Below are positions 1 to 64,000 of a DNA stretch of 64,000 nt, piece by piece. A model generated the notes under the pieces. The model was given only the letters and a program-made list of their open reading frames with translations, did not search any database and had not been told where the DNA came from. The translations under genes and the position numbers were made by a program. How positions within the stretch are numbered: position 1 is the first letter of the stretch; each line of letters opens with the position of its first letter. Origin of the DNA: Mangrovibacterium diazotrophicum (lineage in GTDB: Bacteria; Bacteroidota; Bacteroidia; Bacteroidales; Prolixibacteraceae); assembly GCF_003610535.1 (NCBI RefSeq), contig NZ_RAPN01000001.1, positions 1,413,320 to 1,477,319 of the forward strand, read 5' to 3'.

Positions 1-108
1 AATTTCAAACTCCAAATAGTCTTGAGTCCTGAGATCTGAGTTTTAACCGAAAGCCTAAATATTCAGTTCTCTCCACTCGCCTCTCGTTACTCACGACTCA
101 CGTCTCCC
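1..108. other. Intergenic, low-complexity tract
   Basis: Short stretch 3' of thrA at the window edge. Positions about 65-108 are rich in CTC/ACGACTCACG-like words and look like low-complexity filler. I see no gene, hairpin or promoter. If the threonine operon continues, thrB/thrC would lie to the left, outside the window. Confidence 0.4.
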
Positions 109-2547
109 CTATATATTTGATACCCGAATGATGTCGGCAAATACGCCAGCAGCAGTAACCGCAGCTCCGGCACCATATCCTTTAATGATCATCGGGAACT
201 CGTTGTAACGCTCGCTGGTAAACATCACCAGGTTGTTACTTCCCTGCAGATCGAAAAACGGATGGCCTTGCGCGACTTCCTGCAAACCAACTTCCGAATG
301 TCCATTTTCGTACTTGGCAACAAAACGCCAGCACTTGTTCTCGGCTTCCAATACCTGGCGACGCTTCTCAAAATCAGCATCGACCTTGGAAATGTTAGCC
401 CAGAAATCGTCGATCGATCCATTGAAGTATTCATCCGGGATGAAGGTATTGATCTTCACATCCTCCTTTTCAATTTTATAACCCGACTCACGAACCAGGA
501 TCAACAACTTGCGGACCACGTCAATACCGCTCAGGTCAATGCGAGGATCCGGTTCCGAATATCCTTGCTCTTTCGCCAACTGGATTGTTTTGCTCAACGG
601 AACATCTGCAGCAATCGTGTTGAAAATGAAGTTCAATGTTCCCGAGAGAACAGCTTCAATTTTCAAAATTTTGTCGCCCGAGTTGACCAAATCATTCAGG
701 GTATTGATGATTGGCAAACCAGCACCAACATTCGTTTCAAAAAGGAATTTCACGCCTTTTTTCTGAGCGATGCTTTTCAGCTTTTTATAATTGTCGTAGT
801 CAGACGAAGCAGCCACTTTATTAGCCGTTACAATCGACACGTTGGCATTCAGTAAGTCGGCATAAACGATCGGAGAATCGTTGGAAGCCGTACAGTCTAC
901 AAAAACCGAGTTGTAAATATTCATATCGATGATGGCGTCCTTGTAAGCCGGCAAACCGGAAGACAAGCCTTCAGCATCCAGTCGCTCCTTAAATCCTTCG
1001 ATCGAGATACCTTCGCGATCCAACAGCATTTTCCGGGAGTTGGCGACACCAACTAATTTTATTTTCAGGTGATTTTGCTTCAACAGTTTTTCCTGTTGTT
1101 GCTGAATTTGATTCAACAGGTTTCCACCCACCAAACCAATTCCCAACAAGAAGACATTGACTTCCACATTTTCAGACAGGAAGAACGACTCGTGTACCAC
1201 GTTCAAAGTCTTGCGCAGATCGCTGTTTTTCACAACCCACGAAATATTCAACTCGGATGCTCCCTGAGCAATGGCGATAATGTTAACACCATTTTTACCG
1301 ATGGTATTGAACAGTTTCCCGGCGATACCGGTCGAGTGTTTCATGTTTTCGCCAACGATCGCAACGATAGACAAGTCGCTTTCAACTTCAACTTTATTGA
1401 TTCTTCCGTTCTGAATTTCACGCTCGAACTCAGCACGAATGGCATGCTCGGCCACCCCGGCTTTCGCAGTATCAACAGCAATCGAGATTGAGTTCTCGGA
1501 TGATGCCTGAGAAATCAGAATGACGTTGATGTTTTGCAAAGCCAACGCGCTAAAGAGACGCATCGAAATACCGGTCACACCAACCATCCCCAATCCCTGA
1601 ACAGTGATCAGGCTGATGTTGGAAATTGACGAAATCCCCTTGATAGGATGATCCTTCCCATTTGCCTGGCTACTGGTAATCAACGACCCGGGAGCCTGCG
1701 GATTCATCGTATTTTTAATATAAGTCGGAATGCCTTTCTTGTAAACCGGCAATATTGTCGGCGGATAAATTACCTTGGCACCAAAGTGCGACAACTCCAT
1801 TGCTTCGGCATAGCTCAACGATTCAATCACGTAAGCTTTGCTGATCACGCGTGGATCTGCCGTCATAAAGCCATCCACATCGGTCCAGATTTCCAGCACC
1901 GAAACGTCCAGCGCTGCCGCGTAGATAGCCGCCGTGTAATCCGAGCCACCGCGCCCAAGCGTTGTGTACTCGCCTTCGGCATTACTGGCGACGAAACCGG
2001 GGGCAATGCAAACACCTTTAAATTCGCCCAGTGCAGCCTTTATCAATGTATTTGTCAGGCTGAAATTGACCTGAGCTTTGCCGTAGTTGCTATCAGTTTT
2101 TATAAGTTTTGAAGAATCTATCCAACTGGCTTCTTCAATAAATTCGCTGATGATGTAAGAAGAAAGACGCTCGCCAAATCCACCGATTTTATCGAGGGTT
2201 TTATCTGTCAGCTCGCCGATCATGGAAACTCCGATTATCACACGTTCCAGCTCGTCAAGCAGCTGGCTGACTTGTTCCTTCACTTCTTCTTTGCGTTCGC
2301 CTTCGAAGAGCTGCTCAACAACTGCCTCGTGACGTTCGCGAATGGCCGTGAGTTCCGTGTTGAAATAATCCGTTCCGAGGATCGCCATTTTGGCTGCATT
2401 CAAGATCTTGTCCGTGATTCCGCCTAAAGCAGAAACCACCACGACCGCATCGTCGCTCTGACTCTTTACAATCTCCTTTACCTTTCGGATATTCTCGGCA
2501 CTTCCCACCGAAGTACCGCCAAATTTCAACACTTTCATTTTAGGCAT
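109..2547 (-). CDS. thrA: Bifunctional aspartokinase / homoserine dehydrogenase
   Basis: Cytoplasmic two-function enzyme: phosphorylates aspartate and reduces aspartate semialdehyde to homoserine, at the head of the threonine/methionine branch. Seen: kinase motif KFGGTSV at residues 8-14, GRGGSDYTA near 198-206 and WTDVDG near 221; two ACT-like regulatory segments around 310-455; then the NAD-binding GIGLVGG at about 469 and a full homoserine dehydrogenase domain to residue 812. The length fits the E. coli ThrA class (about 820 residues). The frame opens with a TTG at 2550, but the first ATG is at 2547 and a second at 2538 (MKVLKFGG) matches the family N-terminus equally well. Feedback control by threonine through the ACT domains is expected from the family. 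The DNA upstream forms a structured leader. Family assignment is secure; the start is uncertain by three codons. Confidence 0.96.
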   Translation of the reverse strand: MPKMKVLKFGGTSVGSAENIRKVKEIVKSQSDDAVVVVSALGGITDKILNAAKMAILGTDYFNTELTAIRERHEAVVEQLFEGERKEEVKEQVSQLLDELERVIIGVSMIGELTDKTLDKIGGFGERLSSYIISEFIEEASWIDSSKLIKTDSNYGKAQVNFSLTNTLIKAALGEFKGVCIAPGFVASNAEGEYTTLGRGGSDYTAAIYAAALDVSVLEIWTDVDGFMTADPRVISKAYVIESLSYAEAMELSHFGAKVIYPPTILPVYKKGIPTYIKNTMNPQAPGSLITSSQANGKDHPIKGISSISNISLITVQGLGMVGVTGISMRLFSALALQNINVILISQASSENSISIAVDTAKAGVAEHAIRAEFEREIQNGRINKVEVESDLSIVAIVGENMKHSTGIAGKLFNTIGKNGVNIIAIAQGASELNISWVVKNSDLRKTLNVVHESFFLSENVEVNVFLLGIGLVGGNLLNQIQQQQEKLLKQNHLKIKLVGVANSRKMLLDREGISIEGFKERLDAEGLSSGLPAYKDAIIDMNIYNSVFVDCTASNDSPIVYADLLNANVSIVTANKVAASSDYDNYKKLKSIAQKKGVKFLFETNVGAGLPIINTLNDLVNSGDKILKIEAVLSGTLNFIFNTIAADVPLSKTIQLAKEQGYSEPDPRIDLSGIDVVRKLLILVRESGYKIEKEDVKINTFIPDEYFNGSIDDFWANISKVDADFEKRRQVLEAENKCWRFVAKYENGHSEVGLQEVAQGHPFFDLQGSNNLVMFTSERYNEFPMIIKGYGAGAAVTAAGVFADIIRVSNI

Positions 2548-2574
2548 CAATTAATAAGATTTATTCAAAAAATA

Positions 2575-2682
2575 GCCGCTTTTCTGAAGTTTGTTACCCG
2601 CGCATTCGCAGCATTTTTGAATACCAATTTCTTCAGCTCAAAACCTGACAATGATCAGGTATTTCAACAAGCGGCAAAAATA
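2575..2682 (-). promoter_or_regulatory. thrA promoter -7 element and structured leader
   Basis: On the minus strand a TATTTTTG (2675-2682) matches the Bacteroidetes -7 consensus TAnnTTTG; the -33 box is poor. The leader that follows can nest: GCCGCTT (2669-2675) with AAGCGGC (2575-2581), CTGAAG/CTTCAG (2584-2589 with 2631-2636), and a local hairpin with 6-bp stem and 6-nt loop (2643-2660). The 3' arm of the outer helix is followed by a run of U's, as in an attenuator. A six-codon ORF (MLRMRG) lies inside but has no Thr/Ile codons. Function is inferred. The outer helix overlaps the expected start site, so it may be only partly transcribed. Confidence 0.35.
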
Positions 2683-2872
2683 TGCTTATTTATTATTACT
2701 TTCTAATTATTAGCTCCAAAATTCAACTTTGCAACCATTGTTTAACTTCAATTTGAAAGAAACTCGCGATTCTTTTTTAATGGTTTTCTTTTACTGAAAT
2801 TCCATTTTTCAACCTTTTAAAAAATGAAAAAGCAATGATTGACCGATGAACCTGAAGGCTAAAGTTTCACGC

Positions 2873-2910
2873 AAAAAAAATCCGGATAAGCAGTACGCCT
2901 TCCGGATTTT
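2873..2910 (-). terminator. Intrinsic terminator of recA
   Basis: Minus strand: AAAATCCGGA (2901-2910) pairs with TCCGGATTTT (2877-2886) around a 14-nt loop, followed by a run of T's (2873-2880). It lies 20 bp past the recA stop. Confidence 0.85.
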
Positions 2911-2929
2911 ATACTGCACAGAAATATCG

Positions 2930-3958
2930 TTAACTCACGGTCGTCGTGCCCATGGTTACAGATTCAACAATTTTACCTTCGAGCTCTTGCGCCAACTCGA
3001 CATTGTCTTTCAACAATGTACGAACCGACTCGCGCCCTTGTCCCAATTTTGTTTCTCCGTAACTAAACCACGAACCGCTCTTTTTAATCACATTGTAGGT
3101 TACACCCAAATCGATGATTTCACCGGTTTTGGAAATACCTTCGCCATACATGATATCAAATTCAGCTTTACGGAACGGAGGTGCCACTTTGTTTTTCACC
3201 ACTTTCACACGAACGTTGTTACCCATCACTTCTTCGCCATCTTTAATCTGGCCGATACGACGGATATCCAAACGAACCGAAGCATAAAACTTCAGCGCGT
3301 TACCACCGGTTGTAGTTTCGGGGTTACCGAACATGACACCAATCTTCTCGCGCAACTGGTTGATGAAAATACAGCAGGTTTTTGTTTTGTTAATGTTGGC
3401 AGTCAGTTTACGCAACGCCTGCGACATCAAACGTGCCTGCAAACCCATTTTCGAGTCACCCATATCGCCTTCAATCTCCGCTTTCGGAGTCAAAGCAGCT
3501 ACAGAGTCAATCACAACGATATCCACTGCACCCGAACGAATCAGGTTGTCTGCAATTTCCAAAGCCTGCTCTCCGTTGTCGGGCTGCGAAATCAGCAATT
3601 CGTCAGTATCCACGCCCAATTTTTTGGCATAATATGGGTCGAAGGCGTGCTCTGCATCAATGATCGCAGCAATACCTCCTGCCTTTTGAGCTTCAGCAAT
3701 GGCATGAATAGCCAAGGTTGTTTTACCAGACGATTCAGGTCCGTAAATTTCAATAATACGGCCTTTCGGAAAACCACCAACGCCCAACGCAATGTCAAGC
3801 CCGATAGAACCTGTTGAGATAGAAGGAACCTCTTCGGCAACTCTATCGCCCATTTTCATGATGGCGCCTTTACCGTAACTTTTTTCAATTTTATCCATGG
3901 TCAGCTGAAGGGCTTTCAGCTTTTCCTTATTCACATTATTTTGTTCTTCTTTTGCCAT
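2930..3958 (-). CDS. recA: Recombinase RecA
   Basis: DNA-dependent ATPase that forms filaments on ssDNA, performs strand exchange and triggers LexA-type cleavage. Seen: Walker A GPESSGKT at residues 73-80, the conserved core through the DNA-binding loops ([20 protein letters not shown]) and a short C-terminal tail. Its 342 residues are normal for the family. The start ATG is 3 bp after the bcp stop, so the two genes are almost certainly co-transcribed, as is common in Bacteroidetes. A strong terminator follows. I see no obvious SOS box in the short upstream gap; transcription would start ahead of bcp. Confidence 0.99.
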
Positions 3959-3961
3959 AGC

Positions 3962-4429
3962 TTACTTTAAATCTAAAGCTTTGATTATTTGATCTGTATG
4001 CTCTTTCGTTTTTACTTTTTCGAAAACTTCGCTGATAACTCCGTTTTCATCTATCACATAAGTGGTACGCAAAACGCCCATGTATTTCTTGCCGTACATA
4101 TTTTTCTCACCCCAGGCACCGTAAGCCTTCAGAATCTCTTGCTCGGTGTCTGCAATCAGGTTGAATGTCAAACTGTATTTATCAGCAAATTTTTTGTGCG
4201 AAGAAACGCCATCCGGACTTACACCAACCACCTCATAGCCTTGTTTCAACCAGTATTCGTAGTTGTCGCTCAAATTACACGATTCAGCAGTACAACCAGG
4301 TGTGCTGTCCTTGGGATAAAAGTATAAAATTAACCTCTTCCCTTTGAAATCTTTTAAAGAAATTGTTTCACCGTTTTGATTCAATCCACTGAAATCAGGA
4401 GCCTGATCTCCTTTGTTTAATAAAGCCAT
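3962..4429 (-). CDS. bcp: Thioredoxin-dependent peroxiredoxin (Bcp/PrxQ)
   Basis: Cytosolic thiol peroxidase that reduces hydrogen and organic peroxides with electrons from thioredoxin. Seen: 155 residues with the PrxQ signature YFYPKDSTPGCTAESC, giving a peroxidatic Cys46 and a resolving Cys51 five residues on, typical of atypical 2-Cys PrxQ. First gene of a tight bcp-recA unit (3-bp gap). A TATATTTG at 4452-4459 on the minus strand fits the -7 consensus, about 20 bp in front of the start; the -33 box is not clear. Functional link in the window: trxB at 43.7 kb supplies the thioredoxin reductase step. Confidence 0.95.
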   Translation of the reverse strand: MALLNKGDQAPDFSGLNQNGETISLKDFKGKRLILYFYPKDSTPGCTAESCNLSDNYEYWLKQGYEVVGVSPDGVSSHKKFADKYSLTFNLIADTEQEILKAYGAWGEKNMYGKKYMGVLRTTYVIDENGVISEVFEKVKTKEHTDQIIKALDLK

Positions 4430-4704
4430 AACTCTTTATTGTTTAATTACACAAATATACTTGAATAAATCCGAAATGCAGGAGTTTAACGAACAATAAA
4501 TCAGAATTAACTGGCAGTCAAATTGTTTCATTTTTACTCCTCATAAAATGTATTCGAACTACCTGATCAAACAACTCGCAGCCCAATTGGTTGTATGAAA
4601 AAGAGAAACATCAAACAAAAATTAAATACGGCAGGATTGCCCGGTTCATCCCTGTTTCATGGAACATTTTTTGTACTTTTAAGGGCGGTAAACAAACTCG
4701 ATTT

Positions 4705-6051
4705 ATGCAATCAAAAATCAAAAAACCACTTTTCTCACGTCTGTTTTTTTACCTATTCATCTGCACAAGTTTCCTTTACAACGGAGGTGTCAATGCACAA
4801 TCCGATCCGGAAACCAAAGCAAAACAACTTTTTGAGAGTAGAAAGTATGAAGAAGCGCTCCCGGTTTTCGAAGACCTGACCCGCTTGTATCCTTCGGATC
4901 CAAATCTGAATTATTACTACGGGGCCTGTTTAATTGAAACCGGTCATTTCGATGCATCGGCGCTCAATGCATTGAAGCTAGCGGGTAGCCAGCAAAAATC
5001 GGATTGGTACCTGGCTCAATATTATCATGCAAATGACCAGTGGGCGGAAGCGATGACAGCTTACCAGCAATTCAAAGGCAATGCTTCTTCCAAAGAATTG
5101 AACACTGTTTCGTCATTGGATGAAATGATGGCGCTGTGTGCTCAGCAAATCAACCCGTATAAAGTGGCTGACGAAGAAAGCCCCGCAGATACAACCCAAA
5201 TCATTGAGGAGCCTACTGCAATGCCTGCCGCCGTTTCTACAGAAGTCGCTTTCGTTGAGCCAGAACTACAAAATGAAGAAGCGGCGTATGCTGATACCCT
5301 GATCTCGTTCCCGGTAAACGCTCAAATAAGCTATTTAAAGGTCAGCCAATTTAAAACGGATGAAGCGCGTCAGGATTTCCTGGATGCTCGTGCGTTGGAG
5401 CAGGAACTGAATGAAAAGCTAAAAACAAGCAAGGAACTTCGCGAACGTTATGAAGCTGCAGACGACCTTGTTAAAATGCAACTGGCTGATTCAATTCTGC
5501 AGCTGGAACAAGACAGCTATAAACTGAACCAGGAAATTGCACAGAAAGACCAAAGTGCCAATTTGCGAGAGGCCAGTTACTGGAGCTCAGCAAGTATGAA
5601 TGAAATTGCCCAATTCAGAGCAACGAACCAGCAACTGCAGGACAGCATCGAATCAGCGAGGCGTGAAGCGCAAATCGAGGCGATGCAACAAGCCGAAATC
5701 ATTGTCGTAGAAGCAAACGACTCGATCGCTATTGATACCCTTCAGGCGGAAATCGAGCCTGTGGATGAGATTATTTACCGGATCCAAATCGGGGCTTACC
5801 GCAATGATCCACCCGATTGGGTTCAGCGTCTGTTTAAAAAGTTGTCGGTTTTGAGGCGTATCGATCAATATACAGATGAACAAGGTGTTACGGTTTACAC
5901 CGTTGGCGAATTAAAAAGCTATGAAGATGCACAACAAATGCTAAAACAAATTAAATTAGAAGGTGTAAGCACTGCTACCATAGCAGCCTATAAAAACAAC
6001 GAACGCATTCCCGTAACCGAAGCCAGAAAATTGCAGCAAAATGGACTCTAA
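4705..6051 (+). CDS. Exported TPR and SPOR-domain protein
   Basis: Probable envelope protein of 448 residues. The reading frame is open from 4591, but the ATG at 4705 begins a clean signal peptide (MQSKIKKPLF, then a hydrophobic core, then VNAQ), so I take that start. After it come tetratricopeptide-like helices (about residues 25-130, A..YE.ALP.FE pattern), a charged helical/coiled-coil middle (about 215-330) and a C-terminal SPOR-like domain from about 355 (RIQIGAYRNDPPDWV ... YTVGELKSYEDAQQML). SPOR domains bind denuded peptidoglycan glycans at division sites. The stop overlaps the clpS start by 11 bp, so the four genes to floA form one transcription unit. The domain call is good; the precise role is unknown. 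Confidence 0.8.
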   Translation: MQSKIKKPLFSRLFFYLFICTSFLYNGGVNAQSDPETKAKQLFESRKYEEALPVFEDLTRLYPSDPNLNYYYGACLIETGHFDASALNALKLAGSQQKSDWYLAQYYHANDQWAEAMTAYQQFKGNASSKELNTVSSLDEMMALCAQQINPYKVADEESPADTTQIIEEPTAMPAAVSTEVAFVEPELQNEEAAYADTLISFPVNAQISYLKVSQFKTDEARQDFLDARALEQELNEKLKTSKELRERYEAADDLVKMQLADSILQLEQDSYKLNQEIAQKDQSANLREASYWSSASMNEIAQFRATNQQLQDSIESARREAQIEAMQQAEIIVVEANDSIAIDTLQAEIEPVDEIIYRIQIGAYRNDPPDWVQRLFKKLSVLRRIDQYTDEQGVTVYTVGELKSYEDAQQMLKQIKLEGVSTATIAAYKNNERIPVTEARKLQQNGL

Positions 6052-6322
6052 CGAAAATTATAAAAACAAACCGATACAAGAGGAGGATCTCGACACCAAG
6101 CAGGAACGTTCCCTGATTCTGCACAACGACGACTACCACTCCTTCGACTATGTAATTGAAGCCCTGATGCTTATTTGCGAACACGAACAGGAACAAGCCG
6201 TGCAATGCACATTATTAACGCACTATAAAGGCAAATGTGACGTCAAGAAAGGAAGTTTTAGTTACCTTAGACCAATGAAGCAAGCCCTGATCGCCAAAGA
6301 TCTGAAGGCTACGATCGATTAA
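6041..6322 (+). CDS. clpS: ATP-dependent Clp protease adaptor ClpS
   Basis: Adaptor that delivers N-degron substrates to ClpAP/ClpCP. Seen: 93 residues; the family core LILHNDDYHSFDYVI (about 25-39) with the Asn-Asp-Asp that reads the N-terminal amino group, followed by the AL.LICEH.Q.QA...T...H..GKC.VK.GS segment. The N-terminal 20 residues are acidic and probably disordered, as expected for the part that enters the Clp ring. It overlaps the upstream SPOR gene by 11 bp and is 12 bp from the NfeD gene, so translation is likely coupled. Confidence 0.93.
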   Translation: MDSNENYKNKPIQEEDLDTKQERSLILHNDDYHSFDYVIEALMLICEHEQEQAVQCTLLTHYKGKCDVKKGSFSYLRPMKQALIAKDLKATID

Positions 6323-6334
6323 CCTTATTCGAAT

Positions 6335-6802
6335 ATGACCGTACTAATCATCCTGTTCCTCATCTTCCTGGGTATCGTCTTACTTTTACTCGAGTTTGCA
6401 GTTGTACCCGGAATCACGATCGCTGGTATTGGAGGAGTTCTTCTGCTTGGAGCAAGTATCTATCTTGCTTTTAATACCTATGGAATTATTGCCGGCATCA
6501 TTACTGCAGCATTCGTACTAATCGCCTCTCCCCTGCTTGTGCTCCGTTTCTTCCGGAGCAGAACCGGCAAGAAAATGGTTTTGGAATCTGAAATTTCAGG
6601 TCGTGTTGACCAGATTGATGAGAACGACATTCACCCGGGAGATGAAGGTATTACCGTTGGCCGCCTTGCTCCAACCGGCAAAGTGCGAATCAACAATCAC
6701 ACCATGGAAGGCAAAGCAATCACAGGATTCATTGATCAGCAAGTAGCCATCCGCGTGGTCGAAGTCTTGAAAACGCAAGTTATTGTAGAACCTATAAATT
6801 AA
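6335..6802 (+). CDS. NfeD-family membrane protein (short form)
   Basis: Inner-membrane partner of flotillin-like proteins. Seen: 155 residues with about three hydrophobic helices in the first 75 residues ([46 protein letters not shown]), then a soluble beta-rich OB-fold-like domain with [18 protein letters not shown]. This is the short NfeD type without the ClpP-like protease domain. It is 5 bp upstream of floA, the classic NfeD-flotillin pair, which supports the assignment. Confidence 0.9.
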
Positions 6803-6807
6803 TCAAA

Positions 6808-7797
6808 ATGGAATATTTTGGAACTTTTGGTCTCATTGTAGGAGTTTTTGTCCTCGTAATTATCATCTTATATTTTATCCCTGTTGGACTGTGGTTCTCT
6901 GCGCTTGTTTCAGGCGTTCGAATCTCATTGATTCAACTCTTTTTGATGCGTTTCCGTAAAGTTCCGCCATCAATTATTGTGCGCGCACTAATTGAAGGAA
7001 CAAAGGCCGGTATCAAGCTGGACCGAGATAAACTGGAAGCACACTACCTGGCCGGTGGTAAAGTGGACATGGTTGTTCACGCGCTCGTTTCTGCCGAAAA
7101 AGCAAATATCGATCTTGGCTTCAATATGGCAACTGCCATAGACCTGGCCGGACGCGATGTGTTTGAAGCAGTACAAATGTCGGTAAACCCGAAAGTCATC
7201 GATACTCCCCCGGTAGCTGCCGTTGCTAAAGATGGTATTCAGCTTATTGCCAAAGCCCGTGTTACCGTTCGTGCCAACATCAAGCAATTGGTTGGTGGTG
7301 CCGGAGAAGAAACCATTCTTGCCCGTGTTGGTGAAGGTATTGTATCGTCAATCGGTTCGTCGCATACGCACAAATCCGTATTGGAGAACCCGGATTCAAT
7401 CTCCAAATTGGTGTTGAATAAAGGTTTGGACGCCGGTACAGCTTTCGAAATTCTGTCCATCGATATCGCCGACATCGACATCGGTAAAAACATCGGTGCC
7501 GGTCTGCAAATCGACCAGGCTGATGCGGATAAAAACATCGCCCAGGCGAAAGCAGAAGAACGTCGCGCGATGGCCGTAGCTTTGGAACAGGAAATGCGTG
7601 CAAAAGCACAGGAAGCCCGAGCGAAAGTAATCGAAGCTGAAGCGCAAATCCCGCTGGCTATCTCGGAAGCTTTCAGAAGCGGCAATCTCGGAATTATGGA
7701 TTATATGAAATACAAAAATATTGACGCTGATACGCAAATGCGCTCGTCAATCGCCGGAGAAGATCAAAATCAGAATCGAGGTAAATCGAAAGAGTAA
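6808..7797 (+). CDS. floA: Flotillin-like protein FloA (YqfA type)
   Basis: Scaffold protein of bacterial functional membrane microdomains. Seen: N-terminal membrane segment (about residues 8-30, [19 protein letters not shown]), the conserved [17 protein letters not shown] stretch, the SPFH-like middle ([21 protein letters not shown]), and an Ala/Glu-rich coiled coil near 240-290 ([35 protein letters not shown], quoted in parts by pattern only). Its 329 residues match the YqfA/FloA family. Last gene of the SPOR-clpS-NfeD-floA unit and followed by a good terminator. Confidence 0.95.
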
Positions 7798-7852
7798 TTT
7801 CCCGGTGAAAAGTTCTCTTTTCAAGCTTAATAAACTGATTGTAAATAAACTG

Positions 7853-7884
7853 AAGCCCTGTCTTTTCTCAGATAGGGCTTTTTT
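7853..7884 (+). terminator. Terminator after floA
   Basis: AAGCCCT (7853-7859) pairs with AGGGCTT (7874-7880), 14-nt loop, then a T run to 7884. It lies 56 bp past the floA stop. Confidence 0.8.
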
Positions 7885-7908
7885 ACGAGAAAAGAAAAAC
7901 AACAAATA

Positions 7909-7971
7909 TGCTGCGCAGCACATTTTTTAACATTGGGTTAACAGTTGTTTGTGTTTTTCAGCATATCTTTG
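7909..7971 (+). promoter_or_regulatory. Promoter of sRNA copy 1 (class A)
   Basis: GTTAAC at 7937-7942, a spacer of exactly 21 nt, then TATCTTTG at 7964-7971 (Bacteroidetes -7 form). Upstream is a 12-bp palindrome TGCTGCGCAGCA at 7909-7920, 16 nt ahead of GTTAAC. Copy 4 has the same palindrome (one change) at the same distance, which points to a protein-binding site. The regulator is unknown. Confidence 0.65.
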
Positions 7972-7974
7972 TCG

Positions 7975-8063
7975 TAGATTTTATTTCATAAGTTTAGGTT
8001 TGATTAGTTTTATTGGTTTAGTTAGGTTTGAAAAGGGTAGATAGAGATCTACTCTTTTTTTTT
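7975..8063 (+). ncRNA. Multicopy small RNA, copy 1
   Basis: Predicted ~89-nt RNA with its own promoter just upstream. The sequence from 7967 to 8063 is repeated base for base at 24.4, 26.65 and 29.8 kb (only the T-run length varies). The body has a single C before the terminator and three GGTTTR words (7997-8002, 8015-8020, 8025-8030), so it should be single-stranded. It ends in GGGTAGAT-AGAG-ATCTACTC (8035-8054, 8-bp stem with one G-T pair) and nine T's. There is no ATG-led ORF on the sense strand. The next gene is on the other strand, so this copy cannot be a 5' leader. Boundaries are inferred from promoter and terminator positions. Confidence 0.75.
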
Positions 8064-8282
8064 GCTCTAAACTGAAGAAAGCTCCAAAATTCAGGTTCTA
8101 AATTCCAACGGAAACACCAAAGTTCAAAACACCAAAAAACACGACTATCACCCTGCTGGCATAAGCATGATCTCAATTGTTACTGCCCCTTGAACTTAGC
8201 AAAAAGCACTTCTATTTATTTTTCAGCCTTTCAATCACTTTACAGTCAAAACTCGCACGCTGGTATTCAAAAACATTGACAT
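8064..8282. other. Intergenic, no further feature
   Basis: Beyond a short shared tail GCTCTAAACTGAA that also follows other sRNA copies, I see no ORF, promoter or conserved structure here. Confidence 0.4.
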
Positions 8283-8310
8283 AAAAAAAGGCCACGAAAA
8301 CTCGCGACCT
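8283..8310 (-). terminator. Terminator of GH43-F5/8C gene
   Basis: Minus strand: a 9-bp stem (8302-8310 with 8289-8297, two G-T pairs allowed) with a 4-nt loop and a run of T's (8283-8289), 28 bp past the stop of the next gene. Confidence 0.8.
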
Positions 8311-8337
8311 CATTTTTATTTGGTAAATATTACTTTT

Positions 8338-9750
8338 CTATTGATACAGCTTGGCTTCCCAGATTCCGGCTTGACCCTCCAAAATCTTTACCCGTAAATA
8401 CCGGGCTTTGCCAATTTTTTCAACCTTGTGCGGCGAACGAATGGCAAGTTCTTTTTGCTCTTTCACGCTTTCCCAGTTCTCGCCGTCAACCGACTTTTCG
8501 CAAATAAACGCATGTCCCAAAGTTGGGTGGACAAAGAAAAGATCCAGGTGATCCAGCTTTTCGACTTTCCCCAAATCCAACTGCCACCATTTCTCGGTAT
8601 CATCCGGACGAGCCCACCAGCGGGTGTAATTCGAATTATCGATAGCATCTTGCGGATTAAACTCGTGATGGCGGTATACCGGCTCCACCGGCAAGTTATA
8701 TTTCAATTGTTTCGGGTCGCCCCATTTACGCGCCTCAACTTCCATCGGCGTTTTAGTCGACGAAGCGGTCGCTACCGCCTTCGATAAGTCCATTGGCTTC
8801 TCCGTCTTCACCTTGGCCAAAGCGCCAACACCTTTTCGATCCAATTGGATTGGCTTTAACGTGCCGTCGTCGTTAAACTCCATCTTGTTGCAGTACACCT
8901 GGCGCGAGGTACCTCCAATTCCGTATTCGAGATAAACGAAATACCAATCGTCAGTTCCTTTCGGTGAAAACGCAAAACCATGGCCAGGCCCCCAAATCTG
9001 TTTCTCCAAATCCGAAGAAATGATCACATCATTCTCAGGAGTCACAAATGGCCCGAGCGGCGATTCTTTGCTCATCAAATAACCATTCTGGTAATCGGCA
9101 TAACCGCCCATGGTATAGAAATAATAGTAAATTCCTTTTCGCTTAATCATGAAAGGACCTTCCGAATAACCGTTCCATTGCGTAGGAATGTCGATCGTCT
9201 CCCCTTCCAGCTTGGTCCAGTCGACACTGAGTTTCGAGGCCTTTTTACGGCGCCAGAAAATATAGCCCTGCCCGTCGTCGTCGATAAACGGACAACCGTC
9301 GATATCATCAATCACCATCGAAGGTTTTTCTTCTCCCGTATAGTTTTCTGGGCCATTAATAAATTTGAAAGGTCCTTCTGGCGAATCGGCAACCGCCAAT
9401 TGGGTCACATGATCAACAGTTACAAAGAGGTAATATTTTCCATCGCGCTCCAACACGCGCCCCGGTGCCCAGTATTTGTGCTCGTGCCAGTCGATTCCGG
9501 GGAAGCAAATCCCTTCGAAGCTCCAGTTCACAAAGTCTTTCGATTTCCACACGACCGGATTTCCTGAAAAAGCCAGGTCGGTTTCAATATCTCCGACATC
9601 ACTGGTGGCATAACAGTAAAACGTATCGCCAAACTGAACGATTGTCGGATCGGCCAGGTTGTCCGGAATAAACGGGTTGAAATCGATTTGCTGAGCGGAA
9701 ACAAGCTCTGCCGCCACTAGCCAAAACAGTACTAAGAAAATTCTCTTCAT
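8338..9750 (-). CDS. Exported GH43 glycosidase with C-terminal F5/8C (CBM32-like) domain
   Basis: Secreted or periplasmic glycoside hydrolase of family 43, whose members are mainly beta-xylosidases, alpha-L-arabinofuranosidases and exo-galactanases. Seen: signal peptide (MKRIFLVLFWLVAAELVSAQ); five-blade propeller catalytic domain with the expected acidic triad by motif: Asp34 in NLADPTIV (base), Asp151 before GCPFIDDDGQGY (pKa modulator) and Glu197 in SEGPFMIKRKG (acid). From about residue 350 a galactose-binding-like domain (AIDNSNYTRWWA ... WWQLDLGKVEKLD) for polysaccharide binding. 470 residues. It is separated from the upstream GH115 gene by a terminator, so it is probably transcribed on its own. 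Exact substrate cannot be read from the sequence. Confidence 0.88.
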   Translation of the reverse strand: MKRIFLVLFWLVAAELVSAQQIDFNPFIPDNLADPTIVQFGDTFYCYATSDVGDIETDLAFSGNPVVWKSKDFVNWSFEGICFPGIDWHEHKYWAPGRVLERDGKYYLFVTVDHVTQLAVADSPEGPFKFINGPENYTGEEKPSMVIDDIDGCPFIDDDGQGYIFWRRKKASKLSVDWTKLEGETIDIPTQWNGYSEGPFMIKRKGIYYYFYTMGGYADYQNGYLMSKESPLGPFVTPENDVIISSDLEKQIWGPGHGFAFSPKGTDDWYFVYLEYGIGGTSRQVYCNKMEFNDDGTLKPIQLDRKGVGALAKVKTEKPMDLSKAVATASSTKTPMEVEARKWGDPKQLKYNLPVEPVYRHHEFNPQDAIDNSNYTRWWARPDDTEKWWQLDLGKVEKLDHLDLFFVHPTLGHAFICEKSVDGENWESVKEQKELAIRSPHKVEKIGKARYLRVKILEGQAGIWEAKLYQ

Positions 9751-9871
9751 GGTTTATTTACAGTTTTTTTGAGTAGAACCGCTAAGATAACGAATCACCG
9801 ATAAATCATAGCCAATCCGTAATCCAGCAATAAGCTCTGCCAAATTATTTAATCAACCAGCTTCGCTCATT

Positions 9872-9905
9872 AAAAACGCAGCATGACTATGCCATGCTGC
9901 GTTTT
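9872..9905 (-). terminator. Terminator of the GH43-GH89-acetyltransferase-GH115 unit
   Basis: Perfect 13-bp stem AAAACGCAGCATG/CATGCTGCGTTTT (9873-9885 with 9893-9905), 7-nt loop, T run on the minus strand, 28 bp past the GH115 stop. Confidence 0.88.
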
Positions 9906-9932
9906 ATGAATATTTGCAATTCACTATTCCAA

Positions 9933-12923
9933 TTACTTTTTTCGGGTTTCAGCCGGGAAAGCATAACTGCCTTTCCAACCTCCCAAATCGATTAAGATCT
10001 GATCCAGCATCACACCCGGATCAACCATCCAAACTTTCAATTGATGTTTTCCAGGCTCTTTAATTGTTTGTTTTGTTGATTTCACGGCGGCATTTTTCAG
10101 CACATTCTGTTTCCACTCGCTGCTGCGACCAACGGTTTTGAAATCGATAATCACGGGCTCTGCATCGTCAATTGCCACAGCGCAACGCACACTTGCTCCC
10201 TCATAAAACGGATGAGTCGGAACAGCCTGAATACGAACATCTGTTTCTCCGGCATTGAACGTATAAAAATCATACGCCAACATCGGGCTTTGCGCTTTGA
10301 TTTCGGCCGGATTTGTTACGGGTTTAGCATTAAATGGCAAAGCCACTACAACACTACCGCTGTATCCTAAACCACCAAACAGTTCCCATTCTGCTCCTTC
10401 ACCGACTGTTCGCGATGAGGCATTTTCAGCATTGATCGACACATAGCCATTGCCCTCAACAAAACCTTCAAAATCTTCCAATTCCTTGAACTTCGGATTG
10501 TAGGCTGAAACACCGATCGTTATTGTTGTATCCTTTGAACTGAATTCAATCGCTCCATTCACTTTATAGGCAGGTGGTATCAATTGGTAATCGTGACCAA
10601 GCGGTGGCTCTATCGTATTTTCACCTTGCGGCACCAGGTTCCAGTCAATGCTTACCCACAAACGTTGCTCCTGCTCTCCGTCCGCTGCAGTCAATTTTCC
10701 ATGATCTGCAGATAGACGGATCCAGTCTTGCTTCGGTTCAGCTTTCCACGCGACCTCTCCTTCCCCTTTCAGAAACACATCCACAAAAGCCGAATCCTTC
10801 AGGTAGGCGTTCAATACCGGCAGCACATCGGCATAGTTGTTTTCGATTTGCTTGTTAGCCTCCATTTCATAACCTTCCAAGGCTAGCCCAAGGCCGGCCT
10901 CTCCATCCGTTGCCGGTAGCGCATATGAAGGTTTCGAGAATACCGGCAAGTTACGGGGCGACATGCTCATCATTTGTTTCCACTTGCCGTTTTGAAGTCT
11001 ATTGTTGAAGTAATCGGTTTCACTTTTAATCTGCTCATAAGCAGCTTTCGACCGGTCAGCAAACTCTTTGGCACTGGCTCTTCCCTGACGTGCAGCCAAT
11101 TCATTTTTGTAATGATACAGCCATTTTTGATTCATCAGCGAAGCGCCTGTTACCGGATAATATACCAGTTCATAAAAAGCGTCCTGCATGCCCATCGGAA
11201 TTTCAGCCTTTAGCTTTTCAACCTGCGAGGAGAGAGCTTCCCAAGCATCCAGCCGCATCGTTAACTCGTCGCTGTACAATATCTGATTCAACTCGGTTGC
11301 TCCCGGCTTTGTGGTTGGTTCGGTTTGGCTCCAGGCCATAAACTCCGGACGACGCATAAAACACAAGTGATAGTAATCCATCATCAGTTTCGTCATCTCA
11401 GGCGCCTTCTCAGCTCCAAACAAGAAACTCAACCAGTCTTCCATGTGTAATTGAACATCCATTGTCCCGGCAAACCTATCAATATCCCAGGCCATATCCA
11501 TAAACAACTCAATGTTGTATTCCAAGGGTTTAATATCTCCACAGTTCAAAATCCACATATCGTGACAGTTGAACTGGTATGCTTTAAACATCTCTTCCCA
11601 GATCAGCATCGGGTTGGTCGAGCTCAGCCACAGGTAGTCGTGCGGGCGTCCCCAGTACGAGGCGTGGTAATAAATTCCACCGCCGCCCGGACGCTTTTGT
11701 TCTTCAGGTGTGCTCAACTGACGGATGTACCCGTAATTGTCATCGGTCCACATTAGCGTCACATCCTCCGGAACCTTCAAGCCATTCTGATAATAATCGA
11801 GTACTTCTTTGTACGGGATAAAAGCTTGCGGCAGCGATTCCGGCTCCTTTCCGGTTTCCTTTTGCATAATTGCACGCTGATCGGCGATCACCTTTTCCAG
11901 TAGTTTAATCTGATCTTCCTTGGTCAGATCCTTGGCATTCATGGGCGAATCGTGCTCACCACGCATGCCAATGGTATAAATACTTTCGAAGTTTGACGTT
12001 GCTTTGGTACGGGCCTCAAACAAATCTCGAATCGTCTCAGCATTGTTGTCATAGCGCCACTCACCCATGGAGTTATGATCCCACTCGGCATTTATATTAC
12101 AAAGCATCGGCTCACAATGCGAAGTTCCTACTACAATCGCATAATCGTTGGCGGTTTGCGCATTGCCTTCAATGGTGTAGAAAGCTTTGGTACAACCATG
12201 CATGGCTGGCCAAACGGTGTTTGCGCGAAGACGCAGCATCAGTTCGAAGATTTTGGCGTAGGTTTTCGGGCCAATGTCGCCGGTTTCCGGTTCAAAAGTT
12301 TTAGCAGCCCAGGGTTGAAGCCCCCAATCTTCGTCATTTAAAAATAAACCACGGTATTTCACCGAAGGCGATCCGTAGGTTTTTGTTTCGATATCGAGGC
12401 TTATTTCCTTCCGTTTGGCGGGTTGAACATCGGCCCACCATTCCCAGGCGGAGACGCCCATCTTATGCGACAACTCCAATATCCCATAGGCCGTTGCCCG
12501 ACGATCGCTCCCGACAATGATCAAGGCTTTTTTGACGCCGGGGAATGGTTTCGTGAGCACTTGTTGTGACCAGCTTTCCCATTTGCCATCGATGGCGGAA
12601 ACATCTATTTTTTTATCAGCAATCAACTGATCGATGAGCGCGTTTTTGCCAATCGTCCCGGCAATGATCAGCTCCGAAGCAGCCTCCGGAAGTTTATGAA
12701 TGATCTGGGGTTGTTGATCCGTGATATTCTTCACATCGCCTGCGTACAATTCAGCAGCTATTGAAACGACTTTCGCCTCATCGGCCGAGATCAAAATGGG
12801 TGTAGCGCTTTTGTTTTGTGAAATTGGAAAGGTATTCATCTCCCCCTTCTTCTGGGCATTTACCTGCAATTGTGTAAACAGGCAACCAATTAGAAAAAGG
12901 GAACTTAAAAATGTTGTTTTCAT
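9933..12923 (-). CDS. GH115 family glycosidase (alpha-glucuronidase type)
   Basis: Exported enzyme of family GH115, known members of which remove (4-O-methyl-)glucuronic acid from xylan and related acidic glycans. Seen: signal peptide from the ATG at 12923 (MKTTFLSSLFLIGCLFTQLQ, ending VNAQ); the frame extends upstream to 12977 but without a signal-like start. The N-terminal alpha/beta domain (about 30-170) precedes the long catalytic region with YRGLFLNDEDWGLQPWA, RLRANTVWPAMHG, GTSHCEPML, GMRGEHDSPM and GGIYYHASYWGRPHDYLW, all GH115 hallmarks; a C-terminal beta-sandwich follows from about 800. 996 residues, normal for the family. Last gene of the four-gene unit, 100 bp after the acetyltransferase. 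The cognate polysaccharide is inferred only as a glucuronate-bearing glycan. Confidence 0.93.
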   Translation of the reverse strand: MKTTFLSSLFLIGCLFTQLQVNAQKKGEMNTFPISQNKSATPILISADEAKVVSIAAELYAGDVKNITDQQPQIIHKLPEAASELIIAGTIGKNALIDQLIADKKIDVSAIDGKWESWSQQVLTKPFPGVKKALIIVGSDRRATAYGILELSHKMGVSAWEWWADVQPAKRKEISLDIETKTYGSPSVKYRGLFLNDEDWGLQPWAAKTFEPETGDIGPKTYAKIFELMLRLRANTVWPAMHGCTKAFYTIEGNAQTANDYAIVVGTSHCEPMLCNINAEWDHNSMGEWRYDNNAETIRDLFEARTKATSNFESIYTIGMRGEHDSPMNAKDLTKEDQIKLLEKVIADQRAIMQKETGKEPESLPQAFIPYKEVLDYYQNGLKVPEDVTLMWTDDNYGYIRQLSTPEEQKRPGGGGIYYHASYWGRPHDYLWLSSTNPMLIWEEMFKAYQFNCHDMWILNCGDIKPLEYNIELFMDMAWDIDRFAGTMDVQLHMEDWLSFLFGAEKAPEMTKLMMDYYHLCFMRRPEFMAWSQTEPTTKPGATELNQILYSDELTMRLDAWEALSSQVEKLKAEIPMGMQDAFYELVYYPVTGASLMNQKWLYHYKNELAARQGRASAKEFADRSKAAYEQIKSETDYFNNRLQNGKWKQMMSMSPRNLPVFSKPSYALPATDGEAGLGLALEGYEMEANKQIENNYADVLPVLNAYLKDSAFVDVFLKGEGEVAWKAEPKQDWIRLSADHGKLTAADGEQEQRLWVSIDWNLVPQGENTIEPPLGHDYQLIPPAYKVNGAIEFSSKDTTITIGVSAYNPKFKELEDFEGFVEGNGYVSINAENASSRTVGEGAEWELFGGLGYSGSVVVALPFNAKPVTNPAEIKAQSPMLAYDFYTFNAGETDVRIQAVPTHPFYEGASVRCAVAIDDAEPVIIDFKTVGRSSEWKQNVLKNAAVKSTKQTIKEPGKHQLKVWMVDPGVMLDQILIDLGGWKGSYAFPAETRKK

Positions 12924-13023
12924 GTTGAATAGTTTCTTGGTAATTGTAGAGTAATTGAAAAGCCTGAAAATACACAAACTTTCATCGTGACCGAAATGGA
13001 TTCTCCCGAAATGGTTTTAAAAA

Positions 13024-14166
13024 CTAGATTTTGATGTAGATCTTTCTTCTGTTCAGCCACCAGCCAAGCGCCCAACAGAGCAAAACGTAGGCAATAGCGG
13101 TTACCAGCGAACCAAAAGATCCGGGAAAGGCGCGTTGAAAAACGGCCTCGCTCACCCACTCAAATGCATCCAGATTCCGGATAACCGGGATCATCCGCAG
13201 AACCACATAAAACAGTTCTGAAAAGAGGTATATGAAGAGTGGATTTTTGCCAAAGACGTCAAAAAAATTGACTCCAACCCGAATGCTCTTCATTTCAATC
13301 CAATAAATCAGCACCGCCATAATCGAAAGATCCAATCCGACGGTATACAATACAAAGGAACTTGTCCACAGCTTCTTAGAGATTGGGAAAACCAAATCCC
13401 ACCAAAGTGCCAGCGAGCACATGAGGAAGCCAGTCATCAACAGCATCGCGAGTCCCTCAAACGACTTTCCTTTTTTCTGGATGAAAACACCAGCCAAGTA
13501 ACCCCACAGTACGTTGACAATTGACGGTAGCGTACTCAGCACACCTTCCGGGTCGAAGGGAATGGCATCTTTTTTATAAATATGCCCGATTCCCAGGATT
13601 GACAGGTCGAAGCGACTGCCAGCATTGGTCGCCATGTCCAACCAAGCCCCGGGTTCGCCGAATGCGTACAAAATCCCCCAGTAAGCTAATAAGATTACTG
13701 CCGAAATAGTAATCGCTGCTCGCTCCGACAAGTATAAAACAATGATGGATGCGAAGAAATAACAGAGGGCGATCCGCTGCAATACGCCCATAATCCGGGT
13801 TTCAGCAATCGGTTTCCAAAGGAACGATCCATCAGTGCCGAACTTGAAAAACGGGAACCAATACATCAGGTAGCCTAACAGGAAAATAATGACTGTTCGT
13901 TTGATGATCTTCGTCCAAACCTCGCCTGTCGACATGCTTTTCATCTTTTTCATCGAAAAGCTCATCGCGTTTCCTACGGCAAATAAAAAGGACGGGAACA
14001 CCAGGTCGGCCAGTGTAAAGCCGAGCCATTTTGTGTGGATGAGAAAAGCATAATTGCTGGCGCCGGTTCCGGGTGTGTTCACCAAGATCATCAATACAAT
14101 GGTGAGCCCCCGAAAAACATCGAGCGACAGAAAACGCCCCGCGGAATATTTGGCTGCATCTTCCAT
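13024..14166 (-). CDS. HGSNAT/NagX-like membrane acetyltransferase (DUF5009)
   Basis: Polytopic inner-membrane protein related to heparan-alpha-glucosaminide N-acetyltransferase, which carries acetyl from cytoplasmic acetyl-CoA across the membrane to terminal alpha-glucosamine. Seen: 380 residues, about ten to eleven hydrophobic helices; family signature SLDVFRGLTIVLMILVN at about 14-30, then IHTKWLGFTLADLVFPSFLF at about 43-62. By context His44 corresponds to the histidine thought to be catalytic in the human enzyme. The frame could open with TTG at 14172 but the ATG at 14166 is better. It begins 2 bp after the stop of the GH89 alpha-N-acetylglucosaminidase gene, implying coupled expression. 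In lysosomes the two corresponding enzymes act one after the other; the same coupling here is inference. Confidence 0.88.
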   Translation of the reverse strand: MEDAAKYSAGRFLSLDVFRGLTIVLMILVNTPGTGASNYAFLIHTKWLGFTLADLVFPSFLFAVGNAMSFSMKKMKSMSTGEVWTKIIKRTVIIFLLGYLMYWFPFFKFGTDGSFLWKPIAETRIMGVLQRIALCYFFASIIVLYLSERAAITISAVILLAYWGILYAFGEPGAWLDMATNAGSRFDLSILGIGHIYKKDAIPFDPEGVLSTLPSIVNVLWGYLAGVFIQKKGKSFEGLAMLLMTGFLMCSLALWWDLVFPISKKLWTSSFVLYTVGLDLSIMAVLIYWIEMKSIRVGVNFFDVFGKNPLFIYLFSELFYVVLRMIPVIRNLDAFEWVSEAVFQRAFPGSFGSLVTAIAYVLLCWALGWWLNRRKIYIKI

Positions 14167-14168
14167 TA

Positions 14169-16403
14169 TCAATAGTTGTAGTTAATTACCGGCAAAGTTT
14201 GCGTCATCGGTGCAATCCGATCGCGGTATTTTTGGTAGAACTCCATGGCAACTTCCGTTGAGCTACCTTTTGCTTCTTGTGGGAATTCCTTTTGCGTTGT
14301 CACCCAATTCCATTCCCATTGCCTGATTTCTGCATCGAAAGCCTCCTGATCAAAGTTGCCCCAATGCTTGCTCACTTCCGTGAAAAATTGCTCCCACCGT
14401 GGCTTATAAAAATCAGTTAGCAGGCCGCTCCACTGGCGGTTACTGTATTCGTGCAAGCGATTGTCAGCTCCGCCCCAAAGGGTAATCAAATCCCGGGCAT
14501 TCTGCTCGTACAGGGCTTTTTCTTCCGGTGTTGTTCCCCAGCTGCGCGCGTCGGCAATCCAGGGCCCCAACAGGAAATCCTTTCGGGTAGCCAGCAAACG
14601 ATCCAAATCATCAATAAGCTCCAAAAACTCACGCCTGTATTGGCCGAATTTCTCTTTGTCATTGTTCTTGTAAGCGGCTGTTATCTGTTGCTGAAGCGGC
14701 AGCGCGTAATTCGCCAACACCTGTCGGGTCACATCGACCAAATCATATTGGAAACCGTCAGATGTGCCAAAGTCTGAACTCGCCTGAACAAACAAATCCC
14801 AGGCTGACAAAAGATCCACCGGAGCATAATTTAGTTTGGTGCGTGCCCAACGTCGATAGCCCTCAAAGGTTGGACGGGAAACAATGATTGACTCGGCTCC
14901 ATCACGGATCACCTGCCCGTTGTATACGGTTTGCACTAAAATATCCCAGGCTTTTTCGATATCGGCATTCGTACTGCCATAGCGGTTTCGGATGTATTTC
15001 TGCAACCACTCCTTCAAATCAATTGGAGTATCGCGCCAGGTATTGTCGGTCATCAACTCGTAAAGAACGGGCGTTTGCTCAACCGCTTCCATCGTCAAAC
15101 CGATTCCTTTTAGCTGGCCTGAAGTTGAATCCTTCAGCGCTTCTGCAGGATGTTCGGCCACATTCTCAATCCGTCCAAACAGGCTGATATTACCACCGAA
15201 ATTATGCAACATACACCAAATCCATTCTTTGCCGTAGAAGGCCTCGGTGCGTTTCCAAACCGGTTCAATTTCAGCAGCCAGGTCCAGAATAATCATCCGG
15301 TCGTTGGGAACAGCGCCCAACAAGCCTTGAATTTGCGGGGCTTTCCAGAAATCGCGGTGACTGTAGAACAACCAGCCTTGCATTACCCAAACCGCATCGG
15401 GATCGGCCGACTTCATTCCTTCAAAAACCTTGGCACTTAATTCCGACAGGTATTGCGGATCGTCCGAAGGAGGTTCATTCTCATTAAAGGTATCGGCTGA
15501 ATACAAATGATCGGTCCCGTAAATTTCTTGTTGAACTTCCAGGAATTTCTTGCCGATTTCGGCAAACAACGGATCATCGGCATCCAAAATGTAGGTATCG
15601 TCAAAATCGTTGCCCCAGTTCGTCTGTTTCAAGTTCGCATCAGGAAAATATTTTTTGAAGGAAGCCGGAACATGCCCGGTGAACGCTGGTAAAACGGACT
15701 TCATTCCCAACTCGCGTTCGCGCTGTAAGATCTTTTTCTGCAACTCGCGGTGGCTGTCTTTCCAGCTTTTGGGCAACTGTCCTCCCCAGCCATCGAGGTT
15801 GCCCATCCAAAACCAACCAAAATAGGCAGGTCCGCTGAAAAACGGATCCAGATCATCGTCGGTAAACCCGTACGAACGGTACACTTCATCCCAAATCGAC
15901 TCTTCTCCCGTAATGGCCAGCGGCATGTTGATGCCATGCAACGCCATCCAGTCAATTTCCTTCTCCCAGCGCTCCCAATCCCACCAACTCATGGTGTAGT
16001 TGAAGGTGCAGTAATTCAAATAATAGCGATATTCGTAAGGACTGTCTTTGTGTACTTTTTCTGGAATAACCGGCAATGTTTCCGGTAAATTCAAATTCGT
16101 GCCGTTCCAGGTAATCTGACAATGACAATATTCCGTCAGGTAAAAATACAAAGCCGAAGCAACTGAAACTCCGTTGTTTCCTCGAAGCACGATTTTGCCC
16201 CCTTTCGATTCCAACTCAAACCAGTCGGTAGAGTCGGAAGCAAGAATCTCAACTTCAAATTCATTGGCCCGACCCGGAATAATGCGTTGGATCAACTCTC
16301 GCTCGGGACTGGATTCGTTTACCTCCGCCTTCTGCGTTTGGCACCCAACATACAAAAGGGCGACTACTCCAATTAATAAAATCTTTCTTAAGCTTTCACG
16401 CAT
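14169..16403 (-). CDS. GH89 alpha-N-acetylglucosaminidase, lipoprotein
   Basis: Exo-acting enzyme that releases terminal alpha-linked GlcNAc from glycans (NAGLU family). Seen: ATG at 16403 starting a lipoprotein signal with Cys21 after LLYVG; TIM-barrel catalytic domain with ITGEESIWDEVYRSYG, DTFNENEPPSDDPQYL and GLTMEAVEQTPVLYELM. Glu308 in DTFNE and Glu439 in TMEAVEQ sit 131 residues apart, matching the 130-residue spacing of the catalytic pair of human NAGLU (Glu316/Glu446). 744 residues, full length for the family. Second gene of the unit, 25 bp after the GH43 gene and 2 bp before the acetyltransferase. As an outer-membrane or periplasmic lipoprotein it should work on imported oligosaccharides or at the cell surface. 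Confidence 0.94.
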   Translation of the reverse strand: MRESLRKILLIGVVALLYVGCQTQKAEVNESSPERELIQRIIPGRANEFEVEILASDSTDWFELESKGGKIVLRGNNGVSVASALYFYLTEYCHCQITWNGTNLNLPETLPVIPEKVHKDSPYEYRYYLNYCTFNYTMSWWDWERWEKEIDWMALHGINMPLAITGEESIWDEVYRSYGFTDDDLDPFFSGPAYFGWFWMGNLDGWGGQLPKSWKDSHRELQKKILQRERELGMKSVLPAFTGHVPASFKKYFPDANLKQTNWGNDFDDTYILDADDPLFAEIGKKFLEVQQEIYGTDHLYSADTFNENEPPSDDPQYLSELSAKVFEGMKSADPDAVWVMQGWLFYSHRDFWKAPQIQGLLGAVPNDRMIILDLAAEIEPVWKRTEAFYGKEWIWCMLHNFGGNISLFGRIENVAEHPAEALKDSTSGQLKGIGLTMEAVEQTPVLYELMTDNTWRDTPIDLKEWLQKYIRNRYGSTNADIEKAWDILVQTVYNGQVIRDGAESIIVSRPTFEGYRRWARTKLNYAPVDLLSAWDLFVQASSDFGTSDGFQYDLVDVTRQVLANYALPLQQQITAAYKNNDKEKFGQYRREFLELIDDLDRLLATRKDFLLGPWIADARSWGTTPEEKALYEQNARDLITLWGGADNRLHEYSNRQWSGLLTDFYKPRWEQFFTEVSKHWGNFDQEAFDAEIRQWEWNWVTTQKEFPQEAKGSSTEVAMEFYQKYRDRIAPMTQTLPVINYNY

Positions 16404-16428
16404 GTTTTTAAGATTATATGGTGTGAAA

Positions 16429-17415
16429 TCAGAAGTTTGCAACGCCGCTTGGCCGTACTTTCAAGATGTTGAGATTTACATCAAAATTCAGGCTGTCGAC
16501 ACACAACTGACGCAAAACATAGGCTGAATCCTGCGGGAAAATCCGGTGATACAACATGTAATCCTGATTGCCCTCGCGAAATACAGAATGGTGACCGGGG
16601 CCGTATGTTGTGCTATCGGCTGAAGTCTCCAAAATGGGGCTGTTGACGCCCGTTTCAAATGGTCCCAAAGGCAAATTTCCAACAGCATAGCCGACTTTGT
16701 AAGTCGCATCAATGGCTTTTCCCGACGAATACATCAGGTAATATTTTCCGAAGCGTTTAATCATATAAGGCGCTTCAAAATAGTCCGGTGGCGTAACGTC
16801 AATCGGTTCCTCCCGAAAAGTTATCATATCGGGATTCAGCTTTGCCGCCATACAAATACCATTGATCCAATGAAAGCCTGATCCCCAGTAGAGATAGGCC
16901 TGACCATCGTCGTCGATAAAGCAATCTGCATCGATGTTGTGCACTTTGGGAAAATCTGCGGCAGCCACCAACGGAGAGTCATCTTCTTTGGCATTCTTCC
17001 AGGGTCCCAGCGGAGAATCACTCACACCCGCCCAAATTTCGCTACCAACCGAAACGTACATGTAGTATTTGCCATTGGCCGCTTTTCGGACAGAAGGCGC
17101 CCAAACCATCGAACTATTGGAACTCGGACTTGTACAAGCCGTCTTCGTTGGCCAGTTTAAATGATGCCGATCGAAAGTCAGAAAGTCTTTGGTTGAAAAA
17201 ACGGCCAGTTCATCGCCGCCCCAGGGATCGATTGTCGCATAAATATAAAAGGTATCTCCATCCTTGATGACGCAGGGATCAGCAAAATAGCCATCGATAA
17301 TTGGATTGGTGATTAACTGCGGCTGTTCGGAATTTTGCTTTTTTGGCGATCCTGTACAAGCAGTCAATCCGATTGCCACAAACAGAAATAAAATGTGTGC
17401 TCTTATCTTTTTCAT
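16429..17415 (-). CDS. GH43 family glycosidase, lipoprotein
   Basis: First gene of the minus-strand unit GH43-GH89-acetyltransferase-GH115. Seen: start ATG at 17415 with lipoprotein signal (Cys20 in GLTAC; the ORF is open to 17442); single five-blade propeller domain with the triad by motif: Asp46 in GYFADPCVI, Asp162 in HNIDADCFIDDDGQAYLYW, Glu214 in YFEAPYMIKRFGKYYLMYSSG. 328 residues, so no accessory binding domain. Relatives include alpha-L-arabinofuranosidases and beta-xylosidases; substrate not determined. No clear TAnnTTTG promoter was found in the 680 bp upstream. Confidence 0.9.
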   Translation of the reverse strand: MKKIRAHILFLFVAIGLTACTGSPKKQNSEQPQLITNPIIDGYFADPCVIKDGDTFYIYATIDPWGGDELAVFSTKDFLTFDRHHLNWPTKTACTSPSSNSSMVWAPSVRKAANGKYYMYVSVGSEIWAGVSDSPLGPWKNAKEDDSPLVAAADFPKVHNIDADCFIDDDGQAYLYWGSGFHWINGICMAAKLNPDMITFREEPIDVTPPDYFEAPYMIKRFGKYYLMYSSGKAIDATYKVGYAVGNLPLGPFETGVNSPILETSADSTTYGPGHHSVFREGNQDYMLYHRIFPQDSAYVLRQLCVDSLNFDVNLNILKVRPSGVANF

Positions 17416-18098
17416 AAATATTGGTTTTATCGTCAGTTTCATGGTTATTTCGAATGGGAATTTGAGCGAACAAGTTCCTCGTTGCAGAGATAAATCTTCC
17501 GACTAATATTCCCTGCCATTAAAGCTGTTCTACTTTGTCGATAGTTCACAATCATTCAAATGGCTGGAAAAACAAGGATTAAAACTTGTGCGCAATACGC
17601 GCCAACTGTGCAAAGTCATAATAGCCCTTCATTTCTATAACGACACATCAATTACGAAGAAATCTGCCCTAGAACAAGTCCTTATTTCTGACGTTGTCAT
17701 TCCAGCACTTAACAAAGATCGCGAATCATCAATTCAAATAACGATGCTCGATATTATTACGAAGAAGTTGACATTCTCCCCCAAAGGAAAATCAGAAAAA
17801 ATTTAAATTTTGTGCGAATTGCCGCTTCGATGAAAGAAGAATTGAGAAAACAAAGAGACACCTAAACTTACAGTGTCTAATTTTTAGGTACAGTTTTCAA
17901 GAATATTTTGCCCGGAACCGGGTGCTTCGACTTAACAACAGAATCTCATCGTGTTTCAATCTGCACTCCTTGTCAATTCAAGATATTCCCCACCACAAAA
18001 AAACTATGCAAAATATAATGTACCGAAGCCATAGTGATTTCACAGGAACAGGTGTTCTAAGGCCTGCAAAACAGAATACAGTTAACGAAACGAAAACG
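17416..18098. other. Intergenic region upstream of the GH43-GH89 unit
   Basis: About 680 bp between the rarA 3' end and the GH43 start, both on minus. Two small ORFs (17588-17806 and 17922-18128, plus) lack homology-like features and I do not call them. At 17856-17878 a stem AGACAC/GTGTCT (11-nt loop) competes with ACCTAAA/TTTAGGT (17860-17866 with 17883-17889), so two exclusive structures are possible. No convincing -7 element was seen for the glycosidase unit. Confidence 0.35.
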
Positions 18099-19370
18099 CT
18101 AATAACGCTTTTTCCACCAATTCTTTAAACGCTCTAATATCTTCAATTCGGAAGCGTTATTCTGCGGAATATAAAAGCGCTCTTTCTTCATTTGCTCGGG
18201 CAGAAAGTCCTGCTCGGCGAAATTGCCGTCGTAAGCGTGGGCATATTTGTATTCTTTGCCGTAGCCCAGTTCTTTCATCAATTTGGTTGGCGCATTGCGA
18301 ATGTGCAGCGGCACCGGCAAATCACCAGTACGTTGCACCGTTGCCAGCGCTTTGTTGATAGCTTCGTAGGCCGAATTACTCTTGGGCGACGTTGCCAGGT
18401 AGATGGTACATTCCGATAAAATAATCCGCGATTCGGGATGACCAATCTGGTGCACGGCATCGAAGGTGCTTTGAGCTAAAAGCAGGGCGTTCGGATTAGC
18501 CAGTCCAACGTCTTCGGCTGCCAAAATCAATAACCGTCGGGCGATGAACTTGACGTCTTCACCACCATCAATCATGCGCGCCAGCCAATACACAGCCGCA
18601 TCCGGATCGCTTCCGCGGATACTTTTGATAAAAGCCGAAATGATGTCGTAGTGCATTTCGCCATTCTTATCGTAAGTGCGCAGGTTGTTTTGAAGTCGCT
18701 TGGTTACTTTATCGTTAGTGATTTCAATCGTATCGCTTTCTTCGGCATTTACAACAAGCTCCAATACATTCAGCAACTTACGGGCATCACCTCCTGAGAA
18801 ACGGAGCAATGCTTCGTATTCCTTCAGGTCGATTTGCTTGTTCTTCAGCTCCACATCTTTCTCGAAAGCATTCTCGAGCAGTCGCAGCAAATCATCTTTC
18901 TCCAAGTGTTTGAGAATATAAACCTGGCAGCGCGACAGCAATGGCGAAATCACTTCGAACGAGGGATTTTCGGTTGTCGCACCAATCAAGGTCACGACGC
19001 CCTGTTCAACAGCCCCAAGTAATGAATCCTGCTGTGCTTTACTAAAGCGGTGAATCTCGTCGATAAATAAAATCGGGTTGGCACGACTGAAGAACTGTTG
19101 TTTTTGAGCCTTATCAATCACATCGCGTACGTCCTTCACCCCCGAGCTAATCGCGCTCAAAATATGAAAAGGCCGATCGAGCGTGTTGGCAATAATTTTG
19201 GCCAAAGTGGTTTTTCCCACACCTGGAGGTCCCCATAAAATGAGTGAAGAAATATTACCGGAGTCGATCATCTTGCGCAAAACAGCTCCCTGTCCGACAA
19301 GGTGCTCCTGCCCGATGTAATCGTCCAGTTTTTTCGGACGTAACCGCTCTGCCAAAGGCTGTAAACTCAT
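18099..19370 (-). CDS. rarA: Replication-associated recombination protein RarA (MgsA)
   Basis: Clamp-loader-like AAA+ ATPase acting at stalled forks and gaps. Seen: RPKKLDDYIGQEHLVG at the N-terminus, Walker A GPPGVGKTT at 47-55, Walker B FIDEIHRF at 102-109, GATTENPSFEV sensor region, and the C-terminal tetramerisation/lid part with PESRIILSECTIYLATSPKSNSAY and a tail ending FYIPQN. 423 residues, full length. It follows a small membrane protein gene with a 2-bp gap, itself 20 bp after the TPR gene, so the three are probably one transcript. Confidence 0.96.
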   Translation of the reverse strand: MSLQPLAERLRPKKLDDYIGQEHLVGQGAVLRKMIDSGNISSLILWGPPGVGKTTLAKIIANTLDRPFHILSAISSGVKDVRDVIDKAQKQQFFSRANPILFIDEIHRFSKAQQDSLLGAVEQGVVTLIGATTENPSFEVISPLLSRCQVYILKHLEKDDLLRLLENAFEKDVELKNKQIDLKEYEALLRFSGGDARKLLNVLELVVNAEESDTIEITNDKVTKRLQNNLRTYDKNGEMHYDIISAFIKSIRGSDPDAAVYWLARMIDGGEDVKFIARRLLILAAEDVGLANPNALLLAQSTFDAVHQIGHPESRIILSECTIYLATSPKSNSAYEAINKALATVQRTGDLPVPLHIRNAPTKLMKELGYGKEYKYAHAYDGNFAEQDFLPEQMKKERFYIPQNNASELKILERLKNWWKKRY

Positions 19371-19372
19371 GC

Positions 19373-19594
19373 TTAAAGGTGACGACGTTGAATTTCGTTA
19401 TGATACTTGTAAAACTTTCGGGCAACAAAAATAAACGGAATACCGACAACCAAAATATAAGCAAAATGCAGTTTGTAGGTAATGATTATCGCCATTCCGG
19501 CAAATACAGCAAGAACCCCGAAAAAAGCAATCGGCCGGAACTTGGCCATTTTATCCAGCAAATCCGAATTACTCAGTTTTTTTACGTCTTCCAT
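19373..19594 (-). CDS. Small membrane protein, unknown function
   Basis: 73 residues. Two hydrophobic segments (about residues 22-39, IAFFGVLAVFAGMAIII, and 43-59, FAYILVVGIPFIFVA) flanked by a charged N-terminus (MEDVKKLSNSDLLDKMAKF) and a basic tail (RKFYKYHNEIQRRHL), so both ends are likely cytoplasmic. I recognise no family. The 2-bp gap to rarA and short gap from the TPR gene support it being a real, co-transcribed gene. Confidence 0.7.
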   Translation of the reverse strand: MEDVKKLSNSDLLDKMAKFRPIAFFGVLAVFAGMAIIITYKLHFAYILVVGIPFIFVARKFYKYHNEIQRRHL

Positions 19595-19614
19595 AGGTCA
19601 AAATATAGTTCAAA

Positions 19615-21597
19615 TTAATTACAGTAGCGTTTAATGATGTTGTAAGCGTCTTCAATTCCAAGTTCCCCTGCTTTACTCAAGTCCATCGCTCCCCCCTCAA
19701 CATCGTCCAGGTAAATCTTTGTTAACCCGCGGTTGAAGTAAGCCTCCGCAAAATCGGGTTGCAGCTCAATGGCTTTGTCCAGGTTGCTCATCGCTTCATC
19801 ATATTTATCCAGCTTACACAAAACATACGCTTTGTTGTAGTAAACAAACGGGAATGCCGGATTGATTTTAATACAGCGCTCGTAGTCTGCCAAAATCTCT
19901 TTGTAATCGTTCAGATTTTCTTTCTTCACCGTCTGATTATTCGGCGAGTCCGCTCCAATCGAGATCGTCATATCCTGCGACAGATCCGGTACAGCCTCCA
20001 GAATTTCAACCATCTTAATCCGGCAATTGGCTCGACTGTAGAAGGCAATCAGGTTTTTGCTGTCCAGCTTCAAACTTTTATTAAAATCCTCGATGGCGTC
20101 GTTATACTGATTGGTCAGGAATTTGAAGATCCCCCGGCTCAAATAGTTTTCCGACGACTCGTTTGTTTTTATTTTTTCGTTGAAATACAGAATATTATTC
20201 TTGAAACTATCCGCAAAGTCGGCAGTTTCATGGTTTGTAATAGTCATCTGCGGACTGTAGTTGTTGTATTTATTCAGCTCTTCCAGCGCCAGGTTGTAAT
20301 ACTGCAAACGCTCGTAATTCACCGAGTTCTCGCTGAATGATGCAATCCGGAAGATCGGTTGCAGCTCGATAATCACGTTTTTATTCTGGATTCGTCCGTC
20401 TTCTACGTCCTCTTCGTAATTCGGCAATTCGCGGGTATCCGCCAACGACAGGCGGAAGCGTCGGCGATCCTTCTCGGCTTGCTCATCTTTCGCTTTTTGA
20501 TCGTCATCCTTCTCTTGATCGTTCGCTTTTTGTTGCTGTGTATTCTGAGCCAATGCCTGTCCTTGCCCCTGAGCTTGAGACTGTGTTTGTGCTTGTCCCT
20601 GGTTCTGGTTCTGGCTCTGAGTTTGCGACTGCCCACCTTGTTGTTGTTGTTGTTGTTGTTGCTGTTGTTGTTTTTGCAGCTGAGCGTAGTATTCCTCTTC
20701 GGTTGGGCGCCGTTTGACATCCAGCTTCGGATCCAGTTTGGCCGCTATGCGGTAATCTTCCTCGAAACCGGGTAAGCCTAACACTTCCTTGGCAATTCCC
20801 CGGTTAAAATAAGCATTCGGCATCGTCGGGTCCAGTTGCAGTGCCAGGTCGTAATCCATGATCGCACCCTGAAAATCCTCCAACCGTTGTTTGACAATCC
20901 CGCGGTTATTGTAAGCGTAGGCATTTTGCGGATCGAGCTTGATGGTTTGATCGAAATCACGCAATGCCGAAGCAAAATCATTCATTTCAAAGCGGGCCAA
21001 TCCGCGCAGCAAGTATGCACTGGCAAAGTGTGGCCGAATAATAATCGCCTTGTTCAAGTCACGGATTGCCTCTGTTAAATCTCCTTTGACAATATTCGCA
21101 TTACTGCGATTGATGTAGGCATTCACAAAATTAGGGTTGGCCTCCAGTGCGGCGTCGTAATCGGCAATCGCTCCGTCAACATCTTTCATCGAGATTTTCG
21201 CAATCCCCCGGTTATTGTAGATGGCTGCGTTTCGGGGCGAAAGTTCCAACGCTTTATCGTAGTCGGCAATAGCATTGGCATATTCGTGCAGCGACAAATG
21301 CGCGAGGCCCCGGTTCATGTAAGCATCCGGGTAATAGGGCTTAATTTCGATCGCTTTATCGTAATCGGCAATGGCACCCCTGTAGTCATCCAACTGGTGC
21401 TTGGCAAGTCCCCGCAAGAAATAGGGCTCCGGAAGTTGAGGCTTAAATTTGATGACAATATTAAAATTCTCAATCGCCCCAACATAATTCGCAGTCGAAA
21501 TCCGGGTTTGCCCAACACGGATATAATGATTGATATTGAGCTGTGCCGAAGCAACCGAACTCAACAAAACAAGTATGATAAACAATCTGAATTTCAT
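19615..21597 (-). CDS. Exported TPR-repeat protein with poly-Q linker
   Basis: 660 residues. Signal peptide MKFRLFIILVLLSSVASAQ, then about eight tetratricopeptide repeats with the regular 34-residue pattern (YNNRGIAK ... AIADYDAALEANP) up to about residue 290. Next a low-complexity linker from about 300: a run of eleven glutamines, then a Q/S/N/G/A-rich stretch and an acidic-basic block. A second TPR block fills the C-terminal half (SRGIFKFLTNQYNDAIEDFNKSL, YNKAYVLCKLDKYDEAMSNLDKAI by pattern). Such proteins scaffold complexes in the periplasm; no specific partner can be named. The CAA/CAG tract (20638-20670) is a likely length-variable site. Confidence 0.82.
   Translation of the reverse strand: MKFRLFIILVLLSSVASAQLNINHYIRVGQTRISTANYVGAIENFNIVIKFKPQLPEPYFLRGLAKHQLDDYRGAIADYDKAIEIKPYYPDAYMNRGLAHLSLHEYANAIADYDKALELSPRNAAIYNNRGIAKISMKDVDGAIADYDAALEANPNFVNAYINRSNANIVKGDLTEAIRDLNKAIIIRPHFASAYLLRGLARFEMNDFASALRDFDQTIKLDPQNAYAYNNRGIVKQRLEDFQGAIMDYDLALQLDPTMPNAYFNRGIAKEVLGLPGFEEDYRIAAKLDPKLDVKRRPTEEEYYAQLQKQQQQQQQQQQQGGQSQTQSQNQNQGQAQTQSQAQGQGQALAQNTQQQKANDQEKDDDQKAKDEQAEKDRRRFRLSLADTRELPNYEEDVEDGRIQNKNVIIELQPIFRIASFSENSVNYERLQYYNLALEELNKYNNYSPQMTITNHETADFADSFKNNILYFNEKIKTNESSENYLSRGIFKFLTNQYNDAIEDFNKSLKLDSKNLIAFYSRANCRIKMVEILEAVPDLSQDMTISIGADSPNNQTVKKENLNDYKEILADYERCIKINPAFPFVYYNKAYVLCKLDKYDEAMSNLDKAIELQPDFAEAYFNRGLTKIYLDDVEGGAMDLSKAGELGIEDAYNIIKRYCN
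20638..20670. repeat. Trinucleotide repeat (poly-Gln codons)
   Basis: Eleven consecutive TTG/CTG triplets on the plus strand, read as CAA/CAG on the coding minus strand. Only one triplet breaks perfect CAA repetition. Changes by whole triplets would keep the frame. Confidence 0.85.
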
Positions 21598-21697
21598 AGG
21601 GTGGCCAATTTACGAAGAGCAAAAATAATATTTTAGCCCGGTATCACCTGTTTTAAGTATTTTTATCTTGATTTCAATTTTTTAACAACTCAATACA

Positions 21698-22270
21698 ATG
21701 GAGAATCGATGTGATTGGTGTTTGAAAGATGATTTGTACCGTGACTACCACGACCAGGAATGGGGAGTTCCCGTTTACGATGATAAAATTCTGTTTGAAT
21801 TTTTAATTCTAGAGGGCGTGCAAGCCGGTCTCAGCTGGCATACCGTGTTAAAGAAACGAGAAAACTACCGCAAAGCCTACGATGACTTTGATTACAAGAA
21901 AGTAGCCACTTACGACGAAGTTAAAGTGGCAGAGCTTTTACTAAATAAGGGACTCGTCAGAAACAAACTGAAGATTGCGGCCAGCATTACCAATGCCCAA
22001 CAGTTTCTGAAAGTCCAGGAAGAATTCGGCTCCTTCTCGAACTACATTTGGGGATTCGTCGATCACAAACCAATCATTAATCACTTCCAAAGCCTGAAAG
22101 AAGTCCCGGCAACAACGGCTATTTCAGATGCAATAAGCAAAGACATGAAAAAGCGGGGATTTAAATTTGTCGGATCCACGATTGTTTATGCGCACATGCA
22201 GGCCACCGGAATGGTCAACGATCATTTGGTGGGTTGTTTCCGGCATAAGGAAGTAATGTGTAATGAGTAA
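21698..22270 (+). CDS. tag: DNA-3-methyladenine glycosylase I
   Basis: Base-excision repair enzyme that removes 3-methyladenine from alkylated DNA. Seen: 190 residues; zinc ligands Cys5, His18, His176 and Cys180 at the spacing of E. coli Tag (4, 17, 175, 179); Glu39 in LILEGVQAGLSW as the base-recognition acid; helix-hairpin-helix region in the middle. Divergent from the TPR gene and read alone; convergent with the GGCT-fold gene. Start ATG is the only good one and gives the canonical MENRCDWCLKDDLY beginning (family R-C-x-W). Confidence 0.95.
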   Translation: MENRCDWCLKDDLYRDYHDQEWGVPVYDDKILFEFLILEGVQAGLSWHTVLKKRENYRKAYDDFDYKKVATYDEVKVAELLLNKGLVRNKLKIAASITNAQQFLKVQEEFGSFSNYIWGFVDHKPIINHFQSLKEVPATTAISDAISKDMKKRGFKFVGSTIVYAHMQATGMVNDHLVGCFRHKEVMCNE

Positions 22271-22324
22271 TGAGACGCGATTGTGCTGTTTTCTGTTTCT
22301 CGCCGTTTGGCAAGCAGATTTGCT

Positions 22325-22954
22325 CTAATTCATTAATTCCTTCAATTCGGAGACGGTGTAATTGCCAGAAATGCCAGGCTGAGCAGCAAGATAAGTGGCA
22401 ATCTCCTCGTTTCCGAATTTGTAGGTTTCTTTCAAGCCTTTAATGATAGTTCGCAAGTATGCATGCCCGGGCTTCCTCAGTAGTTGTTCATCCTTTTCAA
22501 AAGTAAAGGTGAAGATCGGAAAGCCATCGTGCCGGCCCAAACAGAGAATGCGGCCATACCAGGCGTTTTCTTTCAACAAGTCACTCCCCTTGGTTTCGAT
22601 CCGATCAAAATCAATCCGAATTTTCTCGTCAGTGTCCATTTCCTGCGCCATTACTTCACAAAACTGTCCTTCAGTAATCAGGAACATTCGGCCGTAAGTT
22701 TTGGAAGAGCCATTTGTCGGTTTCCCGATAAAGGCAACACCGCCTCCAGCCCAGGTTTGCGACTCTCGTGCAAAATACAACTGACGATTGATGTCAACGG
22801 GTTTACTACTCAATGGCAACGACCGATCGGAGCATCCTCGACAAGATCTCAGGGCACCTTCCGGACGTCCACCAAGCAGGTAACACCTGAATCGACTTTC
22901 CAATAAATTGGAGCCATAACTGGCATACCAAACGTATTGCTTTTCGTTACTCAT
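22325..22954 (-). CDS. Gamma-glutamylcyclotransferase-fold protein
   Basis: 209 residues. The N-terminus WYASYGSNLLESRFRCYLLGG carries the YGSN substrate loop of the GGCT/AIG2-like fold. The rest (GGVAFIGKP, TYGRMFLITEGQF, ENAWYGRILCLGRHDGFPIFTFT) matches a bacterial subgroup sometimes mislabelled histone deacetylase. Expected chemistry is cyclisation of a gamma-glutamyl amine, but the substrate is not known, and I cannot assign the catalytic glutamate with confidence. Monocistronic by context, ending about 50 bp from the convergent tag gene. Confidence 0.65.
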   Translation of the reverse strand: MSNEKQYVWYASYGSNLLESRFRCYLLGGRPEGALRSCRGCSDRSLPLSSKPVDINRQLYFARESQTWAGGGVAFIGKPTNGSSKTYGRMFLITEGQFCEVMAQEMDTDEKIRIDFDRIETKGSDLLKENAWYGRILCLGRHDGFPIFTFTFEKDEQLLRKPGHAYLRTIIKGLKETYKFGNEEIATYLAAQPGISGNYTVSELKELMN

Positions 22955-23003
22955 TCTTCGAAGCCGGATTTTTTGTTTTTTATGGCGGGTATCCCAAAAC
23001 TAC

Positions 23004-23052
23004 AAAAAAAACTTCTCCCTGCCCTCGTCTGTGCAATGCAGAAACGAGGGCA
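23004..23052 (-). terminator. Terminator after the third GH43 gene
   Basis: Perfect 9-bp stem TGCCCTCGT/ACGAGGGCA (23044-23052 with 23020-23028), then 8 nt and a run of eight T's on the minus strand (23004-23011). It starts 12 bp past the GH43 stop. Confidence 0.7.
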
Positions 23053-23063
23053 GAAAGTAGAAT

Positions 23064-24140
23064 CTAGTTGATAGTCAATGTTCGCTGTTCCACTCCTTCA
23101 TTGGTCATTTTAACCGGGTTAATGAAACCATCTTTATCAAAGGTCATCTTGTCGATACAAGTTTCGCGATGATATGGAATTGTGGTATCCAAAGGCCGAC
23201 GGTGATAAACGATGTAATAATCGTCGGTATTGGGAATGTGAATCACGGAATGATGGCCCGCGCCGGTTGCAATGGTCGAATCCTGTTGCAATATCTTGGA
23301 AATTCGTTTAAAGGGGCCTGTCGGCGAATCAGCGATCGCATAAGCTACACTGTAATCAGGCCCCATCCATCCACCTTCCGACCACATGAAATAGTATTTG
23401 CCATTTCGTTTAAACATGAACGAACCTTCGACATAATGCTCCGGGGTAATCTCCTTGAAACGTTCGCCATCGGCAAACGACTCAATATGCAACAAATCCT
23501 GGCTGAGTTTAGCAACGTTGCAATGTCCCCAGCCACCGAAATAAAGGTAATGCTGTCCGTCGTCGTCGCGGAAAATAAACTGGTCGATAGGCTGAGCTCC
23601 ATTTTTAATTTCATTGATCAGCGGCTTACCAATTGCATCGTGGAAAGGTCCGGCAGGACTATCGGCTACAGCAACCCCGATACCTCCTAGCTGATCTTCA
23701 TTCTGGATGTCGTTGGCCCCAAAGAAAAGGTAATATTGGTTGTTCTCGTGGATTATCGATGGCGCCCACAAGGCATACGATGCCCAATCCACATCTTTAA
23801 TATCCAGTACATGCGGATGCTTCTCCCAGGTGATCAAATCTTTCGACGAAAAAGCATTAAAGAAAGTCGGGACAAAATAATGTTTGTTGATAGCATTTTT
23901 TCGCATCGCCAACTGTGCATCCGAAACAAAGGTTGAAGTATCAGGTGTTCCGTAATGATCGGAATAAGTCGGGTAAATCCAGTACTCATCGCCAAAGATG
24001 GCTCCTTCCGGATCGGCATACCACCCCGGCAAGATTGGATTCCCGGAATAAATCTTTTTCCTCGCCTGCTCCTTTTTCGACTGACAGGAACTGACAATTA
24101 AAACGAAAAGGCCAAAAGCCGTTAGCACATGCATTTTCAT
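23064..24140 (-). CDS. GH43 family glycosidase, lipoprotein
   Basis: 358 residues. Lipoprotein signal with Cys19 (VSSCQSKK). Catalytic propeller with Asp43 in GWYADPEGAIFG, Asp186 in PIDQFIFRDDDGQHYLYF and Glu238 in HYVEGSFMFKRNGKYYFMWSEGG, the GH43 triad by motif. The sequence family resembles arabinofuranosidase/xylosidase-like GH43 proteins with the YPTYSDHYG insertion near residue 55. It stands apart from the 8-17 kb cluster, alone, with sRNA copy 2 ending about 290 bp upstream on the same strand. Confidence 0.88.
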   Translation of the reverse strand: MKMHVLTAFGLFVLIVSSCQSKKEQARKKIYSGNPILPGWYADPEGAIFGDEYWIYPTYSDHYGTPDTSTFVSDAQLAMRKNAINKHYFVPTFFNAFSSKDLITWEKHPHVLDIKDVDWASYALWAPSIIHENNQYYLFFGANDIQNEDQLGGIGVAVADSPAGPFHDAIGKPLINEIKNGAQPIDQFIFRDDDGQHYLYFGGWGHCNVAKLSQDLLHIESFADGERFKEITPEHYVEGSFMFKRNGKYYFMWSEGGWMGPDYSVAYAIADSPTGPFKRISKILQQDSTIATGAGHHSVIHIPNTDDYYIVYHRRPLDTTIPYHRETCIDKMTFDKDGFINPVKMTNEGVEQRTLTIN

Positions 24141-24427
24141 GAGATCTCTTTTTTTGAAATTAAGGTGTATAAAAAAGGCCGGTAGGCAGTGGTAGTTTAG
24201 CGATATTCAGAAAAACGGAGGACTTGGTTGAGCCCAGATCGTACAAGCTTCGATCTGCTAGTTACTATTTTTCCGCTGTTATACTACAAATCTCAGGAGC
24301 TAAAAGAAAGGATTTAACATTTCGGGGAAACGAGATTAGCGTACATTCGAACCGGAACGTTTCTGAATAATCACCATGGGAAAGTGAAGTTTGGGATCAA
24401 TTGGTGTCGATTTCGTTCAGTTTAGAG

Positions 24428-24516
24428 AAAAAAAAAGAGTAGATCTCTATCTACCCTTTTCAAACCTAACTAAACCAATAAAACTAATCAAACCTAAACT
24501 TATGAAATAAAATCTA
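24428..24516 (-). ncRNA. Multicopy small RNA, copy 2
   Basis: Same body as copy 1 without a base change; terminator stem 24437-24444 with 24449-24456 and nine T's (24428-24436). Unlike copy 1 it lies upstream of a same-strand gene (GH43, start 24140), so read-through into that gene is conceivable, but the terminator is strong. The 3' flank lacks the GC dinucleotide seen after the T run in copies 1, 3 and 4. Confidence 0.75.
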
Positions 24517-24519
24517 CGA

Positions 24520-24580
24520 CAAAGATATGCTCAAAAACATATGTCGGCGTTAACTGAAGATTAAGGAAACTTTAAAGAAA
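24520..24580 (-). promoter_or_regulatory. Promoter of sRNA copy 2 (class B)
   Basis: Minus strand: GTTAAC (24549-24554), exactly 21 nt, TATCTTTG (24520-24527). The 26 bp upstream (24555-24580) match copy 3 at 23 of 26 positions and have no counterpart in copies 1 and 4. Confidence 0.65.
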
Positions 24581-24777
24581 TTGTTATCCGGACAAAAACC
24601 TTTTATTTTCAGCCCATGAAACAATCAAACAAAGCACTAATAATCTGATATTTAAAACAGAAATTGCCAATTGGAAATTCTTCGATCTAAAAAAATGCCA
24701 AAATTAGCTTACACAATTGCTAAAGTTGAAATAGAGAATTACACGATTACCTGTTGATGGAGGAATTCTCAATCCCT
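24581..24777. other. Intergenic, no further feature
   Basis: AT-rich stretch between the class B promoter and the 3' end of the RluA-type gene. I see no ORF, tRNA or clear terminator. Confidence 0.35.
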
Positions 24778-26451
24778 TCAAAAAGGCAGTGGCGCAGTAA
24801 AGCCAATTTTCTCGCCGGTTTGAGGATGGACAATCTCAAGATACTCGGCATGGAGGTATAAACGATCGGCCGCGGTTCCATACAACTCGTCTCCCACAAT
24901 TGGGGTGTTCAATCCTTCGGGATGAGCCGCATGAACACGCAACTGGTGTGTACGCCCGGTAACGGGATAAAAAGCAACGCGCGTTCTGTCGTTCTTGCGG
25001 TCAATGACTTCCCACCGGGTACGGGCCGATTTTCCATGTTCGAAACAAACCAACTGCTGCGGTCGGTTATCCAAGTCAACGCGTAGCGGCAAATCAATCG
25101 CACCCCCGTCCTCTTGCAACAAACCATCCAAAACAGCCACATAGCGCTTCAGGGTTGCTCGTTTGATAAACTGACTTTGCAATTCCTTGTGTGTCACCGG
25201 GTCTTTGGCAATCAACAACACCCCGGAAGTAGCCATGTCCAGTCTATGTACTAACAAAGGACCTTCAGCCTCGGGATGCATTTGTCTGATTCGTTGTTGA
25301 ACCGAGTCGACTACTTCCTTACCGGGAACCGACAGAAACTGTGCGGGCTTGTTGACCACCATCAGCCATTCGTCTTCAAACAGAATTTCCAACTCCACAG
25401 GTGTTTTCATTTTCTCTGCTAACGGATCGGCCTCCATATCCAAATACTTCAGCATATGCGTCATTATAGGAGCACACTTACTGCGGCAAGGCGGGTAAAA
25501 CTGCTTATGCTTGCGAACCTCCGACTTTGGTGAAACGCCCCACCAAAACTCGGCCAGGGCAATGGGTTTTAAATTCTGCTGAAAAGCGTACTGCAATAAC
25601 TTGGGGCCGGCACAATCGCCCGCACCTGCAGGTGGCACCTCTTGTCCCAGCGCCCGAAAGATCTCAGGAACAGTTTTCACCTCCCCTTTTAAATTCAGTA
25701 ACCGAAATTGATCGAAGATTTCCAACTGCAAACGTGCCGATTGTTCTTTGCGTTGTTGCTTTAATGTCAAAATAGGATTTAACAGGCCATCCAGTAGTTC
25801 TTTTGCCTGATCAACGTTCTTTGCTTGTGCTGACACCGCTTTTTTATAGTCTATTTTCTCCAGCTGACTATTTCGGTTTAGTTCCTCCAACCGAGCTTCC
25901 AAATCTTTACCAGTGAGTGTTGCCTCGGCTCTAGTCCGTTGCTCTTTTCGTTCTTTCTTACCCACTTTCATCCTATCCTTCCAATCTGTGAGCACCAACC
26001 GCATTTCGTCCTCCAGTAACCTAACCTTATCCGTGGCCTCTTCCAGTTCTTTGCTTTTCTCCAACTTCCGAATTGCAGTATTTAATTCATTCAGTTGTTG
26101 CTCTCCAACTTTGAAAAAACCTTGCGGATTTAACAAGTCAAAAACCGGGGGCACAAAACCGGGAAACTCATTTCGTCCGTCGATGGCCCCGGAAAAACCT
26201 GCCAAATAGCCTAACTTTCCATCTTCAGCCTGTACCACCAAAACACCAAACATTTTGCCAACACCTCCTCCCTGTCCATCTAAGCCAAAGATGCTATTCC
26301 ATCCTGCCTGCTCGCTGATGGTTTTCTGTAGCTCGTCGGCAGCAATACGGCACAACAAATGCGGTTCGCTGTTGAATACAAACGGAAATCGCCCTGGTAC
26401 AGTAACAGAACTAATATTGGACTTGAAAGCTGCAAAATGATTTGGATACAC
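24778..26451 (-). CDS. RluA-family pseudouridine synthase with long N-terminal domain
   Basis: RNA modification enzyme converting uridine to pseudouridine in rRNA or tRNA. Seen: C-terminal RluA/RluC catalytic domain from about residue 350 with LVHRLDMATSGVLLIAKD; Asp405 in HRLD is the catalytic residue; GRTHQLRVH follows. The first 330 residues are not part of the standard enzyme: an N-terminal alpha/beta part, a long charged coiled-coil (about 115-250), then a segment with Cys280, Cys322 and Cys326 (DCAGPKLL and FYPPCRSKCAPIMTHM). Start is GTG at 26451; there is no better in-frame ATG near the same N-terminus. Total 557 residues. The target base is unknown; large two-part versions occur in Bacteroidetes and some proteobacteria. 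sRNA copies 2 and 3 lie on either side. Confidence 0.88.
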   Translation of the reverse strand: MYPNHFAAFKSNISSVTVPGRFPFVFNSEPHLLCRIAADELQKTISEQAGWNSIFGLDGQGGGVGKMFGVLVVQAEDGKLGYLAGFSGAIDGRNEFPGFVPPVFDLLNPQGFFKVGEQQLNELNTAIRKLEKSKELEEATDKVRLLEDEMRLVLTDWKDRMKVGKKERKEQRTRAEATLTGKDLEARLEELNRNSQLEKIDYKKAVSAQAKNVDQAKELLDGLLNPILTLKQQRKEQSARLQLEIFDQFRLLNLKGEVKTVPEIFRALGQEVPPAGAGDCAGPKLLQYAFQQNLKPIALAEFWWGVSPKSEVRKHKQFYPPCRSKCAPIMTHMLKYLDMEADPLAEKMKTPVELEILFEDEWLMVVNKPAQFLSVPGKEVVDSVQQRIRQMHPEAEGPLLVHRLDMATSGVLLIAKDPVTHKELQSQFIKRATLKRYVAVLDGLLQEDGGAIDLPLRVDLDNRPQQLVCFEHGKSARTRWEVIDRKNDRTRVAFYPVTGRTHQLRVHAAHPEGLNTPIVGDELYGTAADRLYLHAEYLEIVHPQTGEKIGFTAPLPF

Positions 26452-26646
26452 TGTTCTGGCTTGTTTCTCGGTCGCAAATGTAAAAATTAAAAATCACTGG
26501 TTGCCTGCTATGAACTGTGAGCCTGGAAATTTAGTAAGCAAAAAGTAACGGATAACAGGGAATTGAGATTGAGTCGACATCGCGACAGGCCCAAAGGAAA
26601 TTAGAGTGGGCTTTTTGTTTGAAACTTGAAACCTTGGATTTAGAGC

Positions 26647-26736
26647 AAAAAAAAAAGAGTAGATCTCTATCTACCCTTTTCAAACCTAACTAAACCAATA
26701 AAACTAATCAAACCTAAACTTATGAAATAAAATCTA
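26647..26736 (-). ncRNA. Multicopy small RNA, copy 3
   Basis: Same body as the other copies, ten T's instead of nine (26647-26656), terminator stem 26657-26664 with 26669-26676. It ends about 195 bp upstream of the same-strand RluA-type gene. Confidence 0.75.
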
Positions 26737-26739
26737 CGA

Positions 26740-26800
26740 CAAAGGTAATGTCGAACGTACACGTGTGCGTTAACTGAAGATTAAACAAACATTAAAGAAA
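26740..26800 (-). promoter_or_regulatory. Promoter of sRNA copy 3 (class B)
   Basis: Minus strand: GTTAAC (26769-26774), exactly 21 nt, TACCTTTG (26740-26747). Most of the spacer differs from copy 2, yet its length is unchanged. The 26-bp class B block is at 26775-26800. Confidence 0.65.
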
Positions 26801-27044
26801 AACAAACGCGTATTTAACCGGCGCGCACAAGATCTCACAATCGATTAAAAATAAACGGATTAAATCAAATCCCGACAAAGATCATATCATTTCGAAAATG
26901 AAAAAAGCCTTGAAATAAAAAGCCCGGAACGCTTGGTTTTGTGGCAAATACGACTTATATTGTTAACAAGAGAAAGATAAACCAAACCCTATCGGTTACT
27001 GGGGAAACCATTCGTTCATTCAAATACCAAATAATTCAAATAAT
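26801..27044. other. Intergenic, upstream of VOC operon
   Basis: AT-rich, no ORF. I found no perfect TAnnTTTG on the plus strand; the operon promoter must lie here but I cannot place it. Confidence 0.3.
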
Positions 27045-27917
27045 GTGATGAAACGAAACCTCAAAACTTTCTCTACGGTTATTGTTTTAACATTAATCGT
27101 AACGGCCTGCACCACAGGCATCGAATTTCCGTCCGTAACACAAAGTCCGACAGGTCTTCACAACACCGGTCAGTTTGTCTGGCACGACCTGGCAACCTAC
27201 GATCCATCTACAGCCAAAGCATTCTATTCTAAAGTCTTCGGATGGGAGTTTGAAACCTTAGGCTCCGGCGACAATCTGTACTATGTCATTAAAAACAATG
27301 GCGTGCCAATTGGTGGCCTCTTCAAACTCGCCGACAAGTATGGTAAAGCGGCTGAATGGATTGGTTCCATGTCTGTTTCCGATCTGGATGCTGCCATTCG
27401 CTACAATGAAGCTTCGGGCGGCAACACCATCTTTAAAAAGGCAGCCTTCGCCGGACGTGGTGAAACCGTCATGTTAAAAGATCCACAAGGAGCCTTTATC
27501 GCTCTGTTGACCTCCGAAAGCGGCGACCCCTTGCCAAAGCGTCCGGGAGATATCGCTATGAATTCCTGGCTCTGGAATGAGCTTTGGACAACCAGCCTGA
27601 CGGAATCGGTTGATTTTTACAAAGGGCTGATTGGCTACGAATCGGATGCAGTTACAGGCGCAAAAGCACCCTACATTATTTTCAAAAGTGAAAACAAGGT
27701 TTATTCCGGGGCTATCGGCAACCCGGTGGAAGGTGCCAGGAGTTCCTGGATGCCGTACATTAAGGTGAAAGATGTTAACGAAACCCTGGAACTGGCAAAG
27801 GCGGCAGGCGCGCATGTGATGATGGAGCCCTCCCCTTCGATCAGAAAAGGCACTGTAGCTGTCCTCACCGACCCAACCGGCGGTCAATTCACAATACAAC
27901 AATGGATCTTAAAATAA
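27045..27917 (+). CDS. Lipoprotein with two VOC (glyoxalase-fold) domains
   Basis: 290 residues. Lipoprotein signal MMKRNLKTFSTVIVLTLIVT followed by Cys22. Two VOC modules: about 38-160 (FVWHDLATYDPSTAKAFYSKVFGW ... DPQGAFIALL) and about 172-288 (WNELWTTSLTESVDFYKGLIGY ... DPTGGQFTIQQW), each with the beta-alpha-beta-beta-beta pattern. VOC proteins include glyoxalases, dioxygenases and antibiotic-binding proteins; the metal-ligand set is not evident, so no reaction is assigned. First of four genes for exported proteins, 9 bp ahead of the small lipoprotein. Confidence 0.82.
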   Translation: MMKRNLKTFSTVIVLTLIVTACTTGIEFPSVTQSPTGLHNTGQFVWHDLATYDPSTAKAFYSKVFGWEFETLGSGDNLYYVIKNNGVPIGGLFKLADKYGKAAEWIGSMSVSDLDAAIRYNEASGGNTIFKKAAFAGRGETVMLKDPQGAFIALLTSESGDPLPKRPGDIAMNSWLWNELWTTSLTESVDFYKGLIGYESDAVTGAKAPYIIFKSENKVYSGAIGNPVEGARSSWMPYIKVKDVNETLELAKAAGAHVMMEPSPSIRKGTVAVLTDPTGGQFTIQQWILK

Positions 27918-27926
27918 ATCAGCGAC

Positions 27927-28106
27927 ATGAAAAACAAGATAAAAGCAACAATCTTTTTGTTTGTCCTGGCTGCAGGACTGGCTTTGAGCGCCTGTTCCAA
28001 TTTACGTTGGGGAGCCGATGCTGGTGTTGATGTTCGTTTCGGCCCCAATGGTCCCAAACTCGACCCGCATGTTGGCGTCGATCTCTACAGTGGCGGAAGA
28101 TTCTAA
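27927..28106 (+). CDS. Small lipoprotein, 59 residues
   Basis: Too short for ordinary ORF lists but well supported: ATG at 27927, basic start MKNKIKATIF, hydrophobic core, lipobox LSAC with Cys23, then a Gly/Asp-rich mature part of 37 residues (RWGADAGVDVRFGPNGPK, DPHVGVDLYSGGRF). It sits 9 bp after the VOC gene and 18 bp before the DUF4377-META gene, all in the same direction. I recognise no named family; the mature part looks like one or two beta-strands, perhaps packing on the outer membrane. Confidence 0.75.
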   Translation: MKNKIKATIFLFVLAAGLALSACSNLRWGADAGVDVRFGPNGPKLDPHVGVDLYSGGRF

Positions 28107-28124
28107 AACTTCAATCTGTAAACG

Positions 28125-29144
28125 ATGAAACACACATTTTTATACGGTTTGATCCTGATTTTTGCCGCATGCTACGGTTCCAATCACGAATCCATTTACT
28201 GGGTAAACAGCTATCGCGTGGACTGCGTTGGTGTTGGCCCCATGAAATGCATGTTAATCAAAAAAGGAGCTGATTTAAACGAGGGAGAATGGCTAAATTT
28301 CTATTCCAGGATAGAAGGATTTGAGTACGAACCCGGCTTTATTTATAAGTTGAAAGTAAAGGAGGAACAGCTAAAGAATGTCCCCGCCGACGCTTCATCC
28401 ATCAAATACAGCCTGATCGAAATACTGGAGAAGGAAGCAGATCCGAAAGTCGCGCTAACCGGAGACTGGGAATTGGTGAAAATGAACGGTGAGCCGTTTG
28501 ATCTGCCCGAATTTCGTGGCACAGTAGCCATTCTTCCGAAAATCCATATCGATTACCTCGATATGCAGATTAGCGGGGTGGACGGCTGCAACAACTTCTC
28601 CGGCAAAATCAAGTCAATCGATGATTCTTCCGTCGAATGGGGTCCGTTGGCAGCTACCGGCAAAATGTGTCCGGACATGACTCTTGCGAACGCTTTTAGC
28701 CGAACATTTAACGAAGTGAAACAGTATCGGCTGGAAGGTGACAAACTCAGCTTCCTTGACGAGACTGCAACAGAACTACTCGAATTTACCCGGGCTGCAG
28801 AAGCAAATGTTTTGCTGAACGACATTTGGGTAGCTGAATTCATCGACGGTACAGACGTCAAAGACAAAACAAACGCGCCCCGACTGGAGATCAACAGCTC
28901 TCAAATGATAGCGATGGGTACCGATGGATGCAACAATTTCACCGGCAAAATAACCAAACTGACCAATTCCGAGCTCACTTTTGGCCCCCTGGCCGGAACC
29001 CGAAAAGTGTGTCCCGATATGGAAATTCCGGAAAAATTCAACCAGATTCTTCCGCTTGTCAGGGCTTATAAACTTGCCAACTTAAAACTCACCCTGCTCG
29101 ATGAGCAAAATAAAACGCTGATAATTTTAAAAAAGACAGATTAA
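28125..29144 (+). CDS. Exported DUF4377 and tandem META-domain protein
   Basis: 339 residues. Signal with Cys16 (FAACYG), likely a lipoprotein. Residues about 22-103 fit DUF4377 (YWVNSYRVDCVGVGPMKC, W..FYS.IEGFEYEPGF). Two META/HslJ-like domains follow: about 110-220 and 230-337, each with DGCNNFSG/DGCNNFTG, a GPLA block and a C-P-D-M motif. HslJ-type META proteins are associated with heat and antibiotic tolerance in E. coli and motility in Leishmania, but the biochemical role is unknown. The paired Cys in each META domain could form a disulfide in the periplasm. Confidence 0.85.
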   Translation: MKHTFLYGLILIFAACYGSNHESIYWVNSYRVDCVGVGPMKCMLIKKGADLNEGEWLNFYSRIEGFEYEPGFIYKLKVKEEQLKNVPADASSIKYSLIEILEKEADPKVALTGDWELVKMNGEPFDLPEFRGTVAILPKIHIDYLDMQISGVDGCNNFSGKIKSIDDSSVEWGPLAATGKMCPDMTLANAFSRTFNEVKQYRLEGDKLSFLDETATELLEFTRAAEANVLLNDIWVAEFIDGTDVKDKTNAPRLEINSSQMIAMGTDGCNNFTGKITKLTNSELTFGPLAGTRKVCPDMEIPEKFNQILPLVRAYKLANLKLTLLDEQNKTLIILKKTD

Positions 29145-29205
29145 AAACCCGATTGAAGCGGAAATTGCGATTCGACCAACTGCTTCATTCACATCAATTA
29201 AATTC

Positions 29206-29631
29206 ATGAAAAATATACTACTCTTGGGATGCCTTATTTTGGCCTTCAGTCTGCAATTAGCTGCGCAGTCTGACGAAGACGGCTGGGTACGACTGGCTGA
29301 AAAGACCGTTTCGTACAAAGCAGAAACGGACAACGTTAGCCTGATTGGCAAAAAAACAAACTTGTCTAAAATTAAGCTGACTTGTGTACAGGGAACTGTA
29401 AAATTGAAACACATTCGGGTAGAAATGTCCGACGGAACCAAAAAAGAATACGATCCGAAAGGAACCGGTGTGTTCTCTAAAGGAATGTCGTCGTTCGCAT
29501 TTGAATTGCCCGGGAAAGACACCAAACTGAAAGACCTTGAAATAGAATATGACTCGGTTGGAGCAGTAGCCGTGACGAAACGTGCCAAAGTTGAAGTGTG
29601 GGGCAAGGAACGTAAAGAAAAGGACGAGTAA
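29206..29631 (+). CDS. Exported DUF2541-like protein
   Basis: 141 residues. Signal peptide MKNILLLGCLILAFSLQLAAQ. The mature part (GWVRLAEKTVSYKAETD, then KIKLTCVQGTVKLKHIRVEMSDG) resembles the DUF2541 beta-sandwich family; the last 15 residues are charged. Last of the four exported-protein genes and followed by a long hairpin. Function unknown; family match is moderate, from pattern only. Confidence 0.65.
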   Translation: MKNILLLGCLILAFSLQLAAQSDEDGWVRLAEKTVSYKAETDNVSLIGKKTNLSKIKLTCVQGTVKLKHIRVEMSDGTKKEYDPKGTGVFSKGMSSFAFELPGKDTKLKDLEIEYDSVGAVAVTKRAKVEVWGKERKEKDE

Positions 29632-29655
29632 AAACGATTTAAAGTCGATATTGTG

Positions 29656-29700
29656 AAGCTTGTAATTTTAAACTTACCCGTTTGAAATTATAAGCTTTTA
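29656..29700 (+). terminator. Terminator after the DUF2541-like gene
   Basis: 18-bp stem with two mismatches (29656-29673 with 29680-29697), 6-nt loop, then TTTTA. 25 bp past the stop. The stem is AT-rich and nearly symmetric, so it may also act on the other strand. Confidence 0.6.
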
Positions 29701-29769
29701 CTTTGAAAATCAATGACTAATGAATTCCAAAGTTGAATCAATGGAACACCAAATAGTTCAGTTTAGAGC

Positions 29770-29858
29770 AAAAAAAAAGAGTAGATCTCTATCTACCCTT
29801 TTCAAACCTAACTAAACCAATAAAACTAATCAAACCTAAACTTATGAAATAAAATCTA
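29770..29858 (-). ncRNA. Multicopy small RNA, copy 4
   Basis: Body identical to copy 1. T run 29770-29778, terminator stem 29779-29786 with 29791-29798. It points at the 3' end of the plus-strand exported-protein operon, so it is not a leader. Similarity to copy 1 extends through the promoter and 3' tail. Confidence 0.75.
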
Positions 29859-29861
29859 CGA

Positions 29862-29924
29862 CAAAGATATGCTGAAAAACACAAACCACTGTTACCTCAA
29901 TGTTAAAAAACATGCTGAGCAGCA
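29862..29924 (-). promoter_or_regulatory. Promoter of sRNA copy 4 (class A)
   Basis: Minus strand: GTTACC read on plus at 29891-29896 (one change from GTTAAC), exactly 21 nt, TATCTTTG (29862-29869). Near-palindrome TGCTGAGCAGCA at 29913-29924, 16 nt further up, as in copy 1. Confidence 0.6.
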
Positions 29925-30042
29925 TATTTTTCAATTTTGATCTTTGAAATCGACTAATCTCAATCAAAATTCTAAAAACAACCGAAAATACAAGTACATC
30001 GCATCGCTCAAACATTCTCTCGACTCGGCTCGGAAAATCTGT

Positions 30043-30050
30043 TATCTTTG
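30043..30050 (+). promoter_or_regulatory. Probable -7 element of the kinase-RapZ gene
   Basis: TATCTTTG matches TAnnTTTG and lies 95 bp before the GTG start. No TTTG at the usual distance upstream, so this is tentative. Confidence 0.35.
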
Positions 30051-30145
30051 CTTTCCTCAGTCAAAATCAGAGTTTCTATCGATTTTCGCTGGATTTTAAG
30101 CAACTGAATTTCATAACGGGTCACCGACCATAAAACCCTGTCCGC

Positions 30146-31573
30146 GTGGATTTAAAGATTAAAGAAGATATTATTCGCTTGTACGAAAAGCATTTTCAGG
30201 AAGAAATGACTGTTTTTGAACTCTTGCCGGCGTCGGGCTCCTACCGCGAATATTGCCGGATAAAAAGCGCCAACTTTCAGGCTATTGGAGCTCACAATGC
30301 CGATATCAAAGAGAACCAGGCTTTCATTTCGTTCACCAATCACTTTTTTGCGGAAGGGATGCCGGTTCCCGAGATTTACGCGGTCAATCCGGAGGAGACC
30401 TGCTATATCCAGGAGGACCTGGGTGACCTCACCCTTTTTGATTACTTGAGTAGAACGCGCGAACGGGAAGGTTTTTCGAATAAGATTGTTCAGGTTTACA
30501 AGCGGGTTTTACGCGAACTGCCTAAACTGCAAATTACGGCGGGACAAGGAATCGACTACTCGTTTTGCTACCCACGCGCGGCATTCGACAAGCAGTCGAT
30601 GATGTGGGATTTGAACTACTTCAAATACTACTTTTTAAAGCTGGCCAAAATTCCATTTGACGAGCAAGCTTTGGAAGACGATTTCAAGACCTTCACCAAA
30701 TACTTGTTGCAAGCGGAAAGCGATTACTTTTTGTACCGTGATTTCCAGTCACGCAATATCATGCTCCGCGACAACAAAGTCGCTTTTATCGACTACCAGG
30801 GAGGCCGGAAAGGGCCGCTGCAATACGACCTTGCATCCTTGTTATACGATGCTAAGGCCGACATCCCACAGGCAATCCGAAATGAGTTGCTCGAGTTCTA
30901 CCTCGATGAACTGGAGAAATACAAAGAAGTTAACCGCGATCGTTTCAAAGCTTTCTTTTCCGGCTATGTTCTCATCCGGATTATGCAAGCGATGGGTGCT
31001 TACGGCTTCCGCGGATTCTACGAGAAAAAAGAGCATTTCCTAAAGAGTATTCCGTTTGCACTGGATAACCTGGCGTACCTGATCGAAAATCACACGATCC
31101 CCGTTCAGTTGAATGAGCTGTTTAAAGTGCTGAGATCGGTTTCAGAATCGGAGTACCTGCGCGAGATAGGCAAGCAAAGCGAAGAACTGACCGTTCGTGT
31201 CACCAGCTTCTCCTACAAAAAGGGAATTCCGCACGACCCTTCGGGAAATGGCGGCGGTTTTGTGTTCGATTGCCGGGCAATTCACAATCCCGGCCGTTAC
31301 GATGAATACAAGCAGTTAACGGGCAAAGATCCTGAAGTAATCGAATTTCTGGAAACCCGTTCTGAAATGGCAGAATTCCTGAAGAACGTAACCGGTTTGG
31401 TCGATCAATCGGTGAATACTTATTTGAGAAGGGGCTTTACCAATTTAAGCGTCAACTTTGGTTGTACAGGCGGACAGCACCGATCGGTTTATGCTGCCGA
31501 ACACATGGCTAAACATTTGAAAAACAATTTCAAGGTAAACGTTGTTCTTACACACCGGGAACAGGATTTCTAA
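30146..31573 (+). CDS. APH-fold sugar kinase fused to RapZ C-terminal domain
   Basis: 475 residues, GTG start. Residues about 1-325 are an aminoglycoside-phosphotransferase-type kinase: catalytic YRDFQSRNIM at 197-206 (Asp199) and FIDYQGG with metal-binding Asp216, as in AmgK-like cell-wall amino-sugar kinases. Residues about 348-475 are a complete RapZ C-terminal domain: VTSFSYKKGIPHD, VFDCRAIHNP, LTGKDPEVIEF and NFGCTGGQHRSV at 438-448. In E. coli this domain senses glucosamine-6-phosphate and binds sRNA GlmZ. The fusion therefore joins amino-sugar kinase and amino-sugar sensor modules on one chain. No nucleotidyltransferase partner is adjacent. The family assignment of each half is strong; the joint role is inferred. 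Confidence 0.88.
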   Translation: MDLKIKEDIIRLYEKHFQEEMTVFELLPASGSYREYCRIKSANFQAIGAHNADIKENQAFISFTNHFFAEGMPVPEIYAVNPEETCYIQEDLGDLTLFDYLSRTREREGFSNKIVQVYKRVLRELPKLQITAGQGIDYSFCYPRAAFDKQSMMWDLNYFKYYFLKLAKIPFDEQALEDDFKTFTKYLLQAESDYFLYRDFQSRNIMLRDNKVAFIDYQGGRKGPLQYDLASLLYDAKADIPQAIRNELLEFYLDELEKYKEVNRDRFKAFFSGYVLIRIMQAMGAYGFRGFYEKKEHFLKSIPFALDNLAYLIENHTIPVQLNELFKVLRSVSESEYLREIGKQSEELTVRVTSFSYKKGIPHDPSGNGGGFVFDCRAIHNPGRYDEYKQLTGKDPEVIEFLETRSEMAEFLKNVTGLVDQSVNTYLRRGFTNLSVNFGCTGGQHRSVYAAEHMAKHLKNNFKVNVVLTHREQDF

Positions 31574-31647
31574 TCCTTCCGTAAAGAGATTATGATGGCG
31601 CTGTTCGGAGTGAACCGACCGCCGCGTTAAAGATTTGAATAAAAGAA

Positions 31648-31776
31648 ATGGGAAAAACAGCTTGTAAAAAGGACGACTACAAAGAACCGGAAAACCCCAA
31701 ATATTACTGTAAAAAGTGTGGAAGCAAAGCCAAAAAAGAAGACAAACTCTGCAAACCCAAAAAGCTGAAAGATTAG
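31648..31776 (+). CDS. Small zinc-ribbon protein, 42 residues
   Basis: ATG at 31648 after GAATAAAAGAA. Sequence MGKTACKKDDYKEPENPKYY followed by CKKCG and a later CKPKK: four cysteines arranged as C..(14)..CxxC..(9)..C, likely binding one zinc, in a very lysine-rich chain. Similar tiny proteins with CKKCG..KK...CKPKK occur in Bacteroidetes, function unknown. Its last 61 bases overlap, in another frame, the N-terminus assigned to the TonB receptor. Confidence 0.65.
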   Translation: MGKTACKKDDYKEPENPKYYCKKCGSKAKKEDKLCKPKKLKD

Positions 31777-33845
31777 TTTGGAAAACACTAATTATTCTTA
31801 GCCTTGGGCTCTCGCTGATTTTTGCCCCACCCCTGCTTCAGGCACAGCCTGCAAACAACCACTTTCAAACAGATTCACTTGTTGCTGAATACAGTATCCC
31901 GATTGAAGAAATCAGGGTGCAGGCGTTTCGTTATGCCCAAGATCTGGTTAAAGCCCCCGGAGCTATTGCAATTATTCCGGCCAACCAACTGGAGGAAGTA
32001 CCGGCTCAGCAAATCGATTTTACACTTAACCAGGTTGCAGGTGTTTACATGCAAAGTGGCAGCCTGAATACCAGCCGCCTCACCATTCGAGGTATCGGAG
32101 GACGCTCGCCCTACGCATCAAATAAAGTGAGAGCCTATTTCGAAGATATTCCACTGACCAACGGAACCGGCGAAACAAGCCTGGAAGATCTCGACCAACA
32201 ACTCATTGATAATATTGAAGTCATTAAAGGGCCTGCCTCGGGTTTCTATGGTTCAGGACTTGGCGGAACACTTTTACTGCACGCGCCACCGGTTAACCGA
32301 AACGCTTTTGGCGCCGAGACGAGTTTTGCCAGTTACAATCAACGAAATTACCGGGCCAATATTCAACTCACTGCGGGAGAATGGAGCAATGGTCTGTATG
32401 TAAATAGACTGAAGTCGGACGGCTATCGGGAAAACAACGAAACAAACCGAACCAATTTAAGCTACGCTGGCCAATACGATGCAGGCAACCACCAGTTCAA
32501 CCTGATCTTAATACAAACGGATATGAAAGCCTACATACCCAGTTCGCTCGATTGGGAGGATTTCCAAAACAATCCACGCCAGGCAGCAGCCAATTGGGCC
32601 GAAGTTAGGGGCTATGAAGACTATCAAAAGCAAATGGCCGGCCTTTCGGTTCAATCTGACTGGGGCAATAACTACAGTAGCCGGATCAGTATTTTCGGGC
32701 AGCGCAAGGCGGCTGAAGAACTTCGCCCTTTCAATTTTTTGGAAGAAGACACCAATTACAAAGGATTCCGCCTTATCGCGGAGAAAAAATGGTACTTCCC
32801 CAAAAGTGAATTTGGCCTTAGCTTCGGCAACGAAAGCTTTTGGGAGAACTACGACTGGCAAACTTCGGAGACTGATGATCACAACTTCCAACTATCCGAT
32901 AACGCGGAAAAAAGAAAATACTTCAATTTCTTTAGTCAACTAAACTACACCAGTAATAAACTAAGGGTTTCAACAGGAATCAACCTGAACCAAACAAAAT
33001 ACGACTACCGCGACCACTTCCTGTCGGATGGAAATCAATCGGCAGACCACCGTTTTAACCCGATTGTTTCACCGCGGCTGGCTCTTAGTTACTCGTTAAC
33101 AGGCCATGCATCATTGTACGGAAACATCAGCCATGGCTTTTCGCCCCCGAGCCTGGAAGAAACCCTGACACCGGATGGCCAGCGCAATACCGACATAAAA
33201 CCCGAAACGGGATGGAATACTGAAATCGGAAGTCGCGGAACAATTGCCTACCGGCTCTTTTACGACTTGTCCTTCTACTACATGGAAATTAAAAACCTGC
33301 TCGTTGCCCGACGAACTGCAGAAGACGCTTATATGGGTGTCAACGCGGGGAAAACACGACACCCGGGCGTTGAACTGGCATTGAATTACCGATGGCTCAA
33401 TCAGGCCAGATTGATGTCTGCATTTCGATTTGCAGGGAATTACAGCCCCTACAAGTTCAATGAATTTATTGATGGTGAAAATGACTACAGTGGCAACGAT
33501 TTAACCGGGAGTCCAAAAACCAGGCTGAATATTGTATCAGACACCCATTTTCGCAACCTGCAGCTGTTAGTTCAGTTCCAATATACCGGTGAAATTCCCT
33601 TACGTGACGACAACTCAATTTATACCGACGCCTACCAATTGGTAAATCTGACTTTGAGCTACCAAAAACGGTGGGATAATTTGGAGCTGAATGTGACAAC
33701 ATCAGCACTGAACCTCACGGACGAGCATTACGCCTCCATGGTACTAATCAACGCAAGTTCGTTCGGAAACCAGTCTCCACGCTATTACTACCCGGGACTG
33801 CCACGCAACTTTGCCGGCTCAATCCGACTTAAATACCTTTTTTGA
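31716..33845 (+). CDS. TonB-dependent outer-membrane receptor
   Basis: 22-stranded barrel receptor for active uptake of an iron complex, vitamin or similar ligand. Seen: no ATG fits; the GTG at 31716 is the only plausible start and gives an unusually long basic n-region before the hydrophobic core LIILSLGLSLIFA and cleavage near LLQAQ. Plug domain about 60-180 (RVQAFRYAQDLVKAPGAI, IRGIGGRSPYASNKVRAYF, IEVIKGPASGFYGSGLGGTL), barrel to the terminal Phe (IRLKYLF). No CarboxypepD_reg or STN domain and no SusD, so it is the iron-complex type rather than SusC. 709 residues. Its 3' end overlaps the convergent DUF2490 gene by 27 bp. Ligand unknown. Confidence 0.85.
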   Translation: MWKQSQKRRQTLQTQKAERLVWKTLIILSLGLSLIFAPPLLQAQPANNHFQTDSLVAEYSIPIEEIRVQAFRYAQDLVKAPGAIAIIPANQLEEVPAQQIDFTLNQVAGVYMQSGSLNTSRLTIRGIGGRSPYASNKVRAYFEDIPLTNGTGETSLEDLDQQLIDNIEVIKGPASGFYGSGLGGTLLLHAPPVNRNAFGAETSFASYNQRNYRANIQLTAGEWSNGLYVNRLKSDGYRENNETNRTNLSYAGQYDAGNHQFNLILIQTDMKAYIPSSLDWEDFQNNPRQAAANWAEVRGYEDYQKQMAGLSVQSDWGNNYSSRISIFGQRKAAEELRPFNFLEEDTNYKGFRLIAEKKWYFPKSEFGLSFGNESFWENYDWQTSETDDHNFQLSDNAEKRKYFNFFSQLNYTSNKLRVSTGINLNQTKYDYRDHFLSDGNQSADHRFNPIVSPRLALSYSLTGHASLYGNISHGFSPPSLEETLTPDGQRNTDIKPETGWNTEIGSRGTIAYRLFYDLSFYYMEIKNLLVARRTAEDAYMGVNAGKTRHPGVELALNYRWLNQARLMSAFRFAGNYSPYKFNEFIDGENDYSGNDLTGSPKTRLNIVSDTHFRNLQLLVQFQYTGEIPLRDDNSIYTDAYQLVNLTLSYQKRWDNLELNVTTSALNLTDEHYASMVLINASSFGNQSPRYYYPGLPRNFAGSIRLKYLF

Positions 33846-34490
33846 ATTCAAGCGAAGTCGCAAATCCAGACTCAGAATATCATCCGGATACCAACTTCCC
33901 AAAACTTTTGTTGTTTGACGAACATAGAACAGATTTACGTTCCACTGCGGGGCTTCGTAGATCTGAGCCCCCAGGTAAAGACGAGCCCGATGAAGCCCCT
34001 CACTGGTTAACTTCCAAAAACTTTCTTCACCTACAATGGGCTGTAACCAACGTTCATTCAATGCCGGGAACCGAACGAAAAACTGCTGTACAATGCGTTG
34101 ATGATTTGTTCCTTTATTAAACCAACGTTGCTCGATACGCACCATTCCCAAATAATTCAAACGACCTTTCCCCCAAGTAAAGAAACTCGCAATCTGCGGC
34201 CGGTATTCATAAATATCAGTTCCCAGCACCGGCTTCTGCGCATACCGAAAAGCGAGTGCAAAGCGATACCAATCGTTCACCCTATGCTGGAAGGACAAGT
34301 CAAAATAGGTTAGTTCGCGAAAGGAATCATCTGTACGGTAATCGGTCCTCGTGCTAAAAACCATGTCATTCGTTTGAGTTAACTTCACATCGAAGGCAAC
34401 CTTAGCCCACAGATAAAAGTCACGTCTTTCCTGTGCTGAAAGACTTTTCAGCAGAAGTAAATAAGCAGACAGGAATAAGAGTTTCTTCAT
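33819..34490 (-). CDS. Exported DUF2490 protein
   Basis: Start ATG at 34490 gives signal peptide MKKLLFLSAYLLLLKSLSAQ (the frame is open to 34601). 223 residues of alternating aromatic/polar strands (FYLWAKVAFDVKLT, FDLSFQHRVNDWYRFALAFRY, YLGMVRIEQRWFN) as in an outer-membrane barrel of 8-12 strands; matches the DUF2490 pattern. Function unknown. Convergent overlap of 27 bp with the TonB receptor gene. Confidence 0.75.
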   Translation of the reverse strand: MKKLLFLSAYLLLLKSLSAQERRDFYLWAKVAFDVKLTQTNDMVFSTRTDYRTDDSFRELTYFDLSFQHRVNDWYRFALAFRYAQKPVLGTDIYEYRPQIASFFTWGKGRLNYLGMVRIEQRWFNKGTNHQRIVQQFFVRFPALNERWLQPIVGEESFWKLTSEGLHRARLYLGAQIYEAPQWNVNLFYVRQTTKVLGSWYPDDILSLDLRLRLNSKKVFKSD

Positions 34491-34583
34491 GACCAACATC
34501 CGTTCAATAGTAATGCACAGGAAAACCAGAATTTCAGGAACGAAATTCTTAATTGAATATGGTATCTCTAAAGTTATGAAAAT

Positions 34584-34610
34584 AAAAAAGGGTAGACTCA
34601 ATGCCTACCC
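34584..34610 (-). terminator. Terminator after the 34.6-kb TPR gene
   Basis: Minus strand: GGGTAG (34605-34610) pairs with CTACCC (34590-34595), 9-nt loop, followed by TTTTTT. 26 bp past the stop. Confidence 0.8.
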
Positions 34611-34635
34611 TCAACTATTTGTTAAGAATTTTTAC

Positions 34636-35481
34636 TTACAAAACAGTCTTACAAGCTTCGATCAACTTTTGTGCGTTTGCATTTCCTGCATCCAACGCAG
34701 CCGCTTTTTGAAGCACATCGTAAGCAGCCTGGAACTCAACTTTTGAATCAGCTACTGCTTTTGTGTAAGCATCATCAGTTGTTTTAATTGTTCCGGCTTG
34801 AACTTGTTGGTTTGCACCGTTCAGGATTTTCACACCTTTTTTGTACAATACATTTCCTTCCGACACATAAACGTTAGCCAAAGCACCGGTAATTTTGTCG
34901 TTGCTTGGGAATTTCTCAGCACCAGCCACCAAAACCGCTTTGTACTCATCGTCTTTGTCTATTTTTTTCAATGACATAGCCTGATAAAAAATTGCGTTTT
35001 CGCTGTTGTAGCCAGCTGCATCTGCAGCAGCAAAAAATTCAGCAGCTGATGCATACTCTTTACCTTTGTAAGCAACGATACCTGCATTGTAATTCAAGGC
35101 ACCCGGATCTTCAGCAACAGCAATAGCATCTTTGTAGGCTGCAATCGCTTCATCTGTCTTATCCAATTTTGCCAAAGCATTCGCTTTGTACTCTTTGGCT
35201 GAAGCCGTGTTTGCATCGGCAGCAATAGCCTTGTCAAAATACTTCACGGCAGCATCATACTTCTCTGCTTGGAAAGCTGCAAAGCCAATGTTAAAATTGA
35301 TTGCATCATCCACTTGTACCTCGCCAAGGTTATTCATTGCTTTGTCATACAATTCGAAAGCTTTTGCATACTCCTTTGCGGTTAATGCTTCATTCCCCTG
35401 GTTAATCAATTCGGCTGCATCCTGCGCAAATCCAGCGATAGTCCCCAACAAGAATGCAACTCCTAATAAAATACGCTTCAT
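34636..35481 (-). CDS. Exported TPR-repeat protein
   Basis: 281 residues from ATG at 35481. Signal peptide MKRILLGVAFLLGTIAGFAQ. Six or more TPR-like repeats (AELINQGNEALTAKEYAKAF, YFDKAIAADANTASAKEY, YKDAIAVAEDPGALNYNAG by pattern), Ala/Lys-rich. Only TPRs are seen, so it is a periplasmic scaffold of unknown partner. Codon use is clean and repetitive (many GCA/GCT), suggesting good expression. Read alone, between two terminators. Confidence 0.8.
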   Translation of the reverse strand: MKRILLGVAFLLGTIAGFAQDAAELINQGNEALTAKEYAKAFELYDKAMNNLGEVQVDDAINFNIGFAAFQAEKYDAAVKYFDKAIAADANTASAKEYKANALAKLDKTDEAIAAYKDAIAVAEDPGALNYNAGIVAYKGKEYASAAEFFAAADAAGYNSENAIFYQAMSLKKIDKDDEYKAVLVAGAEKFPSNDKITGALANVYVSEGNVLYKKGVKILNGANQQVQAGTIKTTDDAYTKAVADSKVEFQAAYDVLQKAAALDAGNANAQKLIEACKTVL

Positions 35482-35616
35482 AAACAATTCTTTTTTAGAT
35501 ATTTAAGATTACTTTATTTATTAATATTTTTTGTTTTTTGAGCTTGATTCCCAAAAATAGCAATAATGATTTAAAAATCTAAGTTAAAAATTGTTCCGCG
35601 GGGCATTTTAGGGCAC

Positions 35617-35652
35617 AAAAAAGGGAGATTTCCCATATGAAAACCTCCCCTT
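35617..35652 (-). terminator. Terminator after DUF2807 gene
   Basis: Minus strand: AGGGGAGGTTTTC pairs with GGAAATCTCCC with a mismatch, followed by TTTTTT (35617-35622). 30 bp past the stop. Confidence 0.75.
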
Positions 35653-35681
35653 GAAAAAACTATTTAACGTAAATCAACTGC

Positions 35682-36380
35682 CTATTCCCGACTAATCTTC
35701 CCCAGTCCTTCAATCGATTGATCCACTTCCGGATCACCCTGATAACTGATTTTTCCCATGCCCTGCATATCTGCCTTCAACAGCTTATTCACCTTTAACG
35801 ACGCGACTCCCAGACCTTCGATGCGCACCACTGCGGTATCCGTTTCCAATGCCGAAGCCTTCAAATAAGCGACCCCGAACAATTCAGAATCCAACCTGTT
35901 AGCCACCCCCTCGATATCGTAAACAACTCCCCCTTCACCTCTGAGGTGAATCGTTTCAGCTTTCAATTTTAAATTAATGTTAGCGCCACCTTCAACCCGA
36001 ATGTCCAAATCCTCCATATCGAGAAATCCATCGGAGTGAATGCTTGCACCGCCTTCAATTCGTACCCGGCTGAGATCGTTGAAGCCAATAACCAAATTGG
36101 GGCTGCTCATGCTAAACTTGTCGCGTGACAGCTCCAACCAACCGGTCACCGGGTCCGTTTTTACGTTAACACTTTCCAGTGTTTCGGGCAAGCCTCTCAT
36201 CTGCAGAAAAGGTTCATTACGTTGCTCTAGCAGAATGCTGAAGTTGCCCCTCACATAGATTTTGTCGAAACTTTCGACCGGGACTTCTCGCTGTTCCTCT
36301 TCTGCAACTTTAGAATAGTGGCAAGCCACGAAGGAATAGCAAACCAGTGAAATAATAATGATGTAAACAATACGTCGCAT
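35682..36380 (-). CDS. DUF2807 (head-GIN) lipoprotein
   Basis: 232 residues. Signal MRRIVYIIIISLVCYSFVAC with lipid Cys20. The mature part is a right-handed beta-helix-like repeat domain typical of DUF2807 (ESFDKIYVRGNFSILLEQ, LSRVRIEGGASIHSDGF, LDIRVEGGANINLKLKAE, IHLRGEGGVVYDIEG, DMQGMGKISYQGDPEV). Common on the Bacteroidetes surface; sometimes annotated as putative auto-transporter adhesin head. Role unknown. Monocistronic. Confidence 0.88.
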   Translation of the reverse strand: MRRIVYIIIISLVCYSFVACHYSKVAEEEQREVPVESFDKIYVRGNFSILLEQRNEPFLQMRGLPETLESVNVKTDPVTGWLELSRDKFSMSSPNLVIGFNDLSRVRIEGGASIHSDGFLDMEDLDIRVEGGANINLKLKAETIHLRGEGGVVYDIEGVANRLDSELFGVAYLKASALETDTAVVRIEGLGVASLKVNKLLKADMQGMGKISYQGDPEVDQSIEGLGKISRE

Positions 36381-36481
36381 AAGCTTATCAATTACACGTC
36401 AAATTTAAGCGAATGCAACGGCTGATTGTTCAGTCAATCGATGAATGAAGGAAATTAAAAGGTAAATGGCGGGATTCGGAA

Positions 36482-37060
36482 TCACGATTTTCTCGACATG
36501 TAGTCGCGAACAAGAATTTTGAAGTACAACAATGTGTATACAAGCACAACGAAAGCAATCCCCCAAATGGTCCAATCCACTGTTTTCATGTCGACCGGCA
36601 ATCCCGCGGTGATGTAACGCAGCACCATCACAAAAACAAGCAACAAAAACATAAGCAGAACCATCTGATGTCGTTTACGGCGCACGGTAAGCATGGCCAA
36701 AACTCCCCAAACCACTGCAATTCCGCCGTATGCTAAAGCCAGAGTTGGATAACCATCGGTGTAACTCAGAGCACCGGCAATCAAAGGAATCAAGGCTACG
36801 AAATACAGAATACGTTGCAGGCTCTTAATCAATTTCAGGGCATTTTCCGGCTTCGAGAGACGTGGGAAGAATGCAAATCCAGCTTTGGGGCTGTCGGCGG
36901 GCACCTCCGCCCATTCAAGTCCCCGCTCAAACGCCACCTCCCGGGCCGCATCAACAGCCGCTTCCTGGTAATCTTTGGGGTGCTGCAAAACTGCCAGCAA
37001 TTCTTCGTCTGAGTAGTTCTTATAGCGAGTTACCAATTCTTCTTTCTCTGGGAAATCCAT
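36482..37060 (-). CDS. Membrane protein of unknown function
   Basis: 192 residues. Soluble acidic N-terminus of about 75 residues (MDFPEKEELVTRYKNYSDEE, with KDYQEAAVDAAREVAFERGL) followed by four hydrophobic segments at about 85-105, 108-125, 130-150 and 163-183. The N-terminal motif sequence with D-E-E-L..L and Y...AV.AA..ELxxR resembles a short helical module found on other Bacteroidetes membrane proteins, but I cannot name it. Monocistronic, upstream of recN's terminator. Confidence 0.6.
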   Translation of the reverse strand: MDFPEKEELVTRYKNYSDEELLAVLQHPKDYQEAAVDAAREVAFERGLEWAEVPADSPKAGFAFFPRLSKPENALKLIKSLQRILYFVALIPLIAGALSYTDGYPTLALAYGGIAVVWGVLAMLTVRRKRHQMVLLMFLLLVFVMVLRYITAGLPVDMKTVDWTIWGIAFVVLVYTLLYFKILVRDYMSRKS

Positions 37061-37154
37061 AATCTTCGTTTTGTGGTAAAATTAACGGTTTCAACTGTAT
37101 TAACGGTGTGTTTGCTGATTTTGTTGAGCCTCCACAAGAAATCGGGAGCCTAAC

Positions 37155-37201
37155 AAAAACAAGAGCGGAGAAGATATTGATTCTTCACCGCTCTTGTTTT
37201 T
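37155..37201 (-). terminator. Terminator of the bamD-recN operon
   Basis: Perfect 14-bp arms AAAAACAAGAGCGG/CCGCTCTTGTTTTT (37155-37168 with 37188-37201), T run on both strands, 16 bp past the recN stop. Confidence 0.88.
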
Positions 37202-37216
37202 ATTCTGGTTGAAATC

Positions 37217-38869
37217 TTATTCCAATAACTCTCGCGCCGTTTTACGGGCTGTTTCCGAAGCGTTGGACCCGCTCAGCATTTGAGCCAGTTCGTCGATCCG
37301 TTCGTCAACTCCCAATTGGCGAATTGACGTGTAGGTGCGGTCTGCTTCATCGTATTTATACACCTTAAAGTGATGCTCTCCTTTACCGGCAATCTGCGGC
37401 AAGTGGGTAATATTGATAATTTGCACATTGGACGCCATTTGCTTCAGGATGACACCCATTTTCAACGCCACCTCTCCGGAAATTCCGGTGTCGATTTCAT
37501 CAAAAATAATTGTCGGTAGTGCCTTGCTGTCGGTAATCAAGGTTTTCAGAGCCAACATCACCCGCGAGATTTCACCACCCGAGGCTATTTTGGCGATGTC
37601 CTGCGGTTGCCCGTTTTTATTGGCGGAGAATGTAAAGCACAAATCGTCGGTTCCAGACGGGCCAGCCTGCGGCATGGTTTCAAAGCTCAACCGGAACACA
37701 GCATTGGGCATTCCCAGCTTTTGCAACACATCTTCCACCGATTCAGTAATCCGTCCTGCCACCGCCTGACGACGTTCGCTCAACTCTGCAGCCTTCGTGT
37801 TGACGTCTTCCTGAAGCGCTACCAGCTTTTGCTCTGCCGCTTCAATCTCGTCGTCAAACGACGCTATTTGATTTATCTTTTGATCGTAGTCTTCTTTCAG
37901 CGCCAACAACTCCTCCACTGAACCAACCCTGAATTTTTGCTGCAAATTATACAACAGATCCAGGCGTTCTGAAACCAATTGAATGCGATCCGGATCGTGC
38001 TCTGTACGCTCTGCAACATCAGAACAATCAGCCACCAGGTCTTTTAGTTCCAAATAGCACGACTCCAGCCGCTCAGCCACTTCTTTCGCTTTTGGCACAA
38101 CTCCGCCCAACTTGCTAAATTGGCTCACATTGTCTTTTAGCTTCACCAACAAGCCCAATTCCTCACCATCCAAATCTTCGGCAAATTGCCCGAAGGTCAT
38201 TTTAATATCCTCGGCATGCTCCAGTGTTGACTGCTCTGCTTCCAGATCCTGCTGCTCGTTTTCCTTCAGCTTGGCCTCATCCAGTTGCTGAAACTGGAAC
38301 TGGAAATAATCCAAATCCGCTTTCGCCTTTTCGGCTTCTTCCTGCAAATCCCGCAACACCTTTGCCTGTTTCTGGCTCGCCCTGAAACTTTTCGCGTATT
38401 CAACCAACAACGTTTTATTATCAGCAACCAGGTCTACCAAATTCAACTGAAACGACTGGTTTCCCAACTCCAGATTCTGGTGTTGCGAGTGGATGTCAAT
38501 CAAGCGCAATGCTAAATCCTGCATCACTTTCAGATTCACTGGCGTGTCGTTGATAAATGCGCGCGACTTACCGGCAGGGCTAATCTCGCGACGCAAAATT
38601 GTTTGGTCGTCGTAATCCAGCTCCTCTCGTTCAAAGAAGTCCTGAAGTCTGTAATCTTTTATATTGAAAATACTCTCTACAGTACATTTGCGCTCCTTGT
38701 CCTGCAACACGTTCAGGTCGGCACGCTGCCCCATCACCAGTCCCAAAGCGCCCAACACGATCGATTTACCGGCGCCGGTTTCACCTGTGATAATATTGAA
38801 GCCCTTGTAAAACTGAATATTCAGTTCGTCGATAAGAGCATAGTTAGAAATATGCAGTTCTAAAAGCAC
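37217..38869 (-). CDS. recN: DNA repair protein RecN
   Basis: SMC-like ATPase for double-strand-break repair. Seen: Walker A GETGAGKS at 29-36, a long coiled coil (about 160-370), ABC signature ASGGEISRVMLALK and Walker B IIFDEIDTGISG in the C-terminal half, then NITHLPQIAGKGEHHF. 550 residues, full length. GTG start 12 bp after the DUF4835 stop; last gene of the bamD-omega-coaBC-DUF4835-recN run, an order widely kept in Bacteroidetes. Confidence 0.96.
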   Translation of the reverse strand: MLLELHISNYALIDELNIQFYKGFNIITGETGAGKSIVLGALGLVMGQRADLNVLQDKERKCTVESIFNIKDYRLQDFFEREELDYDDQTILRREISPAGKSRAFINDTPVNLKVMQDLALRLIDIHSQHQNLELGNQSFQLNLVDLVADNKTLLVEYAKSFRASQKQAKVLRDLQEEAEKAKADLDYFQFQFQQLDEAKLKENEQQDLEAEQSTLEHAEDIKMTFGQFAEDLDGEELGLLVKLKDNVSQFSKLGGVVPKAKEVAERLESCYLELKDLVADCSDVAERTEHDPDRIQLVSERLDLLYNLQQKFRVGSVEELLALKEDYDQKINQIASFDDEIEAAEQKLVALQEDVNTKAAELSERRQAVAGRITESVEDVLQKLGMPNAVFRLSFETMPQAGPSGTDDLCFTFSANKNGQPQDIAKIASGGEISRVMLALKTLITDSKALPTIIFDEIDTGISGEVALKMGVILKQMASNVQIINITHLPQIAGKGEHHFKVYKYDEADRTYTSIRQLGVDERIDELAQMLSGSNASETARKTARELLE

Positions 38870-38881
38870 GGGGTGTTTATT

Positions 38882-39805
38882 TTATTCGTTATTTAAATTG
38901 AAGGTATTGTCCTCCTTAATCTTCTCATACTTCGTTCCGTTCGAAGGATCAATCTCATTCAGGATGGCCAGCACACGGTTCTTTTCATCCGGATAAGAAC
39001 CGGAGAAAATATTCACCAACTCATCCGCTTTGGCATCAAAGAAAATCGGAAAAATATAAAGGTTTGGCCGATTGCGGAACAAACGTTGCAGCAAGCGCAA
39101 TGACTCCGCAATTTCACTTCTTCCTTCTTCCAACCGATCGCCCATTTTGTCCAGGCCGAGGCGGTGATAGCGGTAAATACACTGACGGAAACCGGAATAA
39201 GAACGATTCAGTATATTCTCGATCAACCAGTAACGGTTGCGCTCACTTTCATAAGCTTTCCAGCCCTCGTAAATGCTGTTTTGCGAATTATTCACAATTT
39301 GCTGAGCCTTCTGAAAATACTCAGTGCCACCTTCCGGCGCAAACGAGTCGTAATCCATACCCAAAATAATGTAGGCATAGTATGCCATCAAACTGGTCAG
39401 GTTGTCACTGTTCGATGTTTCGTTGAATTCCATGGGTTGAAACTCGACATAGCGAACGTGAAAATCCTTATCCTTAATATTCAGTAGTGTCGTTTCGTAG
39501 GAAGCACCATAGACTGGCCGGCGCAACTGCACAGTCATCGAACCTTTAAACTCGTCCGACGAAACTTGCTCGTCCAGTTGAATGAAGATGTTGCATTCGA
39601 TCCGCTCATCAATGTCATAAACATGATCCGTCCATTTGCGGTTGTTCATGAACTCGTACAAATCAGCCTGCATTGTTCTGAAAACATTGCGGTTTGCGCC
39701 CTGAATTTTGGACGACGAAATGCTGATATTGCAGCGCAGTTCCTGGGCCGAAACATCAGAAATACCGATTAAAAACACAACAAGCAGACAACTCAAATTC
39801 TTCAT
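38882..39805 (-). CDS. Exported DUF4835 protein
   Basis: 307 residues. Signal peptide MKNLSCLLVVFLIGISDVSAQ. Body typical of DUF4835 (ELRCNISISSSKIQG at the mature start, RKWTDHVYDIDERIECN, GMDYDSFAPEGGTEYFQKAQ, NPLY-like YIFPIFFDAKADELVN). The family is nearly confined to Bacteroidetes and lies between coaBC and recN; its function is unknown. The 59-bp gap to coaBC is compatible with one operon. Confidence 0.88.
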   Translation of the reverse strand: MKNLSCLLVVFLIGISDVSAQELRCNISISSSKIQGANRNVFRTMQADLYEFMNNRKWTDHVYDIDERIECNIFIQLDEQVSSDEFKGSMTVQLRRPVYGASYETTLLNIKDKDFHVRYVEFQPMEFNETSNSDNLTSLMAYYAYIILGMDYDSFAPEGGTEYFQKAQQIVNNSQNSIYEGWKAYESERNRYWLIENILNRSYSGFRQCIYRYHRLGLDKMGDRLEEGRSEIAESLRLLQRLFRNRPNLYIFPIFFDAKADELVNIFSGSYPDEKNRVLAILNEIDPSNGTKYEKIKEDNTFNLNNE

Positions 39806-39864
39806 AGCAGAATATTAAGGCGATGAAGTAAAATTAAAATAAAAACCGGAAGTCGTAAAGCTTT

Positions 39865-41064
39865 TTACAAGCTGGCTGTAATTTGCGCTACAATGTCACG
39901 AGCCACTTCCGTCTTCATCTTTAACTGAAAATCAACGGCTTTATTGTCTTTTGTGAGGATGGTAATTTTGTTGGTGTCCACGCCAAAACCAGCTCCTTTA
40001 TCCTGAAGCGAATTCAACACGATAAAGTCCAGATTTTTGCGTTTCATTTTATCCAGCGCGTTCGACTTTTCATCCTGGGTTTCCAAAGCGAAACCAACAA
40101 GCAACTGGTTTTCAGTCTTCAGTTTTCCAAGGCAGGCAGCAATATCGTCGTTTGCTTCCAACTCAATGGTCATGTCGGCGGCCGTACGTTTTATTTTCTG
40201 ATCGGCTGGATATTTGGGTCGGTAATCGGCCACGGCAGCGCACATCACGGCGCCGTCAACTTCAGAAAAAACATCCAATGCAGCCTGCTTCATTTCTTCG
40301 GCTGACACCACATCAACACGCTTGATATTCGGATGATAACACTTCAAGCTAACCGGTCCGCTAACCAAGGTTACTTTTGCGCCTTGTTCGGCCAATTCTT
40401 CGGCCAAAGCAAAACCCATTTTGCCTGAAGAGTAGTTACCGATAAACCGAACCGGGTCGATTTTCTCGTGCGTAGGCCCGGCAGTCACCAGGAAATGTTT
40501 ATTCAGAAGTTTTTTTTTTCCGTTGAAGAAAGTGACAACTTCTTCAACGATCTGTTCGGGCTCCTGCATCCTCCCCTTTCCGTGAAGGCCACTGGCAAGC
40601 TCACCTTCCCCGGGTTCGAGAATAATGTTACCGAACGATTGCAGTTTTTCGAGGTTCTGCAAAGTCGAAGGATGTTGAAACATATCCAGGTCCATAGCAG
40701 GAGCAATCATTACCGGGCACTTGGCCGACATGTAGGTTGTTACCAACAAGTTGTCGGCAATACCAGTCACCATTTTGCCCATGGTTGCTGCCGTTACCGG
40801 TGCAATGAGCATCAAATCGGCCCACTGTCCCATATCGACATGCGAATGCCAGGTACCGTCGTTTGCAGCGAAAAATTCCGATGCAACAGGTCTGGTCGAC
40901 AAGGCACTCATCGTAACCGGGGTAATAAATTCTTTGGCTGCAGGTGTCATCACAACCTGCACCTCTGCTCCTTCTTTCACTAGTAACCTTAAAAGATAAG
41001 CTGCCTTGTAGGCAGCTATACTTCCGGTCACACCTAAAATGATATGTTTTCCTTCAAGCCTCAT
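39865..41064 (-). CDS. coaBC: Bifunctional phosphopantothenoylcysteine decarboxylase/synthetase
   Basis: Coenzyme A synthesis: couples phosphopantothenate to cysteine and decarboxylates the product. Seen: flavin-binding CoaC domain (MRLEGKHIILGVTGSIAAYK; catalytic-type His in GTWHSHVDMGQWAD; LLIAP-like LMLIAPVTAATMGKM; substrate Cys-flap region CPVMIAPAMD) to about residue 180, then CoaB (VTAGPTHEKIDPVRFIGNYS, SGKMGFALAEELAEQGA, NKNLDFIVLN-like RKNLDFIVLNSLQDKG). 399 residues. 18 bp after the omega gene. Confidence 0.95.
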   Translation of the reverse strand: MRLEGKHIILGVTGSIAAYKAAYLLRLLVKEGAEVQVVMTPAAKEFITPVTMSALSTRPVASEFFAANDGTWHSHVDMGQWADLMLIAPVTAATMGKMVTGIADNLLVTTYMSAKCPVMIAPAMDLDMFQHPSTLQNLEKLQSFGNIILEPGEGELASGLHGKGRMQEPEQIVEEVVTFFNGKKKLLNKHFLVTAGPTHEKIDPVRFIGNYSSGKMGFALAEELAEQGAKVTLVSGPVSLKCYHPNIKRVDVVSAEEMKQAALDVFSEVDGAVMCAAVADYRPKYPADQKIKRTAADMTIELEANDDIAACLGKLKTENQLLVGFALETQDEKSNALDKMKRKNLDFIVLNSLQDKGAGFGVDTNKITILTKDNKAVDFQLKMKTEVARDIVAQITASL

Positions 41065-41082
41065 AAAGGCTGTGTATTTTAA

Positions 41083-41418
41083 TTATAATCCTTTGCGGTT
41101 TTCTTTGGCAGGATTACGGTGATAAATTTGTTTTTGTTTGTATTCTTCGCAAGCTATCAAAGTTGGCTTAGGCAAGCGCTCGTAGTACTTTGAAATTTCA
41201 ATTTGCTCACGGTTTTCAAATACCTCTTCCAAATTATCAGAGTACGATGCAAACTCTTGCAACTTTTGGCTCAGCTCTTCTTTCATTTCAGAAGAAATCT
41301 GATTCGCGCGTTTTGCAAGAATCATAACAGTTTCATAAACGTTTCCGGTTTGAGCTTCCAATTCTGTCAAGTCTCTTGGAACGGTCGTACCTTCAGCTTT
41401 GATTTTTTTGAAATCCAT
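41083..41418 (-). CDS. rpoZ: RNA polymerase omega-type subunit (Rpb6 family)
   Basis: 111 residues. MDFKKIKAEGTTVPRDLTEL, then the omega/Rpb6 helix pattern GNVYETVMILAKRANQI and a Bacteroidetes-specific C-terminal extension (YYERLPKPTLIACEEYKQKQ). Stabilises the beta-prime subunit. Found between bamD and coaBC as in most Bacteroidetes. The 8-bp gap to bamD implies co-transcription. The gene symbol follows the functional equivalence; the sequence is far from E. coli omega. Confidence 0.85.
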   Translation of the reverse strand: MDFKKIKAEGTTVPRDLTELEAQTGNVYETVMILAKRANQISSEMKEELSQKLQEFASYSDNLEEVFENREQIEISKYYERLPKPTLIACEEYKQKQIYHRNPAKENRKGL

Positions 41419-41426
41419 ATTCTAAT

Positions 41427-42230
41427 TTAATTAATATCCTCGTTGTAATGTAACTCTTCAGCCAAGGTTTCATAGAACTTTTCGGCTTCCTTCCGGTACT
41501 TACTGCCCGGGTATTCGTCGACAAAGGTAAAATATTCATCTAAAGCATCACTCAAACGAAGCTCTTTTTTATCTTCTACCGATCTGATTGCCAGATAATA
41601 TTTTGCACGAAGCAGCATAAACATCAGGTCTTCCCGGTATTTTGTATCCGGAAAATCCTTCAATGAGTTAGTCAAAGCCACTGTTGCAGCTTTGTAGTTT
41701 TCCAGGTCATAATACAATTTACCAGTCAGGTATGACTTGTAAACCAACTTATCACGCATCTCAATAATCAAACGGTTGGCCTCTTCAACTTTATCGCTGT
41801 TCGGGTAAAGGTTGATGAAAAGCTGCAACGCGTCAATCGCTTTTTGAGTTACCTGCTGATCCAAACGTGGTTTCGGCGATTCTTCGTAAAAACAATATCC
41901 AATCAGATACTGAGCTTCTTCACCGTATTTACTTCTCGGAAATTCGTTGATCAATGTGCGGAACCAGTGTCCTGCCATCATGTAATCACCCATTCCGAAA
42001 TAACTTTTCGCATAGTAATAATAAATTTCATCAGCCTTGCTGGTACCACGATAGATGTTTACCAGTTCCTTCAACAAGGTTGATGAACGTACGTACTCAC
42101 CATCTTCATAATACTCGAGTGCTTTCTTGTATTTGAACTCATAGTCAGTACTTTTCACGATTTTATTGAAATCGCTGCATGCCGTTGTTAACAGAATTAA
42201 CAACAGCCCAATAGGTCCGTATTTCCTCAT
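41427..42230 (-). CDS. bamD: Outer-membrane assembly lipoprotein BamD
   Basis: Lipoprotein of the BAM complex that inserts beta-barrel proteins. Seen: start at the ATG 42230 (MRKYGPIGLLLILLTTACSD, lipid Cys18; the ORF opens at 42242); five TPR-like helical repeats typical of BamD/YfiO (YEFKYKKALEYYEDGEYVRS, SYFGMGDYMMAGHWFRTLIN, QKAIDALQLFINLYPNS by pattern). 267 residues. First gene of the operon to recN. A TATCTTTG at 42248-42255 on the minus strand is the likely -7 element, just in front of the start. Confidence 0.92.
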   Translation of the reverse strand: MRKYGPIGLLLILLTTACSDFNKIVKSTDYEFKYKKALEYYEDGEYVRSSTLLKELVNIYRGTSKADEIYYYYAKSYFGMGDYMMAGHWFRTLINEFPRSKYGEEAQYLIGYCFYEESPKPRLDQQVTQKAIDALQLFINLYPNSDKVEEANRLIIEMRDKLVYKSYLTGKLYYDLENYKAATVALTNSLKDFPDTKYREDLMFMLLRAKYYLAIRSVEDKKELRLSDALDEYFTFVDEYPGSKYRKEAEKFYETLAEELHYNEDIN

Positions 42231-42247
42231 ACTTTTTAGCATGGCTG

Positions 42248-42255
42248 CAAAGATA
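42248..42255 (-). promoter_or_regulatory. -7 element of the bamD operon
   Basis: TATCTTTG on the minus strand, 18 bp from the bamD ATG. No clear TTTG at 19-21 nt upstream. Confidence 0.45.
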
Positions 42256-42331
42256 CATTTTTATTCATAACTGAGTTGTAAATTAAATAAGAAAAGTCGT
42301 TGATTCGAAAGCTTTAGTATATTTTAACAGA

Positions 42332-42362
42332 TTTGGAGAGTGTTCAAAAAAAGCTACATTTG
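42332..42362 (+). promoter_or_regulatory. Promoter of the alpha-oxoamine synthase gene
   Basis: TTTG (42332-42335), 19 nt, TACATTTG (42355-42362): a perfect match to the Bacteroidetes primary-sigma consensus. The GTG start is 28 nt further on. Confidence 0.75.
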
Positions 42363-42389
42363 TAGCCACTAATTTTAAAGCATTCAGAA

Positions 42390-43640
42390 GTGGATATTTT
42401 TGATAAAATTAAAGCCAATCAAGGAGAAATCGGTAAGTATATGAAGCAGGCACACGGTTACTTCGCTTTCCCAAAACTGGAAGGTGAAATCGGGCCTCGC
42501 ATGAGATTCCAGGGCAAAGAAGTCTTGAACTGGAGTTTGAACAACTATATCGGCTTGGCCAACCATCCTGAAGTCCGTGAAGCTGACGCTAAAGCAGCAG
42601 CTGACTGGGGGCTTGCCTATCCGATGGGTGCTCGTATGATGTCGGGACAAACCAACCAGCACGAACAATTAGAACGCGACTTGGCTGCCTTTGTCGGCAA
42701 AGAAGATGCCTTCCTGTTAAACTTCGGTTACCAGGGAATGGTGTCAATCATCGACGCGCTCTGTGGACGTAATGACGTGATTGTTTACGACAGTGAAGCT
42801 CACGCTTGTATTTTGGACGGTGTTCGTTTGCACATGGGTAAACGTTTCGTCTTCCAACACAACGATATGGACGGACTGCGCAAACAATTGGAACGCGCTA
42901 CTAAATTGGCCGCAAAACAAGGCGGTGGTATTTTAGTGATCACTGAAGGTGTATTCGGTATGTCAGGCGACATGGGTAAACTGGACGAAATCGCAGCTAT
43001 GAAAGACGAATTTGAATTCCGTCTGTTGGTTGACGATGCGCACGGTTTCGGAACCATGGGTGCTACAGGTGCCGGTTCAGCAGAACACTTCGGCGTGATG
43101 GACAAAGTAGACGTCCTGTTCAACACATTCGCAAAATCAATGGCGCTGATCGGTGCTTTTGTGGCTTGCGAACGCGACATTTGCAACTACCTGCGTTACA
43201 ACATGCGTTCACAAACTTTCGCCAAATCGTTGCCAATGCCATTGGTTATTGGTGCAATGAAGCGTTTGGAGTTGTTGAAAAATACGCCTGCATTGCGTGA
43301 GCAATTGTGGACTGTTGTAAATGCACTGCAAGGTGGTTTGAAAGAAGCCGGTTTCGATATTGGCCGCACAAACACCCCTGTAACTCCGGTTTACATGAAA
43401 GGTGGCGTTGTTGAAGCAACCAACGTTGTTGTCGACCTGCGCGAAAATCACGGTTTATTCTGCTCAGTGGTGGTTTACCCGGTAATCCCGAAAGGTGAAA
43501 TCATCCTGCGTTTGATCCCAACAGCTATGCACACTGTCGAGGATGTTGCCTACACAATCGAAGCGTTCAAAACCATTCGCGAAAAACTGGCTAACGGTGA
43601 ATACCGTGGCGAAGCGATTCAGCAAATGGGTGCTCTGTAA
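42390..43640 (+). CDS. Alpha-oxoamine synthase family, PLP-dependent acyltransferase
   Basis: Fold-type I PLP enzyme that condenses an amino acid with an acyl-CoA (family: serine palmitoyltransferase, glycine C-acetyltransferase, AONS, ALAS). Seen: 416 residues, GTG start; NNYIGLANHP and GARMMSGQTNQHEQLE, SEAHACILDG, VDDAHGFGTMG (Asp215, His218), and FNTFAKSMALIGAF with Lys249 as the Schiff-base lysine. In Bacteroidetes such proteins make sphingolipid or sulfonolipid bases; amino-acid choice cannot be read here, so I leave the name open. Strong promoter and terminator, single gene, divergent from bamD. Confidence 0.85.
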   Translation: MDIFDKIKANQGEIGKYMKQAHGYFAFPKLEGEIGPRMRFQGKEVLNWSLNNYIGLANHPEVREADAKAAADWGLAYPMGARMMSGQTNQHEQLERDLAAFVGKEDAFLLNFGYQGMVSIIDALCGRNDVIVYDSEAHACILDGVRLHMGKRFVFQHNDMDGLRKQLERATKLAAKQGGGILVITEGVFGMSGDMGKLDEIAAMKDEFEFRLLVDDAHGFGTMGATGAGSAEHFGVMDKVDVLFNTFAKSMALIGAFVACERDICNYLRYNMRSQTFAKSLPMPLVIGAMKRLELLKNTPALREQLWTVVNALQGGLKEAGFDIGRTNTPVTPVYMKGGVVEATNVVVDLRENHGLFCSVVVYPVIPKGEIILRLIPTAMHTVEDVAYTIEAFKTIREKLANGEYRGEAIQQMGAL

Positions 43641-43665
43641 TTCGAAACAGAATTATTACCTCATA

Positions 43666-43700
43666 AAAAAAGCATCTGCCATTTGGCAGATGCTTTTTTG
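43666..43700. terminator. Bidirectional terminator between AOS gene and trxB
   Basis: Perfect 11-bp stem AGCATCTGCCA/TGGCAGATGCT (43672-43682 with 43685-43695), 2-nt loop, A run before and T run after, so it serves both convergent genes. Confidence 0.92.
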
Positions 43701-43717
43701 TTTGTGCTCTGTCGAGC

Positions 43718-44713
43718 TTATGCATTTTTTTCCGACAAATAGCGTTCTGCATCAATAGCAGCCATACAACCAGAACCAGCAGCAGTCACCGCCTGGCGAT
43801 AGTGCGGATCCTGAACATCACCACAGGCAAATACACCAGCCACGTTGGTTTTTGAAGTACCCGGATTGGTTTTGATATAACCAACCTCATCTGTATCGAT
43901 ATATTCAGCCACAAAATCAGAGTTTGGTTTATGTCCGATTGCCAGGAAGAATCCGTCAATTTTAATCGTTACTTCCTCTTCATCTGCTTCACCTTTGTTT
44001 TTCCACAGTGTAGCACCTTCAACAACGCCGTTACCAGTTAAACCTTTTGTCTGGTGTTTCCAAAGGATCTCAACATTTGGCGTTTTCGCCACGCGATCAG
44101 CCATTACTTTCGAAGCACGCAACTCATCGCGACGAACGATCAAATATACTTTGTTACAAAGACCTGCCAGGTACATTGCCTCTTCAGCAGCAGTGTCGCC
44201 ACCTCCAACTACCGCAACATCTTTTCCGCGATAGAAGAAACCGTCGCAGGTTGCACAAGCCGAAACACCACCACCGGCATATTTTTGTTCGTCTTCAAGT
44301 CCAAGATACTTCGCTGTAGCTCCGGTAGCCAAAATCACCGTTTCCGCCTCAATCAATTTTTTACCGTCAATCCATACTTTATGGATCTCACCCGAAAAAT
44401 CAACTTTTGTTGCCAAACCGAAACGAATGTCTGTTCCAAATCGAGCTGCCTGACTTTTCAAATCTTCCATCATTTCCGGCCCAGTGATACCGTTCGGATA
44501 GCCCGGGAAGTTTTCAACTTCAGTGGTTGTAGTTAATTGTCCTCCCGGCTGCAGACCTTCATACATTACCGGGCTCAAATTAGCACGTGCTGCATATATC
44601 GCAGCAGTATAGCCTGCTGGTCCTGAACCAACGATTAAACACTTCACCTTTTCCGCATCCCCTTCCGGAGTATTCGATTTCTCGCTGCCGCTAAGATCTA
44701 ATGATTTGAACAT
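43718..44713 (-). CDS. trxB: Thioredoxin reductase
   Basis: FAD/NADPH enzyme that reduces thioredoxin. Seen: start ATG at 44713 (the frame opens at 44755); FAD motif VGSGPAGYTAAIYAARA at about 28-44, GGQLTTTTEVENFPGYP, redox motif CATC at 153-156, NADPH motif VVGGGDTAAEEA, and a C-terminal VFACGDVQDPHYRQAVTAAGSG. 331 residues. The N-terminal 22 residues (SLDLSGSEKSNTPEGD) are a short polar extension before the usual start of the family. Electrons go to thioredoxin and from there to Bcp and others. Confidence 0.96.
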   Translation of the reverse strand: MFKSLDLSGSEKSNTPEGDAEKVKCLIVGSGPAGYTAAIYAARANLSPVMYEGLQPGGQLTTTTEVENFPGYPNGITGPEMMEDLKSQAARFGTDIRFGLATKVDFSGEIHKVWIDGKKLIEAETVILATGATAKYLGLEDEQKYAGGGVSACATCDGFFYRGKDVAVVGGGDTAAEEAMYLAGLCNKVYLIVRRDELRASKVMADRVAKTPNVEILWKHQTKGLTGNGVVEGATLWKNKGEADEEEVTIKIDGFFLAIGHKPNSDFVAEYIDTDEVGYIKTNPGTSKTNVAGVFACGDVQDPHYRQAVTAAGSGCMAAIDAERYLSEKNA

Positions 44714-44739
44714 GACTTGTATATTTTTATTTTCTGATG

Positions 44740-44770
44740 CAAAAATACACTTCAATTAGCTATTTACAAT
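44740..44770 (-). promoter_or_regulatory. trxB promoter
   Basis: Minus strand: ATTG (44767-44770), 19 nt, TATTTTTG (44740-44747). The -33 box has three of four consensus bases; -7 is perfect. Confidence 0.6.
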
Positions 44771-44848
44771 ATCGAGTTATTCAATAATACTAACATGTCC
44801 ATAGATTTTGGTTATCAAAAAATGAAGCCATCTATTTTTGTTTTTTAT

Positions 44849-44879
44849 TTTGAAGTCATGTTCGGAATGTTTATTTTCG
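44849..44879 (+). promoter_or_regulatory. tRNA-Pro promoter
   Basis: TTTG (44849-44852), 19 nt, TATTTTCG (44872-44879, one change from TAnnTTTG), 12 bp before the tRNA. Confidence 0.6.
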
Positions 44880-44891
44880 CAGCACTTTAAT

Positions 44892-44965
44892 CGGGATGTA
44901 GCGCAGCCTGGTAGCGCACTCGTCTGGGGGGCGAGGGGTCGCAAGTTCAAATCTTGTCATCCCGA
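44892..44965 (+). tRNA. tRNA-Pro (GGG anticodon)
   Basis: 74-nt cloverleaf: acceptor CGGGATG/CATCCCG (44892-44898 with 44958-44964), discriminator A44965, D arm with AGCGCAGCCTGGTAGCGC, anticodon stem CTCGT/GCGAG with loop CTGGGGG giving GGG, and T-loop GTTCAAATC. CCA is not encoded. It is followed by a terminator and the integrase gene, so it is the likely attachment site of the element to the right. Confidence 0.95.
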
Positions 44966-44989
44966 CAGATTGAAAGATCAAAAAACACT

Positions 44990-45030
44990 AAATGCCTATA
45001 AATCAAATGATTTATAGGCATTTTCTATTT
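44990..45030 (+). terminator. Terminator after tRNA-Pro
   Basis: Perfect 16-bp stem AAATGCCTATAAATCA/TGATTTATAGGCATTT (44990-45005 with 45008-45023), 2-nt loop, T-rich tail. Confidence 0.85.
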
Positions 45031-45068
45031 TACATAGGTCAATATAACCCATAAAAAACCAATGTAAA

Positions 45069-45226
45069 TGTGAACAAAACGGTGAACCAAAAAAAAATTT
45101 AGATTTGGTTCACCAGAAACATACTAACACTCTGTACTACTGCAATATACAGAAATAGTTTTTGGTTCGATTTGGTTCATTTTGAAGACGTTTTGAGCAG
45201 GTTTCTGTGAACAAAAAGGTGAACAT
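45069..45226. repeat. TGAACC-type repeats upstream of the integrase
   Basis: Direct copies of TGTGAACAAAA.(GG)TGAAC at 45069-45088 and 45207-45226 (18 of 20 bases equal), and inverted TTTGGTTCA words at 45104-45114 and 45161-45184 (TTTGGTTCGATTTGGTTCAT). Such clustered short repeats between an attachment tRNA and a tyrosine recombinase gene resemble arm-type integrase sites; this reading is inference. Confidence 0.55.
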
Positions 45227-45248
45227 GAATTAAATAAACTTAAAAGCT

Positions 45249-46514
45249 ATGAACAAGATCAACACTTTTGGTATCCAATTCGTCATTCGAAAACATCGGA
45301 TCAAAGACGGGAAAGCCCCTATTTATGCGCGTATCACGGTGAATACAAGCCGTTGTGAGCTGTCAGTCAAAAGAAGAGTCAACATAGACAATTGGAGCAA
45401 CGGTAAAGGCATGGCCAAGGGCAAAGATCCCGACATTGCCCGGCTTAATTCTTATTTGGAGCAAGTACGTTCCCATCTTACAAACCACTATCAAGACCTG
45501 ATAGCCAGTAAGCAAGAAGTCACCGCCGAGACAATTAAAAATAGATTTATGGGAATTAGTGACTCCGAAAAAACATTGAAAGAGCTAGTAGAATACCATA
45601 ACTCCTACCAGGATGAGAACCTAAAATGGGGAACGCTAAAAAACTATTTCACAACCGCCAAGTATATCGATGCCTTTCTGAAGAAGAAATACAACAAGGA
45701 CGATATTTACCTCTCCGACCTTAATTACAAATTTATCGTTGATTTCGAATACTACCTGAGAAAGAATAAACCGACAGATCATCAACGACCGATGGAGAAC
45801 AATGGAGTAATGAAGCATCTTGAGCGATTTCGAAAGATGATTAACCTGGCGATCCGAATGGAATGGCTAGACCATAATCCCTTTGCAGCACACAAACTTC
45901 GCTTCAAAAAAGTTGAACGCGAATTTTTAACAGAGCTCGAGTTAAAATCAATCGAAGAAAAACTGTTCCGGATTGAACGACTGGCACAAGTGAAAGATAT
46001 TTTTCTATTCAGTTGTTACACCGGACTAGCTTATATCGATGTAATGAAATTAGGTCCCAGTCACATCCATCCGAGCACCGACGGCATGAACTGGATATTC
46101 ACTCAAAGAGAGAAAACGCTAAACCCGGTAAGAATACCAATTCTAAAACAAGCTGAAAGATTGATCGACAAATACAAAGACGATCCTAAAGCAATATCCA
46201 AAGGCACTTTATTTCCGATGATATCCAACCAAAAGCTCAACAGTTATTTAAAGGAGATTGCGGATCTGTGTGGAATAACAAAAAACCTTACATTTCATGT
46301 AGCCCGACACACATTTGCGACAACCGTCACTTTATCCAACGGGGTTCCTATTGAATCTGTCAGTAAAATGCTAGGACACTCAGATCTTAGAACTACTCAG
46401 ATTTATGCCAAGGTCGTGGAAAAGAAAATCAGCAATGATATGACTATGCTTCAAGAAAGATTGACAAATAACCAACGAGAAAAAAATCCGAAGCAAATAG
46501 GCACTAAAGCATGA
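45249..46514 (+). CDS. Tyrosine recombinase (Bacteroides-type integrase)
   Basis: Site-specific recombinase for integration/excision of a mobile element. Seen: N-terminal arm-binding domain (FGIQFVIRKHRIKDGKAPIY), SAM-like core-binding domain (about 105-220), catalytic domain with HVARHTFAT (His350, Arg353), LGHSDLRTTQIYAKV (His377, nucleophile Tyr386). The usual first arginine is replaced: CYTGLAYIDV in place of TGLR.SE, which is normal for the Bacteroides IntDOT-like subgroup. 421 residues, intact. It starts 284 bp after tRNA-Pro and converges with ardC. Confidence 0.92.
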   Translation: MNKINTFGIQFVIRKHRIKDGKAPIYARITVNTSRCELSVKRRVNIDNWSNGKGMAKGKDPDIARLNSYLEQVRSHLTNHYQDLIASKQEVTAETIKNRFMGISDSEKTLKELVEYHNSYQDENLKWGTLKNYFTTAKYIDAFLKKKYNKDDIYLSDLNYKFIVDFEYYLRKNKPTDHQRPMENNGVMKHLERFRKMINLAIRMEWLDHNPFAAHKLRFKKVEREFLTELELKSIEEKLFRIERLAQVKDIFLFSCYTGLAYIDVMKLGPSHIHPSTDGMNWIFTQREKTLNPVRIPILKQAERLIDKYKDDPKAISKGTLFPMISNQKLNSYLKEIADLCGITKNLTFHVARHTFATTVTLSNGVPIESVSKMLGHSDLRTTQIYAKVVEKKISNDMTMLQERLTNNQREKNPKQIGTKA

Positions 46515-46545
46515 TTAAAAAAACGGAGGCTAATCAGCCTCCGTT
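46515..46545 (-). terminator. Terminator of ardC
   Basis: 9-bp stem AACGGAGGC/GCCTCCGTT (46522-46530 with 46537-46545), 6-nt loop, T run on the minus strand. The ardC stop codon lies inside the hairpin. Confidence 0.8.
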
Positions 46546-47444
46546 AATTGGTTACCTGTTCGTGTTTTTATCCAACTATTCTCGCCAGATTGATGTTCCA
46601 AAATGTAATCGACAGCTTTCTGAGCCATGGAGGACGCAATCAACAGCATCTTCTTATCTTCCCTAAACTTGCGAATCCAGCTTTTGATGTATGCAGCACT
46701 GTTATCTATCGTAGCATTTTGGATACCTGTCAGGTAACATAGAAAGGACGCTCCCATCTCGGCTACAAGTTCTTCCTGGCTGTAGCCCTTGGAATTGAAT
46801 CGATGATCGGGTAGTTTTTCATGTCTTCCGGTTCGGTTGATATGCCCCGTTGCGTGGCAACATTCATGGTATAGAACGGCGTAATACTGTTCATCCTTAA
46901 AAAAGGTTCGTGGATTGGGCATTCCAATATAATCCCCGGAAGGTGAATAGAAAGCATGTGACTGGTCAAACCTGATTTCAGGACAATCAGTCCAACACTC
47001 GATAACTTGTTCTGCCTGCTCAATCGGGTCAAAATCATGGTCATGAGCTTCTGATGACGGTATCTTACTTTCGTCAATACCTCCGGTCTGCTTCAGGTTG
47101 AAAACGGTGTAATACCTTAGAAACGGAACTTGGTCAATACTCCCATCTTTTTCTTCTTTTTCCAATATTTTCCAGAAAACAACAGGGAAGCCCTTCTCCC
47201 CTTTCAAAATATGACCTCCAAGTTCTTTGACCTGGTTAAAGGTTAGGAAATACGGTGATCCGAATTTGTCTGCGACGGTCAGTAATAGCCAGAAGTTGAA
47301 TCCCCGGTAAAGTTTACGGTGAATCATATTCTGCGGTAAACCGTTGTCTACCTTCCATGGCATCTGCCAAGGAATAACACCTTTTTCCAAACGTTCAATA
47401 ATCAGGTTGGTAACCATTTCATAAATATCAAATGAAGATTTCAT
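46530..47444 (-). CDS. ardC: ArdC-family antirestriction protein
   Basis: 304 residues. N-terminal ssDNA-binding ArdC domain (IIERLEKGVIPWQMPW, YRGFNFWLLL, GGHILKGEKGFPVVFWK) and a C-terminal zincin-like metallopeptidase domain with YHECCHATGH (HExxH form, near residue 193) and EELVAEMGASFLC as the third-ligand helix. ArdC proteins travel on conjugative elements and protect incoming DNA from restriction. Convergent with the integrase gene; together they mark a mobile element. No relaxase or transfer genes are in the window. Confidence 0.88.
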   Translation of the reverse strand: MKSSFDIYEMVTNLIIERLEKGVIPWQMPWKVDNGLPQNMIHRKLYRGFNFWLLLTVADKFGSPYFLTFNQVKELGGHILKGEKGFPVVFWKILEKEEKDGSIDQVPFLRYYTVFNLKQTGGIDESKIPSSEAHDHDFDPIEQAEQVIECWTDCPEIRFDQSHAFYSPSGDYIGMPNPRTFFKDEQYYAVLYHECCHATGHINRTGRHEKLPDHRFNSKGYSQEELVAEMGASFLCYLTGIQNATIDNSAAYIKSWIRKFREDKKMLLIASSMAQKAVDYILEHQSGENSWIKTRTGNQLTEAD

Positions 47445-47540
47445 AGGAAAGCGCCGATGCCCTTCGGACTTATTTTGGCACCCTCTTGAACCAAGGGAAT
47501 CTCTGGCACGCCATTAAACTTAAATTTTTGGCGTACCTCA

Positions 47541-47716
47541 ATTGAGCTGTCCCGGATTAGGTCAACGGGGTGCATGTCATTCCGATAATTATCGGAATGA
47601 ACGCATCCGAAGGAAACGAGCCACGAAAAGCCTGCCCGGCTTGCGCGGTCAGACGGGCGAGTTCCCCTTTACCGTTCCGGGAAGCGTAAATAACTTTGTC
47701 AGAAATTTGAGTGTAA
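47541..47716 (+). repeat. Dispersed intergenic repeat, copy A
   Basis: Begins ATTGAGCTGTCCCGGATTAG and ends GTTCCGGGAAGCG..AATAACTTT..(C)AAATTTGAG; both ends match copy C at 63.2 kb and the right half matches copy B at 60.8 kb. The centre (about 47571-47660) is different and holds a 22-bp perfect palindrome (47578-47599). The ORF across it (47542-47742) is not credible as a gene. Confidence 0.6.
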
Positions 47717-47886
47717 TAAACCAACAAGAAGAATACCTATGAAAAACAGCGTCTTTGACTTTCACAAAATCATGGAAAGAACTTAACGAAAAAACGAAAG
47801 CTGGGAATCATTGTCATTAAATCGAAAATCATCTGCCAGGCAACTAACGCCCTAAAAAATCATTCTCCAACTAGTTGTAAAATACG
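47717..47886. other. Intergenic, no feature
   Basis: AT-rich stretch with no ORF, tRNA or clear hairpin between repeat copy A and the 47.9-kb terminator. Confidence 0.35.
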
Positions 47887-47915
47887 AATAAAAAAAGGGG
47901 AAATTCCCCTTTCAC
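47887..47915 (-). terminator. Terminator at 47.9 kb
   Basis: Minus strand AGGGGAA/TTCCCCT with practically no loop, followed by TTTTTTT. It lies directly after the stop of the small ORF 47916-48164 and is the main support for that gene. Confidence 0.65.
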
Positions 47916-48164
47916 TCAATCTTCCCCTGGCAGCATGATAAAAATTGCTGGAGCTGGATTATCAATATCATGGGCTGAAACAACAGCCTTCAACGTAACC
48001 AACCGGGTTTCAGGCTCCGGTTGGAGTTCCCGTTTCTCATTATCCAGCCAACTCATTCCTGCCGGAAGCTGGAACAGTACCTTGAAAAACAATAATGCTC
48101 CGCCTTTTGATTTTCGAGCCTGAACGGCGAACATAAACAACAAATCCCGCAACCTTCCATCCAA
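47916..48164 (-). CDS. Hypothetical protein, possibly a gene remnant
   Basis: 82 residues with no signal peptide (MDGRLRDLLFMFAVQARKSK ... ending DNPAPAIFIMLPGED). No family recognised. The C-terminal half looks like normal protein (LVTLKAVVSAHDID), but the start is abrupt, so this may be the 3' end of a longer gene truncated during rearrangement. Terminator directly downstream. A plus-strand ORF at 48171-48416 overlaps the next gene and is not called. Confidence 0.35.
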   Translation of the reverse strand: MDGRLRDLLFMFAVQARKSKGGALLFFKVLFQLPAGMSWLDNEKRELQPEPETRLVTLKAVVSAHDIDNPAPAIFIMLPGED

Positions 48165-48318
48165 ATCCTGATGATTCTTTCCAACACAAAATTCAACAGC
48201 TCAATCCCCAAAGAGCTCTTGTCCTCACCGATTGTGAAATCTTTATTGACCAACCAAGACCTACTATATTTATATCATTTGGTATCAGGAATAGACAGAT
48301 CGAAAATATTAAAAGCTA

Positions 48319-48741
48319 TTAATAAAGTAACTTTATTTTCTCCTTCCTATCTTGATCCAAATGAATTTTACATTCTTCAAATGAGGGTCTGGATAATGTT
48401 GGACGAATATTATTAGAGAAGCCGTATGGCTCTTTTGGAATGCCTAAAAAATTCAAATTACACTCACCGTCGGAGTCTTCATCATGAAACAAACAGACAG
48501 CATACTCACCGGATGTCATATTGGTAAAGACAAAAACAACAGTATCACCCTCCACATTTTTAGTATCAACTTTAAATTCACGCCCCTTTTCCAAAAAGAA
48601 CCGGGCACCGTCAAACACTCCAACACGAATTTGGCCTTGGTGTTTTTTAATATTGGTTACTTCAATGGTTAGCTCATAGCTACTTGCCCAAACTGTGAAA
48701 CTTAGCAGCATCCCCATTAGTAGCCAGAAAATCCTTTTCAT
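48319..48741 (-). CDS. Exported DUF2141 protein
   Basis: 140 residues. Signal peptide MKRIFWLLMGMLLSFTVWAS, then the DUF2141 body: YELTIEVTNIKKHQGQIRVG, GEYAVCLFHDEDSDGECNLN and FLGIPKEPYGFSNN, the family's hallmark ending. Exported beta-sandwich of unknown function. It is 28 bp after the thioredoxin-like gene on the same strand and may be the last gene of the SusCD transcript. Confidence 0.85.
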   Translation of the reverse strand: MKRIFWLLMGMLLSFTVWASSYELTIEVTNIKKHQGQIRVGVFDGARFFLEKGREFKVDTKNVEGDTVVFVFTNMTSGEYAVCLFHDEDSDGECNLNFLGIPKEPYGFSNNIRPTLSRPSFEECKIHLDQDRKEKIKLLY

Positions 48742-48769
48742 CCGCTCAAATCATTTTTAGACACTTTTC

Positions 48770-50029
48770 CTATTTCTCATTAGCCAGCCCCAAGCGTTCG
48801 CGCAACTGCCGTTTCGTTTCTTCCAATTGCTTTTGGTAAGCCTGCTCTTTGGTTTGTAGAACCTGCATTAGTCTCAACTCAGTTTCGGTCTGACTAAACT
48901 CCTCTCCCTTTTCGGGCAAACGTCTTAAAACAGTCATCTTATCGGTCCAATAAGGTATTAAAACATCAACAGTATTCGTTAATCGTTTGTCGAACGCCAG
49001 GTCGATCCATCGAACAGTACTCTCCAAAACAACCGGGTCGATACAATTGCTATCAACAACCGGCTTAAACCAAAGGAAAAGGTCTTGTGCGCTTATACGT
49101 TCCACAGGAGCTCTTTCGATGTATGCATCAATTTTTCGCGCATATTCATGCCAATCTTCTTGTTGCCTCAGCGCACTTATTCGCAGCTTCTCCACATACA
49201 GTTCGGGTGAATCAAATGTAATCTCCTCCATCTGCTGTTGCAACGTTAAAAGCACATGTTCATCGATACCACTCCCTGGATTCACATCGCTTAATAATTT
49301 ATTGGAATATCGGAAATAGATGTTTTTGAACGCCCGGTCTACTTCTGGCTGCCCAAACTTCTGTATATATGAAGTCTTGTTTTCAACCAAATATTCAACA
49401 GCAGGTAAGAACGGATCGTCCACCTCGCTTTGAAGCAGACGAAACACTTCGGGACTCTCGTATTCGCTTTCTGGCAGAAGAGATAAATATTGTCGGGCCA
49501 CCTCTTTGGAGCGCGAATCTGCGGTTTGTATTAAGTAGTCAAGAAAAGCCTTTGCGGCTTTGGAATTGGTTTTATCGTTCTGGTAGTTTTTTTCCAATTC
49601 CTTGTTGAAGTTGCCGCCACTTAACGCTTCTTTGGCTTCTGCCATCAATTTTTCAGCTGTGCGAAAACCGACCACCCGATGAACCAATCGATCTTTGGCA
49701 TCGATCCAAAGTAAACTGGGATAGGCACCAACATGATACTGCTTGGCCAAATCAATTCCTTCTCCTTTTTCACAATCAATTTTGATAGCGACAAAATTAT
49801 CGTTAAAGAAATCGGCAACGTCCTGTTGGGTAAATATTTCGGATGATAAACGTTTACAGGGGCCGCACCAAACCGTGTAGCAATCTATAAAAATGAGCTT
49901 CTTTTCTTTCTTTGCCTTCGCTTTCGCATCAGCCAACGTTCCATGGATGAATGCAATGCCATCATTGCTCTGCGCAAACGAGCAAAGCTGGCTTGCGACA
50001 AGAATAACAATAATCAGGATTTTCTTCAT
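48770..50029 (-). CDS. Exported thioredoxin-fold protein
   Basis: 419 residues. Signal peptide MKKILIIVILVASQLCSFAQ, thioredoxin domain about 25-140 with active site VWCGPCKRL (about residues 53-61) and cis-Pro in GAYPSLLWID, then a mostly helical C-terminal region of about 270 residues with no named family and a charged end. Expected to reduce or isomerise disulfides in the periplasm. It follows the TlpA-like gene by 48 bp and belongs to the SusC/SusD locus by order and strand. Confidence 0.85.
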   Translation of the reverse strand: MKKILIIVILVASQLCSFAQSNDGIAFIHGTLADAKAKAKKEKKLIFIDCYTVWCGPCKRLSSEIFTQQDVADFFNDNFVAIKIDCEKGEGIDLAKQYHVGAYPSLLWIDAKDRLVHRVVGFRTAEKLMAEAKEALSGGNFNKELEKNYQNDKTNSKAAKAFLDYLIQTADSRSKEVARQYLSLLPESEYESPEVFRLLQSEVDDPFLPAVEYLVENKTSYIQKFGQPEVDRAFKNIYFRYSNKLLSDVNPGSGIDEHVLLTLQQQMEEITFDSPELYVEKLRISALRQQEDWHEYARKIDAYIERAPVERISAQDLFLWFKPVVDSNCIDPVVLESTVRWIDLAFDKRLTNTVDVLIPYWTDKMTVLRRLPEKGEEFSQTETELRLMQVLQTKEQAYQKQLEETKRQLRERLGLANEK

Positions 50030-50077
50030 TTCTTAAGTACTTTCGTATTCAACTATCTACTGTATTACTACGTCCGA

Positions 50078-51205
50078 TCAATCAAAAATCTCTTTCAATT
50101 TGGCCTGCAACTCTTCCCCCCTGAGATTCTTACCTATAATTTGCCCTCTGGGATCAACTAAAAAATTCTGCGGAATTGACTTAATGTTATAGCGGGCAGC
50201 CACTTCGTTTTGCCAACCTTTCAGATCTGACACCTGCGTCCATGGCAGCTGATCATCTTTAATCGCTTTCATCCACTTTTCTTTGTCGTTGTCTAGAGAC
50301 ACTCCCAGGATTTCCAATCCTCTGGGATGATAGATACTGTAGGCTTCACGCACGTTCGGGTTCTCACGACGACATGGCCCACACCACGATGCCCAAAAAT
50401 CAACGAGCACATAATTTCCACGAAAATCAGAAAGACTAACCGGTTGTCCATTCACATCACTCTGAGTAAAATCCTTTGCAACACTATTCAAACTGGCACT
50501 TTTCAATTTTTCGAGCAGCGTTGCATAGTTTTTTCCTTCGGGGCTATTTTTTATCTCCGATGATAATCCCGCATATAAGGGCGCAACTTCTCCATACTCA
50601 GGAATCTCACCACCAAAAGTCGTCAAAGCATCAAGGCTTATGATACTACTGGGATTCTCACGAATAAATTGAGCCAGTATTTTTTTCTGTTTGGCAAAGT
50701 TCTCTTCATCCTCTTGGTCAATAGCAGCTACTGCGGCATCTTCCTGTTGCTTGTCACGAGGCAAAGCATCGTATCTGGCATGAAACTTCTCTTTCTGGTC
50801 GATCAGTGGTTTCAACTGTTTTTTCAATCTGTCATAATCCATGGTTGCTTGGGCACCGCTTACCGCCGCCTGAGAGATTGAATCTGTCAGACTAACAACT
50901 TCCGTTGTTCCCGGCATCAAATAAATTTCCAGTTGATCTGCGTTTTTCGGGTTAATCCCTTTTCCTTCTTTATCGACAAATAAGTTTACTTTGACTGCCT
51001 TCTCCAAGTCACCGGAAAATTCAAAAGCCCCCTTATCGAGTCCAAGCGACTGAAAAACAATCTTACTATCGGGACTTAGGTAGAACAAGTGCACTTTCGC
51101 TGGCGCAGACAGCATTCCAACTTTTCCAACAATCTTATATGATCCGCCCTGCACTGAAAGGTTAAAAAAGACAGCTAAAAACATCAATGGAATGAAACTC
51201 TTCAT
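50078..51205 (-). CDS. TlpA/ResA-like periplasmic thiol-disulfide protein with DUF4369-type N-terminus
   Basis: 375 residues. Signal peptide MKSFIPLMFLAVFFNLSVQG; N-terminal beta domain about 22-120 (YKIVGKVGMLSAPAKVHLFY, GAFEFSGDLEKAVKVNLFVD) typical of DUF4369; linker helices; C-terminal AhpC/TSA-type thioredoxin domain from about 235 with VDFWASWCGPCRRENPNVRE and cis-Pro in NIKSIPQNFLVDP. Such proteins commonly follow SusC/SusD pairs in Bacteroidetes; their substrates are not known. Confidence 0.88.
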   Translation of the reverse strand: MKSFIPLMFLAVFFNLSVQGGSYKIVGKVGMLSAPAKVHLFYLSPDSKIVFQSLGLDKGAFEFSGDLEKAVKVNLFVDKEGKGINPKNADQLEIYLMPGTTEVVSLTDSISQAAVSGAQATMDYDRLKKQLKPLIDQKEKFHARYDALPRDKQQEDAAVAAIDQEDEENFAKQKKILAQFIRENPSSIISLDALTTFGGEIPEYGEVAPLYAGLSSEIKNSPEGKNYATLLEKLKSASLNSVAKDFTQSDVNGQPVSLSDFRGNYVLVDFWASWCGPCRRENPNVREAYSIYHPRGLEILGVSLDNDKEKWMKAIKDDQLPWTQVSDLKGWQNEVAARYNIKSIPQNFLVDPRGQIIGKNLRGEELQAKLKEIFD

Positions 51206-51291
51206 TTAGTTTGATTTGAAAATTAATATTTGCTTCCCTGCCCAACTCCCACGATTCATGTATCTTCCTTCGGTTAAGAAGAAACAGATAG

Positions 51292-51323
51292 AATTGCTGA
51301 GTGAAAAGATTCACCCAGCAATT
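51292..51323 (-). promoter_or_regulatory. Stem-loop between susD and the TlpA-like gene
   Basis: Near-perfect 13-bp stem (AATTGCTGAGTGAA with TTCACCCAGCAATT) and 4-nt loop, without a T run. It sits in the 233-bp gap of an otherwise tight operon, so it may set the relative level of SusCD and thioredoxin messages by processing or stabilising the mRNA. Confidence 0.5.
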
Positions 51324-51438
51324 CGAGAAAGGGAAGGGAGAAACTCTTACTATAATCCGGAGATTCAGAATTCAATCCACCGGAAAATTTAAGTTCCCGA
51401 GGGATAATAAATTCCACAAAACCCGGGACTATTTCATG

Positions 51439-52815
51439 TTATGGATTTTGCGTCCAACCGGGATTGAACGATAGAATTTGATTCGGGACCTGCAAAACGT
51501 AGCGATCACCAGTTGGTTCCAGGGTACTGATGAGTTCTTCGGCTGCGTTGTAGCGATAGACTGTTTCCATCCGTCCTTCGGCAGCCATCCGTCTCATGTC
51601 AAACCAGCGCAGACCGCTAAACGGGAACTCCAATTCGCGCTCAAGTAAGACCTTCTCAAGCACTTCTTCCTGATCAACTGATTCGAAAGCGACAAAATCG
51701 TCTGCTTCAAAACGTTTCTCGCGCACGGTATTTAAATTATCGCAAGCTTCAGTCAGTTTGTTATTTCGTGCATCAGCTTCAGCAATAATCAAATACATTT
51801 CAGCAACATCAATCCCCCAATTGGAATAGAAGTTAACCCCGGTCTCAACTCCTAATGGGTCGTAGCTAACTTGTCCCCGAGTTGTGAAGGAGTAATCACT
51901 ATAGCCTTCATATCGAAATGATAAGCGTAAATCAGTTGTATCATAGGCCTGTAACAAGCTAAGAGAGGGCGTGATTCCAGTCGCTGAGGACGACGCATTC
52001 TTGGGTCTTCTGGATAAAATGGCATCCCTTCTCCGCAACAGATCGGATATATTCCCCTCATCAAGCACATAGATTTCATTCGGGCCATTGTCTAAAGCCA
52101 GTTGAGCATTTTCTTCGGCCAACGTATAATTTCCCATATACAAATACGTGCGAGCTAACAAGGCATAGCCCGCTGCAGTGCTTCCCCGATATCGATTGGT
52201 ACTGTTGTCATCCGGCAAACCGGGCAACGCATCCGTTATGTCGGTTAAAATATGATCATACATCTTTTGAACCGTACTTCGATCAGGAGTAGCTTCCGTT
52301 ACATCAACTGACGTAACAAACGGCACTGCCAGATCTTCACTCGCAGTTTCTTCATTGTACACTTTCCCGTAGAGGTTGGTTAAATCCAGATAAATCAAAG
52401 CCCTCCCCAGCAAAGCCTCTGCTTTGAGTGATTCTCTTTCGGCATCCGTCCCTTCGGTTGCATCATCCACATCTTGGATTACGGCATTGTAATAGTAAAT
52501 TTTACTATAGGCCTCCGACCAAATAGGCGATGAATTTGTATTGTCTGTCAACTGATCAGCCCAAACATAGGCTCGCTCATAAATTGTATTGATATCATCA
52601 TCAATATCATAATAGTCCCGATGATCAGCGAAATAAGATAGCTCAATAATTCCCGAAAAATGGAGGGTTTCGTTATCTAACCACAAATCATAGTCTTCAA
52701 CGGTTTCCAATAACTGCTGTCCCTTTGGTTCAATATCTAAATACTTGTCGCAAGATGACAACAGAAAAACAAGGAAAACGGCTGGCACAATAGCCATATA
52801 CTTATTCTTTTTCAT
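51439..52815 (-). CDS. SusD/RagB-family lipoprotein
   Basis: Surface glycan- or nutrient-binding partner that closes over the SusC channel. Seen: lipoprotein signal MKKNKYMAIVPAVFLVFLLS then Cys22 (SSCDKYLDIEPKG is the classic SusD start); SusD-like helices with TPR pairs (ALLGRALIYLDLTNLYGKVY, TAAGYALLARTYLYMGNYTL) and C-terminal EKVLLERELEFPFSGLRWFD and the closing FNPGWTQNP. 458 residues, normal. 17 bp downstream of susC, as usual. Substrate unknown. Confidence 0.93.
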   Translation of the reverse strand: MKKNKYMAIVPAVFLVFLLSSCDKYLDIEPKGQQLLETVEDYDLWLDNETLHFSGIIELSYFADHRDYYDIDDDINTIYERAYVWADQLTDNTNSSPIWSEAYSKIYYYNAVIQDVDDATEGTDAERESLKAEALLGRALIYLDLTNLYGKVYNEETASEDLAVPFVTSVDVTEATPDRSTVQKMYDHILTDITDALPGLPDDNSTNRYRGSTAAGYALLARTYLYMGNYTLAEENAQLALDNGPNEIYVLDEGNISDLLRRRDAILSRRPKNASSSATGITPSLSLLQAYDTTDLRLSFRYEGYSDYSFTTRGQVSYDPLGVETGVNFYSNWGIDVAEMYLIIAEADARNNKLTEACDNLNTVREKRFEADDFVAFESVDQEEVLEKVLLERELEFPFSGLRWFDMRRMAAEGRMETVYRYNAAEELISTLEPTGDRYVLQVPNQILSFNPGWTQNP

Positions 52816-52832
52816 TGTTTTAATTTTTACTG

Positions 52833-55800
52833 TTAGAAACTAAAGTTTAAGGCAAATGTGTAAGTCGGGGTAATATACTTTTTGGCATAGCTCCCCATTG
52901 CCTTGCTATAATTCTGATCATTCAAAGCAAACGTATAAACGTTGTGTGCCTGCGCCCGCAGTTCAAGGCTTGAGACTCCAAGTTTGCGAACAAATTCAGA
53001 GCCTGATAAGCTATAACTTGCAGTAAGGTCGCCCAACGTGAAATAAGCTCCGTTTACCGTATACCGATCGGTTGCGGCATAGTAGCTATCATGCCCTGCG
53101 TTGTATGCCGGAAGCATATCCGGATCCAGTTCATCACCTGTCTCGCGCCAAAAATTAAAGGCACCAGCCAAAGGTCTGGTTCCTCCTGGGGTTGGAACCG
53201 GGATTTTGGTTACAAAGCCACCATAGAAACGACACATCGCATAGAAATAGAAATTACCAACATCAACCCGGTTACTTAAACCAATGTTGTATTTAGGGAT
53301 AGTCGTACCCCGATATACGACATCACTTTTCCCCTTGTCGTTTTCATCAAAATGCTTTGTATTTCCATCTGCATCGTAAATCAGCACTGTTCCATCTTCG
53401 CTGTCTAAGCCTGCATACCGGTAATTAAAGACAGACCCGATGGCGTAACCTTTTAAATAATTGGTATTCCCCATCGCGTAGGTATAAGATTTACTAGTCG
53501 ACGTAATCTCATTATCATACACTTCCAATATCTTACTGGTGTTATAAGAAAACACGAAGCCAGTATTCCAGTTAAAGCGCTTTCTTGTAATCCAGTCTGC
53601 GTGGAGCATGATCTCAAAACCATTATTGCGCAAAGAACTTTCATTGACAATCGCTGTACTCACACCTCTTGTTGGGTCAATTTTGTTATTCGCTAAAACA
53701 TCCGTACTCTTCTTGATATAGTATTCCAGACTTCCTGAGATATTTTTGAAGATACTGAAGTCCAATCCGTAATTGATATTCAGGGTTTGTTCCCAACGTA
53801 ACTTGCTGTTGGCAGGAGCCGAAAGATCCAACGTTTCCATATCCGCATAATCACTGTTGTATGAGCTTGAAGCAATAATCTGAGGCAAAGAGTTTTTAGC
53901 CACGTTCCCATTAAAACCAACGGCGGCTCTTAGTTTCAAGGATTTAATCCAGTCAAGATCCTGCATGAAAGTTTCGCGATGAATATTCCACGCCGTACCA
54001 ACCGACCACAATGGCTTGTATTTATACTTTGGATTTGTACCAAACAGGTTTGACTGGTCAACTCGAATACTTCCGGTTAATGAATATTTGCTTTTAAAGG
54101 AGTACACCAGATTCGAATAGAATGATAAGAACCGATTCTCTGTATAGGCCTGGTTAAATAATGTACTTAAACTCAGAGTCGGGTTTGCATTAGCATATTC
54201 CGTCGGAAAATCGGTCAGTAAAGAGTAAAAATCAACCGCTTGCAACAACAGGGTCTGATCATTGTACCCCATATAAGATGCCAAGCTGGATTCAGAAACT
54301 TGCTTCCTTATTTCTCCCCCCATGATCATATTGATGGTATGGTTTTCAACAACCTCTTTATTAAGGTTTACTTGCCCTCGTAATGTAAATCCGTTGGTCG
54401 AAGCTTTGTTCTCCTGTAAGAAACTGCCTTTTGGGAAATTGTAAACCAAGAGACCATCGTTATCGGTTGTTGTATATCGATTGACATATTCGCGCACTTC
54501 TGACGAATTTTCATTCGCCAAATGCCTGGTATCGGTTTTTGATGCTTCGAAAACACCGCCGATATTCAAACTGACTGCATCTGATATCTTATAATTCAAT
54601 GTTGCATTAATCCGCTGGCTTAAAGCACTGGTGTTATCAGAAATATCTTTCATATCCTCGAGCGGATAATACATATTGTCCATCAATCCTTTCCCCAGCA
54701 GATAGTCATTGTAGTAGGGATTAGCCAAAGAGCCGGAATAAGTAGCCAGAGCGTTCCCATCTTCATCTTCAAATCGCTCGTAGGGATAGAACGTAGAAAT
54801 ATCAGGGACTGGATGCGATATTGCACTGCTTTTTGAGAATGTATTATCCACTAAAAGCGAGAGACGATCGGACAAGTTGAAAGTTGCCCTTCCCGAAAGG
54901 CTAAAACGTTCGTTGCTGTTTGTAACCGACTCCAAATCACTTTTGGCGTAATTAGCTGTCAGGTAATAGAGCGTTTTCTTGTTACCGCCCGAGATATTCA
55001 AATTATATGTCTGGGTAACCGCATTTTGCAAAAACAAACGACTGTAATCATCAGTATTGTTATATGATTTTAGTGCATTCAGTTTTTCTTCTGCTTCTTC
55101 AGCCGTGATAGCACCACCCGCTTTTTGAGCCAGAATCACCATGGGTTCAGGATAAGTTACCTGAGCTGACAACGCAGGAAAGTTCATGGAGAACCAATAA
55201 CCGGCAGCCAAAGATCCTCTTGTCTCTTCCATAAAATCGATAATATTGGCAGAGGCATCATCATCCCAACGATAGCGAGAGTAATTGGTCTTCGGTTTTA
55301 CGCTCAGTGTTGATCGAAAATCAACCCGAACTTCTCCAGGTTTGGCATTTTTCCGCTCAATAACGATTACGCCGTTAGATGCTCTTACCCCATAAATAGA
55401 GGCTGCTGCAGCATCCTTTAAAACGGTAACGGACTCAATCTCATTCGGATTAATGGACTCAAGCGAAAGCTCTGTAGGGTAGCCGTCAATTACAATTAAC
55501 GGGTCTTTGTTTCCATTGATGGTCGAGATTCCCCGAATTTGGAAAAGGCTATTGCCTTCAAAAGTCACATCGTCATTTATCAACAGACCAGGTATCTTAT
55601 CCTGCAAACCATCTAAAAAATCTACCGTGTTTATCCGGCTGTCATATTCTTTCATCTGAATTGCGGCAACACTACCGGTACTATGTTCCGGCCTGATTTT
55701 TTGGTATCCAGTACTGATGACATCAATATTGCCTAGCTCCGAAACTTCCTGTTCCATCACAATTTTAACATCCATCGGCTTATCGCCAATTGTTATCTCG

Positions 55801-56336
55801 TGATTTTTCATGCCAACGAAACGAAAAACAAGTGTTTTGCCAACAAGTACATTCAAAGCAAAGCGTCCTTGTCCATCTGTGGTTATCCCCCTGGATGTTC
55901 CTTTGATTAAAATATTGACACCGGGAAGGGCCAGACCTTCGCTATCCATAACCACTCCGCTTACTCTTACATCCGACGACACCTGCGGTTGCTCTTCAAT
56001 CTTTCGGATGTAGATAATGTCGCGATCGACCTGATACTGATAACCGGTATTTTCGAGGCAACGCTCAAGTGCCGTCTCAATGGTGGCATTTGTGAGGTCA
56101 ACACTAATTCGGTTTGCACCCTCAAAAAAAGCTTCATCATAGACAATCGAAAGCCCGGTCTCACGAGACAATCGATTAAGCGCCTCCTGTACAGTTACAT
56201 TCTCTACTCTAAGCGTCACGCTCTGTGCCAATGATGAAGCACTAAGTTGAAACGACAGAACTATCAATACGAAAGATAGTTTCATACTCACTAAAATTTT
56301 CAGCCAACGGCAATAATTCTTCTTTTTTAAATGCAT
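52833..56336 (-). CDS. SusC/RagA-family TonB-linked transporter with STN domain
   Basis: Outer-membrane importer of 1167 residues. Seen: signal region (about 1-38), STN domain about 40-112 (VTLRVENVTVQEALNRLSRE) that contacts a FecR anti-sigma factor, CarboxypepD_reg-like domain about 120-205 (VSGVVMDSEGLALPGVNILI), plug with the SusC motif ASIYGVRASNGVIVIERK, and barrel to the terminal FALNFSF. The STN domain together with the FecR/ECF pair next door shows a trans-envelope signalling transporter. It is the second gene in the FecR-SusC-SusD run; a hairpin lies in the gap before it. Confidence 0.94.
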   Translation of the reverse strand: MHLKKKNYCRWLKILVSMKLSFVLIVLSFQLSASSLAQSVTLRVENVTVQEALNRLSRETGLSIVYDEAFFEGANRISVDLTNATIETALERCLENTGYQYQVDRDIIYIRKIEEQPQVSSDVRVSGVVMDSEGLALPGVNILIKGTSRGITTDGQGRFALNVLVGKTLVFRFVGMKNHEITIGDKPMDVKIVMEQEVSELGNIDVISTGYQKIRPEHSTGSVAAIQMKEYDSRINTVDFLDGLQDKIPGLLINDDVTFEGNSLFQIRGISTINGNKDPLIVIDGYPTELSLESINPNEIESVTVLKDAAAASIYGVRASNGVIVIERKNAKPGEVRVDFRSTLSVKPKTNYSRYRWDDDASANIIDFMEETRGSLAAGYWFSMNFPALSAQVTYPEPMVILAQKAGGAITAEEAEEKLNALKSYNNTDDYSRLFLQNAVTQTYNLNISGGNKKTLYYLTANYAKSDLESVTNSNERFSLSGRATFNLSDRLSLLVDNTFSKSSAISHPVPDISTFYPYERFEDEDGNALATYSGSLANPYYNDYLLGKGLMDNMYYPLEDMKDISDNTSALSQRINATLNYKISDAVSLNIGGVFEASKTDTRHLANENSSEVREYVNRYTTTDNDGLLVYNFPKGSFLQENKASTNGFTLRGQVNLNKEVVENHTINMIMGGEIRKQVSESSLASYMGYNDQTLLLQAVDFYSLLTDFPTEYANANPTLSLSTLFNQAYTENRFLSFYSNLVYSFKSKYSLTGSIRVDQSNLFGTNPKYKYKPLWSVGTAWNIHRETFMQDLDWIKSLKLRAAVGFNGNVAKNSLPQIIASSSYNSDYADMETLDLSAPANSKLRWEQTLNINYGLDFSIFKNISGSLEYYIKKSTDVLANNKIDPTRGVSTAIVNESSLRNNGFEIMLHADWITRKRFNWNTGFVFSYNTSKILEVYDNEITSTSKSYTYAMGNTNYLKGYAIGSVFNYRYAGLDSEDGTVLIYDADGNTKHFDENDKGKSDVVYRGTTIPKYNIGLSNRVDVGNFYFYAMCRFYGGFVTKIPVPTPGGTRPLAGAFNFWRETGDELDPDMLPAYNAGHDSYYAATDRYTVNGAYFTLGDLTASYSLSGSEFVRKLGVSSLELRAQAHNVYTFALNDQNYSKAMGSYAKKYITPTYTFALNFSF

Positions 56337-56391
56337 AACTTTGCATGGTTTTGGTTAATAATCATCTGAAATTCAACTAAAACAAGATTTA

Positions 56392-56429
56392 TGTCGGGAT
56401 AGGGTCGCATCTATCCCGACAGTTTTTTT
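56392..56429 (+). terminator. Terminator-shaped hairpin between fecR and susC
   Basis: Perfect 11-bp stem TGTCGGGATAG/CTATCCCGACA (56392-56402 with 56411-56421), 8-nt loop, seven T's on the plus strand. Both neighbouring genes run on minus, where no T run follows the stem. So it either stops antisense transcription or acts as an mRNA structure ahead of susC. Confidence 0.6.
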
Positions 56430-56465
56430 CGTTATTTTCTATAATTTGCTGATCCGAGCCCCTGG

Positions 56466-57638
56466 CTAGAGGGTCTCTTTTCGGACTCGTTTAATCACTA
56501 AAACGCTGTCATTTTTCTCGTAGTAAATTCCACTTCCCCCCAAAAGGTCCAACAAGCGAGTTAAACTTAAGCGGTTACTGATCCGGCCTCCAAAACGCTT
56601 GTCCAAAACGCCTTCTTCTACCCGAATATCAACGTCATACCATCGGCTGATTTGCTTAACTATTTCAGGCAAAGTGGCATTGGTGAACTCAAAAAATCCT
56701 TGTTGCCAAGCCAATACCTGGTTGACATCAACTTGCGAAACTTTAATTTCCGATTGCAAATTGCCAATCGAAGCCTGTTCTCCAGGAATAATACGCACCG
56801 AATGGGCCTGATTATAAACCTGCACAGAACCTTCAACCAGTGTCGTTTTTATGAACTGGTCATCGTTATAAGCCGAAATGTTGAAATGAGTTCCGAGGAC
56901 CTTAACGTCAACCCCACGAGCAGTCACGACAAAAGGTTGATTCGGATTCTTGGCAACTTCGAAAAAAGCTTCTCCCGTTAATTCGACTTTACGAATAACG
57001 CCATCGAATCGCGCAGGATAAGTAATTGATGACTCCGAGTTTAACCAGACTTTCGTACCATCAACCAGTGTCAATTGGAACTGATTTCCCCGATTCGTAT
57101 AAATTGTATTAAAATCAACGAGCCCTTTCTCAGGTGGCATAGCATCGGTGACTTGATAATTGATGGTCGTCCCGGCTTTACTAATCAATACGTTACTTTG
57201 AGCCAACACACCACCACTACTCATTGTATCCAGTTCGACCTTCATCCCATTTCCTAAAATTAGCGTTGCCGCTTGCCTTCCTGGTGGAATATCAATCACT
57301 GCTTCAGTCACAACTTGTGAGTCAGGAATCGACTTCCTATTGTCCAGCAAAAACCATAAGCCTAAAGCAATAATCAGCACTGCAGCTGCCGAGGCATATT
57401 TATAAACTCCAATTAAGGATTTCTTAGCCTTTTTCGTCACATCATTCTTTCGGTTGGTGCTGATGATGTTCCCCAACAACCGTTCTCTTAGCGCGTCAGA
57501 ATCAAGATCCTTGGTCCATTCAATTGCTTTTTGTGGATTTTGATTATACCAGTCTTCGAGCTCTTCTCTTTCGTGCGGAGAAATTGTATTATTCTTCCAC
57601 TTGTATGCGAGTTGTTGTATTTCCCTTTTAGTTTTCAT
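56466..57638 (-). CDS. FecR-family anti-sigma factor
   Basis: Inner-membrane regulator that holds the ECF sigma factor and releases it on a signal from the STN domain of SusC. Seen: start ATG 57638 (MKTKREIQQLAYKW; ORF open to 57677); cytoplasmic DUF4880-like helices about 1-75, one transmembrane helix about 84-101 (YASAAAVLIIALGLWFLLD), FecR domain about 165-260 (RGNQFQLTLVDGTKVWLNSE, GEAFFEVAKNPNQPFVV), then the DUF4974-type C-terminal domain (FFEFTNATLPEIVKQISRWY). About 390 residues. Divergent from the sigma gene, about 295 bp apart, rather than downstream of it. Confidence 0.92.
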   Translation of the reverse strand: MKTKREIQQLAYKWKNNTISPHEREELEDWYNQNPQKAIEWTKDLDSDALRERLLGNIISTNRKNDVTKKAKKSLIGVYKYASAAAVLIIALGLWFLLDNRKSIPDSQVVTEAVIDIPPGRQAATLILGNGMKVELDTMSSGGVLAQSNVLISKAGTTINYQVTDAMPPEKGLVDFNTIYTNRGNQFQLTLVDGTKVWLNSESSITYPARFDGVIRKVELTGEAFFEVAKNPNQPFVVTARGVDVKVLGTHFNISAYNDDQFIKTTLVEGSVQVYNQAHSVRIIPGEQASIGNLQSEIKVSQVDVNQVLAWQQGFFEFTNATLPEIVKQISRWYDVDIRVEEGVLDKRFGGRISNRLSLTRLLDLLGGSGIYYEKNDSVLVIKRVRKETL

Positions 57639-57933
57639 ATGAACCTTCATGTATTGAATACAACTAATAGCGTGCAAAACTTAGATAATCCCTTACTCGC
57701 CTTCCCACTTTTTTTAAAAAAAATTTCGTTGGCTATAAATCGTTACAGATAGACCACTATAGGAGAGCACTTTGCGACAACGAAGACTCCAAATTCGAAT
57801 AATCATTCAGACAGTCGATTGTCGAAAATCTTAACATTTTAATCAGAACAATCACACTTGTCAATCGTTATGTCACTCAATCCGTGGAAAAATATTTCCT
57901 TTGTGATTTAGTATTTCTTTGGGGGAGGGAATT
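57639..57933. promoter_or_regulatory. Divergent region between fecR and ECF sigma gene
   Basis: 295 bp. It must contain the promoters of both genes. Near-matches to the -7 element are at 57898-57902 (CTTTG) and 57917-57921 (CTTTG) on plus, but without the proper TA spacing. A short inverted repeat GACA..TGTC lies near 57811-57824. No other feature seen. Confidence 0.35.
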
Positions 57934-58512
57934 ATGGTTATTCGAAGAAACTATGAACACGATACAGATAAGGTACTCTTCGACCTTTTCAATAAAAAGG
58001 ATGATTCTGAAGCTTACACTGAACTCTTTAATCGTTATTGGGAAAAATTAATTTTTATCGCTGTGCAACGGCTGGAATCAGAAGAAGAAGCAGAAGAAAT
58101 TGTTCAGGAAGTGTTTATCCGCTTGTGGGAAAGAAGAGGAAAGATTGAATTGAAAAATTCATTCCATACCTACATTGCGTCTTGTATCAAATATGAAATC
58201 TATTCCAAATTGGCTTCAAAACAGAAAGAGCTTCATCTGAACCTGGAGTCGGCTGCCCTATTTGCATCATCTGGAAATACGACGGAAGAATGGCTCAACT
58301 TTCATCAGGTTAGGCAGGCTATTGAAGAATCTGTAAAAACCCTACCGGAGAAATGTCAATTGGTCTTTAACCTGAGTCGAAATGAGGGATATTCCCAAAA
58401 GCAAATCGCAAGTGAGCTAAACATTTCAACAAAAACAGTTGAATCACATATATCTAAAGCATTACGTACAATTAAGCTATCCATCCAAAATTTTCTATTT
58501 ACACTATTCTAA
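57934..58512 (+). CDS. ECF sigma factor (RNA polymerase sigma-70 family)
   Basis: 192 residues from the ATG at 57934, preceded by a purine-rich GGGGGAGGG; the frame opens at 57919 (TTG). Seen: sigma region 2 (YTELFNRYWEKLIFIAVQRL, AEEIVQEVFIRLWERRGKIE) and region 4 (LPEKCQLVFNLSRNEGYSQK, IASELNISTKTVESHISKAL). This is the FecI-like group found with FecR/STN-SusC pairs. It should drive the FecR-SusC-SusD-thioredoxin genes when the SusC ligand is bound. Confidence 0.94.
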   Translation: MVIRRNYEHDTDKVLFDLFNKKDDSEAYTELFNRYWEKLIFIAVQRLESEEEAEEIVQEVFIRLWERRGKIELKNSFHTYIASCIKYEIYSKLASKQKELHLNLESAALFASSGNTTEEWLNFHQVRQAIEESVKTLPEKCQLVFNLSRNEGYSQKQIASELNISTKTVESHISKALRTIKLSIQNFLFTLF

Positions 58513-58973
58513 ATCAATTAAAGCTGAAAACTTCTACGGAATCGGGACAAAAGCGAACCACAGAAAATCAAGACATCCTTGGTTATTTTTCGATATGACT
58601 TTAGACTATCTGCACACCTGAAATTATGTCCCGGAAGGGGAATTATGATTTGCCTCCAGCCAATCCAGAACTTTCGACCAGTTTGAATATTAACAACCAC
58701 GAAGATCTCTGCCAATCATTCGATGCTAGGCTCTTAACGCCCTCCGATTAATAAAATATTAAATACAAAAGAAGCACGTCAAATACTAAAATTATTTCAT
58801 ATATTACACTATATGTGAATACGATACAGCAAATTTATTTTTAATAAGTTCATTCCCTAACCGAAAATCATTTACACCTCTGCACTTTTTTCCGGCACTA
58901 AATTAGAATACAATACATTGACAGATTTTAATTCAAGAGATACACTTGAAATCACCGAATAAAACTATCATCA
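58513..58973. other. Intergenic region upstream of the PLD-like gene
   Basis: 460 bp, AT-rich from about 58740 on. Small ORFs (58439-58621, 58518-58715) look like chance. TACACTTG at about 58941 is one base from the -7 consensus and may belong to the PLD-like gene. Otherwise nothing seen. Confidence 0.35.
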
Positions 58974-60704
58974 ATGGGAAACACTAGCACAACAGACTGC
59001 CAAGTGAAAGCTGACAACCCGCATGCTCTTTTTACGTTGGTTGCTTACCGGGGAGAAGGTATGCTCTTATTGGCAATGAACTGGAAAGCTGGAGAACCTC
59101 CGAAAGATTTTGTTGGATTCTCAATTGAATACAAAGAACCAAATGGTTATAAGTATTACGCTTTAAAAAACCGACTTTCATTTCTGGAGGAAAACGGAAA
59201 GCCTTCGAAAGAAAGTATTTCCTCACTTCTTGCCCCTTTTCAAAAGTTTCGTTGGATTCATTTCCCCAGGAACGCAAATATGAAAGGTAACTTTACATAC
59301 AGGGTGAGCCCTGTCTTCATGAACATCAACAATGAATTAAGCTATGGTGAACCGCAGATTGTTTCTATTTCTCTGAGTAATGAAACATATCCCAACAAAC
59401 TTAACGTGACCTTTACAAGAGGATTTGTATCATCTCAAGCTTTTGTCAACAGATATGAGTCTGAAGGCGGAATTCCGGCACTGCTTCCGACTTCTTCTAA
59501 AATTGGGCTTGATTTCACACCAACACACCCAAAAGCGCAACAAGCATTAGCTTGGATGGGATTTGAAGCAACAGAAGAAATACTTAAGCTTCTGGACGAT
59601 GCGATTGATGATGAAGATGCAGAAGTGAGAGTCGTAGCTTACGATATCAATCAACCAGATGTACTAAAAAGATTAATCCAACTGGGGCCAAGATTAAAAA
59701 TCATTATTGATAACAGTGGAGAGCACGGCAAAGATGATTCTGCAGAAACAAAAGCGATGACCGTTCTGATGGAGTCTGCTCATGCCGAGGTAAAAAGACA
59801 TCATATGAGCGGTCTTCAACACAATAAGACCATTGTCATTGACGGACCAAAAGTGAAAGCTGTGATTTGCGGCTCCACTAACTTTACATGGAGAGGCTTC
59901 TATGTACAAGCAAACAACGCTGTAATCATGCGGGGAGCCAAAGCGATTAAACCTTTTATGGAAGCCTTCGAATACTATTGGCAATATGACAAAGCAAAAA
60001 ACTTTGGGCAAACTCAGTCAGCGCAGTGGACAGATATTGCTTTAAATAACGTGGACGTGAAAGTTTCCTTCTCTCCTCATTCGAAAGACAATGCCTTATT
60101 GGACGAAATTGCCCATGACATCGAGCACAATACAAACTCCAGCTTATTTTATTCGCTCGCATTTCTATATCAAACATCAGGTTCCATCAGAAATGCCGTG
60201 ACACAACTAACAAACAGCGGAGAGACCTTTATTTATGGAGTCTCGGACAAAGAAGTCGGTGGGCTGGACCTTCAAAAGCCTGACGGCAGTGTATTACCTG
60301 TTTATCCGTCTGTATTATCTAAAAACCTGCCTGAGCCATTTAAATCAGAACCGACTGGCGGACGTGGCACCAGAATGCATCACAAGTTTGTGGTTATAGA
60401 CTTTGACAGACCTACGGCAAGAGTCTATTTTGGTTCTTATAATTTTTCCCCTACAGCTGATACTAAGAACGGAGAAAATCTCTTATTGATAAAAGATCAG
60501 CGAATAGCTGTATCATACATGATCGAAGCATTGAGGATATTTGATCACTACCACTTTAGGGTTGCTGCAAAAGAATCACAAAAATCTGGAAATATCTTAT
60601 TCTTGCAAAAGCCTCCTAAAGTTGAAAACGAAAAAGCATGGTGGGAGGAATATTATACTGACAAAAAGAAGATAAAAGATCGTTTACTATTCTCTGCAAA
60701 ATAA
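58974..60704 (+). CDS. Phospholipase D-like protein with two HKD motifs
   Basis: 576 residues, no signal peptide, so probably cytoplasmic or exported by other means. Residues about 1-140 form a beta-rich, fibronectin-like part (GFSIEYKEPNGYKYYAL, TYRVSPVFMNINNELSYG). Two full HxK(x)4D motifs: HNKTIVID (His283, Lys285, Asp290) with GSTNFTWRG after it, and HHKFVVID (His469, Lys471, Asp476) with GSYNFSP after it, so the bilobal active site looks complete. Family members are phospholipases, nucleases and effector toxins; I cannot choose. Codon use is AT-richer than the core genes. It is an orphan between the ECF/SusCD locus and repeat copy B. Confidence 0.82.
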   Translation: MGNTSTTDCQVKADNPHALFTLVAYRGEGMLLLAMNWKAGEPPKDFVGFSIEYKEPNGYKYYALKNRLSFLEENGKPSKESISSLLAPFQKFRWIHFPRNANMKGNFTYRVSPVFMNINNELSYGEPQIVSISLSNETYPNKLNVTFTRGFVSSQAFVNRYESEGGIPALLPTSSKIGLDFTPTHPKAQQALAWMGFEATEEILKLLDDAIDDEDAEVRVVAYDINQPDVLKRLIQLGPRLKIIIDNSGEHGKDDSAETKAMTVLMESAHAEVKRHHMSGLQHNKTIVIDGPKVKAVICGSTNFTWRGFYVQANNAVIMRGAKAIKPFMEAFEYYWQYDKAKNFGQTQSAQWTDIALNNVDVKVSFSPHSKDNALLDEIAHDIEHNTNSSLFYSLAFLYQTSGSIRNAVTQLTNSGETFIYGVSDKEVGGLDLQKPDGSVLPVYPSVLSKNLPEPFKSEPTGGRGTRMHHKFVVIDFDRPTARVYFGSYNFSPTADTKNGENLLLIKDQRIAVSYMIEALRIFDHYHFRVAAKESQKSGNILFLQKPPKVENEKAWWEEYYTDKKKIKDRLLFSAK

Positions 60705-60832
60705 CATATTTGTAAGAAATGAAAGCAGACATCGATCGAATAACTATTCAGACTTACAAAGAATCACGATACCGCAACTTAATCTACATTGAAACCTAGA
60801 CATATTCATTTGTTGCTTACTCTTATTGAATA

Positions 60833-60918
60833 GATTGCAAGGGGAACGTGGCAGCGGGATTCTTATACCCTACCTGATCCGAGAAGCGATCAATAACTTT
60901 CGATAAATTGAGGAATAA
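60833..60918 (+). repeat. Dispersed intergenic repeat, copy B
   Basis: GCAAGGGGAACG..GCGGGATTC.TATACCC then (C/A)GAGAAGCGATCAATAACTTT: aligns with copy C at 63247-63337 over about 88 bp with roughly one change in six and two short gaps. It lies in the 288-bp gap between the PLD-like gene and the AraC gene, same orientation as copies A and C. Confidence 0.65.
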
Positions 60919-60992
60919 TTATTCGCCATTCTCACGCCTTAATTACGCCCTACTTTCGGCTAGAAAAAGTTGAGTCCTGGAATATACCAAGG

Positions 60993-61865
60993 CTAGGTAA
61001 CACTTGGGCTCATTCTCAACCGGTAATTTTTGGGGCTTTCACCTTTAAATCGTTTAAACGTACGATTAAAGTGAGGGATATCATTAAAACCAACAGCAAA
61101 GCAAATATCGGCGACCGTGATATCTGTTTGCCGAAGCATCAGGCACGAGCAATCAATCCTGTATTCTGTCAAATCTGTAAAAAACGACCTTCCTTTCGCT
61201 CGCTTATAAAAACTGCAAAACGAGGAACGGTTCATGCCAACAAAACTGGCGACATCGTCTAGAGAAATGCTTCGATGGTAGTTGTGCACCATGTAGCGGG
61301 TCACTTCATGCAGCTTTTGTTTGCTTTTAGTATTCTTATCCATCAAACCGACAACCCGGGGCTGGTCTTCTGCACCAATGAGCTGAAAAATAGACAGCAA
61401 GGAGCCCAGCTGCTCGATGTCATTTTGCCGAGTCATTAGGGTCATTAATTGCTGCACATTTGATAAAGTATCACCTTCGAAGCTAAGTCCGCGGTCAATT
61501 TGTTGCAACTTACGCACCATCTCTGAAATTTCCGGAAAAGCAAGGGCACAGCGTTCCAATAAGTTGGTTGGAAAGATGATGGTAATATTTTCTATTTTCC
61601 CCGTTTCGTCATGGTCAAATTGATCGAAAAACCAACCGTGTGGTAAATCAGGCGGAATCAAAATAACCTCCCCCCTGCTAAATACCTCTAGGGTATCTCC
61701 AATCAACCGCGTACCGCTACCGGTGATGACATACGACAGTTCCCAGGTGTCACTTCGGTGGAAGCCAATCTGCTCATCCCACGAAATACGCACATGATCA
61801 AAGTAAAATGACTTTCCATCATTAAACGAAACATGACAATATTTTACATCTTTATCGATATCCAT
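60993..61865 (-). CDS. AraC-family transcriptional regulator
   Basis: 290 residues from the ATG at 61865; the frame is open to 62000, but those residues would be a chance hydrophobic extension. N-terminal cupin-like sensor domain (about 1-120: FHRSDTWELSYVITGSGTRL, GEVILIPPDLPHGWFF) and C-terminal double helix-turn-helix (about 190-288: YHRSISLDDVASFVGMNRSS, DICFAVGFNDIPHFNRTFKR). A sugar or small-molecule sensor by family. Divergent from the acyltransferase gene and may control it. A TATTTTTG at 61908-61915 on minus fits its -7 element. Confidence 0.9.
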   Translation of the reverse strand: MDIDKDVKYCHVSFNDGKSFYFDHVRISWDEQIGFHRSDTWELSYVITGSGTRLIGDTLEVFSRGEVILIPPDLPHGWFFDQFDHDETGKIENITIIFPTNLLERCALAFPEISEMVRKLQQIDRGLSFEGDTLSNVQQLMTLMTRQNDIEQLGSLLSIFQLIGAEDQPRVVGLMDKNTKSKQKLHEVTRYMVHNYHRSISLDDVASFVGMNRSSFCSFYKRAKGRSFFTDLTEYRIDCSCLMLRQTDITVADICFAVGFNDIPHFNRTFKRFKGESPKNYRLRMSPSVT

Positions 61866-61907
61866 GCTCTCTTTTAGCTGAAAATATAAATATCCGACAA
61901 TAAAAAC

Positions 61908-61950
61908 CAAAAATAGGACAAATAAACAATTACTGCTTAATGTATTTTTG
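61908..61950. promoter_or_regulatory. Divergent -7 elements for AraC and acyltransferase genes
   Basis: TATTTTTG on the minus strand at 61908-61915 and on the plus strand at 61943-61950. Both match TAnnTTTG; -33 boxes are not clear, as would suit activator-dependent promoters. Confidence 0.45.
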
Positions 61951-61977
61951 ACACATAAACTAAACAACCTAATGATT

Positions 61978-63138
61978 ATGAGTTTTCTGAATTTAAACAA
62001 CTTTTCCGATACAAAGAAACACTACCAGATTCTGGATGGATTACGTGGTGTTGCAGCGATCATCGTGGTGTTGTTTCACATCCTCGAAACCTTTACCGGC
62101 GGCGACCACACCAAACAAATCATTAACCATGGTTACCTGGCTGTCGATTTCTTCTTTGTGCTCTCCGGCTTCGTTATCGGCTATGCCTATGACGACCGTT
62201 GGGGGAAAATGAGCCTGAGGGATTTCTTTAAGCGACGTTTAGTCCGCCTGCACCCGATGATTATTGTGGGTATGCTCATTGGTGCGGCAACGTTCTATCT
62301 GCAAGATTCCTATTTTTTCCCTGCGATCGCTCAAACGCCAGTTTGGAAAATGTTACTGGTTATGGTAATCGGTTTTACCTTAATTCCAGTTGGTCATTCG
62401 TTGGATATACGAGGCTGGACTGAAATGCACCCTCTGGATGGCCCAGCCTGGTCACTGTTTTTTGAGTACATCGGAAACATTCTGTATGCGCTGTTCATTC
62501 GCAAACTGTCAAATACATTTTTGGCAATCCTGGTATTCATCGCCGGAGCAGCACTTATTCATCTTGCTGTAACCAGTCCTCATGGAGACGTAATAGGCGG
62601 CTGGTCCATCGATCCTGTTCAATTGAGAATCGGCTTTACCCGACTGCTCTATCCGTTTCTTGCCGGTCTATTACTGTCGCGCATTGCAAAACCGGGGCAA
62701 ATCAAAAATGCGTTTACATGGGCCAGCTTAGTCCTGTTTGTCTTTTTGGCAATCCCAAGAATTGGGACACACGAGACAGTCTGGATGAATGGACTTTATG
62801 ATTCAGTGACGATTATCTTGATTTTTCCCCTTATCGTATACATTGGTGCTAGCGGGGAATTGAAAACAAAACTGGCATCTAAGCTGAGTCGTTTCCTTGG
62901 CGACATTTCCTACCCGCTGTATATCATTCATTACCCTTTCATCTATATCTATATGGCATGGATTGCTAAGAACCAAGAGTTTATAAATACTTCACCTTAC
63001 GCTAAAACAACCTTAGTTTTGATATCTGCAGCTTTGCTCCTTGTGACCGTTGCTCTGGCACATGGACTTTTTAAATTCTATGATGTTCCGGTTCGGAAAT
63101 GGCTGTCGAAGAAATTCATGTCAAAGGCAGCTAAATAA
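61978..63138 (+). CDS. Acyltransferase family 3 (OafA/YrhL type) membrane protein
   Basis: 386 residues from the ATG at 61978; another ATG at 61972 is possible, while the TTG at 61948 lies in the promoter. Ten or so membrane helices. Family motifs: QILDGLRGVAAIIVVLFHIL near the N-terminus, YLAVDFFFVLSGFVIGYAY, RRLVRLHPMII and the C-terminal SRFLGDISYPLYIIHYPFIY. Members O-acetylate or O-acylate surface polysaccharides, antibiotics or lipids. Paired with a divergent AraC regulator, so a conditionally expressed surface-glycan modification is likely; the acceptor is unknown. Confidence 0.9.
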   Translation: MSFLNLNNFSDTKKHYQILDGLRGVAAIIVVLFHILETFTGGDHTKQIINHGYLAVDFFFVLSGFVIGYAYDDRWGKMSLRDFFKRRLVRLHPMIIVGMLIGAATFYLQDSYFFPAIAQTPVWKMLLVMVIGFTLIPVGHSLDIRGWTEMHPLDGPAWSLFFEYIGNILYALFIRKLSNTFLAILVFIAGAALIHLAVTSPHGDVIGGWSIDPVQLRIGFTRLLYPFLAGLLLSRIAKPGQIKNAFTWASLVLFVFLAIPRIGTHETVWMNGLYDSVTIILIFPLIVYIGASGELKTKLASKLSRFLGDISYPLYIIHYPFIYIYMAWIAKNQEFINTSPYAKTTLVLISAALLLVTVALAHGLFKFYDVPVRKWLSKKFMSKAAK

Positions 63139-63232
63139 AAAGGCTATGCACCGATTCACATTGGCCTGGCTTCTGTTGCTACGGTGGGGTGCTCCATGCT
63201 CGCCGGTTAAACTCAAATTTTGAGTTTTTACC

Positions 63233-63337
63233 ATTGAGCTGTCGCGGATTAAGGCAAGGGGAACGCGAGAGCGGGATTCATATACCCTTGTCTGTTCCGG
63301 GAAGCGATCAATAACTTTCGGCAAATTTGAGGAGTAA
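63233..63337 (+). repeat. Dispersed intergenic repeat, copy C
   Basis: Longest intact copy: ATTGAGCTGTCGCGGATTAA (63233-63252), then GGCAAGGGGAACG..., ending GGGAAGCGATCAATAACTTT and AAATTTGAGGAGTAA. The left third matches copy A, the right two thirds match copy B. A CTCAAATTTTGAG palindrome (63212-63224) lies just ahead. Confidence 0.65.
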
Positions 63338-64000
63338 CCATACTTCCACTTAATCTTCACTGACGATAGTGAGCCCGCGAGTAATTTTGACTAAAAATAC
63401 AGAGCATGGAAAGGTTCGAGATCTCATTTACCTCACTTGCACCAATAATGGAGCGCAAGATTAGAGTAGCAAGCGCGTAATTATCAATTGTCTTTTCCAT
63501 CGAGTATCTCAAAAACACAAGAGTGGTATGTGCAGATTTTGCACAAACCATTTTTTTCAAGTTCACCTTCTTTGACAATGATGTTAACAACTTTAGGCGA
63601 ACTTGAAATGTAAACCTACTCTATAATTTACCTTCTTTCCGAACTACCGCGGAAACCTCGGTAGTTCGATAACCGCGAAGTTCTCCTGGTTCTTGTATAT
63701 TTCTCAAACGCGCTCCAGGAATATCTCAAGAAACCAATCAAGCTGCGGTTGTAATCTACCTTCAAGGGATACCCTCTGTCAAATATACGATTCTTCCCAA
63801 GCATATCATTGATTGTATTAATGTGCCGAATTTGAATCTCGGGACTCTCCCCTACTTTGGTGACATTCCCGAGAACGTGAATAAACTCCAATTTACTAGT
63901 GTAAAACGTAGGATGCATCCAGCCATTATTAGGCACGGAGCATTATTCATGAAATATGAATGAATCGAAGAATTGAGTTAAAACAAATCAACGGGGCGAA
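63338..64000. other. Right-hand region without a confident gene
   Basis: Two minus-strand ORFs, 63357-63590 (77 codons) and 63628-63936 (102 codons), show no family signature; the second might be a degraded fragment. A 9-bp perfect stem GAACTACCG/CGGTAGTTC (63641-63649 with 63659-63667) lies at the 3' end of the second ORF. No promoter, tRNA or repeat otherwise. Confidence 0.3.

Follow-up and report, generated by a model that had tools for sequence, protein, structure and literature searches.

The analysed window is a 64,000-nt stretch of the Mangrovibacterium diazotrophicum genome. Its floA gene (6808–7797, plus strand; Pfam FloA) lies upstream of a 97-nt block on the same strand at 7967–8063 (copy 1), which extends from the end of a -7 promoter element to a T run. 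Three other copies were returned when 7881–8140 was compared with the window by blastn, at 96.5–98.2% identity over 109–173 nt. They lie on the minus strand at 24428–24524 (copy 2), 26648–26744 (copy 3), and 29770–29866 (copy 4), and each was recovered by blastn, alignment, and a covariance-model match. The model match of copy 1 covered 7975–8062 with 85.2 bits.

The first-pass annotation had described a four-copy family of small RNAs with identical cores and diverged flanks. Blastn and alignment bore this out, as the 97-nt block was unbroken and identical in all four window copies from CTTTG to the T run and the flanks had diverged. The identity had been said to begin with the -7 element, which was correct from CTTTG onward; the element itself is TACCTTTG in copy 3, at 26.65 kb, and TATCTTTG in the other three. 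The family size of four was likewise right for the window, and six convincing copies were counted in the genome. The fifth is near-identical and one T shorter (C6:39641-39763, minus strand, on another contig), and the sixth is diverged (C1:63854-63936, minus strand). An identical 91-nt stretch is common to five of the copies; their pairwise gapped identity fell to 0.60 in both flanks and stood at 0.74 over the 60 nt that precede the block. In coordinate order the window copies end in T runs of 9, 9, 10, and 9, and the fifth copy in one of 8. Copies 2 to 4 are probably dispersed duplicates, whose identity would be due to selection, conversion, or youth.

A seventh model match in the genome (C1:3344458-3344545, plus strand, 48.7 bits) had neither promoter nor seed, lay at the 3' end of an ORF, and was not accepted as a member. 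At this site (about 1500–1590 of L061), a GTTTAGTTTAGG-rich stretch runs from the ORF stop codon into a terminator and resembles the sRNA body; it is perhaps a 3' UTR relative.

Gene architecture

TAnnTTTG precedes CATAAG in every window copy, and all four show the terminator hairpin with 9–10 T's described earlier. The promoter of copy 1 (7927–7971, plus strand) consists of tandem TTAAC motifs (7927–7942) and the TATCTTTG -7 element (7964–7971), and it matched the scanned pattern exactly, with further support from the 141-copy consensus. The same element was located on the minus strand before copy 2 (24520–24564, 2 mismatches), copy 3 (26740–26784, 2 mismatches), and copy 4 (29862–29906, 1 mismatch).

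The textbook sigma-ABfr consensus has TTTG at -33. Set against this consensus, the sRNA promoters contain TAnnTTTG and have a conserved TTAAC at -33 in place of TTTG, with a second TTAAC 11 bp further upstream. With the end of TAnnTTTG as the reference point, 86 of 141 distinct copies had TTAAC at -45 and 76 had it at -34, a spacing of one helical turn. The tandem pair of copy 1 reads TTAACATTNNNTTAAC; it occupies the same place before the other copies and is conserved before most family copies. Scanning the genome for the TTAAC element together with TAnnTTTG (≤2 mismatches) gave seven sites, five at sRNA copies and two elsewhere, and none for the reversed control; as the pattern was derived from the copies, the scan shows only that few other promoters share the element. 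The tandem element suggests a shared regulator acting at the TTAAC repeat, presumably in response to an inducing signal.

The intrinsic terminator of copy 1, hairpin and T run, was placed at 8030–8063 (plus strand) by its own fold and by the consensus fold. The latter contained the terminator helix only and left a 5' region of about 60 nt unpaired. In the hairpin, letters vary while pairs are kept, with changes on both sides in 6 of 11 pairs. Folding the single sequence added two further weak stems, one of which covers some of the seed; the fold as a whole had z -2.4. The claim that each copy has its own promoter and terminator was upheld by the promoter architecture recurring in the 141 copies and by this covariation.

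The alignment comprised 39 of 50 extracted copies, near-identical ones and one false double being left out. TTCATARGTTTRG was almost invariant, and the most conserved part of the RNA was UUCAUARGUUURG. After the invariant part the sequence varies in form, for example GTTTGATTAGTTTTATTGGTTTAGTTAG or GTTTAGTTAGGTTAGTTAGTTTAG, and TTTAGTTAG-like units differ in number. The predicted seed of copy 1, the TTTTATTTCATAAGTTTAGGTT region at 7980–8000 (plus strand), is antisense to AAAYTTATGAAA susC start regions and is found at the same place in the other copies. A conserved ORF was not seen in the alignment, in agreement with the earlier statement. A coding peptide was rejected, as the conserved sense strand has no ATG and one-base indels separate the copies. 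These features are best read as small-RNA genes of one family, each equipped with a promoter and terminator of its own and presumably transcribed.

Distribution and genomic setting

By blastn (E ≤0.001), the block was found in 34 of 61 genomes, that of M. diazotrophicum included; these were 34 of 37 Prolixibacteraceae and 0 of 24 other families of the order, each represented by one genome. A covariance model built from 39 copies matched 40 of 41 Prolixibacteraceae genomes and 23 of 23 genera, with 1–12 matches each at E ≤0.001, counts that take in weak matches near 45–50 bits. A draw of 395 genomes from the phylum, assumed to include Bacteroidaceae and searched with stricter filters, gave one marginal match among the 394 beyond the own genome; it was rejected, and the model had no convincing match outside Prolixibacteraceae. 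One candidate, G081 (45 bits), showed a GTTTAG-rich lead into a terminator at an ORF 3' end, had neither promoter nor seed, and was not taken as a member.

When named genomes were scanned for exact matches to a degenerate pattern, 61 stretches were returned. The records that name a genus belong to Mariniphaga, Mangrovibacterium, Sunxiuqinia, Draconibacterium, Maribellus, Tangfeifania, Prolixibacter, and Gaoshiqia, all Prolixibacteraceae of the order Marinilabiliales; the remaining records name only the family, Bacteroidales, or Bacteroidota. Tandem arrays of 2–5 matches, mostly about 170–290 nt apart, were present in 25 of the 61 stretches, and in the arrays examined every copy had a promoter and a terminator. 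Identity of the RNA was 0.88 within a locus versus 0.785 between loci, and that of the promoters 0.73 versus 0.67; with kinship not removed, these values point to concerted evolution in a suggestive way only.

The block had earlier been matched to no named family, and Rfam likewise gave no hit for it at gathering score. Over the window only a tRNA was found at this score, and the 12 matches around copy 1 (7850–8150, E up to 10) were weak, unrelated, and all below it.

The copy filter passed 55 of 61 named loci and 27 of 29 loci of relatives, some of them cut by contig ends. Of these, 33 named loci and 12 loci of relatives have floA no more than 3 kb upstream in the same orientation, at a median distance of 193 nt. 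Neighbour clustering returned the same gene, floA, in 34 loci. The site just downstream of floA is the usual site of the sRNA, often as a tandem array. Because copy 1 follows floA, as in many relatives, it is probably at the ancestral site. floA serves here only as positional context. Beside the minus-strand copies lie GH43, pseudouridine synthase, glyoxalase, META-domain, and RapZ-like genes, with no common theme. The part of the window between copies 1 and 2 (8338–24140) carries glycan-degradation genes (three GH43, GH115, NAGLU).

A dispersed mobile or repeat element with chance promoter- and terminator-like ends could also leave identical copies, here found within 22 kb and on a further contig, and the tandem arrays of relatives. 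This explanation is very improbable. The terminator pairs covary; moreover, a Pfam scan of 20 window proteins near the copies found no transposase, the position after floA is kept across genera, and the phage and plasmid collections and IMG/VR (exact pattern) gave no match. On the last three grounds, a transposon or repeat end was rejected; the match by which the first-pass annotation would have been refuted, to the end of a known transposable element, was looked for and not seen.

Complementarity to SusC start regions

The conserved UUCAUARGUUURG is antisense to the start regions AAAYUUAUGAAAA of SusC mRNAs, and the conserved 5' part, when reverse-complemented, reads AAACCTAAACTTATGAAA, which resembles an A-rich initiation region. 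The genome contains 56 SusC genes (TIGR04056 matches), and many of the 30 inspected starts read AAAYTTATGAAAA. This 13-mer had 24 sites in the genome, its reversed form 2. The sRNA gene at C1:63.9 kb accounts for one of the 24; of the remaining 23, 19 stand before SusC genes on the list, 12 of which belong to the 30 inspected and 7 to the 26 uninspected. As the 13-mer was picked with 30 of the 56 starts in view and a gene number of 4,700 was assumed, the tiny hypergeometric value is not to be taken at face value. One more AAAYTTATGAAAA site precedes an apparent unlisted SusC. A SusC-like protein with a AAATTTATGAAAA start, outside the 56 listed matches, was seen at C1:2507642 (L111).

Patterns derived from the sRNA itself were also scanned. 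The G-U-tolerant pattern RRRYYTRRRYTTRTGAA gave nine sites, namely six sRNA copies and three others, two of which are at start codons; the reversed control gave one. The 14-mer CTAAACTTATGAAA (≤1 mismatch) was not enriched in the genome, with 8 non-sRNA sites versus 12 for the reversed control. Six of these 8 coincide with a start codon or lie directly ahead of one, and SusC-, FecR-, SusD-, and GH10-like genes are among the genes concerned (labels of this kind, here and below, come from reading the translations).

The motif AAAY(T/C)TATGAA was present in 14 of the 30 own SusC starts and in 0 of 324 control genes. Elsewhere it was found in 8 of 30 SusC genes of four other sRNA-bearing genomes and in 0 of 25 in genomes without the sRNA; one of the four, G033, had it in none of its 8 SusC starts. 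Within the window, the start region of the GH43 gene at 16429–17442 (17396–17455, minus strand) is a weak candidate target with a 3-mismatch match to the antisense seed, and its ATG is probably at 17413–17415, inside the match.

Predicted pairing energies

The SusC energy tests covered 30 of the 56 own SusC genes and 30 SusC genes in four relatives. RNAduplex of the sRNA 5' part with the 30 own starts gave a mean best energy of -21.1 kcal/mol versus -16.6 kcal/mol for dinucleotide-shuffled sRNAs, and 0 of 60 shuffles was as good. The 324 control genes gave -16.1 versus -15.3 kcal/mol with 20 such shuffles. In the position scan (40 shuffles; 100 of the 324 control genes), the energy excess was confined to the SusC start codon (z -5.85) and the position immediately before it (z -2.8), and other positions within 180 nt ranged between z -1.8 and +1.4. 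An energy scan within the window alone found equally low energies inside genes and did not discriminate targets.

Four other genera, each tested with its own sRNA, gave z -5.8 (8 SusC), -4.0 (7), -2.1 (8), and -7.6 (7). The value of -2.1, from G033, is weak, with 3 of 100 shuffles as good. The window's sRNA gave z -3.1, -3.8, -1.1 (G033), and -5.1 in the same four. Predicted start-codon pairing recurs clearly in three of the four other family genomes and weakly in the fourth. In five genomes of the order without the sRNA (absence by blastn in four and by covariance model in one), the window's sRNA was paired with 25 SusC genes, that is, 25 of 30 loci after five G048 loci below the SusC cut-off were left out, and gave z -0.8, -0.8, -0.3, -2.75 (G043), and -0.4. 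The diverged U-rich own copy scores in two sRNA-less genomes, G038 (z -3.3) and G407 (z -2.2). Genomes that lack the RNA still show some pairing signal, but a weaker one. SusC genes are paralogues, and a shared leader does not amount to independent observations; energy and motif data, taken from small samples of such paralogues, support SusC pairing without proving it.

These data also bear on the explanation that the sRNA pairs with other important targets, the susC leaders being conserved for translation initiation and their match being incidental or secondary. Gene starts of Bacteroidota are generally A-rich, control genes lean slightly in the same direction (z -1.65 at the start codon), some SusC sets from sRNA-less genomes score as well, and further sites precede FecR-, SusD-, GH10-, and GH43-like genes. 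We nevertheless consider it unlikely, since the motif separates SusC from control genes and shuffled sRNAs that keep the dinucleotide composition fall short of the real value.

Comparison with known sRNAs

FopS of Bacteroides thetaiotaomicron is reported to have 14 copies, to bind close to the start codon of susC, to repress susC translation in vitro, to be bound and counteracted by the RRM protein RbpB, to share its R1/R1' seed sequence with GibS, and to be conserved within Bacteroidaceae (PMC11697453). Both sets, as FopS is described there, are multicopy paralogous sRNAs with TAnnTTTG-type promoters and an unpaired 5' region that carries a conserved seed and precedes a terminator; both have a target near the susC start codon at the head of operons of polysaccharide utilisation loci (PULs), predicted in the present case, and RRM proteins in the cell, of which two are encoded here with binding only putative (PMC11697453). 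The multicopy character extends from the six convincing copies of the own genome to the matches in 40 of 41 family genomes. FopS is described from Bacteroidaceae (PMC11697453), whereas the present RNAs belong to Prolixibacteraceae. The latter also differ in frequent tandem arrays beside floA, in the upstream TTAAC repeat, and in a predicted seed that spans the start codon of about a third of SusC genes.

No FopS-named Rfam match to 7850–8150 was found at E up to 10, the presence of FopS in the Rfam copy being unconfirmed. FopS was compared by description, and the present RNAs resemble it in those features that a sequence can reveal; on that comparison they are provisionally placed as a new RNA family of a FopS-like kind. 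A search of the open-licence literature found no description of the RNA family.

GibS of B. thetaiotaomicron resembles the present RNAs in a conserved, long single-stranded 5' seed that pairs around start codons; it differs in its length of about 145 nt, its PM2 promoter, its two seeds, and its targets BT_0771 and BT_3893 (PMC7366714). Rfp18 of Flavobacterium psychrophilum is likewise described as a conserved sRNA of Bacteroidota that is predicted to pair with several related mRNAs, but it has a strong secondary structure, pairs through its third stem-loop with protease targets, and its deletion lowers target mRNA (PMC9723704).

Proposed function

We regard it as likely that these are trans-acting, FopS-like sRNAs of Prolixibacteraceae, about 80–95 nt long, which pair across susC start codons and block translation. 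Gene architecture, conservation, and complementarity at the SusC start support this reading computationally. Each copy would be transcribed from a TAnnTTTG promoter with the shared tandem TTAAC upstream element, giving an RNA whose first 60 nt or so are unstructured and whose 3' part is an intrinsic terminator. UUCAUARGUUURGRUUU would pair across the start codon of mRNAs with the leader AAAYUUAUGAAAA, chiefly those of SusC, the TonB-linked glycan transporter, from many PULs. The annealed 5' end would block ribosome loading, so that translation of susC would not be initiated and the predicted sign of regulation would be repression. Near-identical copies would raise the dosage, and paralogues differing in the seed and in the number of TTTAGTTAG units may widen the target range. 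The remainder of the RNA is rich in UAG and may be a binding site for one of the genome's two RRM proteins. Beyond the first-pass annotation, this reading adds likely targets, the susC start regions, and a closest known analogue, FopS.

A broader reading is held tentatively, as a possibility we would not yet favour. It takes the RNAs to be a family-wide brake that arose convergently and independently of FopS, has its own TTAAC regulator, and controls simultaneously how dozens of competing systems for glycan uptake are translated, its seed being the antisense of one initiation sequence in about a third of SusC genes. If true, this would be a case of convergent evolution of PUL-wide riboregulation in Bacteroidota. 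A second such RNA family outside Bacteroidaceae, in other Bacteroidota that degrade polysaccharides, would suggest that RNA control of whole glycan-transporter sets is a general strategy of the phylum. The system offers a defined candidate regulon, cultured relatives, an RNA family with no Rfam match, and a candidate regulator site in the TTAAC repeat.

The unpaired region, with its variable number of TTTAGTTAG units, also fits a protein-titrating RNA, in which conserved UUUAGUUAG/GUUAGG units would sequester an RRM protein as CsrB does CsrA. RbpB is reported to bind the 5' part of FopS (PMC11697453) and a GUAGGAUA probe (as cited in PMC12119571), and the genome encodes two RRM proteins. The most conserved part, on the other hand, is the CATARGTTTRG seed rather than the repeat units, and a pure sponge leaves the start-codon complementarity unexplained; titration as the main function is thus quite unlikely, and base pairing and RRM titration may coexist. 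That the UAG-rich units bind RRM proteins is a guess.

GUUAG and UAGU in the sRNA presumably resemble eukaryotic RRM sites such as those of Musashi. Both RRM proteins of the genome have Gly/Arg-rich tails, and one lies beside a cold-shock-like ORF. The gene of the latter was seen at 1489–2079 of L052 (contig C5, at about 211 kb), where the RRM protein with its Gly/Arg-rich tail is directly followed by the small cold-shock-like ORF.
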